This document shows, in pieces, positions 1 through 64,000 of a stretch of 64,000 bases of DNA. Source of the stretch: Maribacter algarum (ex Lu et al. 2025) (nom. illeg.) (GTDB lineage: Bacteria; Bacteroidota; Bacteroidia; Flavobacteriales; Flavobacteriaceae); contig CANMAW010000002.1 in assembly GCA_947495915.1 (NCBI GenBank), positions 682,001-746,000 of the forward strand. Direction: 5' to 3'. Numbering within the stretch: position 1 is the stretch's first letter; each line of letters begins with the position of its first letter. A program made the position numbers and the translations under genes. The notes under the pieces are model-generated. The model saw only the letters and a list, made by a program, of their open reading frames with translations, was not told the origin of the DNA and did no database searches.

Positions 1-1754
1 GTATTTCTGAATGGGGTCATGACTTTAGACCAGAATACAGAAATTTGAGACCTATAGTTGGTAGGTTGGGTGATAATATTCCTATTGTTGGTTTAACGGC
101 TACAGCGACACCTAAAGTACAAGAGGATATAATAAAAAACTTAGGTATTACTGATGCTAAACTTTTTAAAGCATCTTTTAATAGACCTAATTTGTTTTAT
201 GAAGTACGTACCAAAACAGAGCATGTAGATGCAGATATTATTCGATTTGTAAAGCAAAACGAAGGAAAGTCAGGAATTGTTTATTGTTTGAGTAGAAAAC
301 GGGTGCAAGAACTGGCTCAAGTTTTACAGGTGAACGGTATTAGTGCAGTGCCTTATCATGCTGGTTTTGATGCCAAAACGCGATCAAAATATCAAGATAT
401 GTTCTTGATGGAAGATGTTGATGTCGTTGTGGCTACAATTGCCTTTGGAATGGGTATCGATAAGCCTGATGTTCGATTTGTAATACATCATGATATTCCG
501 AAGAGTATTGAAAGTTATTATCAAGAAACTGGTCGTGCTGGAAGAGATGGTGGAGAAGGTCATTGCTTGGCCTTTTACTCCTATAAAGACATTGAAAAAT
601 TAGAAAAGTTTATGTCAGGTAAGCCCGTTGCTGAACAGGAAATCGGAAACGCCTTGCTACAAGAAGTAGTGGCATTTGCTGAAACTTCAATGTCAAGACG
701 TAAGTTTATTTTACATTATTTCGGTGAAGATTTTGATGAAGTTAATGGAGAGGGAGCTGATATGGATGATAACTCCCTAAATCCAAAAGAAAAACAAGAA
801 GCAAAAGAAAATGTTGTCAAACTTATAGAAGTGGTTTTGGGTTCTGCCCAAAAGTTCAAATCAAAGGAGATTGTGCATGCCCTTTGTGGAAAAACTAATG
901 CTTTGATTAGTTCGCATAAAACTAATGAGAAAGCATTTTTCGGTATTGGTTCTGATCATGATGAACGGTATTGGATGGCTTTAATTAGACAAACTTTAGT
1001 TGCCGGTTATTTAAAAAAGGAAATTGAGCAATATGGAGTATTGCGAGTAACAGCCTTAGGAAAGAAGTTTGTAGAGAAGCCAACTTCGTTTATGATGACT
1101 ATTGATCATATATACACCAAAGAAAGTAGTGATGCTATTGTAAGTGCTTCTAAAGAGGGAGTTGCCGATGAAAAGCTTTTGAAGCAATTAAAAGCGCTTC
1201 GAAAGTCGCAGGCTAACAAATTAGGAGTACCTCCTTTTGTAGTGTTTCAAGATCCTTCATTAGAAGATATGGCATTGAAATACCCCGTTGAACCTTCTGA
1301 ATTATTAAATATTCATGGTGTCGGTGAAGGGAAAGCTAAAAAGTATGGTAAACCCTTTATAGCAATGATCAAGGCATATGTAGAAGAAAATGATATTATG
1401 CGCCCTGATGATTTGGTGGTGAAAAGTACTGGGGCAAATTCTGGACTAAAACTATACATTATTCAAAATATAGATCGAAAATTACCACTTTCAGATATAG
1501 CCTCTGCTAAAGGGTTGGAGTTGCCAGAATTAATTAAAGAGATGGAGCAAATCGTGTATAGCGGAACAAAATTAAATTTAGGATATTGGATTGACGAAGT
1601 GCTTGATGAAGATCAACAAGAAGAAATTCATGACTATTTTTTAGAGGCAGAATCAGACGATTTAGAAACAGCGATGGAAGAGTTTGATGGAGATTATGAA
1701 GATGAAGAACTAAGATTGTACCGCTTAAAATTCATTAGCGAAGTAGCGAATTAA
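1..1754 (+). CDS. recQ: RecQ-family ATP-dependent DNA helicase (5' end outside window)
   Basis: The reading frame is open from base 3, where it encodes ISEWGHDFRPEYRNLR, the segment just after the DEAH box of RecQ helicases. The ATPase N-terminus and Walker motifs therefore lie upstream of the window. Visible parts, numbering from codon 45, are: helicase C-terminal domain (about 1-200; motif VI ETGRAGRDG, 'IAFGMGIDKPDVRFV'), RecQ-Ct/winged-helix region (about 205-370), HRDC domain (about 375-455) and a helix-turn-helix-like C-terminal extension with an acidic tail (about 465-569). RecQ unwinds recombination and stalled-fork intermediates 3' to 5'. The four zinc-binding cysteines normally found after the helicase core are absent: the 'CRR ... 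CGNCDxC' signature is replaced by 'MSRRKF ... VNGEGADMDDN'. The family call is firm. Which of several flavobacterial RecQ paralogues this is cannot be said from a fragment. Confidence 0.93.
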   Translation, partial: ISEWGHDFRPEYRNLRPIVGRLGDNIPIVGLTATATPKVQEDIIKNLGITDAKLFKASFNRPNLFYEVRTKTEHVDADIIRFVKQNEGKSGIVYCLSRKRVQELAQVLQVNGISAVPYHAGFDAKTRSKYQDMFLMEDVDVVVATIAFGMGIDKPDVRFVIHHDIPKSIESYYQETGRAGRDGGEGHCLAFYSYKDIEKLEKFMSGKPVAEQEIGNALLQEVVAFAETSMSRRKFILHYFGEDFDEVNGEGADMDDNSLNPKEKQEAKENVVKLIEVVLGSAQKFKSKEIVHALCGKTNALISSHKTNEKAFFGIGSDHDERYWMALIRQTLVAGYLKKEIEQYGVLRVTALGKKFVEKPTSFMMTIDHIYTKESSDAIVSASKEGVADEKLLKQLKALRKSQANKLGVPPFVVFQDPSLEDMALKYPVEPSELLNIHGVGEGKAKKYGKPFIAMIKAYVEENDIMRPDDLVVKSTGANSGLKLYIIQNIDRKLPLSDIASAKGLELPELIKEMEQIVYSGTKLNLGYWIDEVLDEDQQEEIHDYFLEAESDDLETAMEEFDGDYEDEELRLYRLKFISEVAN

Positions 1755-1809
1755 AAGCGATACATGCTTGCCGTAGTTACTTTATTGATAACTGAGAAAT
1801 CTCTCAAAT

Positions 1810-3141
1810 TTAAGGGGCTGAAGTGCCACCTGTAGATTTAGCCCTTCTCAATTGACGCTGTATTTTCTTAATGGCAGATTCGATAGATTTTTCTGGTTCT
1901 ATAATATTATATTCTCCCCAAAAATTTGGGTCTGTAAAACCAACAGCTTCATCGTTTAAAATAATCGATGATTTCATTCGATCTTTAATTTTTGGTAACT
2001 GATTGTTTAAACTTTTCTCCCAATCTGTTACTGCCATTTCACAGGCCATGCTATAAACGGAGTTAAATAGTTTTTTATCCCAGTTAACTTTGAATTCTAA
2101 TAAAACGTTACTATACCCATAATACCATCTTCCATTTTTTTCTCTATAATCAACGCGATAAGCAACTTCAGTTGGCCATACCTTCGCATTTCTGGGTTTT
2201 TTGCGAACAAACATTTTTGAGGCTAACTCCTTATTCGTAATGTTAAGATTGAAGATAGCACTGGTTAATATTTTGTTTTCTGCATCGATATACAATTTAC
2301 CTTGGTAAAGCGGATCTAAAATATCCGCTCTTTGGGTAAAATTGATAATGTAAATTAATTTGTCATTTACACGGGTAGAACGATCAAAACTAAAAATATA
2401 ATTTTCAATACCCTCTTCATCAAAAATATATTCTGGGTATTTCATTACATCAACAAATAACGCGTTAAAAGGCCCGCCTTGTAATTTTAAGGCTACAGTA
2501 TCTAGTTTGCTATAATCAGTACTTTTACGGGCTTTGTACAGTTGTACGGCGTCTTGCCTTTCTGAAGAGTATGATGATTTATAAATATTCACAACAGCTT
2601 CAGATAAAGAAACATTTTTTCTTCTTTTTTTAATAGTTTCTCGATAGAAAGCGGTCATTAAAGTTGGGTCTTCAAAATAATTTTGACCTTTTCGTTGAAG
2701 GGTTTCTATAACCAGAGATCTTGCGTTTTTCGGAACACTTAAATTAACCCCAGACAACTCCATAATAGAAACATCCATGAATATTTTATTGTTGCTATCT
2801 TCAGATAGGCTTGACAACAGAATAGTTTTAGATTTATACCCTAAAAAGGAAATGATCACTTTTCCTTCGCGCTTTTCACTTGAAACTTTTAGCGCAAATT
2901 CGCCTTCAGTATTCGTTATGGTACTGATATTTGAATCTTCGATGCTAAGTGTTGCAAAAACTAACGGCTTTTTGCTTTCTGCGTCTAAAATTTCACCTTT
3001 ATATTGAGTGAATACAGACTCAGTTTGCTGTATATCTTGAAAAAAAGCAGCGGCTTTGTTCGTGCTCATTACCCCAATTAATAAAAACAATAAGGCAAGG
3101 GTTGCTAAAGATTTGTGATGTATTCCAATTCGCTTTTTCAT
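1810..3141 (-). CDS. Secreted carboxypeptidase-regulatory-like domain protein
   Basis: A 443-residue protein with an N-terminal signal peptide (basic start, hydrophobic 11-25, 'NKAAA' before the mature part). A carboxypeptidase D regulatory-like beta-sandwich follows at about residues 47-130 (KGEILDAESKKPLVFATLSI ... 'ISFLGYKS'), the module also found at the N-terminus of TonB-dependent receptors in Bacteroidota. Residues 135-430 form a large conserved-looking region with no catalytic motif I recognise. There is no plug or barrel, so it is not a SusC-type receptor. It is convergent with recQ and lies 168 bp downstream of rluF, so it may have its own promoter. It is probably periplasmic or outer-membrane associated; the function is unknown. 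Confidence 0.75.
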   Translation of the reverse strand: MKKRIGIHHKSLATLALLFLLIGVMSTNKAAAFFQDIQQTESVFTQYKGEILDAESKKPLVFATLSIEDSNISTITNTEGEFALKVSSEKREGKVIISFLGYKSKTILLSSLSEDSNNKIFMDVSIMELSGVNLSVPKNARSLVIETLQRKGQNYFEDPTLMTAFYRETIKKRRKNVSLSEAVVNIYKSSYSSERQDAVQLYKARKSTDYSKLDTVALKLQGGPFNALFVDVMKYPEYIFDEEGIENYIFSFDRSTRVNDKLIYIINFTQRADILDPLYQGKLYIDAENKILTSAIFNLNITNKELASKMFVRKKPRNAKVWPTEVAYRVDYREKNGRWYYGYSNVLLEFKVNWDKKLFNSVYSMACEMAVTDWEKSLNNQLPKIKDRMKSSIILNDEAVGFTDPNFWGEYNIIEPEKSIESAIKKIQRQLRRAKSTGGTSAP

Positions 3142-3309
3142 ATTGAAATATTTTAATTCTTTTAAGATTTGAAGTGTGATTTTATCTAAGTTACTAATTT
3201 ATAGCTAGATAAAATGTTAAAAAATTTGATAATCGTATTAAATTTTTGAATGGTATGATATAATTTTTGGTAATTCTTCAGCAAGAAATTACAACTTAAC
3301 AAATTTAAA

Positions 3310-4038
3310 TTAGTGAGTTTTGGAAGAATCAGAAACTAGTCTATTAATTTCTTTTAACTCTTCTACAGTTAAGTCTCTCCATTTGCCAAGAGGAATATCT
3401 AGATTCACATTCATAATACGAACACGTTTGAGCTTAGTTACTTTATAATCTAAATACTCGCACATGCGACGAATTTGACGATTCAAACCTTGGGTTAATA
3501 TTATTTTGAATTGATATTTACTGATCTCTTCAACCTTACATTTTCTAGTGACCTGATCGAGAATAGGCACCCCTTCACTCATTCTTTTTATAAAGTGTTT
3601 GGTGATAGGTTTGTCAACCGTAACGATATACTCTTTTTCATGATGATTACGAGCTCGCAATATTTTATTTACAATATCACCATCATTTGTTAAAAAAATG
3701 AGTCCCTCACTTGGTTTGTCTAATCTTCCGATAGGAAATATGCGTTTTGGGTAATTGATAAAATCAATAATATTGTCTTTTTCAACACGGGTGTCTGTAG
3801 TGCATACAATGCCTATTGGTTTATTGAATGCTAAATAAACGGGTGAGTCGTGAGAAACAGAAATAATTTCGCCATCGACGCGAACATCATCACCCTCGAC
3901 TATTTTAGTGCCCATTTCAGGTACCTTTCCATTAATGGTGACACGACCTTGTTCAATTAGTTTATCTGCCGCTCTGCGTGAACAGTAACCTACTTCGCTA
4001 AGATATTTGTTTATTCTAGTTGTCTTTATTTCGCTCAT
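3310..4038 (-). CDS. rluF: 23S rRNA pseudouridine synthase RluF
   Basis: A 242-residue protein with an S4 RNA-binding domain at residues 8-55 ('[20 protein letters not shown]') and an RsuA-family catalytic domain. The catalytic loop is [20 protein letters not shown], whose aspartate is the universal pseudouridine synthase nucleophile. Further RluF-like blocks are '[20 protein letters not shown]', '[15 protein letters not shown]', '[20 protein letters not shown]' and '[18 protein letters not shown]', all close to E. coli RluF, which modifies U2604 (and U2605) of 23S rRNA. It lacks the long basic C-terminal tail of the E. coli protein. The ATG sits 15 bp after the symporter stop, so it is probably co-transcribed with lacZ and the symporter gene despite having no metabolic link to them. 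Confidence 0.92.
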
Positions 4039-4053
4039 TTATTTTTTTAACTT

Positions 4054-5625
4054 TTACCATAACCAAATTAAGATATAAGTTATGATAATAATCAAAATTA
4101 CGATTTGATAAATGTAATTCTTATACCAAGGTACATTTTCAAAACCATCCATGATCAATTCTTTTCGATAGGTAAGCAGTTTTATTTTCTCTGTGTCTGG
4201 TGCTTTTGTTAGTAAACTTACTAGAATAAAAATTACTGTCGAAATTATAATCATGAGCCCTACATTCATAGTGTAATGTAAATGCCAGAGGTCATTTTCT
4301 TTCAATACGAATAGAACAATGCCTGCTAAGGTTCCTAAAACGAGCGTCCAGAAAGCACCATCACCATTACCTCTTTTAAAGAATACCCCAACTAAAAATA
4401 TTACTGCAATCGGAGGAACGATTATAGAAAACATTTCTTGAAGATAATCCCAAAGACCAGTAAAATTTTGAATTTGTGGTGCCCATAGGGCAGCTATTAC
4501 CATAAATACTAAGGTGCTAATACGGCCATATTTGACAATATCTTTTTCCGTAATATCCTTTTTTACCGGCTTGATAAAATCAATAACTAATAATGTGGAA
4601 GAAGAATTTAGAGCAGAGTCGACGCTTGACATGATTGCTGATATAACTCCCGCTAAAACCAAACCAACCAGACCTACAGGAAGTACCTTGGTAACTAACG
4701 TAGGAAATACGGCATCTCCATTTGCAATATCTGGATATAGGCTAATAGCCATTGCACCAGGGAATACCATAATAAATAAGGGTATTACTTTTAAAAAACC
4801 AGCCAAAACAACACCCCAACGCGCTTGTTTAATATCTCGGGCTCCCAAAACACGTTGAATTATATATTGGTTGGTTGACCAGTACCAAAAGCCCAAAAAT
4901 GGTACACCCATTAGAAGACCGGGCCATGGTAAGCCTTCATCATCAATAGGACGAACCACCGAAAAATGACCTTCTGGCGCAGCTGCTAATACTTTACTCC
5001 AATCGTAATCTAGTTTACCAAAAAGTATCCAAGAGATTACGCCACAACCAATGATTAAAATTATAGCTTGAATGGCATCAGTATACACTACCGCTTTAAG
5101 ACCTCCTCCTGCGGTATAAATACCAGCGACTACAGCAAGCACTAATGAAGTTTGCCACATGATTAGATCAGGAAAAAATGTCTGTAATATTAAACTACCA
5201 GCGTACAAAGCACCCGCTGTTTCAATCATTATGGTACTAAATATGGTTATTACAGAGAAAAACTTTTGTGATCTTCTATCAAATCGAAGCTGTAAAAATT
5301 CAGGAATGGTAGTGATTTTACTTCTTAAGTAGAGGGGAATAAAAATTAAAGCTGCAATAATTAGCGGAATTCCTGACATCCATTCATAAACAGAATTTGA
5401 AATACCAGTCGTGTATGCGGCACCTGCTAAACCTACTATGGTTGATCCAGAAATATTAGAGGCAAATAGTGATAAACCAATTATTCCCCATCCAAATGTA
5501 CGTCCTCCTAAAAATAGGTCCTCACCGGTTTTAGTTTTTCTGGAAATCCATAATCCAATGAATAGAACAAATAGGAAATAGGAAATAACAATGGCTATGT
5601 CAATATTCGAGATGGTACTTTCCAT
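4054..5625 (-). CDS. Sodium/solute symporter (SSS family), probable galactose/galactoside importer
   Basis: A 523-residue polytopic membrane protein of the SSS/SGLT family. The N-terminal region ('LFLGGRTFGWGIIGLSLFASNISGS') matches the TM1-TM2 region of this family, and about 13 hydrophobic segments run to the end. Further family blocks are 'TIPEFLQLRFDRRSQ', 'TAGGGLKAVVYTDAIQAIIL' and 'GVISAIMSSVDSALNSSSTL', the last containing the TM8 sodium-site serines. SSS proteins couple sodium entry to uptake of sugars, amino acids or sialic acid. The gene lies 19 bp downstream of the GH2 beta-galactosidase, so galactose or a galactoside is the inferred substrate. No SusC/SusD pair is nearby, so this is not a polysaccharide-utilisation locus of the usual kind. 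Confidence 0.9.
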   Translation of the reverse strand: MESTISNIDIAIVISYFLFVLFIGLWISRKTKTGEDLFLGGRTFGWGIIGLSLFASNISGSTIVGLAGAAYTTGISNSVYEWMSGIPLIIAALIFIPLYLRSKITTIPEFLQLRFDRRSQKFFSVITIFSTIMIETAGALYAGSLILQTFFPDLIMWQTSLVLAVVAGIYTAGGGLKAVVYTDAIQAIILIIGCGVISWILFGKLDYDWSKVLAAAPEGHFSVVRPIDDEGLPWPGLLMGVPFLGFWYWSTNQYIIQRVLGARDIKQARWGVVLAGFLKVIPLFIMVFPGAMAISLYPDIANGDAVFPTLVTKVLPVGLVGLVLAGVISAIMSSVDSALNSSSTLLVIDFIKPVKKDITEKDIVKYGRISTLVFMVIAALWAPQIQNFTGLWDYLQEMFSIIVPPIAVIFLVGVFFKRGNGDGAFWTLVLGTLAGIVLFVLKENDLWHLHYTMNVGLMIIISTVIFILVSLLTKAPDTEKIKLLTYRKELIMDGFENVPWYKNYIYQIVILIIIITYILIWLW

Positions 5626-5644
5626 ATATAATTGGTTTTAAAGG

Positions 5645-8635
<2,991 letters not shown>

Positions 8636-8666
8636 TTATTACATAAAAAAGACCTAGCTTGACATA

Positions 8667-8715
8667 ATAGCATAAGGTATCATAGATTGCGAAAATAGCA
8701 TATTGTATCATAGAT
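8667..8715. repeat. Two phased direct repeats upstream of lacZ
   Basis: ATAGCATAAGGTATCATAGA followed by T (8667-8687) recurs 28 bp later as ATAGCATATTGTATCATAGA followed by T (8695-8715), with two mismatches in 21. The repeats flank the candidate -7 element of lacZ, an arrangement expected for tandem operator sites of a transcription factor. Operator function is inference. Confidence 0.55.
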
Positions 8716-8722
8716 AACACAA
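8690..8722 (-). promoter_or_regulatory. Candidate promoter of the lacZ-symporter-rluF unit
   Basis: On the minus strand a TTG (8722-8720) is followed after 22 bp by TATTTTCG (8697-8690), one mismatch from the Bacteroidota -7 consensus TAnnTTTG. A second, weaker possibility is TTG at 8826-8824 with TAATTTTTG at 8805-8797, which has one base too many. Confidence 0.35.
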
Positions 8723-8865
8723 TAAATAACCTATAAAATTTTGATAAAAAGATGTACTTCTGTTATTATTCTAATAATATGATAATGAATTACTATCAAA
8801 AATTAAGATTTTCGAAGCCACAACAATTTGATCATTCTTATCAAAAAAGAAGTACATATAGTATT

Positions 8866-10008
8866 CTATTTTTTTCGTTGTAGTTCAAACTCATAAAATT
8901 GTCGGCCTAGTTCAGCCAAAAAAGGTAATCCGATAGTATCATATTCATACTCATTGTCATTATAGATGCCATTTTCATTAGTTAAAATCGTGGCAGTAAT
9001 TAGAAATTCTATTCCGTTTTTAACATCGTGAATATAAGCGCAATCAGTTAAGGTACCATAGGCATTGCCTACTTTATTATAAATTTTAAGGTGTTGGGGT
9101 ATGGTTTCGTGAGTATCGCCATACATGAAGAATTTACAATAGCCGTCATAATAGGTTGCTGCATCATACCCAGTATTTCTTGGCACCGTTTTCATAGCTT
9201 GATGAATGAAACTTAGTTGCTCTTGAGATAAATTTAGTTTTTGTTTATTTTCAAATGATTTTGGAAAATAGATTCTTTTTAAAAACTCATGTTGGGTTGA
9301 TATAGGGTAATAGTTTTTTAGACTAAAATCAAAAGGCTCAGCATACAACGAATCTTGAAAATAGTAGCCGCTACCTTTAGTAAGATTGTTTAACTTCAAT
9401 GCAGTGGCCGTGGTATTTATATTTGGCTCTAAGGTGAAAGTAGTACTGTCATTTTCGTAAATGATTAGAGGTTTAGAGGTTATTTCATCTGCTTCAGGTA
9501 CGCTTAACCTGTGGGCGATACGAACGGGTCCCGCTCCCAGGTTATTTAAGGTAGAATTAATGTAATCTTGACCAAGAAATTCTATAAACCGGTTAAATGA
9601 TTGATTGTCACTAACTGCAAATATTTTTTCAATCTCGCGGTTAAAAGTAGTCTCAACAGAATCTCCTTCTACATAAAAGGTTGAATCACCATTGCAATTA
9701 TCAATAGTGTTTAATTTAGAAAGGGCTAATACGGCCACCGGAAACTTTACAGTGCTTGCTGGGTAAAAATAATTTTCGTCATCCACCTGAAACTTGAAAT
9801 CATTAAAAGTGACATGGTCATTAGATCTATCAACTTGGGTGAACATTATTTGAACTTGATGCTTATTTAATTGATCAACAACTCTTTTTATCTTTATGTT
9901 TTCTGATTGAAGAACATATTTTATAGGGTCTGCAAGAATTTCTTTTTCTTGCGATTTACAAGAAATGATACACGAAATAATTAAAAGTACTATAACTGTT
10001 TTAGGCAT
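8866..10008 (-). CDS. Beta-lactamase-fold serine hydrolase lipoprotein
   Basis: A 380-residue protein starting at ATG 10008. A longer reading from TTG at 10029 would overlap the upstream gene and spoil the signal peptide. 'MPKTVIVLLIISCIISCKS' is a lipoprotein signal with lipobox IISC. Class A beta-lactamase-type motifs are present in order: SxxK at 85-88 ('PASTVKFPVAVL'), SDN at 133-135 ('AVSDNQSFNRFIEFLG') and KVG at 312-314 (KTG box variant). The omega-loop Glu166 equivalent is not clear by eye; 'SVPEADE' and 'LEPNIN' are both candidates. The protein is about 100 residues longer than classical class A enzymes, with inserts after SDN. It could be a lipid-anchored beta-lactamase or a peptidoglycan-directed serine hydrolase. 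It lies 10 bp after a small conserved gene, so the two are probably co-transcribed. Confidence 0.82.
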   Translation of the reverse strand: MPKTVIVLLIISCIISCKSQEKEILADPIKYVLQSENIKIKRVVDQLNKHQVQIMFTQVDRSNDHVTFNDFKFQVDDENYFYPASTVKFPVAVLALSKLNTIDNCNGDSTFYVEGDSVETTFNREIEKIFAVSDNQSFNRFIEFLGQDYINSTLNNLGAGPVRIAHRLSVPEADEITSKPLIIYENDSTTFTLEPNINTTATALKLNNLTKGSGYYFQDSLYAEPFDFSLKNYYPISTQHEFLKRIYFPKSFENKQKLNLSQEQLSFIHQAMKTVPRNTGYDAATYYDGYCKFFMYGDTHETIPQHLKIYNKVGNAYGTLTDCAYIHDVKNGIEFLITATILTNENGIYNDNEYEYDTIGLPFLAELGRQFYEFELQRKK

Positions 10009-10018
10009 GATATCATTT

Positions 10019-10258
10019 TTATTCGGCAAAAACTTCTCCTCGATGTGGTTTTAATGCGTCACGGTGTTTTATCATTTCATTTTCTTCAACTACCATATAA
10101 GCCAAACTAAACATATCATTGATGTGGTCAACACCAGTTATGGTGAGAGCCGTTTTTTCAATTGCGATATATTCTTTGAGATGTTTTTCGTGATGTTCTG
10201 CGGTTTTATGTGCGGCAGGACCTCTGAAATCCCAAATGAATTTTATTTTTCGTTGCAT
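10019..10258 (-). CDS. Small conserved protein of unknown function
   Basis: A 79-residue protein starting at ATG 10258; a GTG 21 bp further upstream would add seven residues of less plausible sequence. It opens 'MQRKIKFIWDFRGPAAHKTA' and carries a histidine cluster ('AEHHEKHLKEY', 'VDHIND'). It has no signal peptide and no membrane segment. I recall similar proteins in other flavobacteria but no assigned role. The histidine/glutamate pattern could bind metal, which is speculation. It is the first gene of a two-gene unit with the beta-lactamase-like lipoprotein. Confidence 0.7.
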   Translation of the reverse strand: MQRKIKFIWDFRGPAAHKTAEHHEKHLKEYIAIEKTALTITGVDHINDMFSLAYMVVEENEMIKHRDALKPHRGEVFAE

Positions 10259-10347
10259 GCTTTTACAATTAAATTTCACTTTATAACACTAATGTAGCAA
10301 ATTCTATTCGTGGTCGCTAAAAATCTGTTAATGATTAAAATATACGC

Positions 10348-10377
10348 TTGTAAGGGTTGATAGAATTGTTATTTTTG
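10348..10377 (+). promoter_or_regulatory. Bacteroidota-type promoter of the SurA-like operon
   Basis: TTG (10348-10350), a 19 bp spacer, then TATTTTTG (10370-10377), a perfect TAnnTTTG. The ATG of the next gene is at 10382, only 4 bp beyond the element, so a transcript from this promoter would be leaderless or nearly so. Confidence 0.65.
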
Positions 10378-10381
10378 CTAG

Positions 10382-11269
10382 ATGTTTTTAATAAAAAAGC
10401 GGTTGTATAGACAGTTACCTAAAATCAGTGGAGTACTGTTTTTTATAGTTTCGTGCGGTTCATATATTAATGAAAGTGACGCTGATGATCCTATTGCACG
10501 CGTTGGTGAGTCATTTCTTTATAAAAAGGATATTGAATCATTATTGTACGAAGGTATTTCTGAAGTAGATAGCGCAACTGTAGTCACTAATTTTATCAAT
10601 AATTGGGCATCTAAAAGATTGCTTCTGAGTAAAGCAAGAATTAACCTTCCGGAAGAAAAACTAGTTGTTTTTGATAAGCTGGTAGATGAATACAGAGCAG
10701 ACCTTTATACCCGAGCTTATAAAGATGCACTCGTAAATCAGGCTGCAGATTCAATGGTGACTAAGTCGCAAATGCGTAGTTTTTATGAGCAAGAAAAAGA
10801 AAACTTTCGTTTGAAAGAGCAGTTGATTAAAATTAGATATATTGAGTTACCCAAACAGTTTTTGAATAAAGAATCTGTAATTAAAAAACTTAAAAGTTTT
10901 AAGACTGAAGATATTGCTTATTTAGATTCTATAGGAGTGCAATTCAAGAAACTAAATTTTAATGATTCTATTTGGGTGCAATCAGAACGATTGATTGATG
11001 AAATTCCACCTTTGACCTTTGAAAACCAGAGTAAATACTTAAAAAAATCCCAATTTTTTGAATTAGAAGATGCAATGGGGGTATATTTGACAAAGGTTGT
11101 TGATGTTCGCAATATTAATGAAATTGCACCACTGTCATTTATCCAACCTACAATTAAACAAGTACTTCTCAATCGACGTAAACTAAATTATATTCGAAGC
11201 CTTGAAACTGAGATAATTGATGAGGCTATTAAAGATAATGAATTTGAAATATATGCAAATGATGAATAA
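10382..11269 (+). CDS. SurA-like periplasmic chaperone / prolyl isomerase lipoprotein
   Basis: A 295-residue protein with an N-terminal hydrophobic segment and lipobox ('GVLFFIVSCGSY'), so it is a likely periplasmic lipoprotein. The mature part begins 'DDPIARVGESFLYKKDIESL', typical of the SurA N-terminal chaperone fold ('A.V.g..i...d'). The C-terminal half resembles a degenerate parvulin domain ('KEQLIKIRYIELPKQFLNK', 'LEDAMGVYLTKVVDV') without clear active-site residues. SurA-type proteins escort unfolded outer-membrane proteins. The next gene, a fuller SurA, overlaps it by 8 bp, which indicates translational coupling and a shared job. Prolyl isomerase activity of this copy is doubtful. Confidence 0.78.
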   Translation: MFLIKKRLYRQLPKISGVLFFIVSCGSYINESDADDPIARVGESFLYKKDIESLLYEGISEVDSATVVTNFINNWASKRLLLSKARINLPEEKLVVFDKLVDEYRADLYTRAYKDALVNQAADSMVTKSQMRSFYEQEKENFRLKEQLIKIRYIELPKQFLNKESVIKKLKSFKTEDIAYLDSIGVQFKKLNFNDSIWVQSERLIDEIPPLTFENQSKYLKKSQFFELEDAMGVYLTKVVDVRNINEIAPLSFIQPTIKQVLLNRRKLNYIRSLETEIIDEAIKDNEFEIYANDE

Positions 11270-12707
11270 GGCGCTGTTTTTGTTGTCCCTTTTATGCGCA
11301 AGCACTCTTGTTATAGCACAAGAAAATGACTCAATTTCTTTACCAGATACAAATTTGGAACCACCAGATTTGACGGTAAATGAGACAGCGTTTAAAAAAG
11401 ATACCACTAAAACTTTTAAAAGAGTGAAACTAGATGGTATTGCAGCTGTAATTGGTGATTACGTAATCTTAGATTCAGATATTGACAAAACCTTAATAGA
11501 CTTGCGTAGTCAAGGAGCATCAACTGAGGATGTGACCAGATGCGGACTTTTAGGTAAATTAATGGAAGACCGTTTATATGCACATCAAGCAGTTCAAGAT
11601 AGTATATTAGTTTCTGATGATGAGGTAAACTTAACAGGAGAGCGTCAAATTCAATCTTTAGTTCAACAAATTGGAGATATGAAAAAGGTTCTTAGCTACT
11701 ATAAAAAAGAAAGTGAAGCTGATTTTAAAGCAGAACTTTATAAAATTAATAAGTTAAGAATGTTGTCTGAAAAAATGCAACAAAGTATAGTTTCAGAAAT
11801 TGAAATAACGCCTGAAGAAGTAAGACAATTTTTTAATAAGATTCCTGAAGAAGAACGACCTCGTATCGGGGCTGAAATGGAAATCTCTCAAATTGTTAAA
11901 GAGCCAAAACCTTCAAAAGCAGAAATTCAAAAGGTGATTGATAAACTTAACGCGATTAAAGCGGATGTAGAAGATAACGATGCAAGCTTTAATGTTAAGG
12001 CAATATTGTATTCTCAAGGGCCTTCAAAGTCTACAGGTGGAGCCTTGGGGAGTATTACAAAAGAGTCAGGTTTTGTTAGCGAATTTAAAGATATGGCTTT
12101 CAGTACTCCTGAAGGAAAAATTTCAGAGCCTTTCGAAACTCAATTTGGGTGGCATATATTACTGGTAGAAAAAATTAGAGGACAAGAAAGAGATGTTCGG
12201 CATATACTTTTACAACCAGAAATAACCCAATCTACTTTAGATGAACTTAAAGTTGAACTCGATAGTATTCGTCAAAATATTATTGATGGTAAATACACCT
12301 TTGCAGAAGCAGCTCTAAATTTTTCAGATGAAAAAGAAACTAAAAATGATGGTGGAAAATTACGTAACCCTCAAGATTTTGGACCGCGTTTTGAATTAAC
12401 AAAGATGGATCCAACCCTTTATAATCAGGTTCGAAATTTAAAAGATGATGAAATATCACATCCTATCTTAGAACAAGACCCAAGAGGTGGTGGCCCGAAA
12501 TATAAAATCATGCAAGTAACTAATCGATATGATGAGCATGTTGCTGATTTTGCCCAAGACTATATTAAAATTCAACAATTGGCTAAAACTGAAAAACAGT
12601 ATAAAGCAATCAAAAAATGGATGAATGAACACATCCAAGATACCTATATCACGGTAAACGAAAGTAACAGAGATTGTGATTTTGCGAATAATTGGGTTAA
12701 AGAATAA
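11262..12707 (+). CDS. surA: SurA-type peptidyl-prolyl cis-trans isomerase
   Basis: A 481-residue protein from ATG 11262 ('MNKALFLLSLLCASTLVIAQ', a clean signal peptide); upstream in-frame starts lie inside the previous gene. The SurA N-terminal chaperone region is at about 45-190 ('DGIAAVIGDYVILDSDIDKT'). Two parvulin domains follow, at about 200-315 ('AEMEISQIVKEPKPS', 'FETQFGWHILLVEKIRGQ') and about 320-425 ('RDVRHILLQPEITQS', 'NDGGKLRNPQDFG'). SurA proteins keep outer-membrane proteins folding-competent in the periplasm. It overlaps the upstream lipoprotein gene by 8 bp and is followed 16 bp later by moxR. The paralogue pair in one operon suggests that both serve outer-membrane biogenesis. 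Confidence 0.88.
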   Translation: MNKALFLLSLLCASTLVIAQENDSISLPDTNLEPPDLTVNETAFKKDTTKTFKRVKLDGIAAVIGDYVILDSDIDKTLIDLRSQGASTEDVTRCGLLGKLMEDRLYAHQAVQDSILVSDDEVNLTGERQIQSLVQQIGDMKKVLSYYKKESEADFKAELYKINKLRMLSEKMQQSIVSEIEITPEEVRQFFNKIPEEERPRIGAEMEISQIVKEPKPSKAEIQKVIDKLNAIKADVEDNDASFNVKAILYSQGPSKSTGGALGSITKESGFVSEFKDMAFSTPEGKISEPFETQFGWHILLVEKIRGQERDVRHILLQPEITQSTLDELKVELDSIRQNIIDGKYTFAEAALNFSDEKETKNDGGKLRNPQDFGPRFELTKMDPTLYNQVRNLKDDEISHPILEQDPRGGGPKYKIMQVTNRYDEHVADFAQDYIKIQQLAKTEKQYKAIKKWMNEHIQDTYITVNESNRDCDFANNWVKE

Positions 12708-12723
12708 TAGAAGAAATTCCTAA

Positions 12724-13677
12724 ATGTCAGACGTAACTGCAATTCAAAACCTTGTTGTTAAGCATAAAGAGCTAAAAGAGGAGATCGCAAAAATAATAGT
12801 TGGTCAAAATGAGGTGATAGAACAAATTTTGCTCTCTATTTATACCGGAGGACATTCTTTGTTAATTGGGGTGCCTGGCTTAGCAAAAACATTAATGGTC
12901 AATACCATTGCGCAAACCCTTGGTTTAGATTTTAAGCGTATTCAATTTACTCCTGATTTAATGCCAAGTGATATTTTAGGTAGTGAGGTTTTAGATCAAA
13001 GTCGCAGTTTCAAGTTTATTAAAGGACCAATATTTTCTAATATAATCTTGGCAGACGAAATTAATCGTACGCCTCCTAAAACACAGGCCGCACTTTTAGA
13101 GGCGATGCAAGAAAGAGCTGTAACCATTTCAGGTCAACAGCATAAACTAGAGTTGCCTTATTTCGTACTAGCAACGCAGAACCCTATTGAACAAGAAGGT
13201 ACCTATCCATTGCCTGAAGCGCAGTTAGACCGATTCATGTTTGCGATTGAACTAAAATACCCTTCCGTTGAGGAAGAAATTAAAATTGTTAAAGCGACAA
13301 CATCTGATGAAACTCCTAAAATAAGTAGTCATTTTAATGCGGCTGAAATTTTAGAGATTCAGCAATTAGTACGCCGTATTCCTGTGCCAGATAATGTTAT
13401 AACATATGCTGTTAATTTGGTGAATAGTACGCGGCCAAATCTTGAATCAGCGTCTAAGTATGTAAAGCAGTATATTGATTGGGGGGCTGGGCCACGTGCT
13501 TCTCAAAATCTGATTTTAGGAGCTAAGGCAAATGCAGCCATTCAAGGTAAATTCTCACCAGATATTGAAGATGTTAAAGCTGTGGCAATGGGCATACTGA
13601 GACATCGAATTATAAAAAATTATAAAGCAGAGGCAGAAGGTATTTCTGAAGAAAACATAATAACACAGCTGCTTTAA
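12724..13677 (+). CDS. MoxR-family AAA+ ATPase
   Basis: A 317-residue cytoplasmic protein. MoxR signatures are '[20 protein letters not shown]', the family-variant Walker A 'GVPGLAKT', '[14 protein letters not shown]', Walker B '[20 protein letters not shown]', 'EAMQERAVT', sensor 1 '[20 protein letters not shown]' and 'QLDRFMF'. A lid domain follows ('[13 protein letters not shown]'). MoxR ATPases act as chaperones in assembling enzyme or envelope complexes, usually with VWA-domain and DUF58 partners encoded next door. Here no such partner follows; the neighbours are surA 16 bp upstream and acnB 210 bp downstream. Its client is therefore unknown. Confidence 0.92.
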
Positions 13678-13712
13678 TAGATTCTACTGCTTCTTTTTAT
13701 TTCTTACCGTAT

Positions 13713-13731
13713 AAGTTTTTTGCAAAAACTT
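13713..13731. terminator. Short hairpin after moxR
   Basis: AAGTTTTT, loop TGC, AAAAACTT form an 8 bp stem 36 bp past the moxR stop. It is AT-rich and has no clean T-run after it, so it is at best a weak terminator between moxR and acnB. Confidence 0.3.
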
Positions 13732-13887
13732 GAGCAATTTTATTAGAGATTCTCTCTTTCTAATACAGTATTCAACATTTTCTTTAATTCCAGTCTTATC
13801 GCAATAAAATTATTCGATTAAGGTTATGATTTTTAGTAATTTCGTAAGATTGCATTAACCTAAATTCAACATAGATATTCATAATAT

Positions 13888-16662
13888 ATGAGCATGTATA
13901 AAGATTACCTTAAGGAAATTGAAGATCGTAAAAGTTTAGGTCTTCACCCGAAGCCGATTGATGGAGCCGAATTATTAAGTGAGATTATATCGCAAATTAG
14001 AGAAGTAGATAACATCTATAGAGAAGATTCTCTAAACTTTTTCATCTATAATGTCTTGCCAGGTACTACAAGTGCTGCTGGAGTAAAAGCCAAATTTTTA
14101 AAGGAAATCATTTTAGGTAAAGAAATTGTAAAAGAAATTTCACCTGCATTTGCATTAGAACAGTTATCGCACATGAAGGGAGGACCTTCAGTTGAGGTAT
14201 TGCTAGATTTGGCTTTAGGAAATGATACTGCAATAGCTAAAGAAGCTGCCAAAGTATTAAAAACACAAGTGTTTTTATATGAGGCAGATACAGATCGTTT
14301 GGAAGAAGCTTTTAAAGCAGGAAACGCCATTGCGAAAGAAATTATTGAAAGTTACGCACAGGCAGAGTTTTTTACCAAATTACCTGAAATAGAAGAAGAG
14401 ATTGATGTAGTAACATACATAGCTGGTGTTGGTGATATTTCAACAGATTTACTTTCTCCAGGTGGTGACGCGCATTCGCGTTCAGATCGTGAACTACATG
14501 GTCAGTGTATGTTTGAGCATAATAAAGAAATGCAAAACGAATTATTGGCATTAAAACAAAAGCACCCCGATAAGCGCGTGATGTTGGTTGCGGAAAAAGG
14601 AACAATGGGAGTGGGTTCTTCACGAATGTCTGGTGTAAATAACGTTGCCTTATGGACTGGTATTTCTTCTAGTCCGTATGTTCCATTTATCAATATTGCT
14701 CCTGTAATTGCAGGTACAAATGGTATCGCCCCAATATTTTTAACCACGGTTGGTGTTACAGGCGGTATAGGATTAGACCTTAAGAACTGGGTGATTCAAA
14801 AAGATGCAGACGGAAAAACAATTCGAGATGAAGACGGAGAGCCAGTGCTAAAAGAGATGTATTCTGTGAAAACAGGAACCGTTCTAACCATTAATACCAA
14901 AGAGAAAAAACTATACCACGGTAAAGTTGAACTCAAAGATGTTTCTGCAGCATTTACGCCTCAGAAGATGGAGTTTATGAAAGCAGGTGGTTCTTACGCT
15001 GTTGTTTTTGGTAAAAAATTACAAACCTTTGCCGCTAAGATATTAGGTATTGAGGTACCCCAAGTTTATGCTCCGTCAAAAGAGGTGTCTATAGAAGGCC
15101 AGGGGTTAACCGCAGTAGAGAAAATTTTCAACAAAAATGCAGTGGGTACTTCAGGTGCTACATTACATGCAGGTTCTTATGTACGTGCTGAGGTGAATAT
15201 TGTTGGTTCTCAAGATACAACGGGATTAATGACTTCTCAAGAATTGGAGATGATGGCCGCTACCGTCATTTCTCCTATAGTTGATGGAGCATACCAATCA
15301 GGTTGTCATACCGCATCAGTTTGGGATGATAAATCAAAAGCAAATATTCCAAGATTAATGAGGTTCATGAACGATTTTGGTTTAATTACTGGTCGTGACC
15401 CCAAAGGGAAATATTTTCCAATGACAGATGTCATCCATAAAGTATTGAATGATATTACTGTTGGTGATTGGGATATTATTATTGGAGGTGATTCTCATAC
15501 CCGTATGTCTAAAGGTGTTGCTTTTGGAGCAGATTCAGGAACAGTTGCTCTAGCCTTAGCTACAGGTGAGGCTTCAATGCCAATTCCTGAATCAGTTAAA
15601 GTAACTTTTAAAGGTGAAATGAAATCTTATATGGATTTCCGAGATGTGGTACATGCTACACAACAACAAATGTTAAAACAATTCGGAGGTGAAAATGTAT
15701 TTCAAGGCCGAGTAATTGAAGTTCATATTGGTACATTGACGGCTGATCAAGCTTTTACTTTTACAGATTGGACCGCCGAAATGAAAGCCAAAGCATCTAT
15801 CTGTATTTCAGAAGATGAGACTCTTATTGAATCTTTAGAGATTGCAAAAGGTCGTATCCAAATCATGATTGATAAGGGAATGGATAACGCTAAGCAGGTA
15901 CTGAAAGGTCTTGTAGAAAAAGCGGAAACTAGAATTACGGAGCTTAAAACAGGTATAAAACCATCTTTACGACCAGATGCTGATGCGAAATATTATGCAG
16001 AAGTACTTATTGATTTAGACGAAATTGCTGAACCAATGATTGCAGATCCTGATGTGAATAATGAAGATGTTTCTAAGCGTTATACCCACGATACAATTCG
16101 CCCATTATCTTACTATGGCGGAACTAAAAAAGTAGATTTAGGTTTCGTAGGGTCTTGTATGGTGCATAAAGGAGATATGAAAATATTAGCACAAATGCTG
16201 AAGAATATTGAGGCACAACAAGGCAAGGTTGAATTTAAAGCACCTCTAGTTGTAGCCCCTCCAACTTATAACATAGTAGACGAGTTGAAAGAAGAAGGTG
16301 ATTGGGAAGTATTACAAAAATATTCAGGTTTTGAATTCGATGATAATGCACCTAAAGGATTGGCACGAACTAAATACGAAAACATGTTGTATTTAGAGCG
16401 ACCAGGTTGTAACCTTTGTATGGGTAACCAAGAAAAAGCAGAGCCAGGTGATACGGTAATGGCCACATCAACGCGTTTGTTTCAAGGGAGAGTTGTGAAA
16501 GATTCTGGTGAGAAAAAGGGGGAGTCTTTATTATCGTCAACACCAGTGGTTGTACTTTCAACAATTTTAGGTAGAACGCCGACAATGGCCGAATATGAAG
16601 CTGCCGTAGATGGTATTGTATTAACGAAGTTTAAACCTTCAACAAAGCAATTGGTGAGATAA
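13888..16662 (+). CDS. acnB: Bifunctional aconitate hydratase 2 / 2-methylisocitrate dehydratase AcnB
   Basis: A 924-residue protein with AcnB domain order: N-terminal HEAT-like domain (about 1-160), swivel domain moved ahead of the catalytic core (about 170-390; 'EKGTMGVGSSRMSGVNNVAL'), then the three-part [4Fe-4S] core. Cluster ligands are the Cys in 'GFVGSCMVHKGDMK' and the two in 'RPGCNLCMGNQEKAEPGD'. 'GGDSHTRMSKGVAFGADSG' is a further core motif. It interconverts citrate and isocitrate in the TCA cycle, and AcnB also dehydrates 2-methylisocitrate. It is followed by a strong hairpin terminator and then by a second, unrelated-type aconitase gene. TAATTTCG at 13837-13844 is a possible -7 element 44 bp before the ATG. 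Confidence 0.96.
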   Translation: MSMYKDYLKEIEDRKSLGLHPKPIDGAELLSEIISQIREVDNIYREDSLNFFIYNVLPGTTSAAGVKAKFLKEIILGKEIVKEISPAFALEQLSHMKGGPSVEVLLDLALGNDTAIAKEAAKVLKTQVFLYEADTDRLEEAFKAGNAIAKEIIESYAQAEFFTKLPEIEEEIDVVTYIAGVGDISTDLLSPGGDAHSRSDRELHGQCMFEHNKEMQNELLALKQKHPDKRVMLVAEKGTMGVGSSRMSGVNNVALWTGISSSPYVPFINIAPVIAGTNGIAPIFLTTVGVTGGIGLDLKNWVIQKDADGKTIRDEDGEPVLKEMYSVKTGTVLTINTKEKKLYHGKVELKDVSAAFTPQKMEFMKAGGSYAVVFGKKLQTFAAKILGIEVPQVYAPSKEVSIEGQGLTAVEKIFNKNAVGTSGATLHAGSYVRAEVNIVGSQDTTGLMTSQELEMMAATVISPIVDGAYQSGCHTASVWDDKSKANIPRLMRFMNDFGLITGRDPKGKYFPMTDVIHKVLNDITVGDWDIIIGGDSHTRMSKGVAFGADSGTVALALATGEASMPIPESVKVTFKGEMKSYMDFRDVVHATQQQMLKQFGGENVFQGRVIEVHIGTLTADQAFTFTDWTAEMKAKASICISEDETLIESLEIAKGRIQIMIDKGMDNAKQVLKGLVEKAETRITELKTGIKPSLRPDADAKYYAEVLIDLDEIAEPMIADPDVNNEDVSKRYTHDTIRPLSYYGGTKKVDLGFVGSCMVHKGDMKILAQMLKNIEAQQGKVEFKAPLVVAPPTYNIVDELKEEGDWEVLQKYSGFEFDDNAPKGLARTKYENMLYLERPGCNLCMGNQEKAEPGDTVMATSTRLFQGRVVKDSGEKKGESLLSSTPVVVLSTILGRTPTMAEYEAAVDGIVLTKFKPSTKQLVR

Positions 16663-16686
16663 CCTTATATCCAAATATGATTAATG

Positions 16687-16719
16687 AAAAAGCCCGAGTA
16701 TGTTTACACGGGCTTTTTT
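16687..16719 (+). terminator. Rho-independent terminator of acnB
   Basis: AAAAAGCCCG (16687-16696) pairs with CGGGCTTTTT (16709-16718) across a 12-nt loop and ends in T's. It separates acnB from the next aconitase gene, so the two are probably transcribed independently. Confidence 0.85.
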
Positions 16720-16825
16720 ATTTCATTTTTATAATCATTCTTAATTTCATAAGTGCTCTTTTAATCCTTGTACATTTCGTATCTTGTACAGGTAAGATAG
16801 TATAACAAAAATATAAATAGATTTT

Positions 16826-19099
16826 ATGGCTTTTGACATAGATATGATTAAGAAAGTTTATGCTTCCATGGCGGAACGTGTAGACAAGGCGAGAGCAGTT
16901 GTGGGCAAACCACTTACGCTTTCAGAAAAGATTTTGTATTCTCATTTATGGGATGGTAGCCCTACTAAAGCATTCACTAGAGGAAAGGACTATGTAGATT
17001 TTGCTCCAGATCGTATTGCTTGTCAAGATGCTACGGCTCAAATGGCCTTGTTGCAATTTATGCAAGCAGGAAAATCTAAGGTTGCTGTACCAACTACAGT
17101 GCATTGTGATCACCTAATTCAAGCAAAAACTGGGGCAGCAGCTGATTTAAAATCGGCCAATTCAACAAGTGCTGAAGTTTTTGATTTTCTAGAATCAGTA
17201 TCGAACAAATATGGTATTGGTTTTTGGAAACCTGGTGCGGGTATTATACATCAGGTAGTTTTAGAAAATTATGCTTTTCCTGGTGGAATGATGATCGGTA
17301 CCGATTCTCATACTGTGAATGCAGGTGGTTTAGGAATGGTAGCTATTGGTGTTGGAGGCGCAGATGCAGTAGATGTTATGGCTGGTATGGCTTGGGAGCT
17401 GAAATTTCCAAAACTTATAGGAGTAAAATTAACTGGAAAAATTTCGGGATGGACAGCCCCAAAAGATGTCATATTAAAAGTTGCTGAAATTCTTACCGTA
17501 AAAGGAGGAACAGGAGCAATTGTTGAATATTTTGGACCTGGAGCTATTGCCCTGTCATGTACTGGTAAAGGCACCATTTGTAATATGGGAGCAGAAATAG
17601 GTGCTACTACCTCTACTTTTGGTTATGATGAATCTATGGAACGGTATTTACGTGCTACTGATAGAGCCGATATTGCTGACGCTGCTAATGAAGTAAAAGA
17701 GCATTTAACCGCTGATGCAGAAGTTTATGCAAACCCAGAACAATATTTTGATCAAGTAATCGAAATTAACTTATCAGAATTAGGACCGTTATTGAACGGG
17801 CCTTTTACTCCAGATTTATCAACTGAAGTTGGTTCGACGATGACAAAAAAGGCAACAGATAATGAATGGCCACTGCAAGTGGAGTGGGGCTTAATAGGTT
17901 CTTGTACTAACTCTTCCTATGAAGATTTATCACGGGCTTCCTCTATTGCACAACAAGCGATTGATAAAGGTTTAAAGATGAAATCTGAATTAGGAATTAA
18001 TCCGGGCTCAGAGCAGGTACGTTATACAGCAGAAAGAGATGGCATTTTAAATGTTTTTGAAAAATTAGACGCAAAGATTTTTACCAATGCATGTGGACCC
18101 TGTATTGGTCAATGGGCGCGATATAAAGACCCAAAGAATGCACCCAAAAACAGTATAGTGCATTCATTTAACAGAAACTTTGCTAAACGTGCTGATGGAA
18201 ACCCAAATACCCATGCATTCGTTGCTTCACCAGAAATAACTGCTGCAATCGCAATTGCCGGTCGTTTAGATTTTAACCCTATTACAGATTCTTTAATTAA
18301 TCAAAATGGAGAAGAGGTTAAATTTGATGAACCAACTGGTTGGGAGTTACCTCCAAAAGGGTTTGAGGTTGAAGATGCAGGGTATTTAGCTCCAGACGAA
18401 GATGGCTCTGGTGTTGAGGTGAAAGTTGCCTCTGATTCAGAAAGGTTACAATTATTAGAACCTTTTGTTCCGATTAAAGATGAAGAATTAAAAGGTGTTA
18501 AATTACTTATTAAAGCTTTTGGAAAGTGTACTACAGATCACATTTCAATGGCGGGGCCTTGGTTACGTTTTAGGGGGCATCTAGATAATATATCTAACAA
18601 CTGTTTGATAGGAGCGGTAAATGCATTTGGAAAGAAAACCAATTTTATAAAAAATCAGTTGACTGGTGAGTTTTCTGGTGTACCAGACGCGGCTAGAGCT
18701 TATAAAGCGGCAGGCGTACGAACTATAGTAGTAGGTGATCATAATTATGGTGAAGGTTCTTCCCGAGAGCATGCTGCTATGGAACCCCGTCACTTGGGTG
18801 TTGCTGCTGTACTTGTAAAATCTTTTGCACGTATTCATGAAACCAATTTGAAAAAACAGGGTATGCTTGGTTTAACTTTTGCAAATGAAAGTGATTACGA
18901 TTTAATTCAAGAAGACGATACCTTTAACTTTGTTGATATTTCAGAATTTGCACCTGGAAAACCTTTGACTATAGAAATAGTACATGCAGATGGAAGTAAG
19001 GATACTATTTTAGCTAATCACACCTATAATGAAGCACAAATTGGGTGGTATAGAGAAGGCTCGGCGCTCAATGTTATTAAACGTGAGAATGCGGCTTAA
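16826..19099 (+). CDS. acnA: Aconitate hydratase, mitochondrial-like type
   Basis: A 757-residue protein with mitochondrial-type aconitase layout: catalytic domains 1-3 first and the swivel domain at the C-terminus (about 560-730; '[20 protein letters not shown]', '[19 protein letters not shown]'). Cluster cysteines are in '[17 protein letters not shown]' and '[13 protein letters not shown]'. Substrate-binding blocks include '[13 protein letters not shown]' and '[20 protein letters not shown]'. It catalyses citrate-isocitrate interconversion. Its length (about 755) and sequence are nearer to mitochondrial aconitase than to the roughly 890-residue bacterial AcnA/IRP1 type, so the symbol acnA is used loosely. 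A terminator lies at each end. Confidence 0.94.
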
Positions 19100-19120
19100 G
19101 TGAAATAGATTAAAATGTTT

Positions 19121-19152
19121 AAAAAACTCCCGATAATTATTGGGAGTTTTTT
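19121..19152 (+). terminator. Rho-independent terminator of the second aconitase gene
   Basis: AAAAAACTCCC (19121-19131) and GGGAGTTTTTT (19142-19152) form an 11 bp stem with a T-run, 22 bp after the stop and 24 bp before the next gene. Confidence 0.85.
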
Positions 19153-19176
19153 AGTTTTGAAAAACAGGTAGTTTTT

Positions 19177-19731
19177 ATGAAAAAACAAACAGTTTATACC
19201 CTTTTGATTATCCTTCTAGTGTTATCGTTCTTTGTTACTCCATTAGGAGACTATAGTAAGATAGAATTGAATAGATTATTTGCTTCTTCCCCTACCATTA
19301 TTGATGTAGAACAAGGAGGGCAAATATCTAATTATGATTGGAGATTAAAAGACCAAAACTGGAATTTTATAAACTTTGAGAAATCTGAAGGAAAGGTGGT
19401 GTTCATTAACTTCTGGGCTTCATGGCATCTTCCATCAAGAGCTCAATTTAAAGACATTGTACAGCTGTACGAACAATATAGTGGACGTGTGGAGTTTTAT
19501 TTAATAACGGATGAAGAGCGAGCTCCTGTTGAAGAGTTTCTAGCTAAGAACCAATATGACATTCCTATTACGTATCAAATTATTGGAGATGCAAGCCCCA
19601 TTAAACTTTTGAAACCTCCCGGAAGTTATATTCTTGATAAAAATGGAATGATACGTGTACATCAAAACGATATTTCTGACTGGAATAATGTTGAAGTACG
19701 AACACTACTTGATCAACTTCTTAGTGAGTAA
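19177..19731 (+). CDS. TlpA-like thioredoxin-fold protein lacking the CxxC motif
   Basis: A 184-residue protein with one N-terminal membrane anchor or signal (about 5-23) and a periplasmic TlpA/AhpC-type thioredoxin fold. The position of the redox motif is clear ('VVFINFWASWHLPSRAQF'), but the cysteine pair is replaced by His84-Leu-Pro-Ser87. The protein contains no cysteine at all. The rest of the fold (cis-Pro region 'LKPPGSYILDKNGMIRVH') is intact, so it is a diverged and probably non-redox paralogue rather than a pseudogene. It is a tandem duplicate of the next gene, sharing the anchor, the 'NRLF/NRLL' linker and the C-terminal 'DWNN/AWND' ending. It overlaps that gene by 1 bp (TAATG), so the two proteins are made together. 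Confidence 0.88.
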   Translation: MKKQTVYTLLIILLVLSFFVTPLGDYSKIELNRLFASSPTIIDVEQGGQISNYDWRLKDQNWNFINFEKSEGKVVFINFWASWHLPSRAQFKDIVQLYEQYSGRVEFYLITDEERAPVEEFLAKNQYDIPITYQIIGDASPIKLLKPPGSYILDKNGMIRVHQNDISDWNNVEVRTLLDQLLSE

Positions 19732-20291
19732 TGAGAATTACAAAAAAACAGCTTGCTAATGCAATTTTCATCGCGGTTATTGCAATCGTCTTTTTTACAC
19801 CAGTTGGTTTCTCAGTAAAAGTATTTGTGAACAGGTTATTATCTGTAAGCCCCAAAGAATTAGTGGTTAGTGACCAACTACAACTCACCGATTACAATTG
19901 GAAATTAGTTGGCCTTAATGGCGAATTATTTGATTTTGATACGGTTAAAGGTCAGGTGATTTTGGTTAACTTTTGGGCAACTTGGTGTCCTCCATGTGTG
20001 GCGGAAATGCCTGAACTTCAAAAGCTATATACAGATTATAATCAAGATGTCGTTTTTGTTTTTGTTGCGCAAGACGAGGTGACAAAAATTGAAGATTTTT
20101 TAAATAATAATGAATATGATTTTCCTGTTTTTTTAGAAAAAACTCATTCGCCTGACTTGTTAGATTCTAAATACTTACCAACGACTTATGTGATTGACAA
20201 AAAAGGGGTAATTCGAGTTTCTAAAACGGGAGCAGCAGCATGGAATGACAACGATGTGAGAGCTTTATTAGATGCTATGCTTTCTGAGTAG
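19731..20291 (+). CDS. TlpA-like membrane-anchored thiol-disulfide oxidoreductase
   Basis: A 186-residue protein with an N-terminal membrane segment (about 9-25) and a thioredoxin/TlpA domain. The active site is C86-P-P-C89 in 'VNFWATWCPPCVAEMPEL' and the cis-Pro loop is 'SKYLPTTYVIDKKGVIRVSK'. Such proteins reduce disulfides in periplasmic targets, for example during cytochrome c maturation or reductase recycling. It is translationally coupled to the preceding CxxC-less paralogue. Its 3' end overlaps the convergent crtZ by 17 bp. Confidence 0.9.
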   Translation: MRITKKQLANAIFIAVIAIVFFTPVGFSVKVFVNRLLSVSPKELVVSDQLQLTDYNWKLVGLNGELFDFDTVKGQVILVNFWATWCPPCVAEMPELQKLYTDYNQDVVFVFVAQDEVTKIEDFLNNNEYDFPVFLEKTHSPDLLDSKYLPTTYVIDKKGVIRVSKTGAAAWNDNDVRALLDAMLSE

Positions 20292-20757
20292 TACTTTGGT
20301 TTTTTGATGGTTGTTTTTTGAAATATTTGAACGGAACAATCAACATACCAAAACATTCTCCATGATCTTTTCCTAAGTGCTTATGATGTATTTTATGTGC
20401 TCTACGCACTCCTTTCGCATACCAATGATTGGCATTTCTAAAAAGTTTGAAGCGTTGATGAATAAAGATGTCATGCACCAAGAAATATGCAATACCGTAG
20501 GCCAATATTCCAAAACCTAAAGCCCACCCGTACCACCAACCATTAGCTCCAGCATAAAACAAAGACATACTTATGACGGCATAAAAGGCAAAAAATGTAT
20601 CATTTCTTTCCCACCAAGAGTCATGATCTTTGTGGTGATGGTCTTTATGTAAACTCCATAGAAAACCATGCATAACGTATTTATGCGTAAACCAAGCCAT
20701 AAACTCCATGATAGAAAATGTACCTAAAAAAATAAGGATCCAGAGTAGTGAATTCAT
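20275..20757 (-). CDS. crtZ: Beta-carotene hydroxylase CrtZ
   Basis: A 160-residue integral membrane protein of the fatty-acid hydroxylase superfamily with the di-iron histidine boxes of CrtZ: 'HKYVMH', 'HKDHHHKDH', 'HDIFIHQRF' and 'HKIHHKHLGKDHGECFGML'. It hydroxylates the beta rings of beta-carotene at C3 and C3' to give zeaxanthin. It is the last gene of the operon, 2 bp after crtB. No lycopene cyclase (crtY) or GGPP synthase (crtE) is in the window, so those steps must be encoded elsewhere. The C-terminal 15 residues are polar and rich in Lys, Gln and Thr. Confidence 0.93.
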   Translation of the reverse strand: MNSLLWILIFLGTFSIMEFMAWFTHKYVMHGFLWSLHKDHHHKDHDSWWERNDTFFAFYAVISMSLFYAGANGWWYGWALGFGILAYGIAYFLVHDIFIHQRFKLFRNANHWYAKGVRRAHKIHHKHLGKDHGECFGMLIVPFKYFKKQPSKNQSTTQKA

Positions 20758-20759
20758 TC

Positions 20760-21599
20760 TTAAACTAAGTGTAATTTGTAATTAACATATGATTTTGCAA
20801 GAACTCCAAATTTTTCATAATTCGGTACCCGTATTCGGGCATCCTTAATTTGCATTGAGGGAGTTCTTTGCAATTTTTCTAATAATTTATAATAATATCG
20901 ATAAGCTGTGTATACCCCGAATTTAGCTTCCGCTGGTAGTTTTATAATACCAATATAGCCTTTTTTGAAATCTTCTTTTATTTCAGAAACAATTAGCTGT
21001 TTTGAATTTTCATCGAGCTCTGTTAAATCTGCATGTGGAAAATAGGCTCGATTCAAATCTTCGAAATCGGCTTTTAGATCTCTCAAAAAGTTTACTTTTT
21101 GAAAGGCAGAGCCTAAAGACATTGCTGATTCTTTAAGCTGTTCATATTTTGAATCATTACCTCGCACGAATACTTTAAGACACATTAAGCCTACCACATC
21201 AGCTGAGCCATAGATATATTCTTTGTACTCTGCATCTGTACGATAATTATTTTTGGTAAGGTCCATACGCATGCTCTTCAAAAAAGAGTTCACCAAATCA
21301 TAAGGTATTTCGTATTTGTGAAAGGTATGCTGAAACGAATTTAAAATAGGATTTAAGCTAATTTTATCAGCGATAGCGCATTTTAAATCTTCCTCAAATT
21401 TATTGAATAAAGTCGTTTTGTCATAGTCATGAAAGGTGTCGACAATCTCATCAGAAAACCGAACAAATCCATAAATGTTATAGATATCACTACGTATTTT
21501 AGGACTCAGCATTTTTGTTGCTAGGCTAAAAGAAGTACTATAAGACTGTGTAACTATTTTACTGCAGTCATAAGAAACCTTGTCAAATAAACTTTTCAT
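20760..21599 (-). CDS. crtB: Phytoene synthase CrtB
   Basis: A 279-residue squalene/phytoene synthase family protein. The two aspartate-rich magnesium/diphosphate-binding motifs are visible as 'FVRFSDEIVDTFHDYD' (about 46-61) and 'NFLRDLKADFEDLNRAYFP' (about 170-188); 'YIYGSADVVGLMCLKVF' is another family block. It joins two geranylgeranyl diphosphates to make phytoene, the first carotenoid. It begins 3 bp after crtI and ends 2 bp before crtZ, a tight operon. Confidence 0.93.
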   Translation of the reverse strand: MKSLFDKVSYDCSKIVTQSYSTSFSLATKMLSPKIRSDIYNIYGFVRFSDEIVDTFHDYDKTTLFNKFEEDLKCAIADKISLNPILNSFQHTFHKYEIPYDLVNSFLKSMRMDLTKNNYRTDAEYKEYIYGSADVVGLMCLKVFVRGNDSKYEQLKESAMSLGSAFQKVNFLRDLKADFEDLNRAYFPHADLTELDENSKQLIVSEIKEDFKKGYIGIIKLPAEAKFGVYTAYRYYYKLLEKLQRTPSMQIKDARIRVPNYEKFGVLAKSYVNYKLHLV

Positions 21600-21602
21600 A
21601 AG

Positions 21603-23066
21603 CTATTGGTTATTATCTTTTACAATTAATTCAGAAACCAGTTTTCCTGAAATTAGTGCGGGGGGAACTCCGGGTCCGGGTACTGTAAGTTGGCCTGTGA
21701 AAAATAGATTTTCCACCTTCCTACTTTTTAATTTTGGTCGTAGAAATGCTGTTTGTAAAAGGGTATTTGCTAATCCATATGCATTTCCTTTATAAGAATT
21801 GTATTCTTCAATGAAATCATTTACACAAAACGATTCTTTGAAAATGATATGGTTTTCTATATGTTGTCCCGTTTTATCTTGAAACCTATTTAAAATTAAA
21901 TCAAAATATTGATTTCTTAATTCAGGTGTATCTTCCAAGCCTGGTGCAATAGGAATTAAGAAAAATGCTGTTTCGCAACCTTCTGGAGACATAGTTTTAT
22001 CTGTTATTGAAGGGAAATTTGCGTAGAAGAGTGGGGCAGTAGGCCATTTAGGTTGATCATAAATCTCTTCTGCATGTAATTCAAAATCAGTATCGAAAAA
22101 AAGATTGTGATGTTCAACATTGCTCAGTTTTTTGTCAAAGGCAACGTAAAATAATAAAGAGGAAGGGGCGAAAGTTTTTTTAGACCAGTAAGATTCTGAA
22201 TACTGTCGATATACCTTGTCAAGTAAGGTTTCAGAATGGTGGTAATCAGCACCACTAAGCACGATATCACATAGTTCGGTTTTACCATTCGTAATTACTC
22301 CAACCGTTTTTTTATTTTTCACCAGTATTTTTTCGATACCTGAGGCCGTGTTTATTTGAACACCTAATTCTTGAGATAGATCTTGCATAGCTTTTACCAC
22401 CTCAAACATTCCACCATTAGGATGCCATGTACCTAACCCAAAATCGGCATAATTCATAAAGCTATAAAACGAAGGGGTGTTGTTAGGTTTAGCTCCTAAA
22501 AATAATACGGGAAACTCTAAAGTGGCTACTAACTTCGGGTTTTTGAATTTTTTTCGAACTTCTCCGCTGATAGTTTTAAAAAATTGATCTAGTTTTAAAA
22601 TGGTGTCTTTCGTTACCAATTCAAACGGACTATTACCTGGTTTTAAAACTATTTTATCGATTGCAATACGATAATTTTCTTGGGCAGAAGCAATGAATTT
22701 TTTTAAATGTTTCGAACTTCCTTTTTCAATTCTTTCAAATTCCACACATATTTTGTCTAAAGAATCTTCAATGGTAATAATATCATCAGTAAAGAAAACT
22801 CTGTAAGCAGGACTAAGCTTGTTCAACACGTAATAGTCAGATGTTTTTTTGCCAAAATCAGCAAAAAACTTTTCAAAAATATCAGGCATCCAATACCAAC
22901 TTGGCCCTATATCAAAGGTAAAGCCATCTTTTTTTAACTGTCTTGCTCTTCCGCCGATAGTTTTATTTTTTTCGTAAATGACAACTTTAAAACCTGATTT
23001 CGCAAGATAACAAGCCGCTGAAAGCGATGAAAATCCAGAGCCTATTATAATTACTTTCTTACTCAT
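21603..23066 (-). CDS. crtI: Phytoene desaturase CrtI
   Basis: A 487-residue FAD enzyme of the CrtI/amine-oxidase fold. The N-terminal Rossmann motif is 'VIIIGSGFSSLSAACYLAKS', followed by 'YEKNKTIGGRARQLKKDGF' and 'DIGPSWYWMPD'. The C-terminal FAD-binding block is 'NLFFTGQLTVPGPGVPPALI' with 'SGKLVSE'. It converts phytoene to lycopene. It lies 22 bp downstream of the MerR/B12-type regulator and directly before crtB, so pigment synthesis should respond to that regulator. Confidence 0.94.
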   Translation of the reverse strand: MSKKVIIIGSGFSSLSAACYLAKSGFKVVIYEKNKTIGGRARQLKKDGFTFDIGPSWYWMPDIFEKFFADFGKKTSDYYVLNKLSPAYRVFFTDDIITIEDSLDKICVEFERIEKGSSKHLKKFIASAQENYRIAIDKIVLKPGNSPFELVTKDTILKLDQFFKTISGEVRKKFKNPKLVATLEFPVLFLGAKPNNTPSFYSFMNYADFGLGTWHPNGGMFEVVKAMQDLSQELGVQINTASGIEKILVKNKKTVGVITNGKTELCDIVLSGADYHHSETLLDKVYRQYSESYWSKKTFAPSSLLFYVAFDKKLSNVEHHNLFFDTDFELHAEEIYDQPKWPTAPLFYANFPSITDKTMSPEGCETAFFLIPIAPGLEDTPELRNQYFDLILNRFQDKTGQHIENHIIFKESFCVNDFIEEYNSYKGNAYGLANTLLQTAFLRPKLKSRKVENLFFTGQLTVPGPGVPPALISGKLVSELIVKDNNQ

Positions 23067-23088
23067 TTAAAGTAGTTTTATTGAGGTT

Positions 23089-23988
23089 TTACAGTTGCGA
23101 AACCAGTTGTTCTATTGATGTAAATGCACTAATATTTTTAGGGAGGGCTACAGTTGATAAATGCTTTGTTTGATAACCCAAAACCCATAATTTACAGCCT
23201 CCGTGTTTTTTACTCAAAGTCTCAAATTCACTGATGAAATTCGTTAATTTTTCTTTTGAAGGCGCAATGGTGAAATAAGATACAAAATGTAATTTGTCGA
23301 AATATTTCATTACATCTTCAAGGGTTTGCAATGGTACTGCTTGTCCTAAATAAATAGATTTATATCCTCGAAGAACTATTTCGTAATTGATATATAAAAG
23401 ACCGATTTCATGAATTTCATTTTCCGGTAAAAACGGTACGAAAATTTTATCAGCTTGTTTGTTGTTTTGAGACTGTAACTTTTCTGTATTGCTTGTAATT
23501 TTTTGCTTTATCAAAGAGGTGATAAAATGTTCATGTGCAGGACTAATCGTAGAAGTTTGCCACAAAAGCCCTAATTCAATTAATAGAGGTATAAAAACAT
23601 CTTGAAAAATTGTTTTAAATGAATTTGAAATCAAAAGACTATCATAAGTTTCAGAAAACAGCGTTTCATTAAAATTGATCATAGCCAATTTAAATGAGCT
23701 AATGGCGAAATTGTTTACACTGTTTTCAGCAACAATGTCTTTAACAATTAACGGAATATTTGCTTCAGGAATTTTAGCAATTTTAGAAATTTTAAACCCG
23801 TTATTATAAAGCAGGGTAATATTTAAGAGCTTCTGAAGACTTGATAAACTATAAGTTCTAATATTTGTTGCGGTGCGTTCGGGGGTTAAAAGATTATATC
23901 TTTTTTCCCAAATTCTTATGGTATGAGCTTTAATACCTGAAAGGTTTTCTAAATCTCGAATACTGAATGACTTTTTTACATTGTTCAT
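23089..23988 (-). CDS. carH: CarH-like MerR regulator with cobalamin-binding domain (candidate B12 photoreceptor)
   Basis: A 299-residue protein. Residues 7-75 form a MerR-type winged helix ('FSIRDLENLSGIKAHTIRIW', 'EKRYNLLTPERT'). Residues about 95-175 form a helical B12-binding cap and about 180-299 a Rossmann-like B12-binding domain ('DKIFVPFLPENEIHEIGLLY'). The two CarH signatures are both there: Wx9EH (W143, E153, H154 in 'LLWQTSTISPAHEHF') and ExHxxG (E191, H193, G196), where the His is the lower axial cobalt ligand in Thermus CarH. CarH uses adenosylcobalamin to repress carotenoid genes in the dark and is released by light. First position in a crtIBZ operon fits the same role here. Light control is inference, and the symbol is by analogy. 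Confidence 0.85.
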   Translation of the reverse strand: MNNVKKSFSIRDLENLSGIKAHTIRIWEKRYNLLTPERTATNIRTYSLSSLQKLLNITLLYNNGFKISKIAKIPEANIPLIVKDIVAENSVNNFAISSFKLAMINFNETLFSETYDSLLISNSFKTIFQDVFIPLLIELGLLWQTSTISPAHEHFITSLIKQKITSNTEKLQSQNNKQADKIFVPFLPENEIHEIGLLYINYEIVLRGYKSIYLGQAVPLQTLEDVMKYFDKLHFVSYFTIAPSKEKLTNFISEFETLSKKHGGCKLWVLGYQTKHLSTVALPKNISAFTSIEQLVSQL

Positions 23989-23995
23989 AGTTTAG

Positions 23996-24025
23996 TAAAA
24001 ATAGTTAAACAAATTGAGAATTCAA
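23996..24025 (-). promoter_or_regulatory. Candidate promoter of the carH-crtIBZ operon
   Basis: On the minus strand TTG (24025-24023), 19 bp, then TATTTTTA (24003-23996), one mismatch from TAnnTTTG. It ends 7 bp before the ATG, giving a very short or absent leader. Confidence 0.5.
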
Positions 24026-24026
24026 T
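24013..24026. promoter_or_regulatory. Inverted repeat overlapping the carH promoter
   Basis: ATTGA-GAAT-TCAAT, a 5 bp inverted repeat with 4 bp spacer, covers the -33 element. This is where an autorepressor would be expected to bind. It is short and AT-rich, so chance is possible. Confidence 0.35.
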
Positions 24027-24049
24027 CTATATTTTTAGTTTTTGGAAAT

Positions 24050-24080
24050 AAAAAAGCCTTGAAAAATAATTTCAAGGCTT
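24050..24080 (-). terminator. Terminator after tRNA-Leu
   Basis: AAGCCTTGAAA and TTTCAAGGCTT form an 11 bp perfect stem (24054-24064 with 24070-24080). Read on the minus strand it is followed by a T-run (complement of 24050-24055), just past the 3' end of the tRNA. Confidence 0.8.
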
Positions 24081-24084
24081 AAAG

Positions 24085-24168
24085 TGCGCACGAGAAGACT
24101 CGAACTTCCACGGCCTAATGGCCACCAGCCCCTCAAGCTGACGCGTCTACCAATTCCGCCACGTGCGC
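24085..24168 (-). tRNA. tRNA-Leu (anticodon GAG)
   Basis: Read on the minus strand, GCGCACG (acceptor 5' side) pairs with CGTGCGC near the 3' end. A D-arm with GGCGGAATTGGTAGACGC, an anticodon stem-loop with loop TTGAGGG (anticodon GAG), a long variable arm (TGGCCATTAGGCC type) and a T-arm with GTTCGAGTC are all visible. The long variable arm and anticodon identify a class II leucine tRNA reading CUY codons. CCA is not encoded. The gene stands alone between the crt operon and the giant adhesin gene. Confidence 0.93.
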
Positions 24169-24181
24169 AATTTCGAGAGTG

Positions 24182-24189
24182 CAAAATTA
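24182..24189 (-). promoter_or_regulatory. -7 element of the tRNA-Leu promoter
   Basis: TAATTTTG on the minus strand (24189-24182) is a perfect TAnnTTTG, 13 bp upstream of the mature tRNA 5' end. No clear TTG -33 element is found at the usual distance. Confidence 0.5.
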
Positions 24190-24526
24190 GATAAAAAAGT
24201 ATTATTTGTGAGTACGTTATAGGGAGTAATTTATAAATAATGTTATTCTTTGGCGGTGAATGCATTTTTACGTAAAAAAACGCCGTATAAACCAAGTTTT
24301 AAAAGTAGTTTTTGACTGTAGCTATACGTGTTACAAACAGAGAATTTGTAGGTTTTTATCACTGTTTTTAAAATTTGTTAAGGCCTTATTAAATCCTTTG
24401 TTTACATCATTATTGACATTGTCAACAGCCTAAGGGGTTTTTACAACATATTATTTGTAAAGAGCCTCAGTTGTTTTTTTTTTGGAAAAGGACTCCCCAT
24501 GTCTTATACCAAAAAAAAGAATTGAA
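24190..24526. other. Intergenic region upstream of the giant adhesin gene
   Basis: About 340 bp without a gene. It holds the tRNA promoter at its left edge, a perfect short palindrome at 24413-24425, and a loose -7-like TATTATTTG at 24449-24457. No good TTG partner at about 19-23 bp and no transcription-stop hairpin are seen. Confidence 0.5.
24413..24425. promoter_or_regulatory. Perfect palindrome TTGACA-T-TGTCAA
   Basis: A 6 bp inverted repeat with a single central base, 102 bp before the adhesin ATG and just upstream of a loose -7-like element. This is the form and place of a dimeric operator site. The binding factor is unknown. Confidence 0.4.
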
Positions 24527-27500
24527 ATGATACGCAAATTATTGTTTTTAGTTTTACTAATCGGAACAACGATTTCAGTAAAAGCACAATTAAGTGATTT
24601 ACACTACTTACCGCCTTTAAAGCAAGGGCAAAATAATGCAGGTATTCGTGAGCAGGCAATTTACTTGTCAACTCCTGAACCAACGACCTTTACCGTAAAC
24701 GCATATCGAGGTACTAGTACAACACCAATTGCAACATTTTCAATTTCAAATGTTAGCCCTGCGGTGTACACACTTGCTAATGGTGATAATAACATCACCT
24801 TAGTGAATAACGCTAACACCGGGGTGGTCTTGAATAATAGTGGATTGCGTTTTGTTTCGCCTAGTGGAAATAAGTTTTATGTGAACTATCGTGGTAGTAG
24901 TTCAGCACAATCTGCTTCATTAACTTCAAAAGGCCGTGTGGCAATGGGTACCAAATTTAAATGGGGAGGTATACCGAATTTAGGTGCACATGTTTCAAAG
25001 TCGAATACTTTAGGAATAATGGCAACTGAAGATAACACTACCATTAATGTTTTTGGTTATGACCCTGACTGTGAATTTCGACTTGGTAATAATGTTGGTG
25101 GCATTACCGATAACACCTATCAAATTACTTTAGATGCTAATGAATCTTTTGTTTTTGAAGCTTACGTCGGAAATAATCCTATAGAGGCAAACAGAGCCGG
25201 GTGGATTGGTGCTTCTATTGAATCGGATAAGGATATTGTGATCAGTAATGGGGCAATGAACTTTGGTAGACAGGTAAATGCGGCTAACCGTGATGCTGGT
25301 ATTGATCAACCCGTTCCTGAAAACAGATTAGGTAAAGAATATGTGTTTGTTCGTGGAAACGGAAATACAAACGGATGGACGGAATTTCCGCTACTTATTG
25401 CGATTGCTGATAATACGCAAATTTTCGTGAATGGGTCGGCGACTCCGATTGCTACGCTTAATAATGGCGATTACTTTGAAATACCAAGTAATATGTATTC
25501 GTCGAATACAGTGGGGGCAAATATGCTAGTTCAAACTTCAAAAGATGTCTATGCTTATCAATGTTTAGCTGGGGCCAGTGCTGTATATACACAAGGTTTG
25601 AATTTTGTTGCCCCAGTGAATTGTTTATTGCCTGATGTAATGGACAATATTCCTGATATTCGAAATATGGCGGGTACTACTGTTAGTGGTGGTTTAACTG
25701 TGATTGCTGCGGTTAATACACCGGACGCAAATATTATGGTTACCGATAGTAATGGAGCAGTTACCTTGCCACCATCAAACCCGGTGGCCGGTTCAAGTGA
25801 CTGGAAAACTTTTTATATTCCTAATCTAAATGGAAATGTAAGTGTTCAATCAACGGGTCCTATGGCTGTTGGTTTTTTCGGGTTTAATGGTGCTCGTGGA
25901 GTTGCTGGATATTTTTCAGGCTTCGATACGGTGCCAGAGGTAAACCTTGAAATTAGAGGAGGTACCGGGTGTTTTGTCGGGTCTTCGATTTTCGAAGCGA
26001 CAGGAAATTTTGATGCTTACCAATGGTTTCATGATGGGGTTTTAGTACCTGGAGCAAATGGACCAGGATACGCACCAACGGTAGCTGGAGATTACTTTGT
26101 ACGAGGAACCAAAGGCCCTTGTACCTATGATTCTCAATCTATTTCTGCATTGTATTGCGACCCTGATATTATCTTAAACAAAACCGTTGACAAACCGGAG
26201 ATCAATGAAGGCGAGACCGCTACATTTAGTATACGGGTACGAAATTTAGGAGTTGGCCCAGTAACCAATCTGCAAATCACCGATAACATTCCTGCTGGTT
26301 TAACCTTGTCTTCAGCCTTTACAATAACAGGAAGTTGGAGTGGTAATACTTGGAACATTGGAACTTTAGAGGGTGGGGAAACTGCAGTTTTAGAATTAGA
26401 GGTTGTCGCTGATGAAATAGACACACTTCCTTTGTTGAGTCTGACTAATACGGCAACAAATACACAAGATCAAACAGATACCAATACAACGCCCGACAAT
26501 CCATCAGCAAGAATTATAGTACACAATGATTTTGATAATGATGGCGTCAATGATATTGTTGATGTTGATGACGACAACGATGGTGTGTACGATGAGCAAG
26601 AATGTCCGAATTTAACCTTTAATATATCCGGAGGAACTCCTCATAACAGCGACTTAATCAGTGTTGAGAATTATATGATTCTTGACATTTATAGTTTAGA
26701 TAATTCATTTAACCTTCAAATTAATGGCACCGATTTAGCTGGTGAAATTCAATTTCAGAACTCTCCAGGAAATTTTGCCCGATTTTCTGATGGTTTCGGT
26801 TATGGCGAAGATGGTAATCCTCAAGTTTATACCTTATCTGGTTCTGCTGAAACACCGTTGATAAGAGTCGTAGTTGATGAAATAGGTCAGTTTTCATTGT
26901 ATGGATCAAGAACTTCTAATGGTGCGTTAGAACCGATGTTTTTAACTACACCAGCTTCAACTTTCAGCTGGAATGCATCTGGTAATAATTCAATTAGTAT
27001 CAACCAAGCAGTAGTAGGGCCTACGAATATGAGTGGCGTGCTTTTAACTGCTGGTTGCGATACTGATAACGATGGTTTACCTGATCATTTAGATTTAGAT
27101 AGTGATGATGACGGGTGTAGCGATGCTAACGAGTTTTATAAGGAAGATGATGCTGATGGAGGCGATGGTGGTGAGTATGGTACAGGTGTTCCCGCAGTTG
27201 ACCCTAATGATGGTAGTGTTAATGCTGCAAGTTATGTGCAAGTTTTCGCTCCAGAAATACTACTAGGTAATACTACTGAAGATCTTGGTGGTACAGATAT
27301 CAATGGCCAACCTGTAAGTTTAGGTCAAACGTTTGAATATGTATTGAGATTTCAAAATACGGGTGATGATAATGCTACTAATTATACCATCAGAGATATA
27401 TTACCTAATAATATTACATTAGACAACGTAGATGTTTCGAATGCACCTGGTGTGACACATGTTTATGATATTAATACGAATACTATTAATTTCACAATTC

Positions 27501-30500
27501 CTGATGGTTTGGTTGAAATTGGCGACCCTCAATATAGCATACGAATTACAGTTACCCTAGCATCTAGTTGTTCTGATTTTGTTGATGCTTGTTCAACACA
27601 ATTAGTTAATAGTGCATATTCTACTTATGAAGGGGTTGTGAATACCAATGTGTTTACTGACGAAATGGGATCTAATTCCATTACCGCTTGTCCACGAACA
27701 CCTGAAACAGCTGAGAATTCTATATTAAATGACTTATCAAATTGTAACGAAGCACGCACGGTACAGCTTTGTGGTGATGACGTTACCCTTTCTGCTGGGC
27801 AAGGGTTTGTTACTTATAATTGGGTTTTAGATACCAACGGAAATGGCCAAGTAGATGGGAGTGATACTGTAATGAATGATGGTGATCCTGATACGAACCC
27901 GAGTACCTTATTGGTGACTAATGTGGGTACTTATATTGTAGAGAAAATTTCTGATGGTTCTTGTCCGAATCAAATTGAAGTATTAGATGTAGAGCGATTT
28001 GGAACCACCCAATCTAACCCCATTGTAGAGTATTTCAATCAGGTGAACAATGATGTAAATCCTGATAACGATTTACAAGGAGAAATTGTTACTTGTTCTA
28101 TTGATGGTGATGTTTTACCTAAGATATTTTTATGTGGAGCTAATGATGAAGCTACCATTCAATTAGGTATTTCTGATGCTCAAAGTATTGTTTGGCAGAA
28201 ACTAAATGAAGGAAGCTGTTCTGCTGCTTCTGATGATTGTGCTAATAAAAATGGTACTTGTACATGGAGCAATGTAGAAACGAATGATAACTACACTATT
28301 ACAGATGAAGGTGAGTACAGAATTGTAATCAATTATCAAAACGGATGTTTTAGTCGTTTCTACTTTAATGTTTATAAGAATGAACTAGACATCACCAATA
28401 CCTCAGAAGATATATTATGTAGTACCCCTGGTAACATTAGAATTACGAATGTAGGTGCTGGATATGGTTTTCAATTAGTTGATGTTTCTGATAATAGTAT
28501 TGTTGTTCCTTTTTCGGCAAATAATGGACCTAACTTTGATATTGCCACAAGTGGTACTTTCAAAGTGCAGATTACTGCCTTAAACCCTGCTGATAATACG
28601 CCGATAGCCGGTAGTTGTGTTTTTGAAACTGAAGATATTGGTATTTTAGAGCGAAACTTCACGGTTACGCTAGACACAACTCCTGCAGATTGTAATGCTT
28701 TAGGTACTATTTCGGTATCAGCATTAAATGCTTTACCTAATTATAGCTATGAATTACGTATTGATGACGGTACAAATGCAGGCCAAGGTACGCTCGTAAG
28801 TAGTCATCCTGCTTTGAATGATAACACCTTTACATTTACTGATGTAAATCCTGAAGATTATATTGTGATTACAAGAACCCAAGACGGGTGTTTTGATTCA
28901 CAACAAATTACTGTTACTGAAATTCCAACATTAACCTTAAATGCGGTAACTACAGAAAACATTACCTGTTTTCCAGGTATTGTAAACTTAACTCCCGATG
29001 GTGGCCTTCCTAGTCCTGATTATGAAATGGCGATATGGAGTAAAGATGGAACAGACCTATACACCGACGAAGCTTTAATTCCTGATGCTGATTTTCAAAC
29101 TACCGCAAGTTTCTTGTTTGGTGATTCTGGAAATCCACATGCGGAAGGAGATTATGTATTTATAGTTAGAGATGGTAATGGTTGTTTCGCGACCTCAAAC
29201 TCGGTTCGCGTTGATAATTTAGGTACCATGACTATTTCAGCAACCGATTCTGGAATAATATGTGCTGACTCGGCTACGGCCACGATGACCGTTACCGTTA
29301 CCGGAGGAACAGCGCCATATCAATATAGTTTAGATGGCGGAACAAATTATCAGACGCCAAATACATTTTCGAATCTTACCGCTGGTATTTATACCATTAC
29401 TGTAATGGATTCTAGTGGAAATACGGGTACAGGTTGTATTGAAAACTTTGACTATGAAGTGCAACAGCCATTCCGTTTGACAGCCTCTGCTTCGATAGTT
29501 GAGGATGCATCTTGTAACCCTTCTGGTGCCTTGGTTAAAATTTTGAATGCTAATGGAGGTCAATCACCTTATGAATATAGTTTTGATGGCGGTACTTCAT
29601 TTACTGCTAGCAATATGCAAAACTTATTGGCAGGTACCTACCAACTTGCTGTAAGAGATGCTTTAGGGTGTACTTTTGATACCGAAATTACAGTTCCGGC
29701 ATCTGCTGTTGATCCTAGTTTCACCAGTGATGTTGCTTATGATTGTGCGGGCGATGGAACGATTACTATAACTCCATCAAATACAACTGATTTTAACTAT
29801 TCGTATAGCTTAAATGGTACTGCAAATACACCAGAAGACTTAAATGTTTTCAGTAATGTCGCGAATGGTACACATACGGTAACTGTTGGATATTCTAGTG
29901 CCATTGCGGCTAATCAAAGTACCCTTTTTTATGAGAATTTTGGTTCAGGAATTACTACGCAGATTGGAGAAATAGGAGCCGGATATTGTTATGAACCTCA
30001 AGATGGTTCAACAACCAATTGTAATTTAGGTCCAGCTGGTATTTTAGTAGACGGTGAATATGCGGTTACTAATTTTGTTACCAATCCGATTCCTGCCTAT
30101 CGAAATCCTAATGACCACTCCGCAATTACTGACGGACGTTTCTTAGCTATTAATCCTAGTAATAACCTTGTTGGTAGTACGAGTGTGGTTTGGGAAAGAA
30201 CCAATTTAGAAGTGCTTCCAAATAGAGATATCACCATTTCGCTATGGGCATACAATCTACGTCAAACCAGTTTTGCTGGTAACAATCCTGAATTACTAAT
30301 TGAATTAGTTGATGGCAGCGGAACGGTAATCAATAGTATTGTTGTTCCTGAAATTCCTAAAAACACCAATGCAGATGATTGGCATGAGCGTACGGCAACT
30401 TTTAATCCGGGTGCAAATACATCCGTAGGTATTGTTTTAAGAAGCAACCAACCAAGTGATGATGGTAATGAGCTTATACTAGATGATATTACCGCTAGTC

Positions 30501-33500
30501 AACAACCTGAGATTTGTGACAAAACCACAGATATTACGGTTGTAGTTGAAGATAATCAAGAATTTAGCGCATCGCTTTTAGGTACGACAGATCCTACTTG
30601 TAACGGTGCTGCTGACGGATCTATCCGTTTTGAAGTAACAAATTTTGATGCCGCTACCGGATTCGAGTATTCTACTGACGGAGGTACAAATTGGACAAGT
30701 TCCTTAACATCACCAGTTACCACACCTGCTACTTTAGTAGATGGAAGTTACACGGTTGAAATCCGTAGAACAAATGATACCTCGTGTTCAACTGACTTTT
30801 TAGCAACTTTAACTCAGCCTGCGGCAATTGTGCCGAGTTTAAGTCAAACCGCATCTTACACTTGTTTTAACACAGGAGGAACATTAGAAGCTTCAGCAAC
30901 CGGTGGAACACCAAATTATGAATTTCAGTTGGAAGATTCTTCCAATGCGGTTATCGTTGCTTATCAAACAGAAACAACATTTAACAATGTAACCAACGGT
31001 GATTATCTCGTTCGCGTTAGAGATCAAAATGGTTGTGAGGTGATTTCAACAACTGCTATCACTGTTGACGGACCTGAAACGATTGATTTTGATGTGACTG
31101 CAACAGCATGTTATGATGGTCAAAACAATGCGAGTGTTACAGCTACGGTAAACACGGGTAATGGAGATTACAATTTTAGAATAAATGGAGGAGCATGGCA
31201 AACACCAACACCTTCAACTGCGACAAATTATACGTTTTTTGGACTAGCTAATGGTAGTTATGATATTGAAGTAACTGATGCTTTTGGTTGTGTTTCAAAC
31301 ATTGAGACGATCGTAATTGAACCTACAATCACTGCTCAAATTGATGTTGTTGATGTAAGTTCATGTGCCGATGGAAGTATCACAATCAGCGCTTCTGGAG
31401 GAGATGGAAATTATGCATATGCTTTCTTACCAACAGGTTCAACGGTACAAGATTCTGATTTTGCTGCAGCAAATGTTTTTACAATAACTAGCGGTAATGC
31501 TGGTGATTATGATGTGTATGCAAGAGATAACAATGGTACTTCACCATATTGTCAGTTCTTAGAAACGGTAACTGTTCAAACAGCACCAACGCTAACATTT
31601 ACTGCAACGCCTACTGATGCCGTTTGTTTTGGTGATACAGGTAGTATTGCTGTAACAATTTCAGCTGGTCGTTCACCTTATTCTTATGAATTGGTTGATG
31701 TTGACCACGGATTAGCTGATCAGACCGAAAATAATGTAGTTGGAACGACAAAATCATATTATAATTTAACTCCGGGTAGTTATACTGTAATCATTACAGA
31801 TGCTTTGGGATGTGTTATAACAGAAACAGGTGTTATCGTTGCCCAACCTGATGAACTAACCGCAGATATCACCGGAATTACTCCAGCATCGTGTACAGGA
31901 GATGTGAATGACTTCGGATTTGCATTCAGTGCTTACCCAACAACTTTAGGTACGATTGAATTTAGTGCTGATGGAGGTGCTACTTGGATTAGCGATAACA
32001 GCAATCCGGGAGTATCAGATCAGCTTACAGGATATCTTTCAGGAGATACGGTTTACCCATCTATGCGAACAATTGACGGTTCTGGCGGTACGGTTTGTCA
32101 AACAGATTTAGATCCGTTTATAATTCCGTATCCACTCGATGATTTAGATATTAGCATTTCGGCTATTATCGTAGATTGTACTGAATTACAAGTTACGGTG
32201 CAGGGTAGCGAAGGTGTTGCTCCTTACGAATATGCGTATTCTGATAATCCTGGTAATTTTGATCCAGCAACAGCCACATGGATTTTAGGAGGGTCAACGA
32301 ATAACCTTGGTAATCCTGTACCAGCTGGTGAAGGAATGTATCAATGGGTGAATTTAGTGCCTGGTAAAACCTATGTGTTTTATGTTAGAGATGCGAATGG
32401 TTGTGTGCGTCAAAGTACAGTCAACGTAAATGACATTACAACAAATCCTATGGATATTACAGCTACCTATGAGCCTTCTTGTAATGGAGCTAATGATGGT
32501 GAGATTACCTATACGATTGTAGATACTGATGGGTCAACTGAGGTCGATATGAACTGGACTTTATTTGATATCGATGACAACACTATTTTAACTAGTGGAG
32601 GAGATATTCCATATAACAATACCATTCATATTACTGGTTTATCTGCAGATGAATATTACATTGTAGTAACGCAAGTAGATGGTACTGGAACTGCACAATG
32701 TAATAGCGGTAGTGAAAATTTAATTTTAGAAGAATTAGACGCAATTACTGCAGCGCTCAATGTTTTAGAAGATATTAGTTGTGAATCTCCTGGTGTTATT
32801 TCTATTGATAATATTCAAGGTGGTGGTGGTACTTTTACCTATACGGTTACTGGTCCTGCTCCTTTTGTTACCATTACTGGTACCACTGATAACCCTATAG
32901 AGATTGCGCCAAACTCTCCGGCTGGTAATTACAATGTAGAAATTCAAGATCAATTTGGTTGTTCTCAAAACTTAGGTGATGTAGCTTTAAGTTTAGCACC
33001 AAACCCAACAATTAATAGCGTTGATGTAGAAAATTGTAGTGCTTCTAGTACAGTTACTATCGGGGCAACAAGTAGTTCAGCTGCTTCAATTTTATATTCA
33101 ATAGATGGAGGAATTACCTATGAAGATAACGCCGGGGTATTTACGAACGTAGCTGTAGGAAGTTACACGGCAGCAATCAAAGATGGAAATGGTTGTACTG
33201 CTACCGTTGCTTTTGATGTGCATCAAAGTTTACAGGCTTCGGTAGAACTAAGTAAAGCTTTAGGTTGTGGTGTAGGTCAAGAGGCTGAAATTTCAATTGA
33301 GGTGTCTGCTGGCTCTAGCAATTACGAATATGAAATTCTTAATGGTTCTGGTACTGTTGTTGCACGACAAGTATTAGCAACAAATCCATTAACTGAATTG
33401 GTGACAGTGGCTGATACATATACCGTAAATATTTTTGATACGGCAAGTGTACCAGAATGTATGCGAAGCTTTACCGTTGAGGTACCTTTGGCTATCGTTC

Positions 33501-36500
33501 CTGATTTTACGGCGACACCTAAAGACATTAGCTGTAATGGAGCTACTGACGGTTCAATTTCATTAACCCAAATTAACAATGGTAACAACCCATTGACCTA
33601 CAGTTTAGTTCCAAATAATGGAAGTTATGATGCTGCAACGGCTACCTATGAAAACCTTCCACAAGGTACTTATGAGGTAACTGCTACCGGTCCAAATGGT
33701 TGTACTACCATAATAAATAATATTTTGGTTAATGAACCAAACACCATAACTTTCGATGTGCCAACTGTTACTCCGTTTGGTTGCTCAAGTGACAACACAG
33801 CAGATAATGCAAGTGTTTCAATAAACACCAGTAGTATTGCAGGTGGTTCATCTACGTATGTACGCTATGAGTTTATAGATGATTCTAACGGAACTGTGTT
33901 GCAAAACGGAACAGATTCGAACTATATTTTTACGGACCTTTCTGGCGGTGATATTCGAGTAATTGTTCACGATGATAATGGTTGTAGCGGAACACAAACG
34001 GTTACTATTCCTGAATTTGATGAATTACAATCTGCTTCTATTACCGTAGATAACGCTATAAGCTGTAGTTCCTTAACCGAAAATATCAGTATTAATGTAA
34101 CGGGTAGTTTGAGTACGTATGTATCAGCCCCGGCTAATTACGAATTCAGACAGTTGCCATCGGGCACTAGTCAGGCTTCTAATGCATTCATGAATTTGGC
34201 ACCTGGTAATTATACATTTGTTGTTAGAAACGTAAATACGGGTTGTGAAATCACTGTTGAACATAGTGTTATTGATCCTAACACTTTTGATGTAACCGTT
34301 GAAAAACTATCCGACGCCATTTGTTTTGGAGGTGATGGTAGTATCAGACTGCTTATGTCTGATGCCACTTATGCTGGTAGTTTCACGTATAATATTTATG
34401 ATACTAATGGAACTCCAGCAGATCGTTCAGATGATGGCGTGGCAATAATAACAGGCAGTTCACCAAATTTTGGTCCAACACCTGCGATTAATGTACCTGC
34501 TGGGAATTACTTGGTAGAGGTTTCACAAGATGCATTTCCACACTGTAGTCAAGTACGATCATTTAATATAACAACACCAAGTGCAGCGGTGACCTTAGCG
34601 GCAATTGAAACTACTGATGTAGGTTGCAGCAATGATCAGGGTACTGCAAGAATTGAGCCTCAAGGTGGTCAAGCACCTTATGACATTACCTTAACGAATA
34701 CTACTACTGGTATGGTGATGAATATTACTGATGTTAATGTGCATCTGTTTCAAAACCTAGCTGCTGGTCAATATGATGTTGCAGTGACTGATAATTTAGG
34801 ATGCCCTAATACTTTTGCTACTGCATTTGAACTGGTAGTTCCAGATCCAATTTCAGGAACTATTTCGGCAACTACTTTGGCTTGTGAGAATGATGCAGAT
34901 GCTTCAGTTGAAATTAGTTTGAATCCTAGAAATGTTGTTTCTGATTATCGATTTGTATTAAATACCTACGATGATGCAAGTGGAACGACATTATTGCAAA
35001 GCACAACAGTTCAAAATACTCCGGTTTTTATTAATCAAGCTGCTGGGTTCTATTCTATTTCTGTACTAGATGCTATGGATTGTGCTTTTGAATCTACCAT
35101 AGTTGAGATTGTGAATCCTACAGAAACTTCAGGAATGTTAGTTACTGTTGCTTCTTTGACCTGTCAATCTGATGCAGAATTAGAACTAACGGCAAGTGGT
35201 GGAACTGCTCCGTATATGTGGAGTGTCGATGGAATTTCTTTTAATGCAATGAATGAAATCAATGGAGCGAATACGCATCTATTCCAAAATGTCACTCCTG
35301 GTTCATACCAATACTTTATTCGAGATAGTTTCAATTGTGTATCTACCTTTTCTAATGAGGTAACTATAAATCCTGTGGAAGCTTTAACACTAGATGTTGA
35401 TACTTCAGCAGCGATTGTAAACTGTAATGGTGAAAGTACCGCTTTGATAGAAGCAAATGCTGATGGTGGACTTGGTAATTACGAATATGGCTTATTCGCC
35501 GATGCAGGTCGCGTTAATGAAATAAGACCTTACCAAACATCAGGTACATTTGATAATTTACCTGCGGGCAATTATTTTGTGAGTGTTCAAAGTGAAGATT
35601 GTGAATTAACTTCTAATGAAATTGTGATCACTGACCCTGCAGTGTTAGAAGTTGTCGAAACTATTACCAATATTAGTTGTTATGGCGATGAAGATGGCAG
35701 CATTGTTCTAGACGTAACTGGTGGTTCTGGTGATTATCAGTATGCGATTTCTCCGAACTTAAATCAGTTTGATGATGAAAACAGTTTTGATGAATTGGGT
35801 GTAGGTGATTATACGGTAATTGTTCAAGATAGCAAAGGTTGTTTTGAATTGATTGAATTTTCTATCACTGAACCTGAAGTTTTAGAAATGACCTTAAGTA
35901 CTACTCCAGAGATTTGTGCAGGCGATAATGATGGAACAATTACTTTCAATATAACTGGAGGTACTGCTCCGTACAGTACTGCTCTTAATTCAGAAGATGA
36001 TGCCGATTTTGTAGAAGGTAGATTGACTATTGAAGATTTAGCTGGTGGCGTGTATTTCGTATATGTCAAAGATGCTAATGGTTGTACCTTAGATAGTGCA
36101 GTTACTATCGAGAATGGGGCTAACTTAAATGCTACTGCTGAAGTGATTTACGAGTGTTCAGGTAATACACCAGACAATCATCTAGAAATAGTTTTTGAAG
36201 ATGATACGGTTTCTGAAGATGTTCTTTATGCGCTAGATTCTACCGATCCTTCTGATTTTGTGTTAGATGCGAATTTTGAAAACATGACACCGGGCAGTCA
36301 TTATGTGGCAATTGTACATGCGAATGGTTGTATGAACACCATCAATTTTGAGGTTGTTGATTACGAACCATTACAGTTGACATTAACGCAGGTAAGTCTA
36401 AACGAAATCACGGCAACTGCAGCTGGTGGTAGAGAAGGCTACACCTTCTATTTTGATGATATTGATAATGGTGATGACCGTACGTTCTACATTAAAAGAA

Positions 36501-36844
36501 CTGATACCTATACCGTTAGGGTAGTAGATGAAAACGGGTGTGAGGTTATTGCAACGATTGATATGGAGTTTATTGACATCGAAATTCCTAACTTCTTTAC
36601 ACCTGATGGTGATGGCCAAAATGATATATGGATTCCGAGAAACATTTCTCAATTCCCAGATATATTCATTAAAATTTTCGACAGGTATGGTCGTGAAGTA
36701 TATCGTATCAAGGATAATGAAGACGGCTGGAATGGGTTATACCAAGAAGCTGATTTACCAACAGGTGATTACTGGTATGTGATTCGTCTAAATGGAGAAG
36801 ATGATGAGAGAGAATTTATCGGAAACTTCACGCTTTACAGATAA
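24527..36844 (+). CDS. Giant SprB-like gliding/adhesion surface protein with T9SS type B sorting domain
   Basis: About 4,105 residues from ATG 24527, with signal peptide 'MIRKLLFLVLLIGTTISVKA'; a TTG 45 bp upstream is in frame but spoils the signal. Order by eye: IgGFc-binding-like N-terminal domain (about 20-480; 'LGIMATEDNTTINVFGYD'), a short Ig-like segment, a DUF11-like repeat (about 545-650), two aspartate-rich TSP3-like calcium stretches (about 665 'DFDNDGVNDIVDVDDDND' and about 845), a second DUF11-like repeat (about 910-1010), then some twenty SprB-type repeats of roughly 90-150 residues, most ending in DxxGC. One non-repeat insert sits at about 1800-1990. The last 85 residues ('IPNFFTPDGDGQNDIWIP' to 'GNFTLYR') are the gliding-motility-associated C-terminal sorting domain. 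It should be exported by T9SS and displayed as a long adhesin. A PorP/SprF gene, the usual partner, is not adjacent. Hairpin terminator follows. Confidence 0.92.
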   Translation: MIRKLLFLVLLIGTTISVKAQLSDLHYLPPLKQGQNNAGIREQAIYLSTPEPTTFTVNAYRGTSTTPIATFSISNVSPAVYTLANGDNNITLVNNANTGVVLNNSGLRFVSPSGNKFYVNYRGSSSAQSASLTSKGRVAMGTKFKWGGIPNLGAHVSKSNTLGIMATEDNTTINVFGYDPDCEFRLGNNVGGITDNTYQITLDANESFVFEAYVGNNPIEANRAGWIGASIESDKDIVISNGAMNFGRQVNAANRDAGIDQPVPENRLGKEYVFVRGNGNTNGWTEFPLLIAIADNTQIFVNGSATPIATLNNGDYFEIPSNMYSSNTVGANMLVQTSKDVYAYQCLAGASAVYTQGLNFVAPVNCLLPDVMDNIPDIRNMAGTTVSGGLTVIAAVNTPDANIMVTDSNGAVTLPPSNPVAGSSDWKTFYIPNLNGNVSVQSTGPMAVGFFGFNGARGVAGYFSGFDTVPEVNLEIRGGTGCFVGSSIFEATGNFDAYQWFHDGVLVPGANGPGYAPTVAGDYFVRGTKGPCTYDSQSISALYCDPDIILNKTVDKPEINEGETATFSIRVRNLGVGPVTNLQITDNIPAGLTLSSAFTITGSWSGNTWNIGTLEGGETAVLELEVVADEIDTLPLLSLTNTATNTQDQTDTNTTPDNPSARIIVHNDFDNDGVNDIVDVDDDNDGVYDEQECPNLTFNISGGTPHNSDLISVENYMILDIYSLDNSFNLQINGTDLAGEIQFQNSPGNFARFSDGFGYGEDGNPQVYTLSGSAETPLIRVVVDEIGQFSLYGSRTSNGALEPMFLTTPASTFSWNASGNNSISINQAVVGPTNMSGVLLTAGCDTDNDGLPDHLDLDSDDDGCSDANEFYKEDDADGGDGGEYGTGVPAVDPNDGSVNAASYVQVFAPEILLGNTTEDLGGTDINGQPVSLGQTFEYVLRFQNTGDDNATNYTIRDILPNNITLDNVDVSNAPGVTHVYDINTNTINFTIPDGLVEIGDPQYSIRITVTLASSCSDFVDACSTQLVNSAYSTYEGVVNTNVFTDEMGSNSITACPRTPETAENSILNDLSNCNEARTVQLCGDDVTLSAGQGFVTYNWVLDTNGNGQVDGSDTVMNDGDPDTNPSTLLVTNVGTYIVEKISDGSCPNQIEVLDVERFGTTQSNPIVEYFNQVNNDVNPDNDLQGEIVTCSIDGDVLPKIFLCGANDEATIQLGISDAQSIVWQKLNEGSCSAASDDCANKNGTCTWSNVETNDNYTITDEGEYRIVINYQNGCFSRFYFNVYKNELDITNTSEDILCSTPGNIRITNVGAGYGFQLVDVSDNSIVVPFSANNGPNFDIATSGTFKVQITALNPADNTPIAGSCVFETEDIGILERNFTVTLDTTPADCNALGTISVSALNALPNYSYELRIDDGTNAGQGTLVSSHPALNDNTFTFTDVNPEDYIVITRTQDGCFDSQQITVTEIPTLTLNAVTTENITCFPGIVNLTPDGGLPSPDYEMAIWSKDGTDLYTDEALIPDADFQTTASFLFGDSGNPHAEGDYVFIVRDGNGCFATSNSVRVDNLGTMTISATDSGIICADSATATMTVTVTGGTAPYQYSLDGGTNYQTPNTFSNLTAGIYTITVMDSSGNTGTGCIENFDYEVQQPFRLTASASIVEDASCNPSGALVKILNANGGQSPYEYSFDGGTSFTASNMQNLLAGTYQLAVRDALGCTFDTEITVPASAVDPSFTSDVAYDCAGDGTITITPSNTTDFNYSYSLNGTANTPEDLNVFSNVANGTHTVTVGYSSAIAANQSTLFYENFGSGITTQIGEIGAGYCYEPQDGSTTNCNLGPAGILVDGEYAVTNFVTNPIPAYRNPNDHSAITDGRFLAINPSNNLVGSTSVVWERTNLEVLPNRDITISLWAYNLRQTSFAGNNPELLIELVDGSGTVINSIVVPEIPKNTNADDWHERTATFNPGANTSVGIVLRSNQPSDDGNELILDDITASQQPEICDKTTDITVVVEDNQEFSASLLGTTDPTCNGAADGSIRFEVTNFDAATGFEYSTDGGTNWTSSLTSPVTTPATLVDGSYTVEIRRTNDTSCSTDFLATLTQPAAIVPSLSQTASYTCFNTGGTLEASATGGTPNYEFQLEDSSNAVIVAYQTETTFNNVTNGDYLVRVRDQNGCEVISTTAITVDGPETIDFDVTATACYDGQNNASVTATVNTGNGDYNFRINGGAWQTPTPSTATNYTFFGLANGSYDIEVTDAFGCVSNIETIVIEPTITAQIDVVDVSSCADGSITISASGGDGNYAYAFLPTGSTVQDSDFAAANVFTITSGNAGDYDVYARDNNGTSPYCQFLETVTVQTAPTLTFTATPTDAVCFGDTGSIAVTISAGRSPYSYELVDVDHGLADQTENNVVGTTKSYYNLTPGSYTVIITDALGCVITETGVIVAQPDELTADITGITPASCTGDVNDFGFAFSAYPTTLGTIEFSADGGATWISDNSNPGVSDQLTGYLSGDTVYPSMRTIDGSGGTVCQTDLDPFIIPYPLDDLDISISAIIVDCTELQVTVQGSEGVAPYEYAYSDNPGNFDPATATWILGGSTNNLGNPVPAGEGMYQWVNLVPGKTYVFYVRDANGCVRQSTVNVNDITTNPMDITATYEPSCNGANDGEITYTIVDTDGSTEVDMNWTLFDIDDNTILTSGGDIPYNNTIHITGLSADEYYIVVTQVDGTGTAQCNSGSENLILEELDAITAALNVLEDISCESPGVISIDNIQGGGGTFTYTVTGPAPFVTITGTTDNPIEIAPNSPAGNYNVEIQDQFGCSQNLGDVALSLAPNPTINSVDVENCSASSTVTIGATSSSAASILYSIDGGITYEDNAGVFTNVAVGSYTAAIKDGNGCTATVAFDVHQSLQASVELSKALGCGVGQEAEISIEVSAGSSNYEYEILNGSGTVVARQVLATNPLTELVTVADTYTVNIFDTASVPECMRSFTVEVPLAIVPDFTATPKDISCNGATDGSISLTQINNGNNPLTYSLVPNNGSYDAATATYENLPQGTYEVTATGPNGCTTIINNILVNEPNTITFDVPTVTPFGCSSDNTADNASVSINTSSIAGGSSTYVRYEFIDDSNGTVLQNGTDSNYIFTDLSGGDIRVIVHDDNGCSGTQTVTIPEFDELQSASITVDNAISCSSLTENISINVTGSLSTYVSAPANYEFRQLPSGTSQASNAFMNLAPGNYTFVVRNVNTGCEITVEHSVIDPNTFDVTVEKLSDAICFGGDGSIRLLMSDATYAGSFTYNIYDTNGTPADRSDDGVAIITGSSPNFGPTPAINVPAGNYLVEVSQDAFPHCSQVRSFNITTPSAAVTLAAIETTDVGCSNDQGTARIEPQGGQAPYDITLTNTTTGMVMNITDVNVHLFQNLAAGQYDVAVTDNLGCPNTFATAFELVVPDPISGTISATTLACENDADASVEISLNPRNVVSDYRFVLNTYDDASGTTLLQSTTVQNTPVFINQAAGFYSISVLDAMDCAFESTIVEIVNPTETSGMLVTVASLTCQSDAELELTASGGTAPYMWSVDGISFNAMNEINGANTHLFQNVTPGSYQYFIRDSFNCVSTFSNEVTINPVEALTLDVDTSAAIVNCNGESTALIEANADGGLGNYEYGLFADAGRVNEIRPYQTSGTFDNLPAGNYFVSVQSEDCELTSNEIVITDPAVLEVVETITNISCYGDEDGSIVLDVTGGSGDYQYAISPNLNQFDDENSFDELGVGDYTVIVQDSKGCFELIEFSITEPEVLEMTLSTTPEICAGDNDGTITFNITGGTAPYSTALNSEDDADFVEGRLTIEDLAGGVYFVYVKDANGCTLDSAVTIENGANLNATAEVIYECSGNTPDNHLEIVFEDDTVSEDVLYALDSTDPSDFVLDANFENMTPGSHYVAIVHANGCMNTINFEVVDYEPLQLTLTQVSLNEITATAAGGREGYTFYFDDIDNGDDRTFYIKRTDTYTVRVVDENGCEVIATIDMEFIDIEIPNFFTPDGDGQNDIWIPRNISQFPDIFIKIFDRYGREVYRIKDNEDGWNGLYQEADLPTGDYWYVIRLNGEDDEREFIGNFTLYR

Positions 36845-36886
36845 TTAATAAGACTTTTGAAGTCTGTTTGCCAACACAAATCAATT

Positions 36887-36917
36887 AGCCCTAGAATCAT
36901 TTCTAGGGCTTTTTTTT
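36887..36917 (+). terminator. Rho-independent terminator of the giant adhesin gene
   Basis: AGCCCTAGAA (36887-36896), loop TCAT, TTCTAGGGCT (36901-36910), then seven T's, 42 bp after the stop. It shows the adhesin gene is a monocistronic unit at its 3' end. Confidence 0.9.
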
Positions 36918-37013
36918 ATGTTTTCTAAGAAAGTATTGATTCGTAAGTTTAAAGCAATTAATGAGACTAAATAGACGTAGGTTTATTTAAAAAAAACATA
37001 AATGTTCGAGGTA

Positions 37014-37047
37014 TTGAACGCGAGTTATTTTTCGAGTAATACCTTTG
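37014..37047 (+). promoter_or_regulatory. Promoter of msrB-selO-msrA
   Basis: TTG (37014-37016), 23 bp spacer, TACCTTTG (37040-37047), a perfect TAnnTTTG, 27 bp before the msrB ATG. The spacer is at the long end of the known range. Confidence 0.55.
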
Positions 37048-37074
37048 TAAAAGAAACTCAAAGAAGAAGAAACT

Positions 37075-37533
37075 ATGTTGACTTGGAAAGATGTAATAAG
37101 TTTTAGTGTAAACGGTAATCCGCAACCTGATCGTAGAGTGGAAAAGTCAGAAAAAGAATGGCGAGAAATTTTAACACCCAGTCAGTTTAGAATTACACGC
37201 GAAAAAGGAACAGAAGCAGCACATTCAGGGGCTTTATGTAGTGTTCATGAAGCCGGTAAGTATAATTGCGTCTGTTGTAATAGTCCCTTGTTTGATTCTA
37301 CCATTAAGTTTGAATCGGGTACTGGTTGGCCAAGTTTTACCCAGCCTATACAAGATAATGCGATTAAATATGAAAAAGATGTTTCTTTCGGAATGATTCG
37401 TGTTGAGGTGATGTGTAATACCTGTGATGCACATTTAGGTCATGTTTTTCCTGACGGACCTGAACCGAGTGGATTGCGGTATTGTGTAAACTCAGAGTCT
37501 ATGCAATTGAGCAGTACCACAGAGCAGATATAA
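37075..37533 (+). CDS. msrB: Peptide-methionine (R)-S-oxide reductase MsrB
   Basis: A 152-residue protein with the MsrB fold: 'EKEWREILTPSQFRITREKG', zinc ligands in 'CVCC' and 'CNTCDAHLGHVF', 'ESGTGWPSFTQP', and catalytic Cys137 in 'LRYCVNSESM'. It reduces the R epimer of methionine sulfoxide in proteins. There is no signal peptide, so it is cytoplasmic. It is first gene of a unit with selO (20 bp gap) and msrA. Confidence 0.94.
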   Translation: MLTWKDVISFSVNGNPQPDRRVEKSEKEWREILTPSQFRITREKGTEAAHSGALCSVHEAGKYNCVCCNSPLFDSTIKFESGTGWPSFTQPIQDNAIKYEKDVSFGMIRVEVMCNTCDAHLGHVFPDGPEPSGLRYCVNSESMQLSSTTEQI

Positions 37534-37541
37534 ATTTTAGA

Positions 37542-37547
37542 AAGGAG
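37542..37547 (+). promoter_or_regulatory. Shine-Dalgarno sequence fixing the selO start
   Basis: AAGGAG lies 6 nt before TTG 37554. Such sites are rare in this genome region, and this one supports the TTG as the selO start rather than an ATG inside msrB. Confidence 0.6.
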
Positions 37548-37553
37548 CAAAAT

Positions 37554-39119
37554 TTGAAAGTACTTTTGAACATACAAGATAAATTTAACGAACAGCTTCC
37601 TGCAGATCCTATCCTTGAAAATTCTAGGAGACAGGTTAAGAATGCTTGTTTTTCGTATGTAGTTCCGAAAAAGCCCTCAAATCCTGAATTAATACATGTT
37701 TCACCAGAAATGGCAAAAGCTATTGGAGTTGAAGATGCAGTCAATTCCGAAGGGTTTGTAAAAATATTTTCCGGGTCTGAAATAATGCCAAAAACGAGTC
37801 CGTATGCCATGTGCTACGGCGGGCATCAATTTGGTAATTGGGCAGGTCAACTGGGCGATGGGCGCGCTATTAATTTGTTTGAAGTAACCCATCAAAATAA
37901 TAATTGGGCATTGCAACTAAAGGGAGCTGGTGAAACACCATATTCACGAACCGCAGATGGGCTTGCCGTATTACGCTCATCTATTCGAGAATATTTATGT
38001 AGTGAAGCAATGTATCACCTAGGGGTGCCAACAACAAGAGCGCTGTCGCTTATGTTAAGTGGTGATCAAGTATTGCGAGATGTGATGTATGATGGAAATC
38101 CCGCCTATGAAAAAGGAGCCATTGTGAGTAGGGCAGCAGCTTCTTTTATTCGCTTCGGAAATTTTGAAATACTGGCAGCCCAACAAGCTACATCCACCTT
38201 AAAAAATTTAGTTGATTATACTATTAACAATCATTATGCCCATTTAGGAAAACCTTCAAAAGAAACCTATTTAAAATTTTTCAAGGAGGTTGCTGTACGC
38301 AGTAAGGAGATGGTAATTCATTGGCAACGGGTAGGTTTTGTACACGGAGTTATGAATACTGATAACATGTCTATTTTAGGCTTGACCATTGATTATGGTC
38401 CATATGGTTGGTTAGAAGATTATGATAAGGGATGGACACCAAACACCACTGATCGTACGAACAAAAGGTATCGTTACGGTACGCAACCCCAAATTGTTTT
38501 ATGGAATCTATTACAGTTGGCCAATGCTTTATATCCGTTAATTGAAAAAGCAGAACCGTTACAAGATATATTGACCGAATATCAAGAAGAAGTTGAGGTT
38601 GCTTATTACGAAATGATGACAGCTAAACTCGGACTACTAAATACCGATGCTGCGGATCAAAAATTGGTAAATGAGTTAGAAGAAATTCTAGAATTATCGG
38701 AAACAGATATGACGATTTTCTTTAGAAATCTTTCCAATTTTTCCAAAGATAAAGCCACAGATGGTTTGTCCATTATCGCAGATGCATTGTATGTTCCTGA
38801 GGAAATACAGGGGGAAATCAAAGAAAAATGGCAAGTTTGGTTTGGCAAGTACGCACAGCGATTACAATTAGAAGCTGCAACAGCAGAAGAACGCGCCATA
38901 CAAATGAATCGGGTGAATCCGAAATATGTATTGCGAAATTATATGGCTCAATTGGCCATTGATGCTGCTGAAAAAGGTGATTATGGACTAATAGATGAAT
39001 TATTTAATCTATTAAAAAAACCTTATGACGAACAGCCAGAAGCAGAAAAGTGGTTTGCAAAACGACCAGATTGGGCTAGAAACAAAGTGGGTTGTTCCAT
39101 GCTTTCGTGCAGCTCATAA
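37554..39119 (+). CDS. selO: SelO family protein adenylyltransferase (YdiU)
   Basis: A 521-residue SelO/YdiU pseudokinase-fold enzyme, starting at TTG 37554 ('MKVLLNIQDKFNEQLPADP'). An ATG at 37482 in the same frame lies within msrB and adds 24 atypical residues. Hallmarks are 'YGGHQFGNWAGQLGDGRA', 'LQLKGAGETPYSRTADG' (nucleotide-binding Lys), 'HGVMNTDNMSILGLTIDYGP' (metal-binding Asn/Asp), 'RYRYGTQPQI' and the C-terminal redox tail 'VGCSMLSCSS', with Cys at the site where animal SelO has selenocysteine. SelO transfers AMP to Ser, Thr or Tyr of proteins involved in redox homeostasis. Position between msrB and msrA supports an oxidative-stress role. Confidence 0.92.
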   Translation: MKVLLNIQDKFNEQLPADPILENSRRQVKNACFSYVVPKKPSNPELIHVSPEMAKAIGVEDAVNSEGFVKIFSGSEIMPKTSPYAMCYGGHQFGNWAGQLGDGRAINLFEVTHQNNNWALQLKGAGETPYSRTADGLAVLRSSIREYLCSEAMYHLGVPTTRALSLMLSGDQVLRDVMYDGNPAYEKGAIVSRAAASFIRFGNFEILAAQQATSTLKNLVDYTINNHYAHLGKPSKETYLKFFKEVAVRSKEMVIHWQRVGFVHGVMNTDNMSILGLTIDYGPYGWLEDYDKGWTPNTTDRTNKRYRYGTQPQIVLWNLLQLANALYPLIEKAEPLQDILTEYQEEVEVAYYEMMTAKLGLLNTDAADQKLVNELEEILELSETDMTIFFRNLSNFSKDKATDGLSIIADALYVPEEIQGEIKEKWQVWFGKYAQRLQLEAATAEERAIQMNRVNPKYVLRNYMAQLAIDAAEKGDYGLIDELFNLLKKPYDEQPEAEKWFAKRPDWARNKVGCSMLSCSS

Positions 39120-39158
39120 ATTGAATTTAAATGGAACTAAAAAAGTATAATTAAAAAG

Positions 39159-39653
39159 ATGAATACATACAAAAAAGCATATATAGCAGGAGGTTGTTTC
39201 TGGGGAATGGAAGATCTCTTTCGAACACAACCAGGAATTATTGATACCGAAGTAGGCTATCAAGGAGGGGAAAATAAGAATCCGTCGTACAAGTATCACC
39301 CAGGGCACGCCGAAGGAATTGAATTAACTTATGACCCTGACAAAACATCCTTTAGAGCCATATTAGATTACTTTTTCAGAATGCACAACCCAACAACGGT
39401 TGATCAACAAGGTAATGACAGAGGATCAAGCTATCGGTCTGCAATATTTTACCAGAATGAAGAAGAAAAAGCAATCGCAGAAGAAATGATCGCCATTGTA
39501 GATGCCTCTAAAAAATGGGACGGCAAAGTGGTTACGACCTTAGAACCGTTTACTCCGTTTTGGCCTGCAGAACCTGATCATCAAGACTATTTGGTAAAGA
39601 ACCCAAATGGGTACACCTGTCACTTTTTAAGGTTTGAAGAGTCATTTGTTTAG
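39159..39653 (+). CDS. msrA: Peptide-methionine (S)-S-oxide reductase MsrA
   Basis: A 164-residue protein with catalytic Cys13 in '[12 protein letters not shown]', plus '[20 protein letters not shown]', '[20 protein letters not shown]' and '[10 protein letters not shown]', all MsrA family blocks. It reduces the S epimer of methionine sulfoxide, complementing MsrB. It has no extra C-terminal recycling cysteine pair, so it is a short, probably thioredoxin-dependent form. It lies 39 bp downstream of selO. Confidence 0.94.
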
Positions 39654-39743
39654 TCTAATTGTCGAAAAGAGATTATTTCTAGAATTTGTAATTACCATTA
39701 TTTAAGGCTGACATTCGTCATGCTTAAATAGGTTTGTCACGGT

Positions 39744-39751
39744 TATTTTTG
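39744..39751 (+). promoter_or_regulatory. -7 element of the cardiolipin synthase promoter
   Basis: TATTTTTG is a perfect TAnnTTTG, 30 bp before the GTG start. No TTG is found at the -33 distance. Confidence 0.4.
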
Positions 39752-39781
39752 CGTAAGAACTAATTTGAATATTCTAACGTT

Positions 39782-41188
39782 GTGTGGTACTATTTGTTCG
39801 TCTCGCTTTATGTCATGGTGGCGCTTTTGATTGTATTGCGTTTACTCTTGTATGGTGCCAAGCCAACTAAAACTTTAGGTTGGTTATTAACTATATTCAC
39901 CATTCCCGTGGGAGGTGTTTTGTTATACATATTGTTGGGTAGAAATAGACGTAAGAATAAGTTGTTGAAATTAGAAATCCCTTTTTTGCAAGCTTCAAAA
40001 GATAGGCTAGTTAACCAAAAGTTCTCCGATAATGGGTATAATGAAAAGTTAGTAACGCTAATTCAAAAGAATTGTAATTTTCCGCTAACTGATAATAATA
40101 AGATAGAGCCTCTTAAGAATGGTAGAATAACATTTGAATCAATTTTTAGAGCTTTAACCGAAGCTAAAGTTCAAATTCATTTGCAGTACTATATTTTTGA
40201 AGAAGGTGAACTGGCTAACAGGTTGCTTGCTTTATTTGAAGAAAAGATAGCTAGTGGAGTCAAAATCCGTATGATTTATGATGGAGTAGGGAGCTTTTCG
40301 TTGAGTAAAAAGTATGTAAACAAACTGATAAACATAGGTGTTGAAATATATCAGTTTCTCCCTTTTAAGTTTGGTCGATTTCTGCGTTCAATAAATTATA
40401 GAAATCATAGAAAAATTATAGTTGTTGATTCTATTGTAGCTTTTACTGGTGGAATCAATATTTCAGATAAGTATTTGAAAGGAGACCTCAATTTAGGAAA
40501 ATGGCATGATATGCATTTAAGAATTGAGGGAAAGGCAGCTGAACATTTAGATTTTGTCTTTGCTTCAGATTGGTATCTTGTTAGTCAAAAAAAGCTGAAA
40601 TCAATACTTAAACCTAAAACTACCATTGATAAGAGAGGTGATAAGTTAGTACAAATCGCTTCAGGTGGTCCTGATGATGACTTTCCTATTTTAGAGCAGG
40701 TTTATTTTACAATTATAAATAGTGCAGAGCGCTATCTCTATATAACTAATCCATATATAATTCCTAGTCGTGCAATTCTGCAAGCATTAGAAACGGCTTC
40801 GTTGAGTGGCGTAGATGTTCGTCTGCTGATTTCTGAGAACATAGATAATAAAATCGTAGGTTGGTGTGTTCGTTCTTATTTTGAAACCCTTTTAAAATCT
40901 GGAATTAAAATTTATCTTTTTCCTGATGGCTTTCTACATAGTAAACTCATTGTAAGTGATGATGCTATTGCAACAATAGGAACCGCTAATCTTGACGAAC
41001 GTAGTTTTGAGCAAAACTATGAAGTAAATGCCTTAATTTATGATTCTAGCATTGCAAAATCTTTACGAAAAGACTTTCTGAAAGATAGCAATATCAGTAC
41101 TTTATTGTCTTATTCAGAACATATCAATCGACCTTGGGTTGATAAACTTAAAGAAGGAATAGGTAAAATTTTTAGCCCAATTTTATGA
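39782..41188 (+). CDS. cls: Cardiolipin synthase (phospholipase D family)
   Basis: A 468-residue protein beginning at GTG 39782; an in-frame TAA lies 21 bp upstream and no ATG is better placed. Two N-terminal membrane helices (about 3-21 and 32-48; 'TLGWLLTIFTIPVGGVLLYI') are followed by two PLD catalytic HKD motifs: 'NYRNHRKIIVVD' with 'GGINISD', and 'FLHSKLIVSDD' with 'GTANLDERSF'. It condenses two phosphatidylglycerols to cardiolipin and glycerol at the inner membrane. It is a single gene, separated from msrA by 128 bp. Confidence 0.93.
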   Translation: MWYYLFVSLYVMVALLIVLRLLLYGAKPTKTLGWLLTIFTIPVGGVLLYILLGRNRRKNKLLKLEIPFLQASKDRLVNQKFSDNGYNEKLVTLIQKNCNFPLTDNNKIEPLKNGRITFESIFRALTEAKVQIHLQYYIFEEGELANRLLALFEEKIASGVKIRMIYDGVGSFSLSKKYVNKLINIGVEIYQFLPFKFGRFLRSINYRNHRKIIVVDSIVAFTGGINISDKYLKGDLNLGKWHDMHLRIEGKAAEHLDFVFASDWYLVSQKKLKSILKPKTTIDKRGDKLVQIASGGPDDDFPILEQVYFTIINSAERYLYITNPYIIPSRAILQALETASLSGVDVRLLISENIDNKIVGWCVRSYFETLLKSGIKIYLFPDGFLHSKLIVSDDAIATIGTANLDERSFEQNYEVNALIYDSSIAKSLRKDFLKDSNISTLLSYSEHINRPWVDKLKEGIGKIFSPIL

Positions 41189-41339
41189 CGACCCTTTTTA
41201 AACCAAAATCGTCATAACTACCATTGCCATATCGTAAGTATAAAATAGTATGATAAGGTCTAGTTAGATCAGCATTTTCAACCAAAAAAATGAATAGTTC
41301 CGCTACGTATATTTTATAAAATGAGAATGAATATACCTC

Positions 41340-42185
41340 TTATTTTGAATGAGGTATAACCATAAATGGAATTTTAATATTGAACCCTATTTTTTTGATT
41401 ACTGAATCAATAAAAAGGCGTTCTACGAAAGTGTGTTTATTCCGTACCATAACCATAAGGTTCATTTTGTGCTTTAGTTGAAAATTATTAATAGCTTGAA
41501 TGACTTCTTGATTTGATTGCTCGTGAAATCCATGAGCAATATTCCCAAGAATTTCATTTAAGGTTTTCTTGTTTTTTAATTGTTTTTCAGAAAGTTCATA
41601 ACCATAAGTAGCGTGCAAGACCTCAATGCTAGAAATATGTTTTTGAGCAATTTTCAAAAGTATTTCAAGACGTTTTGTAGTAAAGTCCACCTCATAGTCA
41701 GTCGGAAAGAGAATCTCTTTTGGAGTTTCATAGTTAAAATTTGGAGGAATAGCAATTACCGGGCATTTGGCTTTTTTAATTACATGAACAGTATTAGTGC
41801 CGAAAAGAATCTCTTGGGCACTTGTAGCTCCTTTGGTACCCATAACAATAAGATCAATAGCTTGAATTTCGACAGTTTCGGTTACTTGATTTGGCAAGGA
41901 GTTTAATGCCGTAATTGAACGAAATGAATGATTTTCATTTTTAATTTGATCTTCTAAACGTTTCTGTAACTCGTCAATATTTGAAGTTGCCTTTTCTTTA
42001 ATTGCATCTCCTAATCCAATTTGACCAGGACTACCAATTAAGTATTCAGCGTGATATATAGGAGGCATATAAGTATATAGTAAAGTAAACTCACATTTGA
42101 AATTTTTGAGTAAAAGCAACGCATATGTAATGGCGTCGAAAGAATTATTTGAAAAATCTGTGGGCAGTAGTATTTTTAACATCAC
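41340..42185 (-). CDS. Universal stress protein with two UspA domains
   Basis: A 281-residue tandem UspA protein. Domain 1 (about 1-147) starts 'MLKILLPTDFSNNSFDAITY' and ends with the ATP-binding type motif 'VMGTKGATSAQEILFGTNTV' followed by 'KCPVIAIP'. Domain 2 (about 155-281; 'EILFPTDYEVDFTTKRLEIL') keeps the fold, but its G-rich nucleotide loop is degenerate ('MVRNKHTFVERLFIDSVIK'). Such proteins aid survival under stress and starvation, with unknown molecular partners. It is divergent from the thioredoxin gene, 112 bp apart. Confidence 0.9.
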   Translation of the reverse strand: MMLKILLPTDFSNNSFDAITYALLLLKNFKCEFTLLYTYMPPIYHAEYLIGSPGQIGLGDAIKEKATSNIDELQKRLEDQIKNENHSFRSITALNSLPNQVTETVEIQAIDLIVMGTKGATSAQEILFGTNTVHVIKKAKCPVIAIPPNFNYETPKEILFPTDYEVDFTTKRLEILLKIAQKHISSIEVLHATYGYELSEKQLKNKKTLNEILGNIAHGFHEQSNQEVIQAINNFQLKHKMNLMVMVRNKHTFVERLFIDSVIKKIGFNIKIPFMVIPHSK

Positions 42186-42297
42186 GAAGGTTTTATTTGT
42201 TCACTCAAAACTAGTTTCATTAATAATCATTTACCATGATATTAATCACTTAAAGCACACAATTTATTAGTAATTTGCTACAAGAAATAGTTTAATT

Positions 42298-42597
42298 ATG
42301 AAGGGGAGTTTTAATAGAATAATAGCATCTGAAACACTTGTTTTGGTTGATTTTTTTGCGGAATGGTGTGGGCCATGTAAAACGTTAGCACCAATTCTAA
42401 AAGAGGTAAAAGAAGAATTCGGAGAAACTGTTAAGATTATTAAAGTTGATATAGATAAAAATCAATTTTTAGCAAATAAATACCAAATAAGAGGTGTACC
42501 TACCATGCTACTGTTTAAAGAGGGAAAGCATCTGTGGCAAAAGTCAGGGGCACTACCTAAACATGAAATTTCGCGGGTGATAAAAAAATATTCATAG
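42298..42597 (+). CDS. trxA: Thioredoxin
   Basis: A 99-residue classical thioredoxin with active site C24-G-P-C27 in 'VDFFAEWCGPCKTLAPIL', and 'VDIDKNQFLANKYQIRGVPT' carrying the cis-Pro. It reduces protein disulfides in the cytoplasm and would be a natural reductant for MsrA and MsrB encoded 3-5 kb upstream. It is a single gene, convergent with the patatin-like gene (13 bp between stops). It may be one of several thioredoxins in the genome. Confidence 0.92.
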   Translation: MKGSFNRIIASETLVLVDFFAEWCGPCKTLAPILKEVKEEFGETVKIIKVDIDKNQFLANKYQIRGVPTMLLFKEGKHLWQKSGALPKHEISRVIKKYS

Positions 42598-42610
42598 TCA
42601 ATCTAGGTTG

Positions 42611-43402
42611 CTATATAATTGATTGTTTGGTTCGTAATTGGGCTAACTGCGTTTCTATAGTTCTTTTTGCATTTATATAACCGATATCAAAAATTTCATT
42701 AATCTTAGACATACTAAAAGTATTGAAAGTATTCAGTTGTAATGGACTAATTATAATATCGCAGGTATTGAATTTGGTTATTGAATCTGCCGCCATCTTT
42801 ATTTTGTAGGCTCGTTCTACAACATTGTAAGAGTGCTTTAAATCTATTGGTGTAATTGTATTTAAGGGGTTTACATAAACTCCGATAATAGTACTGCATT
42901 CTGGTTGAAGTAATTCGACAGGAAAGTTGTTCAAAACTCCACCGTCGATATAATATGAATTAGCAATCTTCGTAGGTGTAAAAACACCGGGAAATGATGC
43001 TGATGCTAAAACAGGAGCAATCAATTCGCCAGAATTAAAAACTTTTAAGGAACCTTTGATGATATCAGTTGCAGTAACATACAGTGCTTTCTCTAAAGCA
43101 TTGAAATTATCATGTGGAAGCAATCTTTTAAAATCATCATAAAACTTTTCAGTATCAACAAAACCTGGCTTATTGCGAGCATATTTTCTTGTTTGAAAAA
43201 TAGATGTAGTTTTAAAAAAATCTAATATTTCCTCCCATGATATACCACCAGCGTATAAAGCACCGACAATTGCGCCGGCACTGGTACCCGCAATGTGAGT
43301 AGGGTGAATTTCAAATTCTTCTAGCGCTTTAATAGCGCCTATATGAGCTACACCTCTAATTCCACCTCCTGAAAGTACTAAACCTGTATTGCTACTATTC
43401 AT
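42611..43402 (-). CDS. Patatin-like phospholipase
   Basis: A 263-residue protein with the patatin Ser-Asp dyad: oxyanion loop 'SGGGIRGVAHIGAIKAL', nucleophile S41 in 'IAGTSAGAIVGALYAGG' and 'YYIDGGVLNNFPVELL' carrying the catalytic Asp. No signal peptide is seen; this is the cytosolic RssA-like size class. It probably hydrolyses phospholipid acyl esters; the substrate is not evident. It begins 25 bp downstream of the DUF6134-like gene, so the two are probably co-transcribed. Confidence 0.92.
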   Translation of the reverse strand: MNSSNTGLVLSGGGIRGVAHIGAIKALEEFEIHPTHIAGTSAGAIVGALYAGGISWEEILDFFKTTSIFQTRKYARNKPGFVDTEKFYDDFKRLLPHDNFNALEKALYVTATDIIKGSLKVFNSGELIAPVLASASFPGVFTPTKIANSYYIDGGVLNNFPVELLQPECSTIIGVYVNPLNTITPIDLKHSYNVVERAYKIKMAADSITKFNTCDIIISPLQLNTFNTFSMSKINEIFDIGYINAKRTIETQLAQLRTKQSII

Positions 43403-43427
43403 TTTAATGATTGTTTTTTACCACAAT

Positions 43428-44021
43428 TTATTTAGTGGCAATTATTTTAAAGTTAATGAGTCCACCATCTATCTCAGCACTATCTAAAACACCATTTTTG
43501 TAATAATAAATATTCTCTTTACCCTTTGCGTTGGTTTTTTTATAGCTGTGATTTTCCAACGATTTTATTGTATTGAAATTACCATTTTGCTCAGAAAAAC
43601 ATTTGGTAATATTTATTGGCTCTTTAAAATACAGTAAAACTGAGGGGTACGTTATACTGTCCGTTATGGTTGTTTCTAATTTGCCATTTTTTGTAATTTC
43701 ATATGCGTCATCAGTATATCGAGTTTTAGTATTGGCATGTGACTTAGCGTTGATGTAAATAGCTACTTGCGATGACTGTAATCGCTCATTTTCAAAGTGA
43801 ACATCATAGTTATATTGAACTTCAATATTTCTAATAATCTTTGTATTTATTACGGTTGCGCTATGGTACCATATTTGGTTGTCTTTTTGGTTGCGAGTGG
43901 CTTCTAAACTGCCAACGACTTTATCTTTAATTACGATGTCATATTCAAGTGTGGTGTTTACAGACCTAGCGTTAAACAAATTTCCGCAAACCAGATAGAA
44001 GAGGAATAAATGACAAATCAT
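43428..44021 (-). CDS. Secreted protein of unknown function (DUF6134-like)
   Basis: A 197-residue protein with an N-terminal hydrophobic signal ('MICHLFLFYLVCGNLFNARS') and a beta-rich mature part: 'LEYDIVIKDKVVGSLEATRN', 'VQYNYDVHFENERLQSSQVA', 'TDSITYPSVLLYFKEP'. This pattern resembles the flavobacterial DUF6134 proteins. No catalytic motif is visible. It probably acts in the periplasm, and its link to the patatin gene 25 bp downstream hints at envelope or lipid work. Confidence 0.65.
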   Translation of the reverse strand: MICHLFLFYLVCGNLFNARSVNTTLEYDIVIKDKVVGSLEATRNQKDNQIWYHSATVINTKIIRNIEVQYNYDVHFENERLQSSQVAIYINAKSHANTKTRYTDDAYEITKNGKLETTITDSITYPSVLLYFKEPINITKCFSEQNGNFNTIKSLENHSYKKTNAKGKENIYYYKNGVLDSAEIDGGLINFKIIATK

Positions 44022-44485
44022 TCTTAACTTTTATGTTCATGAATAGTAAAATTTCGCTTACATGTTTAGCAGATTACCTCTATTTAAAAGATAATTATTG
44101 AAGTAAATTGCTTGAATAACGCTTTGCCAAAAGTAAAACACCTATGAACTATTTTACACATAGTTGCTCAATGGAACATTTTTCTAAACTATGTTATCTA
44201 CACAAATTTATACTACTCTTGTTTTGTAATAAATGATAATTATCAGGCCGCGGACATCAAAGTTGATTTTTAATCATGGCCCTATTGAAATTGAAGCTCT
44301 TGGTCTTTAATACGAAATATATTGTCAATGTTAATATTGCCTAACCTTTCCGAGTTAGAATAGAAGCTTTTAACTTACACACCATAATCGCAAATCGACA
44401 GGTGCTAACCTAGAAGTTATAAAGCTATTCTTAAGTAGAAAATACAAGCAACATAAAAATATAAAAGGTCACAACCAATGACTGT

Positions 44486-44497
44486 AACTTACGTTAA
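44486..44497 (+). repeat. AACTTACGTTAA, copy 1
   Basis: An exact 12-mer repeated at 44584-44595 in the same orientation; both copies precede a T-rich tract. Candidate binding sites upstream of the polysaccharide promoter. Confidence 0.45.
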
Positions 44498-44583
44498 TCG
44501 GCTTTTTTTGTCGTTTCAACCGATTTACAGAAAAATACTACTGTTTTTTTTGCACCTAAAATTAAGTAAGATTTTTCCTTTAA

Positions 44584-44595
44584 AACTTACGTTAA
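44584..44595 (+). repeat. AACTTACGTTAA, copy 2
   Basis: The second exact copy, 98 bp from the first and about 86 bp upstream of the putative -33 element. Confidence 0.45.
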
Positions 44596-44680
44596 GACTG
44601 TTTTTTGTTAAGCAGGTATGGAGTAGCGAAATGAAATTTCGAACCTTTTGAAAAAAATATTTGAAAGTATTGTGTTGTAA

Positions 44681-44714
44681 TTGATTAGGTGTGTTGAATT
44701 AAGTTTTATTTTTG
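44681..44714 (+). promoter_or_regulatory. Candidate promoter of the polysaccharide cluster
   Basis: TTG (44681-44683), 23 bp spacer, TATTTTTG (44707-44714), a perfect TAnnTTTG. It lies about 230 bp before the first gene. Confidence 0.5.
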
Positions 44715-44795
44715 TTTTAAGAATGTAGGATTCGAGGTCCCCAACAAACTTCATTTGATCCTATCCATAAATCAGTTTTTTGGCGTATATCATGT

Positions 44796-44820
44796 AAAGG
44801 AGGAGTAGAACACCTTCTTT
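44796..44820 (+). promoter_or_regulatory. Hairpin in the putative leader
   Basis: AAAGGAGG pairs with CCTTCTTT (one G-T wobble) across a 9-nt loop. It would sequester a Shine-Dalgarno-like GGAGG 140 nt before the ATG. No T-run follows, so it is not a terminator. Confidence 0.3.
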
Positions 44821-44944
44821 ATAGATCATTTGTCACTTCTTTTTAATTGTTGATGAGTTCCGGAATTAGACTCTTCAAAACAAGTTAAAATGAAGTAACG
44901 AAAGACTAATGGTATGAAATGGTTAATATAGAGCACGACCACAA

Positions 44945-46300
44945 ATGAAAAAATTTAAAAACTCCGATTTAGTAATTCCAATTTCAATCCTAGTACATTT
45001 AGTTGTTATCAACGGTATTTTAGGATTGCTTACTCCAGAAACGTATTTTGTAAAATACAATATCTTGTATTACAACTTTACATGGCTTTTAATTGCCTAC
45101 AGTGTTGACTATTATCCTACCAATCGAAAAGAAGGATTTTTCACCCATATAGACAAAACGATTAAATTATATTTGGTTTTTGGTTTAGCCTATTTCGCCT
45201 TATTCGGTTTTACGGGTCTTTCCTATAGTTCTTTAAAATTTCAACTCTTAGTCTATACGCTCATTTGTTTATGTATTACTTGGTATCGAGTTATCTTTTT
45301 TTGGTTACGTAATAAGTATCGAAAGGTTGGTGGTAATTCAGCCAGTGTGGTGGTAATAGGTAGAGATTCAACGCTTAAAAAGATGCGTAAAGTTTTTGAT
45401 GATCCCTCATTAGGGTATCGGTATAAAGGTTATTTTGATGATAAAACTTCAAATAGTCCGACCTATTTAGGTAAGGTAATAGACTGTTTCTTGTACGTAC
45501 TTGAGAATGATGTTGATGAAATTTACTGTGCAGCATCAAAACTAAACCAGAAAGAACTTAAAAATCTAATCAACTTTGCCGATAACAATTTGGTTCGTGT
45601 GAAGATTATTCCCGATAATAAAGATGTGTTTTCTAGGGCTATGTCTATTGAGTCATATTTGAATATACCTATAGTTAACTTAAGAAAAGTACCTTTAGAT
45701 ACCGAGTATTCTCGCATATCAAAACGCATCGTAGATATCATCATTTCTTCATTGGTAATTTTGGGGGTATTATCATGGCTATCTGTTGTTTTATATGTTT
45801 TAGTAAAGTTAGAATCTCCTGGCCCCTTATATTTTAAACAAAAAAGGCACGGTTTAAAAAGAAGAACATTTTGGTGTTATAAATTTCGTTCCATGACCAT
45901 GTCGAAAGATGCAGATACAAAAATGGCGACGAAACAAGATGCTAGACTAACACGGTTAGGAAAGTTTATGAGAAGAACGAGCATTGACGAATTACCGCAG
46001 TTCTTTAACGTGTTCATGGGGCATATGAGTGTGGTTGGGCCTAGACCACATATGGAATTGCATACCATGGAGTATGAAGTATCCATCGATAAATATTTGG
46101 TGCGTCATTTTGTTAAACCTGGTATAACTGGTTTGGCACAAATTAAGGGGTATCGAGGAGAAATTATGAAAAAAGCTGATATTGAAAACAGAACGAGATT
46201 TGATATTTTTTACGTGGAAAAATGGACACTTTGGTTTGATATAGAAATTATTCTAAAAACGGCCTTTAATGTTTTTAAAGGGGAAGAAAAAGCCTATTAA
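44945..46300 (+). CDS. Undecaprenyl-phosphate sugar-1-phosphate transferase (polysaccharide initiation)
   Basis: A 451-residue polyisoprenyl-phosphate hexose-1-phosphate transferase. Four N-terminal membrane helices (about 8-120) precede a Rossmann-like CoA-binding_3 region (about 130-235; 'SASVVVIGRDSTLKKMRKVF') and the catalytic bacterial sugar transferase domain (about 255-445): 'RIVDIIISSLVILG', 'ESPGPLYFKQKRHGLKRRTF', 'CYKFRSM', 'RRTSIDELPQFFNVFMG', 'MSVVGPRPHM', 'VKPGITGLAQIKGYRGE'. It loads the first sugar phosphate onto the lipid carrier at the inner membrane. The WbaP/WcaJ architecture is clear; whether the sugar is glucose or galactose is not. Confidence 0.93.
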   Translation: MKKFKNSDLVIPISILVHLVVINGILGLLTPETYFVKYNILYYNFTWLLIAYSVDYYPTNRKEGFFTHIDKTIKLYLVFGLAYFALFGFTGLSYSSLKFQLLVYTLICLCITWYRVIFFWLRNKYRKVGGNSASVVVIGRDSTLKKMRKVFDDPSLGYRYKGYFDDKTSNSPTYLGKVIDCFLYVLENDVDEIYCAASKLNQKELKNLINFADNNLVRVKIIPDNKDVFSRAMSIESYLNIPIVNLRKVPLDTEYSRISKRIVDIIISSLVILGVLSWLSVVLYVLVKLESPGPLYFKQKRHGLKRRTFWCYKFRSMTMSKDADTKMATKQDARLTRLGKFMRRTSIDELPQFFNVFMGHMSVVGPRPHMELHTMEYEVSIDKYLVRHFVKPGITGLAQIKGYRGEIMKKADIENRTRFDIFYVEKWTLWFDIEIILKTAFNVFKGEEKAY

Positions 46301-46550
46301 TCGAAATTCGGAAGAAGTGATTTTTTATATTCAAAAAATCTCGTTTACGGTAATACCTCACTTATTTATGCCTACTATGATCTATAATGCTGAAGTTCAG
46401 CCAATTTATTTGGTGTGAAAACTGAAATCAGCTAAATTTCCGAATCAAAATCTAATTAAATATTACGAGAACAAACTTTTAAATACTTGTATTAAATACC
46501 ATATGAATGTATTAAGTACTAATTTTGACCTGATCATTAAGGCGATTCCA

Positions 46551-47339
46551 ATGAAAATGAAAAATTTGAACAGTAATATTGTGATTGTGCTACTATTTAT
46601 AGCTTTATGCTTAAACTCATGTGGTACCACCAAAAATGCGATTTATTTTGATGAACCATCTAGCATGCTCATAAATTATCAAAAAGCTGGTTTAGAGCCC
46701 ATTATACAATCCAATGATTTATTAAGTATTGTAGTGAGCAGTGTGAACCCTGAGGCGGCAGAAATATTTAATTCAAGCAGAAATAGTAACGCTCAATCAT
46801 CCACTAATGCAGGCAATACGACAAGAGTATCTGGCTATTTGGTAGATCAAGATGGTTATATAAACTTTCCGATCTTAGGTCAAATAAAAGCGGCTGGCAT
46901 CTCTAAAAAAGAGTTACGAGAAGAAATAACCGGGCAGTTAGTAAGTAAAAAACTATTGTTAAGTCCTATTGTTGAAATACGATATTTGAATTATAAAGTT
47001 TCTATTTTAGGAGAAGTTAAAAATCCTTCTGTTTTAAATGTGCCCAGTGAAAAAATTTCTTTATTAGAGGCATTGGGTATGGCAGGTGATATCACCATTT
47101 ATGGTCGAAGAGATAACGTCACCTTAATACGAGAAGAAAATGGCGTTAAGAAAATTATTAAATTAAATTTAACCACCAATGAAATTTTCAATTCGCCGTA
47201 CTACTACCTGCAATCGAATGATATTATTTACGTACAACCTAACGGAGCGAAGGTAGCGAGTTCAACGGGCACCAAAGATTGGATTCCTGTTATATTAAGC
47301 GGAATTTCATTGACCATTATTGCCCTAGTGAATCTTTAA
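46551..47339 (+). CDS. Wza-like polysaccharide export lipoprotein
   Basis: A 262-residue protein from ATG 46551; an ATG at 46503 is in frame but puts 16 odd residues before the signal peptide. The lipobox is 'LFIALCLNSCGTTK'. The polysaccharide export (Poly_export) domain at about 40-130 ('LSIVVSSVNPEAAEIF', 'GYLVDQDGYINFPILGQIKA') is followed by a SLBB domain ('VSILGEVKNPSVLNVPSEKI') and a final hydrophobic stretch ('VILSGISLTIIALVNL'). It forms the outer-membrane channel that lets the polymer out, together with the Wzc-like protein encoded 13 bp downstream. Confidence 0.92.
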   Translation: MKMKNLNSNIVIVLLFIALCLNSCGTTKNAIYFDEPSSMLINYQKAGLEPIIQSNDLLSIVVSSVNPEAAEIFNSSRNSNAQSSTNAGNTTRVSGYLVDQDGYINFPILGQIKAAGISKKELREEITGQLVSKKLLLSPIVEIRYLNYKVSILGEVKNPSVLNVPSEKISLLEALGMAGDITIYGRRDNVTLIREENGVKKIIKLNLTTNEIFNSPYYYLQSNDIIYVQPNGAKVASSTGTKDWIPVILSGISLTIIALVNL

Positions 47340-47352
47340 TACCATTTACAAG

Positions 47353-49752
47353 ATGTACGAAGCGAAAAAGTCGAACGATGAGGAGAATATATTACGAATT
47401 CTCTTATCCTTGTTTTTGCCCTATTGGCCCTTATTTGCTGTTTTAATACCCTTGAGCCTTATACTGGCTTGGGGTTATTTAAAAACGGTTACACCGGTCT
47501 ATGAGGCCTCAGCAACTTTGATCATAAAAGATGAAAACAAGGGGGTCAATGATCCTCAGTTAATGGAGGGGATGAACCCTTTTGATTCCAAAAAAATAGT
47601 TGAAAATGAACTTGAAGTTATTCAATCGAGATCAATTATGACGCAGGTGGTAAAAAACCTACAATTATATGCGCCAGTATTTGAAAATAAACTTTTTGGA
47701 ACCAAACCAGCTTACACCACTTCACCAATTATTATTGAACTTAAAAACCCCGAATCTATTTATCAGCCAACAGGGGCAGAAAAATATTATTTTGAATATG
47801 ATTCCATAAAAAAAACGGTTCAAATTGAAGGAAAAAACTACCCCATAGATCAGTGGGTAGAGGGGCCTGCTTTTGGTGAAACTAAATTTAAATTGAATCC
47901 TATCAGTGCAGCAAGTACTGATGGTGACTACTTTTTCACATTCCAGCATCCTAAAAATTTGGCTATGGGTCTTCTAGGTGGTTTAAAGGCTAGTGCAACC
48001 GATAAATTGTCAACGATTGTTCGCCTTACCTATAGAGATGCTATTCCTTTACGAGGGGAAAATATTTTAAATCATTTAATTGCAACCTACAATCAAAAAG
48101 CAATTTCTGATCGTGATGACCTTGCGGCCAAAACATTAGCTTTTATAGATGATCGAATGAATAAGGTTGAAAAAGAGCTTAATGAACTCGAAACCACTAT
48201 CCAACAATTTAGATCAGAAAAAGGGGTCGTAAACTTAAGCGAACAAGGCAAACTTTATTTACAAGATGTTGGAGAATACGATCGGCAAATTGCAGTCATA
48301 AATCGCCAATTGGCGGTGTTACAAAAAGTAGACCAATATGTGGTGTCAAAAAAAAATCAATCAGGTTTAGTTCCTTCTACCTTAGGTGTTGAAGATCCAG
48401 TTTTAACGCAATTACTAGAGAAGCTCTATGATTCTGAAATAGAATACGAAAGATTGCGTAAGACCACTGCTGAAAATAATCCAATTTTGACTTCTATAGC
48501 CAATGAAATTAAAAAATTAAGGCCGAGTATTCGCGAAAACATACGCAATCAAAAGAATAATCTAAGAGCAAGTCTTGCAAACTTAAATAGTGATGCCGAT
48601 CGATCTGCTTCTGCGTTGAACAATATTCCGGAAAAAGAACGGGCTTTGTTAGAAATAGAGCGTGGTAAAGAAATTAAGAATGCCCTGTTTTCATTCTTAC
48701 AGCAAAAGCGCGAAGAAACAGCATTAAGCTATGCGCCTAATGGGGGCGACGGTAGAATTGTAGATTATGCGCAATCGTCTGCCGGACCTGTTTCACCGAA
48801 AAGATCATTATTTTATATAGTAGCATTTATGGTGGCCTGTAGTTTAGGTATTGGTTATATAGTGTATAAAGAAATGATGAATCGAAATGTACTGTTTCGT
48901 TCAGAGATTGAAAAATATACAGATATCCCGGTTGTTTTAGAGCTACCTCATTTAGGTCAAATCACCGAAAATGAAAATCAACTTAATCCAACTGATTTAA
49001 TAGGAAAAGTAACTCATGCGCTAGGTATCAAAAATGTTTTTCGTTTCGAGCAACATGATGCAGTACCGCAACTCGGTGAAGCTGTATTGCTACCTCACTT
49101 TAGACAATTAGGGGGCTATATGGGGCTATACAGTCGTGATTTCAAGAAAAAAAGCATATTGGTAACATCGAGTATTGAAGGTGAGGGTAAGAGTTTTGTG
49201 AGTACGAACTTGGCCTATTGTATGGCGCAATCGGGTAAGAGGGTTGCATTGATTGATATGGATTTTTTAAAACCGCAAACAACCACGCATTTTGGCCTTC
49301 TTAAAAACATAGGCATTATCGATTATCTTGCTGAAACGGCGACATACTTTGAAATTTTGACAAATAACAATGGCAATAGAAATTTGTTTGTAGTACCTGT
49401 TGGGCGGAATACTAAAAATTATACCGGTTTACTACTTAATGGTAAGCTCAATGAACTATTTGATAATTTGTCTAGAGACTTTGATTATGTAATCATAGAT
49501 GCAGCTCCGGTGAATCTTGTAGCAGAAGTACAATTGTTAATGGAATATAGCGATGAAAATTTAATGGTAATTCGACATGGAAAAACGCCTTTGAAAGTTT
49601 TGAAGCACATTGAAGACTCGCCAGCTTTGAAAGACCTTCAAAATATTTCAATTGTATTTAATGCCATTAAACAACGAGGACTTACCACGAGTGATCACAA
49701 TTATGGGTACGGCTATGGTACTATGGATTATGGCGAAGAATATACTGCTTAA
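47353..49752 (+). CDS. Wzc-like chain-length regulator and tyrosine autokinase
   Basis: A 799-residue polysaccharide co-polymerase fused to a BY-kinase. N-terminal Wzz domain with TM1 (about 20-37) and periplasmic coiled coil (about 245-440; 'VEKELNELETTIQQFRSEKG'); TM2 at about 480-505 after 'GPVSPKRS'; cytoplasmic kinase (about 590-790) with Walker A 'SSIEGEGKSFVSTNLAY', Walker A' 'RVALIDMDFLKPQ' and Walker B 'FDYVIIDAAPVNLVAE'. The last 20 residues carry five tyrosines ('NYGYGYGTMDYGEEYTA'), the usual autophosphorylation cluster. It controls polymer length and couples to the Wza-like channel. No Wzb phosphatase gene is seen in the window. Confidence 0.94.
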   Translation: MYEAKKSNDEENILRILLSLFLPYWPLFAVLIPLSLILAWGYLKTVTPVYEASATLIIKDENKGVNDPQLMEGMNPFDSKKIVENELEVIQSRSIMTQVVKNLQLYAPVFENKLFGTKPAYTTSPIIIELKNPESIYQPTGAEKYYFEYDSIKKTVQIEGKNYPIDQWVEGPAFGETKFKLNPISAASTDGDYFFTFQHPKNLAMGLLGGLKASATDKLSTIVRLTYRDAIPLRGENILNHLIATYNQKAISDRDDLAAKTLAFIDDRMNKVEKELNELETTIQQFRSEKGVVNLSEQGKLYLQDVGEYDRQIAVINRQLAVLQKVDQYVVSKKNQSGLVPSTLGVEDPVLTQLLEKLYDSEIEYERLRKTTAENNPILTSIANEIKKLRPSIRENIRNQKNNLRASLANLNSDADRSASALNNIPEKERALLEIERGKEIKNALFSFLQQKREETALSYAPNGGDGRIVDYAQSSAGPVSPKRSLFYIVAFMVACSLGIGYIVYKEMMNRNVLFRSEIEKYTDIPVVLELPHLGQITENENQLNPTDLIGKVTHALGIKNVFRFEQHDAVPQLGEAVLLPHFRQLGGYMGLYSRDFKKKSILVTSSIEGEGKSFVSTNLAYCMAQSGKRVALIDMDFLKPQTTTHFGLLKNIGIIDYLAETATYFEILTNNNGNRNLFVVPVGRNTKNYTGLLLNGKLNELFDNLSRDFDYVIIDAAPVNLVAEVQLLMEYSDENLMVIRHGKTPLKVLKHIEDSPALKDLQNISIVFNAIKQRGLTTSDHNYGYGYGTMDYGEEYTA

Positions 49753-49823
49753 AATCATTCATGTATTTATGGCAGCCGCTTTATTTCACTTATATATTAG
49801 TTAGTGATAACGAACGATAATTC

Positions 49824-50516
49824 ATGAAAGAAAAATTGAAGTCTTTGGTTAAATCATCACCGACCATGTTAAGGGTAGCAAGAAAACTGCGTGACGGAAC
49901 TTTATTTGAAAAATCTCTTGAAAAGTCAATCAAAGGGAAAAGCAATACCCTGAAAATTCACCCATCAGTAGCTTTAGTCAATTGCAAAATTGATGTAAAA
50001 GGAAATGCTAACGAAATTGTTATTGAGCCCAATTGCCAATTCAAAAACGTACTTATATTTATTAGGGGTAACTCAAATAGTATTTTGATTTCTAAGCAGG
50101 TGAGTTTTAATCGTTCGGGTGAATTATGGGTTGAAGATGATCATTGTCAATTACAAATTGGGAATAATACAACCTTTGAAAATACACATATTGCAGTAAC
50201 GGAGTCAAACTCTAAAGTAATCATTGGTGATGACTGCATGTTTGCAAATGGCATCGATATACGAACTGGCGATTCACATGCTATTATTGATCTTGAAACC
50301 AAAGAACGAATAAATCACGCTAAAGATGTAGTTATAGGCAGTCATGTATGGGTTGGTGCCCATGCTTCGATATTGAAAGGAGTAAGATTAGCAGCGAATT
50401 GTATCGTAGCAACAAGAGCAATAGTTTCTAAACCTTTCTTAGATGAAGGTGTTATCATTGCTGGCATACCGGCCAAAATAATAAAACGCCATGTTACTTG
50501 GCAAAGAGAACGATAA
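49824..50516 (+). CDS. Hexapeptide-repeat acyltransferase
   Basis: A 230-residue left-handed beta-helix protein. Irregular hexapeptide turns run from about 50 to 215 ('VIIGDDCMFANGIDIRTGDS', 'HVWVGAHASILKGVRLAANC', 'IIAGIPAKIIKRHV'). The second half resembles acetyltransferases that O-acetylate sugars in capsule clusters (LbH, CapG/WcaF-like). The acceptor is probably the repeat unit or a lipid-linked intermediate. It lies 71 bp after the kinase gene. Confidence 0.85.
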   Translation: MKEKLKSLVKSSPTMLRVARKLRDGTLFEKSLEKSIKGKSNTLKIHPSVALVNCKIDVKGNANEIVIEPNCQFKNVLIFIRGNSNSILISKQVSFNRSGELWVEDDHCQLQIGNNTTFENTHIAVTESNSKVIIGDDCMFANGIDIRTGDSHAIIDLETKERINHAKDVVIGSHVWVGAHASILKGVRLAANCIVATRAIVSKPFLDEGVIIAGIPAKIIKRHVTWQRER

Positions 50517-50583
50517 TCAACTTTTTCTTGAAACCTTTCAGCGCATTTATTATTTAAACCGCATTTAATTCCCTAAACTAAAA

Positions 50584-51951
50584 TTGATACCGAATCTCAT
50601 ACATAAAATTAAAAAAGCAGTTGCTGGTGGGCATGAACGAACAGCTCGAGCAAATAAGAATATTATTACCTCCTTTCTTATTAAGGCAGCTAGTATTACG
50701 ATTAGTTTGGTTGTGGTACCCTTAACCCTTAACTATGTGAACCCTTCACGCTATGGTATTTGGTTAACCCTAAGTTCTATTGTAGCATGGTTTAGTTTTT
50801 TTGATATTGGTATTACTCATGGGCTTCGCAACAAATTCGCAGAAGCACGTGCTAAAAATGATGATGAAAGTGCACAAATTTTCGTGAGTACGACCTATGG
50901 AATTTTGGCCATAGTCTTTATCTCTGTTTGGTTACTTTTTTTACTAGTAAATCCCTTTTTAGATTGGGCAGACTTACTTAAGCTATCTTCAGAATTTAAC
51001 GATGACGTTTCAAAACTTGCCATTATTGTGTTCACTTATTTTTGCATGCAATTTGTATTACGTACCATAAATACTATTATTTCTGCCGATCAAGAACCAT
51101 CGCAAGCGGCATTGATTAGTGTTATTGGTCAATTGGTATCACTAATCATCATTGTTATTTTAGTAAAAACCACAGAAGGGTCTTTAGTGAAGTTAGGCTT
51201 GGCCTTGTGTGCTGCTCCGCTGCTTGCCCTCATTGGCGCTAACATATTTTTCTTTCGAGGAAAGTATAAAGCCTTTCGCCCAAAATGGTCAAAAGTGAAA
51301 TTTTCACATGCCAAAAGTCTTTTTAACTTGGGTGTGGTCTTCTTTGTTATTCAAATAGCCGGTTTGGTGCAGTTCGAATCTGCCAACATTATCATCTCTA
51401 GAAATTTTGGGCCAGAAGAAGTAACCAATTATAATATTGTATTTAAGTATTTCGGAATTCTCAGTATGGGTTTCATGATATTTTTAACCCCATTTTGGTC
51501 AGCAGCAACGGAAGCTTATGTGAAAAATGATATTGCTTGGATTAAAAATAGTATGAAAAAGTATAACATTTTAAACATTGGCTTTGTCGTTATTGGGGCT
51601 GTTATGTTATTGCTTTCGAGCTATATGTACGACCTTTGGTTGGGTGAAGATACCGTTCAGATTGATTTTTCATTATCGATGTGGGGACTTGTATTTTTTT
51701 TAGTTTCTATTTTTGGCTCTAAATATGTGAGCTTTTTAAATGGGATCAGTGCACTACGATTACAATTTTGGTCTAGTGTCGTCAGTCCTATACTTTATAT
51801 TGTTATTACGTTGCTTCTAATTAATTATCAAATGGGAGTGCATGCACTGTTTATAGCTTCGGTTATTGCCAATTTTAACGCATTTATTCTAGCACCTATA
51901 CAATACCATATGATTATTAATAAAAATAAAAAAGGAATATGGATACGCTAA
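50584..51951 (+). CDS. Polysaccharide flippase (Wzx-like)
   Basis: A 455-residue polytopic protein with about 12 hydrophobic segments from residue 30 on and the MOP/PST-type N-terminus 'VVPLTLNYVNPSRYGIWLTL' and 'FDIGITHGLRNKFAEARA'. It should flip the lipid-linked repeat unit across the inner membrane. The start is read as TTG 50584 because no ATG or GTG occurs upstream in frame after the stop, and none follows before the first helix. It forms a tight unit with the glycosyltransferase gene 24 bp downstream. Confidence 0.88.
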   Translation: MIPNLIHKIKKAVAGGHERTARANKNIITSFLIKAASITISLVVVPLTLNYVNPSRYGIWLTLSSIVAWFSFFDIGITHGLRNKFAEARAKNDDESAQIFVSTTYGILAIVFISVWLLFLLVNPFLDWADLLKLSSEFNDDVSKLAIIVFTYFCMQFVLRTINTIISADQEPSQAALISVIGQLVSLIIIVILVKTTEGSLVKLGLALCAAPLLALIGANIFFFRGKYKAFRPKWSKVKFSHAKSLFNLGVVFFVIQIAGLVQFESANIIISRNFGPEEVTNYNIVFKYFGILSMGFMIFLTPFWSAATEAYVKNDIAWIKNSMKKYNILNIGFVVIGAVMLLLSSYMYDLWLGEDTVQIDFSLSMWGLVFFLVSIFGSKYVSFLNGISALRLQFWSSVVSPILYIVITLLLINYQMGVHALFIASVIANFNAFILAPIQYHMIINKNKKGIWIR

Positions 51952-51975
51952 GTATTCCTGGTTTTACATTGAAAT

Positions 51976-53160
51976 ATGAAGGGAGATAGTTTAAAACAAC
52001 GAATTTTAGATAAGTTGTGGTATAGGTTTAAACACTTATTCTATACTCAGCGTATTGCAGATACGGCTATTATTCAGAACATTAACTATACCAATATTCG
52101 TAAACAGAAGAAAGCGGTAGTGTGTTATATTACCGATAGTTTTACCAAAGATTGGGATAGTTATAATGGCGGTAGAACACAGCCTTTTGAAATACTTTCA
52201 ATCGTAAAGGTGCTCTCAGAGGCTGATTATTGTATTGATGTTATTGATTGTAACGATCTTAAAATATTGCCATTTTTAAAGGATAAGGAGTATGATCTTA
52301 TTTTTGGTTTTGGAGAGGTGTTTTATCAATTAACACAACGGCATAAAAATGCATGCTCTATCATGTATATGACAGAACATCACCCAGAGTTTGCAGATCG
52401 AGAAGAAAAAAAGCGACTGCAGTACTTTTATGAACGACACAAGAAAAAAGGGCGGATCGTGCGAAGTGGTAATTTCTATAAAAAACACTACTTTGATAAA
52501 CTATACTCACACATTATAACGCTGAGTGAAGTGGATCCATTTCTCAAAGATTATGAGCAAGTTTTTAGTTTATTCCCTACTAGTATAGAAAATATCAACT
52601 ATGAGTTTAATCATAAAAATCATGCTGCGACAAAGAAGCATTTTTTGTGGCTTGGCTCCTATGGTGCAATACACAAAGGTCTAGATCTTTTGTTGGATGT
52701 ATTTGAAAAGCGAGATGACATTATATTGCACATTGCTGGATTATCGGAAGAGGATAAACAGCTTTTAAAACCAAAAAATAGGGCAAATATAATAGATCAT
52801 TCCTACATAAATATCAAAACTGATACCTTCCTAAGGGTAGTAGAAGCCTGTACGTATATTATCTTGCCATCATGTTCTGAGGCTTTTTCAACCTCAGTAA
52901 CTACTGGCATGAGACATGGTCTTATACCTATTGTAATGAGAGATACAGGGTTTAATCGAATGGGTGATATTGGTATCTTTTTAAAAGATTATAATATTCC
53001 TTATTTGAATGATAAACTAACAGAATTATCGAATGAAAGTTCTGAAAATCTTAAGTTAAGAAGCAAAAAAGTATTTGATTTTGCAACTGAGAATTTTTTA
53101 CTACCGACCTTTGAGGGAAATTTTAAGTCGATTATGAACACCATCTTAAATCAAGAATGA
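51976..53160 (+). CDS. Glycosyltransferase (GT4-like)
   Basis: A 394-residue cytoplasmic protein. The C-terminal half has a GT-B nucleotide-sugar domain: 'FLWLGSYGAIHKGLDLLLDV', 'DIILHIAGLSEED', 'EACTYIILPSCSEAFSTSVT' and 'GMRHGLIPIVM', whose 'SEAFSTS' acts as the E-x7-E-like loop. The N-terminal acceptor half is less conserved ('YNGGRTQPFEILSIVKVL'). It adds one sugar to the repeat unit; donor and linkage unknown. Its stop overlaps the next gene's ATG by 4 bp (ATGA). Confidence 0.82.
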   Translation: MKGDSLKQRILDKLWYRFKHLFYTQRIADTAIIQNINYTNIRKQKKAVVCYITDSFTKDWDSYNGGRTQPFEILSIVKVLSEADYCIDVIDCNDLKILPFLKDKEYDLIFGFGEVFYQLTQRHKNACSIMYMTEHHPEFADREEKKRLQYFYERHKKKGRIVRSGNFYKKHYFDKLYSHIITLSEVDPFLKDYEQVFSLFPTSIENINYEFNHKNHAATKKHFLWLGSYGAIHKGLDLLLDVFEKRDDIILHIAGLSEEDKQLLKPKNRANIIDHSYINIKTDTFLRVVEACTYIILPSCSEAFSTSVTTGMRHGLIPIVMRDTGFNRMGDIGIFLKDYNIPYLNDKLTELSNESSENLKLRSKKVFDFATENFLLPTFEGNFKSIMNTILNQE

Positions 53161-54383
53161 TTATGACTAAAGTGGTTCATTTACAAACGCATAATTCCCC
53201 ATCAGGCAATGCGGCTTATCGCTTACATAAAGGTTTATTAAATGTAGGGGTAGATTCGTACATGTTGTCATTAACTTCTGAAGTACCTATAAGCAAAAGA
53301 GTTAAAACACTAAAGTTTAGAAGTGGTTTGAAAGCTCTAATAAACGGGAGATTACACCAGAGAAAAATACAAAAAGTCGACCCTAGTTTTGGAATGTTTT
53401 CTTCACCCATTTTAGGCAATAGTATTGTAAAACATCAAATGGTTGAAAGTGCCGATATTATTTACCTACATTGGGTACTTGCGGGTTTTTTAAATTTAAA
53501 AAACATTGAAACTCTTGCTAAACTAAACAAACCAATTATCTTTTTTATGCACGATATGTGGACCATTACGGGAGGGTGTCATCATAGTTTTTCTTGCGAT
53601 CATTATAAGAGAGATTGTTCCGATTGTCAAATGTTTCCAAATGGAGATGAACATATTCCAATACAACAGTTTAAAAAGAAACATCAACTTTTTAATAAGT
53701 ATAAAAACTTTCACTTTCTTGCGCCTAGTACATGGCTTTTTAATTTGGCCCAGGAATCGGTGCTCACAAAGGGTAAGGATGTCCTTATGATTCCCAATCT
53801 TGTAGACGTAAAGCCATTTAAATCAATAAACAAAAATGCTGCTAGGGAAATTTTAGGGTTACCGGAATCTGATACTATTATTTTATTTGGAGCAGTTTCA
53901 CCGAGAAGCCCTTATAAGGGCTGGGAGTATTTAAAGTGTGCCTTAAAATTACTTGAAAATAAAAAACAGTTGAGTAACGTAACAGTTGCCATATTCGGTA
54001 GTGATTACGATGATAAAGTTGCTGAAGCTATACCTTTTAATGTTAAATTTCTAGGCCGATTGCGTGACGAATATTCTACAACAATAGCCTATAACGCTGC
54101 CGATGTATTTGTTGTACCTTCACTAGCAGAAACCTTTGGTTTGGTGGTGTTAGAATCCATTCGATGTAAAACGCCAGTAGCGGCATTTGATACGGGGGGT
54201 ATTAGTGATATAATAACACATAAAAAGAATGGGTACTTGGCTAAATACAAAGATTCGAAAGATTTGGCGGAGGGTATTAATTATTGTCTGAATAATAAAC
54301 TTGAAGTAATTGCTAGCCCAGCTTTGGACAAAATTTCTGTACTAAATCAACATATTTCCTTATATCAGCGACTGCTCGATTAA
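53157..54383 (+). CDS. Glycosyltransferase (GT4, WcaC-like)
   Basis: A 408-residue GT-B enzyme. 'MTKVVHLQTHNSPSGNAAYR' begins the acceptor domain; 'FMHDMWTITGGCHHSFSC' with further Cys at 'RDCSDCQMFP' is the four-cysteine signature of WcaC-like colanic-acid-type transferases. The donor domain has 'ILFGAVSPRSPYKGWEYLK', 'KFLGRLRDE' and 'VFVVPSLAETFGLVVLESIR' (E-x7-E). The start may be ATG 53157, overlapping the previous stop, or ATG 53163. Confidence 0.87.
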   Translation: MIMTKVVHLQTHNSPSGNAAYRLHKGLLNVGVDSYMLSLTSEVPISKRVKTLKFRSGLKALINGRLHQRKIQKVDPSFGMFSSPILGNSIVKHQMVESADIIYLHWVLAGFLNLKNIETLAKLNKPIIFFMHDMWTITGGCHHSFSCDHYKRDCSDCQMFPNGDEHIPIQQFKKKHQLFNKYKNFHFLAPSTWLFNLAQESVLTKGKDVLMIPNLVDVKPFKSINKNAAREILGLPESDTIILFGAVSPRSPYKGWEYLKCALKLLENKKQLSNVTVAIFGSDYDDKVAEAIPFNVKFLGRLRDEYSTTIAYNAADVFVVPSLAETFGLVVLESIRCKTPVAAFDTGGISDIITHKKNGYLAKYKDSKDLAEGINYCLNNKLEVIASPALDKISVLNQHISLYQRLLD

Positions 54384-54399
54384 TTTAAGCGATTTTTAT

Positions 54400-55677
54400 A
54401 TGATTAAGTATAGTCTAAAAGATTTGCATAACATGGATGATAGTTTTAAGGATAATAGCGCTTTAAAACTGTTTTTTACTGGTTTTGTAATTTATAGCTT
54501 AGGTTATACTATGTCTATAACCGTGAGTCCCATTTACATTATATGCGATCTCATGCGTTTAATTGGTGTGTGCCTACTAACTTTAACATTTATTAGGTTA
54601 GCGTCTTGGCGATTCGAGAACATATATCTAAAAACACTTTATTCATTTTTCTTGTTTTGGTCAATAACGGTTGTTTTTAGGGGATTTAAGTTAGATTATG
54701 AGTTTTTGAAAAATTCTTTATTTGATCCCAGTGGTTTTTTTTTATATCTCGCGCCTTTAATTCTTTTAGTACCAAAACCACCTAAATTTTACAGGTACTT
54801 ATTTCATACCTCACTCGTTCTTGGCGGACTATTTTTTATACACGTTGTTTTGGATATTACTGCTATTTTAGATAGGACTGATGTTTCAAGTTTTGGCCGA
54901 TTTGAAGTTTTTATGAAGTTTTTAGCTTTACCATCTGGTTTTATTCTAATTACTTTTTATTACCAGCCTAAAAGAACACAGATTTTTACATTATTGTTGT
55001 TGATAGCTGTATTTATTCTAGCGTTATTTAGGGCAAGGAGAGGGCTGATGTTCATAACCAGCATCATTTTTATTTTTACCTTGATATTATCAATTTATAT
55101 TAATAAGCGAAAAATCTTGTTGATTTTTTTACTTATTCTTTCAGGTATCTTAGCAACTGGTTATACTATAACTACTTTAAACATTTCTAATTCAAATCTA
55201 TTTGCAAAGGCTAAGGAAAGAGGAGCAGAAGATACTCGTTCTGGTGTTGAAATATATTATTATAATGACATGCAATTTCAAGATTGGGTTGTAGGTCGGG
55301 GTATGAGCGGCATGGTGGCGGCTCCTATAGGTATTGATATAAACAGCAAAACTCCAGGGTATCGAAATGGAATTGAAACTGATTATTTGAATATTATTTT
55401 AAAAGGTGGGTTAATAAGTTTGGGTCTCTTAATGTTAATTACCATACCTGCTATAATTCAAGGTTTGTTTTTATCTAAAAACTTGCTAACTAAGGCTTCT
55501 GCTTTATGGATAGTTCTTTGGACGATTTCTTTGTACCCTTCAACTGTAACTACCTTTAGTTTAAATTATTTATTGGTTTGGGTGGCTGTAGGTATCTGCT
55601 ATTCAAAACCGGTACGTCAAATGCCTGATGAAGTGTTGAGAGATTATTTTTTAACCAATAATTTTTTTAAAAATTAA
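54400..55677 (+). CDS. Polytopic membrane protein, candidate O-antigen/capsule polymerase (Wzy)
   Basis: A 425-residue protein with about ten hydrophobic helices and one long extracytoplasmic loop at about 270-325 ('KAKERGAEDTRSGVEIYYYN', 'VVGRGMSGMVAAP', 'ETDYLNIILKGGLISLGLLM'). 'R.G..........G.G' followed by 'ET...N..L..G' is typical of Wzy/O-antigen ligase proteins. Wzy proteins are poorly conserved, so the call rests on topology, that loop and position among flippase and glycosyltransferase genes. It would join repeat units in the periplasm. Confidence 0.75.
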   Translation: MIKYSLKDLHNMDDSFKDNSALKLFFTGFVIYSLGYTMSITVSPIYIICDLMRLIGVCLLTLTFIRLASWRFENIYLKTLYSFFLFWSITVVFRGFKLDYEFLKNSLFDPSGFFLYLAPLILLVPKPPKFYRYLFHTSLVLGGLFFIHVVLDITAILDRTDVSSFGRFEVFMKFLALPSGFILITFYYQPKRTQIFTLLLLIAVFILALFRARRGLMFITSIIFIFTLILSIYINKRKILLIFLLILSGILATGYTITTLNISNSNLFAKAKERGAEDTRSGVEIYYYNDMQFQDWVVGRGMSGMVAAPIGIDINSKTPGYRNGIETDYLNIILKGGLISLGLLMLITIPAIIQGLFLSKNLLTKASALWIVLWTISLYPSTVTTFSLNYLLVWVAVGICYSKPVRQMPDEVLRDYFLTNNFFKN

Positions 55678-55678
55678 A

Positions 55679-57043
55679 ATGATTTTACCTAAAATTTTAA
55701 TTCTAAATCAACCCTTTGTTAATAATACAGGAGGTGGAATTACTATGTCAAATCTCTTTGCTGACTGGGATAAGGATAAACTAGCTGTAACTTGTTCTGG
55801 ATATCTTCTCACCAAGGAGATTGATCCAGAAATATGCAATAATTATTACCAATTGGGCACTGAAGAACGAAAATGGAGGTTTCCCTTTAATCTGTTTGGT
55901 AGAAAATATGAAAGTGGCCCAATAAAATTTAGTGATGCCTCGAAAGATAAAGTGGTCGATGAAAGTAGTAAATCGAAATCTAGAATAAGCTTTATAACGA
56001 AGTATCTGAATCCGTTTTTGAATACTACAGGTTTGGTGCATTTCAATTCAAAAATGGTGCTGTCATCTAAATTTAAAAAATGGCTAGATGATTATAATCC
56101 AGATGTTATTTATGCGCAATGCTCATCCAGAGAGCGAATTCTTTTCTGTATTGAAGTTCAAAAATATTTAAAGAAACCATTTGTTTTTCACATGATGGAT
56201 GACTGGCCATCTTTGATTGGAGTGGATGGTTTTATGAAAAATTTTTGGCAACGTAAAATTGATCGTGAATTCAAAAAATTGTTGGATGTTACTGATATTC
56301 ATTTGGGTATTTGTGATTATATGGGGGAGGCCTATTTACAACGTTACGGTAAACAATTTAGAACGTTTCACAACCCTATTGATTTAGAATTTTGGCAGCA
56401 AGGGCAGAAACAATCGTATGAATTAGACAACAGCCCTACCATACTTTATGCTGGTAGAATAGGCTTGGGCATAGATGAAGCATTAAAATCTATTGCAGAT
56501 GCGGTAGACCAAATTAATGCAGACTTAAAGATTAACATGAAGTTTTTAATTCAGGCGCAATCAGCACCATTGTGGATTAAGTCGTACAACTGTGTTGAGT
56601 ATAAGCCATTTGTGCCTTATGAGCAATTACCTTTTCAGTTTGGAGCTGTTGATTTTCTAATACTTCCCTACGACTTTAGTCCAGCGTCTTTAGCATACAT
56701 AAAATATTCAATGCCTACAAAGGCATCAGAATATATGGCTAGTGGTGCACCTATCATTATATACGCGCCAAAAGATACGGCATTGGTGCAATATGCTAAT
56801 CAATATCAGTGGGCAAGCATCGTCACCAACCCAGATACATCTAAGCTCACCGATGCGCTTCGTGAGTTAATTCAAAATCAAACCTTGCGTGAACAATTGG
56901 CGCTAAAGGCTAAAGCACTTGCAAAAAACAGGCATGACAAAACCGTAGTGACTAAAAATTTTCAACGAATTATAACCGAAGCAGCAAATCAAGATATGCA
57001 AATGGTTAGGCTTAAAAATTCAGGAGATAAGCATCGAAATTGA
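55679..57043 (+). CDS. Glycosyltransferase (GT4-like)
   Basis: A 454-residue protein with GT-B fold signs: 'ILILNQPFVNNTGGGITMSN' (N-terminal glycine loop), 'FHMMDDWPSLIGVDGF', 'HNPIDLEFW' in the inter-domain hinge, 'TILYAGRIGLGIDEALKSIA', 'VEYKPFVPYEQLPFQFGAVD' and 'MPTKASEYMASGAPIIIYAP'. It begins 1 bp after the putative polymerase gene ends. The basic, polar C-terminal tail is not part of the fold. Confidence 0.85.
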   Translation: MILPKILILNQPFVNNTGGGITMSNLFADWDKDKLAVTCSGYLLTKEIDPEICNNYYQLGTEERKWRFPFNLFGRKYESGPIKFSDASKDKVVDESSKSKSRISFITKYLNPFLNTTGLVHFNSKMVLSSKFKKWLDDYNPDVIYAQCSSRERILFCIEVQKYLKKPFVFHMMDDWPSLIGVDGFMKNFWQRKIDREFKKLLDVTDIHLGICDYMGEAYLQRYGKQFRTFHNPIDLEFWQQGQKQSYELDNSPTILYAGRIGLGIDEALKSIADAVDQINADLKINMKFLIQAQSAPLWIKSYNCVEYKPFVPYEQLPFQFGAVDFLILPYDFSPASLAYIKYSMPTKASEYMASGAPIIIYAPKDTALVQYANQYQWASIVTNPDTSKLTDALRELIQNQTLREQLALKAKALAKNRHDKTVVTKNFQRIITEAANQDMQMVRLKNSGDKHRN

Positions 57044-57216
57044 TACTTGTTGGCATATCAATGAAGGTTGTCGAATATTGTAGTCATACTGCTACAGAAT
57101 AGCTATTTTGCACAAATTTCACCTAATTAAGCGTGATCTGTAAAATAAAACTGAGTATAGCGTAGGGTTTATTTAGTAACAATGGTTATAAAGTAAGTAA
57201 AAGAGAACAACTTGTA

Positions 57217-57236
57217 TTACGCTAGTTTTAGCGTAA
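57217..57236. promoter_or_regulatory. Perfect 8 bp inverted repeat upstream of the surface-protein gene
   Basis: TTACGCTA-GTTT-TAGCGTAA, 31 bp before the next ATG. A further TAGCGTA occurs at 57158-57164. There is no T-run, so it is more likely an operator or RNA hairpin near the start than a terminator. Confidence 0.45.
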
Positions 57237-57267
57237 AACTGAATACCTGCTAAAAGTGTCCCGATAA

Positions 57268-58656
57268 ATGAAAAAATATGTAGTGCTTATGAATACCACA
57301 GTGAAATCTGCTGCGCTGTTGTATTTCGCGCTTGTGCAATTGCTAACCGTACAGGCTCAAGTTAAAATAGGTGATAATCCAGAAGTTATTGATCCCGCTT
57401 CGATTTTAGAATTGGAAAGTAACACCCGAGCCCTAGTACTAACCCGAGTTTCTGATACCCAAATGTTAGCTATGGCACCGCTACAGGGCGCTATGGTTTA
57501 TAATATTGATCAGAAATGCATTTTTTATTTTGACGCAGAACAATGGCAAAACCTTTGTAATGGAGGTGTAGCCGGGGTAAATGCCAGCCTTGTCGACAAT
57601 GGTAATAATACCTACACCTTTACCGATTCCAATGGAGAAGAAACCCTGATTACTATAAATACGGCACCCGGTGGAGCTTTGGAAGGAGAACCCGGTGCAA
57701 TCTTCTTTGCTGGTGACGATGGTGCAGTAACTGAAAATACGAATGAACTATTTTGGGATACCACTACTAATAGCTTAGGTATTGGAGCGCATACAACTGT
57801 TAATCATAAAGTAGCCATAAATGGTGATCTTGGGGCTACTCAAATTCTGGTGAATGACGCCAATCAAGAGGCAACACCAATAATCATTCGTGGCAGTGGT
57901 GCAGATCAAAGATTAGTTTCTTTTCAAGATGAAAATCTAGGCAATACCTTATTCAATATAAATTTTAGAGGGGCGGGTTTAAATATCGACGAAATTAATA
58001 AACCCCATCGCCTGTTTATAAAAATTCTGGGGGGTATGGGTATTGAAACCAGAGAGCCTACAGAAACTTTAGATGTGGCAGGTACCTTGCGTATTCGTGA
58101 ATTAGAAGCTGCATTACCTTCCGACAATATCGTGACTGTTGATGCTAATGGTGTATTTCATCGGTCAGCAAACACTTCAAACAAAACCTTAACCCTTGGT
58201 AACACTCATTTAGTTTCTGCAAAATGGACCAATGCTTCTTCGAATTTTGCATTGAATAAGGGAGCTAATATTACACCTATTTTTGCTAAAGTAGCATTTC
58301 ATGATAATGCAAAAGCTTTTAATGCCGATAATGAGAAGATACTTCGCATTAATTCCAATGGTCGGTACCAAATCGTCACAAATCTTTCTCTAAAAGGCAG
58401 TAATAGTACGGAAAACGGTGAAATAGCCACGATAAGCGCGCGAATTTTTGTAAACAATAAACCATATGGAGCGTGGGGTGTTGCTGCAAATAATGGGTCT
58501 ACCAATAGAGAAGTATTGTTCAGTATTCATATTAACGAGATTATACCTTTAACAGTTGGAGATATAGTGACTATACGTATTATTACGGATACTAAAGATA
58601 AAACTCTTTATGTTGTTGGTGACTCGTCAAATTGTACTTTTATTAAATTAAAATAA
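57268..58656 (+). CDS. Secreted surface protein with C1q/TNF-like C-terminal region
   Basis: A 462-residue protein with a signal peptide (about 10-30, ending 'LLTVQAQ') and a start typical of flavobacterial surface proteins ('VKIGDNPEVIDPASILELES'). Middle: 'GAMVYNIDQKCIFYFDAEQW' and a short fibre-like stretch ('SLVDNGNNTYTFTDSNGEET', 'NELFWDTTTNSLGIGAHT', 'ETREPTETLDVAGTLRIREL'), a pattern shared with tail-fibre-like and chaperone-less adhesins. The C-terminal 140 residues look like a beta jelly roll of C1q/BclA type ('KILRINSNGRYQIVTNLSLK', 'IIPLTVGDIVTIRI'). No T9SS sorting domain is visible. It sits alone among polysaccharide genes; function unknown. Confidence 0.7.
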   Translation: MKKYVVLMNTTVKSAALLYFALVQLLTVQAQVKIGDNPEVIDPASILELESNTRALVLTRVSDTQMLAMAPLQGAMVYNIDQKCIFYFDAEQWQNLCNGGVAGVNASLVDNGNNTYTFTDSNGEETLITINTAPGGALEGEPGAIFFAGDDGAVTENTNELFWDTTTNSLGIGAHTTVNHKVAINGDLGATQILVNDANQEATPIIIRGSGADQRLVSFQDENLGNTLFNINFRGAGLNIDEINKPHRLFIKILGGMGIETREPTETLDVAGTLRIRELEAALPSDNIVTVDANGVFHRSANTSNKTLTLGNTHLVSAKWTNASSNFALNKGANITPIFAKVAFHDNAKAFNADNEKILRINSNGRYQIVTNLSLKGSNSTENGEIATISARIFVNNKPYGAWGVAANNGSTNREVLFSIHINEIIPLTVGDIVTIRIITDTKDKTLYVVGDSSNCTFIKLK

Positions 58657-58705
58657 GAAGTCACTAGTTGAATTTGTTAATTTTTAGATAAACCTGCTTT
58701 TATAG

Positions 58706-59617
58706 ATGAAAAAAATTGTTATTGGAATTCCTACTTACAAAAGGCCTTTGTTATTAAAGAAATTAATATATAGCATTTTTGATCTAGAATTGGATAACAA
58801 ATATATTGATAAAGTTGATGTTGTAGTGGTGGATAACGATAAATCAGAAACTGCCAAAGATGTAATAATGGAATTAATGGATTTTAAACCTAAAGATATG
58901 TCATTGAATTATTTCAGTAACTCCGATAAGGGTTTAAGTTACGTTCGAAATGAAATTTTAAGGCAGTCAATGAAGTTTAATCCAGATTTTATAGCAATGG
59001 TAGATGATGATGAATTTGTAACTAATATGTGGTTAATTGAATTAATTAAAACCAAAATTTATTATAAGGCAGATATAGTTCAGGGGCCAAATTTGCCAGT
59101 TTTTGAAAAAGAAATTCCAAAAAATTTAGCGCATTGGTTCTCAAATTATAAATCCTATATTAATCCTGAAATTAAACATGTTGCTACAAACAATATGTTA
59201 ATAAGCGCCAATTTTTTAGTTAAACACAATCTTAGTTTTGATAATAGGTTTAATAAGACAGGTGGTGAAGATACTTTTTTTGGTGTGCAAGCAATGAAAT
59301 ATAATGCTCGAATATATTGGTCTGAGAAAGCTATAGTTTATGAGTCAATTCCAGCGGAAAGAAGTACATTGAAATGGTTAATGTTGAGAATATATAGGTC
59401 TTCAGCCACGTTTACCTATATATTAAAAATACAAAAACTTAAACTGAAAATTGTCAAGAAAATTATTGTAAGTGCGCTTTATTTGATATTTGGAGTCTTA
59501 GGTTTATTGCTTTTACCATTTCCCATCAAATATAGGTATTGGGGTCTTTTTAAATTATGTGAATCGTTTGGCGGTATCGGAGGTATATTTAGTTTAAGGT
59601 ATAATGAATATGGATAA
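58706..59617 (+). CDS. Family 2 glycosyltransferase
   Basis: A 303-residue GT-A protein: 'MKKIVIGIPTYKRPLLLKKL', 'VDVVVVDNDKSETAKDV', 'DKGLSYVRNEIL', the metal/nucleotide DxD-like motif in 'FIAMVDDDEFVTNMWL', and 'TGGEDTFFGVQAMKYNARIY' carrying the catalytic-base ED. A hydrophobic C-terminal segment (about 255-275) suggests membrane association. The gene is noticeably AT-richer than the genes before 57 kb, as is the following one. Confidence 0.88.
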   Translation: MKKIVIGIPTYKRPLLLKKLIYSIFDLELDNKYIDKVDVVVVDNDKSETAKDVIMELMDFKPKDMSLNYFSNSDKGLSYVRNEILRQSMKFNPDFIAMVDDDEFVTNMWLIELIKTKIYYKADIVQGPNLPVFEKEIPKNLAHWFSNYKSYINPEIKHVATNNMLISANFLVKHNLSFDNRFNKTGGEDTFFGVQAMKYNARIYWSEKAIVYESIPAERSTLKWLMLRIYRSSATFTYILKIQKLKLKIVKKIIVSALYLIFGVLGLLLLPFPIKYRYWGLFKLCESFGGIGGIFSLRYNEYG

Positions 59618-59743
59618 TTTAAACTAATAAGAGTCCTCTTTTTTCTTATAAAATTTCAATTATCTTAAATGAACATTTAAAACGGGATTACTCGTGTTAT
59701 ATTCAAAAAAATATCCTTAGCGATTATATTTTAATTTTTAGCA

Positions 59744-60595
59744 ATGAATAATAAATTTACCCCAGTATTTCAAACAGATTCATCTCTGGTTAATAAAAGT
59801 TATAGGACAAGAGATAATTACTTAATTGAATTAGACGCCTTATCTCCAAAAGATAAATGGTGTGCTATTTATTTTAGCAGTAATGATATCTATTATCCTA
59901 ATAATGAGGCAACATTTAAAAATGAAATTGAGGTTAAAAATAAATTTGAATGGTTTGGAACTAGAATTAAAAAAGCGAGTAAACACATTTTTTTGCGCGA
60001 CATTAAAAAGCAGTGGTATTTAACAGGGATAAATTCTGATATTAATAGTCCAATTAAATTAGTAGATTTTTTAAAAGAAGAAACAAAGGATTACAAAATT
60101 ATTACTATCGGAAGCTCAGCAGGTGGGTTTGCAGCCGTTATTATTGGTCAGTTATTAGGTGCACAGCATATTTTTTCTTTCAATGGCCAGTTTGAAATTA
60201 GTTCATTATTAGAAAATTCAAATGAAAGTACTAATCCGGTAGTCTTCCGAAATAAAAATAACGCAAATTATAATAAATTTTATAGTACTCTTAACTTCAT
60301 TACTAAACCTTCTACCATAATTTATTTCACATCACTTTATAGTGGGATTGATAAAAAACAGAAAGAATTTATTCATCATTTACCTATACAAATTTTTGGT
60401 TTCAAAACTGCGCATCACGGAATTCCATTTATAAAATCCACTCTTCCCAGCCTAATTAATATGGATGTACATGTTTTATTAGACAAAAAAAGAACCAAAA
60501 TAAATCCAATTCTTTTTTCAATAAATATAGGGGGCTTCGGAACAACCTTAAAGGGAATTGTCAAAAGTTTTAAAAAAAAGTATTTAACCAGCTGA
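59744..60595 (+). CDS. Alpha/beta-hydrolase-like protein of the polysaccharide cluster
   Basis: A 283-residue protein without signal peptide. 'KIITIGSSAGGFAAVIIGQL' gives a nucleophile elbow G-S-S125-A-G, and 'FGFKTAHHGIPFI' near residue 225 offers the catalytic His. Length and spacing fit an alpha/beta hydrolase, but the early strands are not easily placed. I cannot assign a substrate. Esterase or deacetylase action on the repeat unit, opposite to the acyltransferase gene 10 kb upstream, is one possibility. Codon and base use are AT-rich compared with neighbours. Confidence 0.55.
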   Translation: MNNKFTPVFQTDSSLVNKSYRTRDNYLIELDALSPKDKWCAIYFSSNDIYYPNNEATFKNEIEVKNKFEWFGTRIKKASKHIFLRDIKKQWYLTGINSDINSPIKLVDFLKEETKDYKIITIGSSAGGFAAVIIGQLLGAQHIFSFNGQFEISSLLENSNESTNPVVFRNKNNANYNKFYSTLNFITKPSTIIYFTSLYSGIDKKQKEFIHHLPIQIFGFKTAHHGIPFIKSTLPSLINMDVHVLLDKKRTKINPILFSINIGGFGTTLKGIVKSFKKKYLTS

Positions 60596-60658
60596 TAGGT
60601 ATTTTAAGAACATTAATACTTCATTGTTGCCACAATAATTTGAATAGCATAAACGAAT

Positions 60659-61399
60659 ATGATAAATAAATTCAACGTTCCTTTTCTTGATTACTTGATT
60701 TTCTCAACATCTTTAACAGAACTTCCAACCTCTAATGGAAAGACCCTAATTAGTACAATTAATCAATATTCGTATTGTATCGCTGAAAAAGATTGGGCGT
60801 TCAAAAAATCACTTCTTGAATCCGATGTTTTGCTACCGGATGGCATAGGTATTGTATGGGCTGCTAAATACCTGTATCAAAAAAAAATCAGGAAAATTGC
60901 TGGGGCCGATCTTCATGAATTTCTACTGAATAAACTAAATAAAGAATCAGGGTCATGTTTTTACTTGGGTTCATCTGAAAATACGCTAAGTAAAATTAGT
61001 GAACGACTGTCATTAGAGTATCCCAATATTTCCTTTTCCACATACTCTCCTCCTTTTAAACAAACTTTTTCGAAAGAAGATAATGAAGGAATGATAGAAG
61101 CTGTAAATGCCTTCAATCCCGATGTACTTTTTGTTGGCATGACAGCTCCGAAACAGGAAAAATGGAGCTGTGCCCATAAAGAGACTTTAAATGCTCATAT
61201 CATTTGCTCTATAGGTGCGGTATTTGATTTTTATGCAGGAACCGTAAACCGACCGAGCAAGATATGGATTAATTTAGGACTGGAATGGTTAGGGAGATTA
61301 TTAAAAGAACCAAAACGTATGTGGAAAAGATATATCTATTATGGATTCATTTTTCTGAAACATGTGGTGATAAAAAAACGAGAGTTGCGTGTCAAATAG
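60659..61399 (+). CDS. WecG/TagA/CpsF family glycosyltransferase (GT26)
   Basis: A 246-residue protein with the GT26 blocks 'LLPDGIGIVWAAKYL', 'KIAGADLHEFLLNKL', 'FYLGSSENTL', 'DVLFVGMTAPKQEKW' and 'ICSIGAVFDFYAGTVNRPSK', then 'LGLEWLGRLLKEPKRMWKRY'. The Asp in 'LLPDG' is the likely catalytic base, and the C-terminal arginine-rich region binds the membrane. These enzymes transfer ManNAc, ManNAcA or glucose to a lipid-linked first sugar, so it may add the second residue of the repeat unit. Confidence 0.92.
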   Translation: MINKFNVPFLDYLIFSTSLTELPTSNGKTLISTINQYSYCIAEKDWAFKKSLLESDVLLPDGIGIVWAAKYLYQKKIRKIAGADLHEFLLNKLNKESGSCFYLGSSENTLSKISERLSLEYPNISFSTYSPPFKQTFSKEDNEGMIEAVNAFNPDVLFVGMTAPKQEKWSCAHKETLNAHIICSIGAVFDFYAGTVNRPSKIWINLGLEWLGRLLKEPKRMWKRYIYYGFIFLKHVVIKKRELRVK

Positions 61400-61550
61400 T
61401 ACAACGGAGAACAGATCTTTAAACCAAACTGTAATAAAATGACAGTAGTGTTCGTGAGACCGTATCGTTTTCCTCACGGGATGCTCTAAAAGGAACTATT
61501 AAAACTTTGAAAAAATGAGTCTTTAAAATTTTTTAGTTTAAAATTGATAT

Positions 61551-62456
61551 ATGCAATATTACCCGGTAGTAATTTTTTGTTTTAATAGATTGAGCTGTTT
61601 AAAAGAAACCATTTCAAGCTTGTCAAAAAACTATTTGGCAGCAGAAACTGACTTAATCATATTTTCCGATGGGGCTAAAAAGCAAGCTGATCGAGCTAAA
61701 GTTGAAGAAGTTAGAGCTTATTTAAAAACTGTTAGTGCCGAAGGTTTTAAGTCAGTTAAGGTGAAAGAATCTCCTGTGAACAAGGGGTTGTACACTTCTG
61801 TCATTACAGGGGTTTCAGAGGTGCTGAACGTGCACGATGCGATTATAGTTCTGGAAGATGACTTAGTCACTAGCGCCAATTTTTTAGACTTTATGAACGA
61901 AGGTTTGATGACATACAAAAACCACAGTGATGTGATTTCTATAGCTGGGTATACTTCACCAGTTTCAACACCCATAGGTTTTGAATTCGACAATTATTTT
62001 ACCGGAAGAGCTGCTTCGTGGGGTTGGGCAACTTGGAAATTACAATGGGAAAAGGTTGATTGGAAGGTATCAAGTTACCCTGATTTTAAAAAAGACAGAA
62101 AACAAAGACAAGCGTTCAATAACATGGGGTCTGACATGAACAAAATGCTTGATCGACAGATGAATGGGCTCATTAGTTCTTGGGCAATCGTTTGGTGCTA
62201 CCATCAGTTTTCTAATCAATTACTAACGGTGTTTCCTACGGTGTCAAAAGTAGTGAATATTGGATTTGGAGAAGATGCGACCCACACGAAGGGGAATTCA
62301 AATCGATATGCAACTGATTTAGATCAATCGACCACTAGAACGTTTCGATTCGACCGAACACCTAAATTATCTAAATTTTTCATCAAACAATTCATCAAAA
62401 AGTACAGTCTTCGTTCACGATTGTACTATAAGATGAGATCCTTTTTTAAACTGTAA
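61551..62456 (+). CDS. Glycosyltransferase (GT-A, GT2-like)
   Basis: A 301-residue protein: 'YYPVVIFCFNRLSCLKETIS', 'DLIIFSDGAKKQADRA', 'VNKGLYTSVITGVSEVL', the DxD-like 'AIIVLEDDLVTSANFLDFMN', and 'GRAASWGWATWKLQWEKVDW'. These resemble glycosyltransferases with a GNT-I-like GT-A fold found in capsule loci. It is 151 bp after the WecG-like gene; that gap holds a small hairpin (CGTGAG/CTCACG) and no gene. Confidence 0.85.
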   Translation: MQYYPVVIFCFNRLSCLKETISSLSKNYLAAETDLIIFSDGAKKQADRAKVEEVRAYLKTVSAEGFKSVKVKESPVNKGLYTSVITGVSEVLNVHDAIIVLEDDLVTSANFLDFMNEGLMTYKNHSDVISIAGYTSPVSTPIGFEFDNYFTGRAASWGWATWKLQWEKVDWKVSSYPDFKKDRKQRQAFNNMGSDMNKMLDRQMNGLISSWAIVWCYHQFSNQLLTVFPTVSKVVNIGFGEDATHTKGNSNRYATDLDQSTTRTFRFDRTPKLSKFFIKQFIKKYSLRSRLYYKMRSFFKL

Positions 62457-62471
62457 TTCAATTTTTGAATA

Positions 62472-63572
62472 ATGAAGAAAGTGTTATTTGCGATTCATTT
62501 GGCACCACCAATAACTGGTGCAACTAATGTTGGCAAACAAATTCAAAACAGTACGATAATTAATGGTGATATTGATTCAGATTACATCAACATTACCACC
62601 TCAAAAGGTTTAACTAATGAAAGTGGAAATACGGTTGCAGTTAAAATTGGGAATTTCCTAAAAGTCTTATTTGAACTGTTTCAAATATTACGGCGAAATA
62701 AGTATAAGCTATGCTATCTTTCATTGACCGCAAAAGGCGCAGGTTTTTACAAAGATTTGGTGCTACTTTCGTTGGTTAAATTGTTTAGGGTTAAATTGAT
62801 TTATCATTTTCATAACAAGGGGGTAAAAGAAGGTAGTCAAGGCTTTGTTCAAAAAAAGCTGTATCAATTTGCATTTAAGAATGCAAAATGCATCTTATTG
62901 TCGCCCAGATTATATTATGATATTGAAAAGTTCGTAGATTCGAAACAAATATTTTATTGTGCTAATGGTATTTCTGAGATGACCTCGAATCTGGCTGCGC
63001 CATCTGTTCATACCAAAACTGGCACGCCCAAATTTCTTTTTCTCTCAAATATGATGGCTGCAAAAGGTGTGTTGACCTTGTTAGAAGCATGTAGAGAATT
63101 AAATAATAGAGGTCTAGCATATGAATGTCATTTTGTTGGTGCTTGGTCTGATGTTACAGAAGAATATTTTCGGGAGAAATGTGCTGTGTTACAAATCGAA
63201 GAACAGATTTTTGTTCATGGTAAAAGATATGGGTCAGATAAAATTGAATTTTTTGAAATGGCTGATGTGTTTGTTTTTCCTACACTAAACGAAACTTTTG
63301 GCTTGGTAATTCTAGAAGCTATGCAAATGAATCTTCCGGTGATTTCAACAATCGAAGGCGGTATTCCGGATATTATTGTTGAAGGGGAAACTGGGTTGTT
63401 AATTCGAAAAAATAATGTTGAAGATTTAAGCAATCAAATGGAATTACTAATTCATAATCCTGAACTACGCATGAAAATGGGTAAGGCTGGTAGAAGGAGA
63501 TATGAAGAGTATTATACTTCTCAATGCTTTGAAACCAATTTTAAAATGATCATAGACGATGTGTTATATTAG
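62472..63572 (+). CDS. Glycosyltransferase (GT4)
   Basis: A 366-residue GT-B enzyme: 'MKKVLFAIHLAPPITGATNV' (N-terminal loop), 'LIYHFHNKGVKEG', 'NGISEM' in the hinge, 'KFLFLSNMMAAKGVLTLLEA', 'FVHGKRYGSDKIEFFEMADV' and the donor-binding 'FPTLNETFGLVILEAMQMNL' (E-x7-E) followed by 'PVISTIEGGIPDII'. A Rossmann GT1/GT4 domain of normal length. It lies 15 bp after the previous glycosyltransferase gene. Confidence 0.92.
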   Translation: MKKVLFAIHLAPPITGATNVGKQIQNSTIINGDIDSDYINITTSKGLTNESGNTVAVKIGNFLKVLFELFQILRRNKYKLCYLSLTAKGAGFYKDLVLLSLVKLFRVKLIYHFHNKGVKEGSQGFVQKKLYQFAFKNAKCILLSPRLYYDIEKFVDSKQIFYCANGISEMTSNLAAPSVHTKTGTPKFLFLSNMMAAKGVLTLLEACRELNNRGLAYECHFVGAWSDVTEEYFREKCAVLQIEEQIFVHGKRYGSDKIEFFEMADVFVFPTLNETFGLVILEAMQMNLPVISTIEGGIPDIIVEGETGLLIRKNNVEDLSNQMELLIHNPELRMKMGKAGRRRYEEYYTSQCFETNFKMIIDDVLY

Positions 63573-63697
63573 CGTAAATTTCAAAGATACTCACCATTTA
63601 ATTCGTTAAATTTTAACTTTTACTGCAAAAATTGGCTGGTATTTATTTGTGTGAATGATTTAAAATGTAATTTCGTTTTGATAAAATCATTTAACCA

Positions 63698-64000
63698 ATG
63701 GTTGCAAACGCGTTTAGTATGGATCAGGTTTCGGTGGTTATTCCCACATATAACAGATTTACATATCTTCTTAATACAATACAATCAATTCAAAATCAAA
63801 GCTATCAAAATGTTGAAATCATTGTTGTAAACGATTGTTCAACAGAGAAGTTGTATTATGAACATGATTGGGATAAACAGGGCGTAACGATTTTACATCT
63901 TGAAAAGAATTCAAAAATGGAATTTGGCTATGCTTGTGTGGGTTATGTGAGAAATAAAGGGATTCAAATTTCTAGTGGAAAATATTTAGCCTTTTGTGAT
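63698..64000 (+). CDS. Family 2 glycosyltransferase (3' end outside window)
   Basis: Open to the window edge from ATG 63698 (or ATG 63719, in frame, which gives the more usual start 'MDQVSVVIPTYNRFTYLLNT'). It continues 'IQSIQNQSYQNVEIIVVNDC', 'VRNKGIQISSGKYLAFCD', the standard GT2 N-terminal nucleotide-binding half ending just at the DxD motif. It shows the polysaccharide cluster extends beyond 64 kb. Confidence 0.88.
   Translation, partial: MVANAFSMDQVSVVIPTYNRFTYLLNTIQSIQNQSYQNVEIIVVNDCSTEKLYYEHDWDKQGVTILHLEKNSKMEFGYACVGYVRNKGIQISSGKYLAFCD

Follow-up and report, generated by a model that had tools for sequence, protein, structure and literature searches.

A CarH-like MerR regulator in Flavobacteriaceae and a predicted inverted-repeat operator that marks carotenoid and photolyase-type genes

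The window we analyzed (the whole stretch of DNA, 64,000 nucleotides) encodes a CarH-like MerR protein that probably acts in the dark as the repressor of a photoprotection regulon, with adenosylcobalamin (AdoCbl) most likely as the cobalamin that is cleaved by light. The operator that the putative target genes share suggests that the regulator also controls genes for the repair of light-damaged DNA in the majority of the genera sampled from this family; it may therefore be a general light-protection switch. The initial annotation described the protein as the switch of a carotenoid operon. The operon and the cobalamin motifs stand, but the restriction to this operon is too narrow, because genes for photolyase, UbiB, a mevalonate-type kinase and fasciclin proteins bear the same predicted operator.

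The regulator gene is the first of a series that continues with crtI, crtB and crtZ (Table 1), and both the reading frames and the gaps of 22, 3 and 2 bp between them were recovered as first described. Zeaxanthin, the product named in the initial annotation, is a putative one. The CrtI sequence scores 716 bits with the NCBIfam profile CrtID (bifunctional phytoene/3,4-desaturase; cut-off 640), a search of the NCBIfam profiles gave no match for the crtZ-like protein, and a lycopene cyclase is absent among the four genes of the operon.

Table 1. Positions of the genes and promoter features in the window.
Feature	Position	Strand	Basis or remark
CarH-like MerR regulator, 299 aa	23089-23988	minus	ORF; MerR DNA-binding domain 8-73; cobalamin-type domain (four-helix bundle plus Rossmann part) ~90-299
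crtI-type carotenoid desaturase	21603-23066	minus	ORF; NCBIfam CrtID above cut-off
crtB-type phytoene synthase	20760-21599	minus	ORF; Pfam SQS_PSY
crtZ-like hydroxylase	20275-20757	minus	ORF; Pfam FA_hydroxylase
Predicted operator TGTTTA-N18-TGAACA	23982-24011	minus	left half-site 24006-24011; right half-site 23982-23987, overlaps the start codon
-7 element TCAATTTG of the MerR promoter	24010-24017	minus	family consensus TAnnTTTG from footprinting
ATTGA-N4-TCAAT inverted repeat of the initial annotation	24013-24026	none	judged a chance repeat

The identification as CarH-like is well supported by conservation across the family and by the predicted fold. Pfam searches found MerR_1 (E 1.8e-13) and B12-binding_2 (PF02607) in the protein, and the Rossmann family PF02310 was unmatched at E<=1e-3. 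A PDB sequence search returned matches to CarH. In the predicted model (mean pLDDT 87.7) we find the four-helix bundle and Rossmann cobalamin-binding fold of CarH: TtCarH (5c8d) is the top Foldseek match (E 3e-13), and VIA aligns residues 90-299 of the model to the TtCarH cobalamin domain with Z 21 (rmsd 2.3, 195 residues), with weaker matches to MetH (Z 17), AppA and other B12-fold proteins.

Both cobalamin signatures, Wx9EH (W143, E153, H154) and ExHxxG (E191, H193, G196), are present in the protein as had been claimed. Residue conservation was assessed in an alignment of 144 proteins that includes the window's own; L005, the same gene as L185, was excluded, and the partial frame of G103 was counted as a regulator carrier and kept out of the alignment. 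W143, E153, E191, H193, G140 and G215 are invariant, G196 is kept in 138 and H154 in 128 proteins, and the genomes of the 16 that lost H154 still carry operators. Only 12 columns of the cobalamin domain reach 97% conservation, and, to judge from the aligned sequences, the CarH-type motifs are more than a chance resemblance. The MerR recognition helix RxWE(R/K)RY is invariant at R25, W27, E28, R30 and Y31. Of the B12 motif, the SxT/V...GG half is degenerate: the window's protein reads S237-Y-F239 and G271-Y272 there, 114/144 proteins have F at position 239, and 5/144 have G at position 272, where the second Gly of the pair would stand. The residue after W143, which corresponds to H132 of TtCarH, is Gln in 128 and His in only four proteins; because Gln is usual here, a bis-His light state of the TtCarH type would be impossible in most relatives. 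The NCBIfam CarH equivalog NF052513 scores 69.5 bits against a cut-off of 400, and the signature given in the available excerpt of the SignatureFinder source (PMC11796333) is incomplete: the window's protein has GxxW, EH and GxxxP, and N190 replaces the G of GxxH, a G that is present in 14/144 proteins.

AdoCbl is a plausible chromophore. Its use is less certain because SxT/V...GG is lost, because Gln occupies the H132 position, and because two carriers of the regulator have no recognized adenosyltransferase. The window's genome contains a PF01923 adenosyltransferase in the profile search, together with a mutase-sized PF02310 frame of 732 aa and a frame of 905 aa that resembles MetH. In the two exceptional genomes, G020 and G069, neither PF01923 nor PF02572 was found, though both retain the cobalamin motifs and have eight and two exact operators, respectively; G020 encodes mutase-sized PF02310 frames, and G069 only a MetH-sized one. 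An alternative explanation, which we regard as unlikely, is that a repressor similar to CarA or to class II LitR acts on the same operator and regulon without cobalamin, while a partner (an antirepressor, a LOV protein or a porphyrin) senses light or singlet oxygen. These two carriers, the degenerate Rossmann half with PF02310 unmatched, the Gln and the losses of H154 are all compatible with such a repressor, and CarA of Myxococcus xanthus (PMC9304148, in excerpt) and PmlR2 with its LOV partner (PMC9758184, in excerpt) are precedents. However, W143 and H193 are found in 144/144 proteins, whereas the B12-independent CarA lacks the Trp of Wx9EH according to the excerpt of PMC9304148. Furthermore, class II LitR retains the four-helix bundle only, as described in the available part of PMC9758184, whereas the match between our predicted model and CarH spans the whole domain, its Rossmann part included.

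Footprinting of the MerR upstream regions (one of the 144 was too short and was left out) yielded a candidate operator, TGTTTA-N18-TnnACA, that reaches from the -7 box to the start codon; the consensus TAnnTTTG of this box is what we take to be the Bacteroidota -7 element. The spacing is sharply defined: TGTTTA-Ng-TnnACA has 97 occurrences at g=18 in the 144 upstream regions and at most six at every other g from 5 to 30. TAAACA (at least 5/6 positions) is located 24 bp from TGTTTA at 17/20 SRPBCC-photolyase sites and 31/34 MerR-crtI gap sites, and in MerR promoters at 84/88 sites in the start-codon register and 17/38 outside it, against a background mean of 0.5-2.6 pairings per distance. The window's own MerR-crtI gap contains no operator pair. 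TGTTTA in direct orientation, as CarH-like direct repeats would have it, did not stand out at any position in MerR or SRPBCC promoters; the best case (13/88) lies at +42, within the gene. Direct matches in the MerR-crtI gap at +21 (24/34) and -21 (33/34) arise because the right half, TGTTAAACA, is near-palindromic.

Autoregulation, proposed in the initial annotation, is well supported, through a predicted operator in the gene's own promoter other than the one first named. The letters of the inverted repeat that had been put forward are present, but the repeat overlaps the -7 element TCAATTTG instead of the -33 element, and the role as operator does not hold up. Inverted repeats of this 5-4-5 form number 120 in the 64-kb window, and one occurs at the same promoter position in 6/96 family promoters, the window's own counted; the repeat is thus at chance level and not conserved. 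That the regulator controls the carotenoid operon alone through this repeat is extremely unlikely, even though operon and motifs are real, given that the predicted operator is also found elsewhere in the genome.

The distribution of the operator across the family follows that of the regulator. In 149 family genomes we counted 465 sites of the exact inverted repeat TGTTTA-N18-TAAACA versus 20 for the reversed repeat that served as control. The exact repeat occurs in 124/132 regulator carriers, the other eight having zero sites, and in 0/17 genomes without the regulator (Fisher 1e-16), among which we scored G033, whose protein has the DNA-binding domain only. Completeness is 90-96% in ten of these 17 genomes and at least 99% in the remaining seven, which are likewise free of sites. 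Where residue 26 in the MerR helix is Lys, exact sites are present in 2/7 genomes, compared to 121/124 with other residues, a contrast that comes essentially from one clade (131 rows, after removal of second copies and of genus genomes that lacked counts).

The window's genome has five exact copies of the operator and none of the control; they lie upstream of two photolyase-type operons, of a TetR-UbiB operon, of a gene for a mevalonate-type kinase and of htpG. Among 30 sampled loci with an exact site (L407-L436), 23 have it upstream of a recurring gene class (fasciclin 7, carH-crtI gap 6, SRPBCC-photolyase 4, DUF2452-photolyase 2, DUF2867-type SDR 2, TetR-UbiB 1 and mevalonate-type kinase 1), and seven fall outside these classes (L408, L415, L416, L418, L423, L426 and L428). 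In DUF2452 promoters the half-site alone is weakly enriched (5/30 at >=9/10 versus a null of ~1.5), and the full repeat is present in the window's genome and at 2/30 sampled loci. TTTGTTTAAC by itself proved uninformative, since it has fewer matches in the window's genome (24) than in the reversed control (73). Only exact matches were used, because the full repeat showed no excess over the control once as many as two mismatches were allowed (106 versus 113 matches in the window's genome). TANNTTTGTTTAAC has 27 sites in 14 genomes of the genus, many of which do not precede recognizable light genes.

The marked genes bear on two further explanations. The operator could be that of the TetR_C_23 regulator encoded in the TetR-UbiB operon, with MerR acting elsewhere or only as a co-regulator: the operator is present at the TetR gene itself, the match of this gene to TetR_C_23 is strong, and inverted repeats suit TetR proteins. 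However, the half-site equals the TnnACA of CarH, the operator is located in the MerR promoter and, among relatives, in the MerR-crtI gap, and exact sites are absent from the MerR-less genomes and rare with Lys at MerR residue 26. This makes an assignment to TetR quite improbable. Alternatively, the protein might bind cobalamin and report the supply of B12 instead of light, with repression when B12 is plentiful. The invariant cobalamin-ligand positions and the B12-dependent enzyme frames in the window's genome would fit. Nevertheless, we consider it highly improbable: the genes that carry the operator belong to the photolyase-type, carotenoid and isoprenoid groups, no B12-metabolism gene was recognized among those seen, and in light receptors the Ado group is capped by W and EH (PMC8156234, in excerpt).

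If the protein is indeed a light-responsive dark repressor, then in the dark it would bind the inverted half-sites TGTTTA-N18-TnnACA, which in its own promoter overlap the -7 box and the start region, as well as the copies of this operator at the other promoters. The repressed set would comprise the carotenoid genes, the two photolyase-type operons, the TetR-UbiB operon, the mevalonate-type kinase and perhaps htpG. Cobalamin, most likely AdoCbl, would be held between W143/E153/H154 and H193; light would break its Co-C bond, the regulator would alter its shape or assembly and release the DNA, and the whole regulon would come on together. A bolder version, which we put forward only tentatively, is that the Flavobacteriaceae proteins form a separate branch of cobalamin photoreceptors, a master switch of photo-oxidative defense that acts through a palindromic 30-bp operator and has a light mechanism unlike that of TtCarH. 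Its regulon would include pigment, DNA photorepair, UbiB kinase, isoprenoid supply and fasciclin proteins. The mechanism would do without a bis-His adduct and would use a changed nucleotide-tail pocket, probably with a different oligomer on the inverted sites, and possibly with a cobalamin other than AdoCbl where the adenosyltransferase is missing.

Flavobacteria are abundant in sunlit waters. Light-induced pigment is described for Chryseobacterium lacus, whose regulator is not known according to the excerpt of PMC7064467. A flavobacterial B12-MerR that heads zeaxanthin genes is already published, with regulation under photooxidative stress suggested for this protein of Flavobacteriaceae bacterium GF1 (PMC6974559, in excerpt). 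The GF1 protein (L194) is 65% identical to the window's and has the same motifs and operator; the available part of PMC6974559 reports the gene order and no operator or regulon, and neither was found in a literature search on flavobacterial B12-MerR proteins. MliR of Bizionia is a different protein, as it has no effector domain in the excerpt of PMC9478572.

CtMerR and the photocobilin SasPcob share the cobalamin-domain fold (VIA Z ~19) and respond to light with Arg and Gln, not His, at the position of H132; the available part of their source describes no operator or regulon (PMC11796333). CarA, also a MerR protein whose cobalamin-type domain is related, represses crt genes, as the window's protein is predicted to do (PMC9304148, in excerpt). 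The class II LitR proteins PplR and PmlR of Pseudomonas have a light regulon that likewise includes photolyase, cryptochrome and SDR genes; their paired half-sites, T(G/A)TACA-N12-TGTA(C/T)A, are spaced by N12 versus N18 here, and the excerpt names no carotenoid operon for them (PMC9758184). CarH and class I LitR (Thermus thermophilus, Bacillus megaterium, M. xanthus) share the MerR domain, the bundle and Rossmann fold, Wx9EH, ExHxxG, the RxWE(K/R)RY helix, the TnnACA half-site and the position beside crt genes. The protein described here differs from CarH in the lost SxT/V...GG, the Gln for H132, the CarH profile score far under the cut-off, the wider photoprotection regulon that we predict, and the predicted inverted pair TGTTTA-N18-TAAACA, whereas CarH binds tandem 11-bp direct repeats, nnnnTnnACAn. 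If our interpretation is true, most of the genera sampled have one cobalamin-type protein through which pigment and DNA repair are coupled to light and to the supply of the vitamin, and the operator yields a list of genes for direct testing in cultured members of the family. For this family, a palindromic operator of the CarH type would represent a new mode of DNA binding, and it might be of use as a green-light tool.

The initial annotation described a candidate B12-dependent light switch of the CarH type heading a carotenoid operon; the core of this proposal is borne out, but the predicted operator lies elsewhere than at 24013-24026 and the scope was drawn too small. Four consecutive minus-strand ORFs with gaps of 22, 3 and 2 bp agree with the proposed operon of MerR, crtI, crtB and a crtZ-like gene. 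Zeaxanthin, then named as the product, is only a guess, because there is no lycopene cyclase among the four genes and the CrtI scores above the NCBIfam cut-off as CrtID (bifunctional phytoene/3,4-desaturase). A tRNA-Leu (gag) gene (24084-24168) lies on the same strand just upstream of the MerR promoter. The window also holds two adjoining ORFs that we take to be thioredoxin-like, one with its CxxC lost (19177-19731, WASWHLPSR) and one with it kept (19731-20291, WATWCPPC), and a 4120-aa ORF built of repeated modules (24482-36844), whose C-terminal end presumably resembles gliding-motility adhesins.

Features of the operon and exact copies of the predicted operator in the genome
Feature	Position	Strand	Evidence or downstream genes
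MerR protein, 299 aa	23089-23988	minus	ORF; Pfam MerR_1 + B12-binding_2
crtI	21603-23066	minus	ORF; Pfam Amino_oxidase + NAD_binding_8
crtB	20760-21599	minus	ORF; Pfam SQS_PSY
crtZ-like gene	20275-20757	minus	ORF; Pfam FA_hydroxylase
Predicted operator of MerR gene	23982-24011	minus	TGTTTA-N18-TGAACA pair
Exact site	window's genome		174-aa gene (presumably SRPBCC-like; no Pfam match), then SDR, DNA photolyase
Exact site	window's genome		DUF2452, presumed TIGR03643-like gene, photolyase-type FAD protein, flavin reductase, DPRP
Exact site	window's genome		TetR_C_23, then ABC1/UbiB kinase
Exact site	window's genome		GHMP kinase between MVD decarboxylase and UbiA
Exact site	window's genome		htpG, distance 166 nt

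The best Foldseek match of an AlphaFold2 model of the MerR protein (built from 50 sequences; mean pLDDT 87.7) is full-length Thermus thermophilus CarH (E 3e-13). VIA-align places the model closest to the CarH cobalamin domain (Z 21, rmsd 2.3, 195 residues), followed by the photocobilin SasPcob and CtMerR (Z about 19) and MetH (Z 17). CarH is defined, in the available text of PMC8156234 and PMC9304148, by Wx9EH and ExHx2G-x41-SxT/V-x22-27-GG; in contrast to this textbook form, the flavobacterial protein has not kept the SxT/V...GG half, position 239 being F in 114 and position 272, the second G of GG, being G in 5 of 144 aligned proteins. Directly after the Trp, where TtCarH has the His132 of its bis-His light state, 128 of the 144 have Gln and only 4 have His. 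This is not fatal, since the accessible part of PMC11796333 describes proteins with Arg, Gln or Tyr at this position as light-responsive. Three of the four places of the light-responsive signature in that source (GxxW, EH, GxxH, GxxxP) agree in the window protein. The NCBIfam CarH model gives 69.5 bits, below its cut-off of 400. Because the second motif half is lost, PF02310 does not match the cobalamin-type domain and one signature place differs, we call the protein CarH-like, not CarH.

In a sample of 149 family genomes from 148 genera (completeness at least 90%), 133 have a match to the MerR protein, one of them (G033) to the DNA-binding domain only. Among 144 proteins aligned from 141 genomes, W143, E153, E191, H193, G140 and G215 are invariant and 138 retain G196; within the cobalamin-type domain no more than 12 columns reach 97%. 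H154 is present in 128 proteins and replaced by Arg (13), Ser (2) or Gln (1) in the others. Its loss, mostly to Arg, falls in 15 of the 17 rows of one supported branch, plus locus L122 elsewhere; genomes of this branch retain operators, and their upper-ligand pocket may be different. In most loci crtI, crtB and crtZ follow the MerR gene. Among the exceptions, the crt genes precede it in L129, no crtI match stands beside it in L115, L119, L127 and L143 (genomes of about 2 Mb), and no crt matches occur at L164, L168 and L178; in L169, L170, L172, L173 and L175-L177 the MerR copy is divergent and crtIB is found away from it. The divergent copies (L169-L177) are about 31-41% identical, most with Lys26. 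Two flavobacterial CarH-like genes (L230, L239) lie on contigs titled Rhizobium and Klebsiella MAGs, which are probably mislabelled or mixed bins.

The operator emerged from the MerR promoters, 88 of 143 of which share the block TAnnTTTGTTTAAC, beginning at a fixed distance of 29 nt ahead of the ATG. TTTAAC (at least 5 of 6 letters) follows TAnnTTTG, which we take to be the -7 element of Bacteroidota, in 83 of the 108 MerR promoters with that element versus 13 of 168 control promoters drawn from the same loci. Among 977 control ORFs, 16 are preceded by exact TTTGTTTAAC, and 15 of these 16 are crtI; in the window's genome and genus this sequence also occurs near photolyase and fasciclin genes, though at many other sites it does not. 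When three promoter classes are aligned on TGTTTA, a second, inverted half-site appears 24 bp away: TAAACA (5/6 or better) is found there in 17/20 SRPBCC-photolyase sites, 31/34 crtI-gap sites and 17/38 MerR promoters whose place is not set by the start codon (8 at 25), against a mean of 0.5 to 1.1 over all distances in these sets. In the remaining MerR promoters the place is taken by TGAACA (84/88), to which coding constraint contributes because it sits within ATGAACA, the gene start. TGTTTA-Ng-TnnACA pairs in 144 MerR upstreams peak at g=18, with 97 pairs, whereas no other spacing between 5 and 30 exceeds 6; restricted to pairs that end before the ATG, the count is 18 at g=18 and 5 or fewer elsewhere. 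The 22-bp MerR-crtI gap of the window has no such pair. In three promoters of divergent copies (L172, L173, L176) TGTTTA is paired with a TAGACA shifted one base outward, and the operator may therefore have co-evolved.

The exact repeat TGTTTAA-N16-TTAAACA occurs 465 times in the 149 genomes (reversed control 20), in 124 of 132 genomes with the regulator and 0 of 17 without (Fisher 1e-16, relatedness ignored), a signal to which the MerR-crtI locus itself contributes. Among the 17 genomes lacking the regulator, seven are at least 99% complete. The carriers without an exact site are G026, G031, G042, G048, G050, G090, G095 and G131. Where recognition-helix residue 26 is Lys, 2 of 7 genomes have sites, versus 121 of 124 with another residue; Lys26 is essentially one clade, and L171 (G035), which falls inside it with support 82, combines Ile26 with four sites. 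Because the sites follow both regulator presence and residue 26, sequence comparison ties the operator to the MerR protein, apparently not to another regulator.

The window's genome holds five exact sites and none of the exact control; its MerR gene has a two-mismatch form with TGAACA. When one mismatch is allowed, 20 of 30 fetched family SRPBCC loci contain the repeat (reversed control 0/30), and in 23 of 30 sampled exact-site loci the site precedes a recurring gene class, fasciclin in 7 of the 23; a TspO gene ahead of SRPBCC-photolyase also occurs among them. Fasciclin (FAS1) genes repeatedly have an operator or half-site upstream (L319 6881-7423, L320 8070-8588; also L410, L412-L414, L417, L422 and L427). 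Since AstaP, a microalgal FAS1 protein, is reported to bind carotenoids (PMC10147662), a light-induced FAS1 carotenoid carrier is conceivable. A one-mismatch operator (L439 2209) lies in the window's genome between divergent genes that we presume to be peroxiredoxin-like and endonuclease-III-like.

As to B12 supply, the window's genome encodes a 191-aa PF01923 adenosyltransferase, a 732-aa PF02310 frame of what we take to be methylmalonyl-CoA mutase size, and a presumably MetH-like 905-aa frame with PF02607 and PF02310; PF02572 is absent. PF01923 is found in 143 of the 149 genomes. Among the six others, G020 and G069 nevertheless encode the regulator, motifs included, and contain 8 and 2 exact operators, respectively. 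Mutase-sized PF02310 frames are present in G020, which therefore probably needs AdoCbl; the only PF02310 frame of G069 is MetH-sized. The 1.7-Mb genome of G069 (L074) combines the CarH-like gene, a crt operon and its two operators with no recognised adenosyltransferase. Uptake of AdoCbl, an enzyme that escapes recognition here, or a different ligand may explain these two cases.

The gene, its fold, the conserved residues, the operator, its co-occurrence with the regulator and the genes that it marks are seen directly in sequence and model; how the switch works is inferred from them. In the dark, the MerR protein would repress by occupying the -7 box and the start region, with cobalamin held between the Trp/EH cap and H193; light would then free it from the operator, whose location is one at which a bound repressor would obstruct RNA polymerase. 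The regulator is a variant of the CarH/LitR type with a predicted photoprotection regulon across the family; among titles and abstract openings found by full-text search of the open PMC literature, none names the present operator or a flavobacterial CarH-like regulon. That a MerR gene encoding a B12-binding domain precedes the zeaxanthin genes of strain GF1 is already in print (PMC6974559, in part), and its relative L194 is 65% identical to the window protein with the same motifs and operator. A light-induced carotenoid has been described in Chryseobacterium lacus without a known regulator (PMC7064467), and among marine flavobacteria those with proteorhodopsin are enriched in a cluster of photolyase-related genes (PMC5932025). 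The CarH half-site TnnACA is matched by the flavobacterial TAAACA; however, CarH operators are tandem 11-bp direct repeats (PMC9304148), and the site of the Pseudomonas class II LitR is T(G/A)TACA-N12-TGTA(C/T)A (PMC9758184), as far as the accessible text of both goes. The inverted arrangement of the flavobacterial half-sites suggests a contact unlike that of CarH tetramers on direct repeats.
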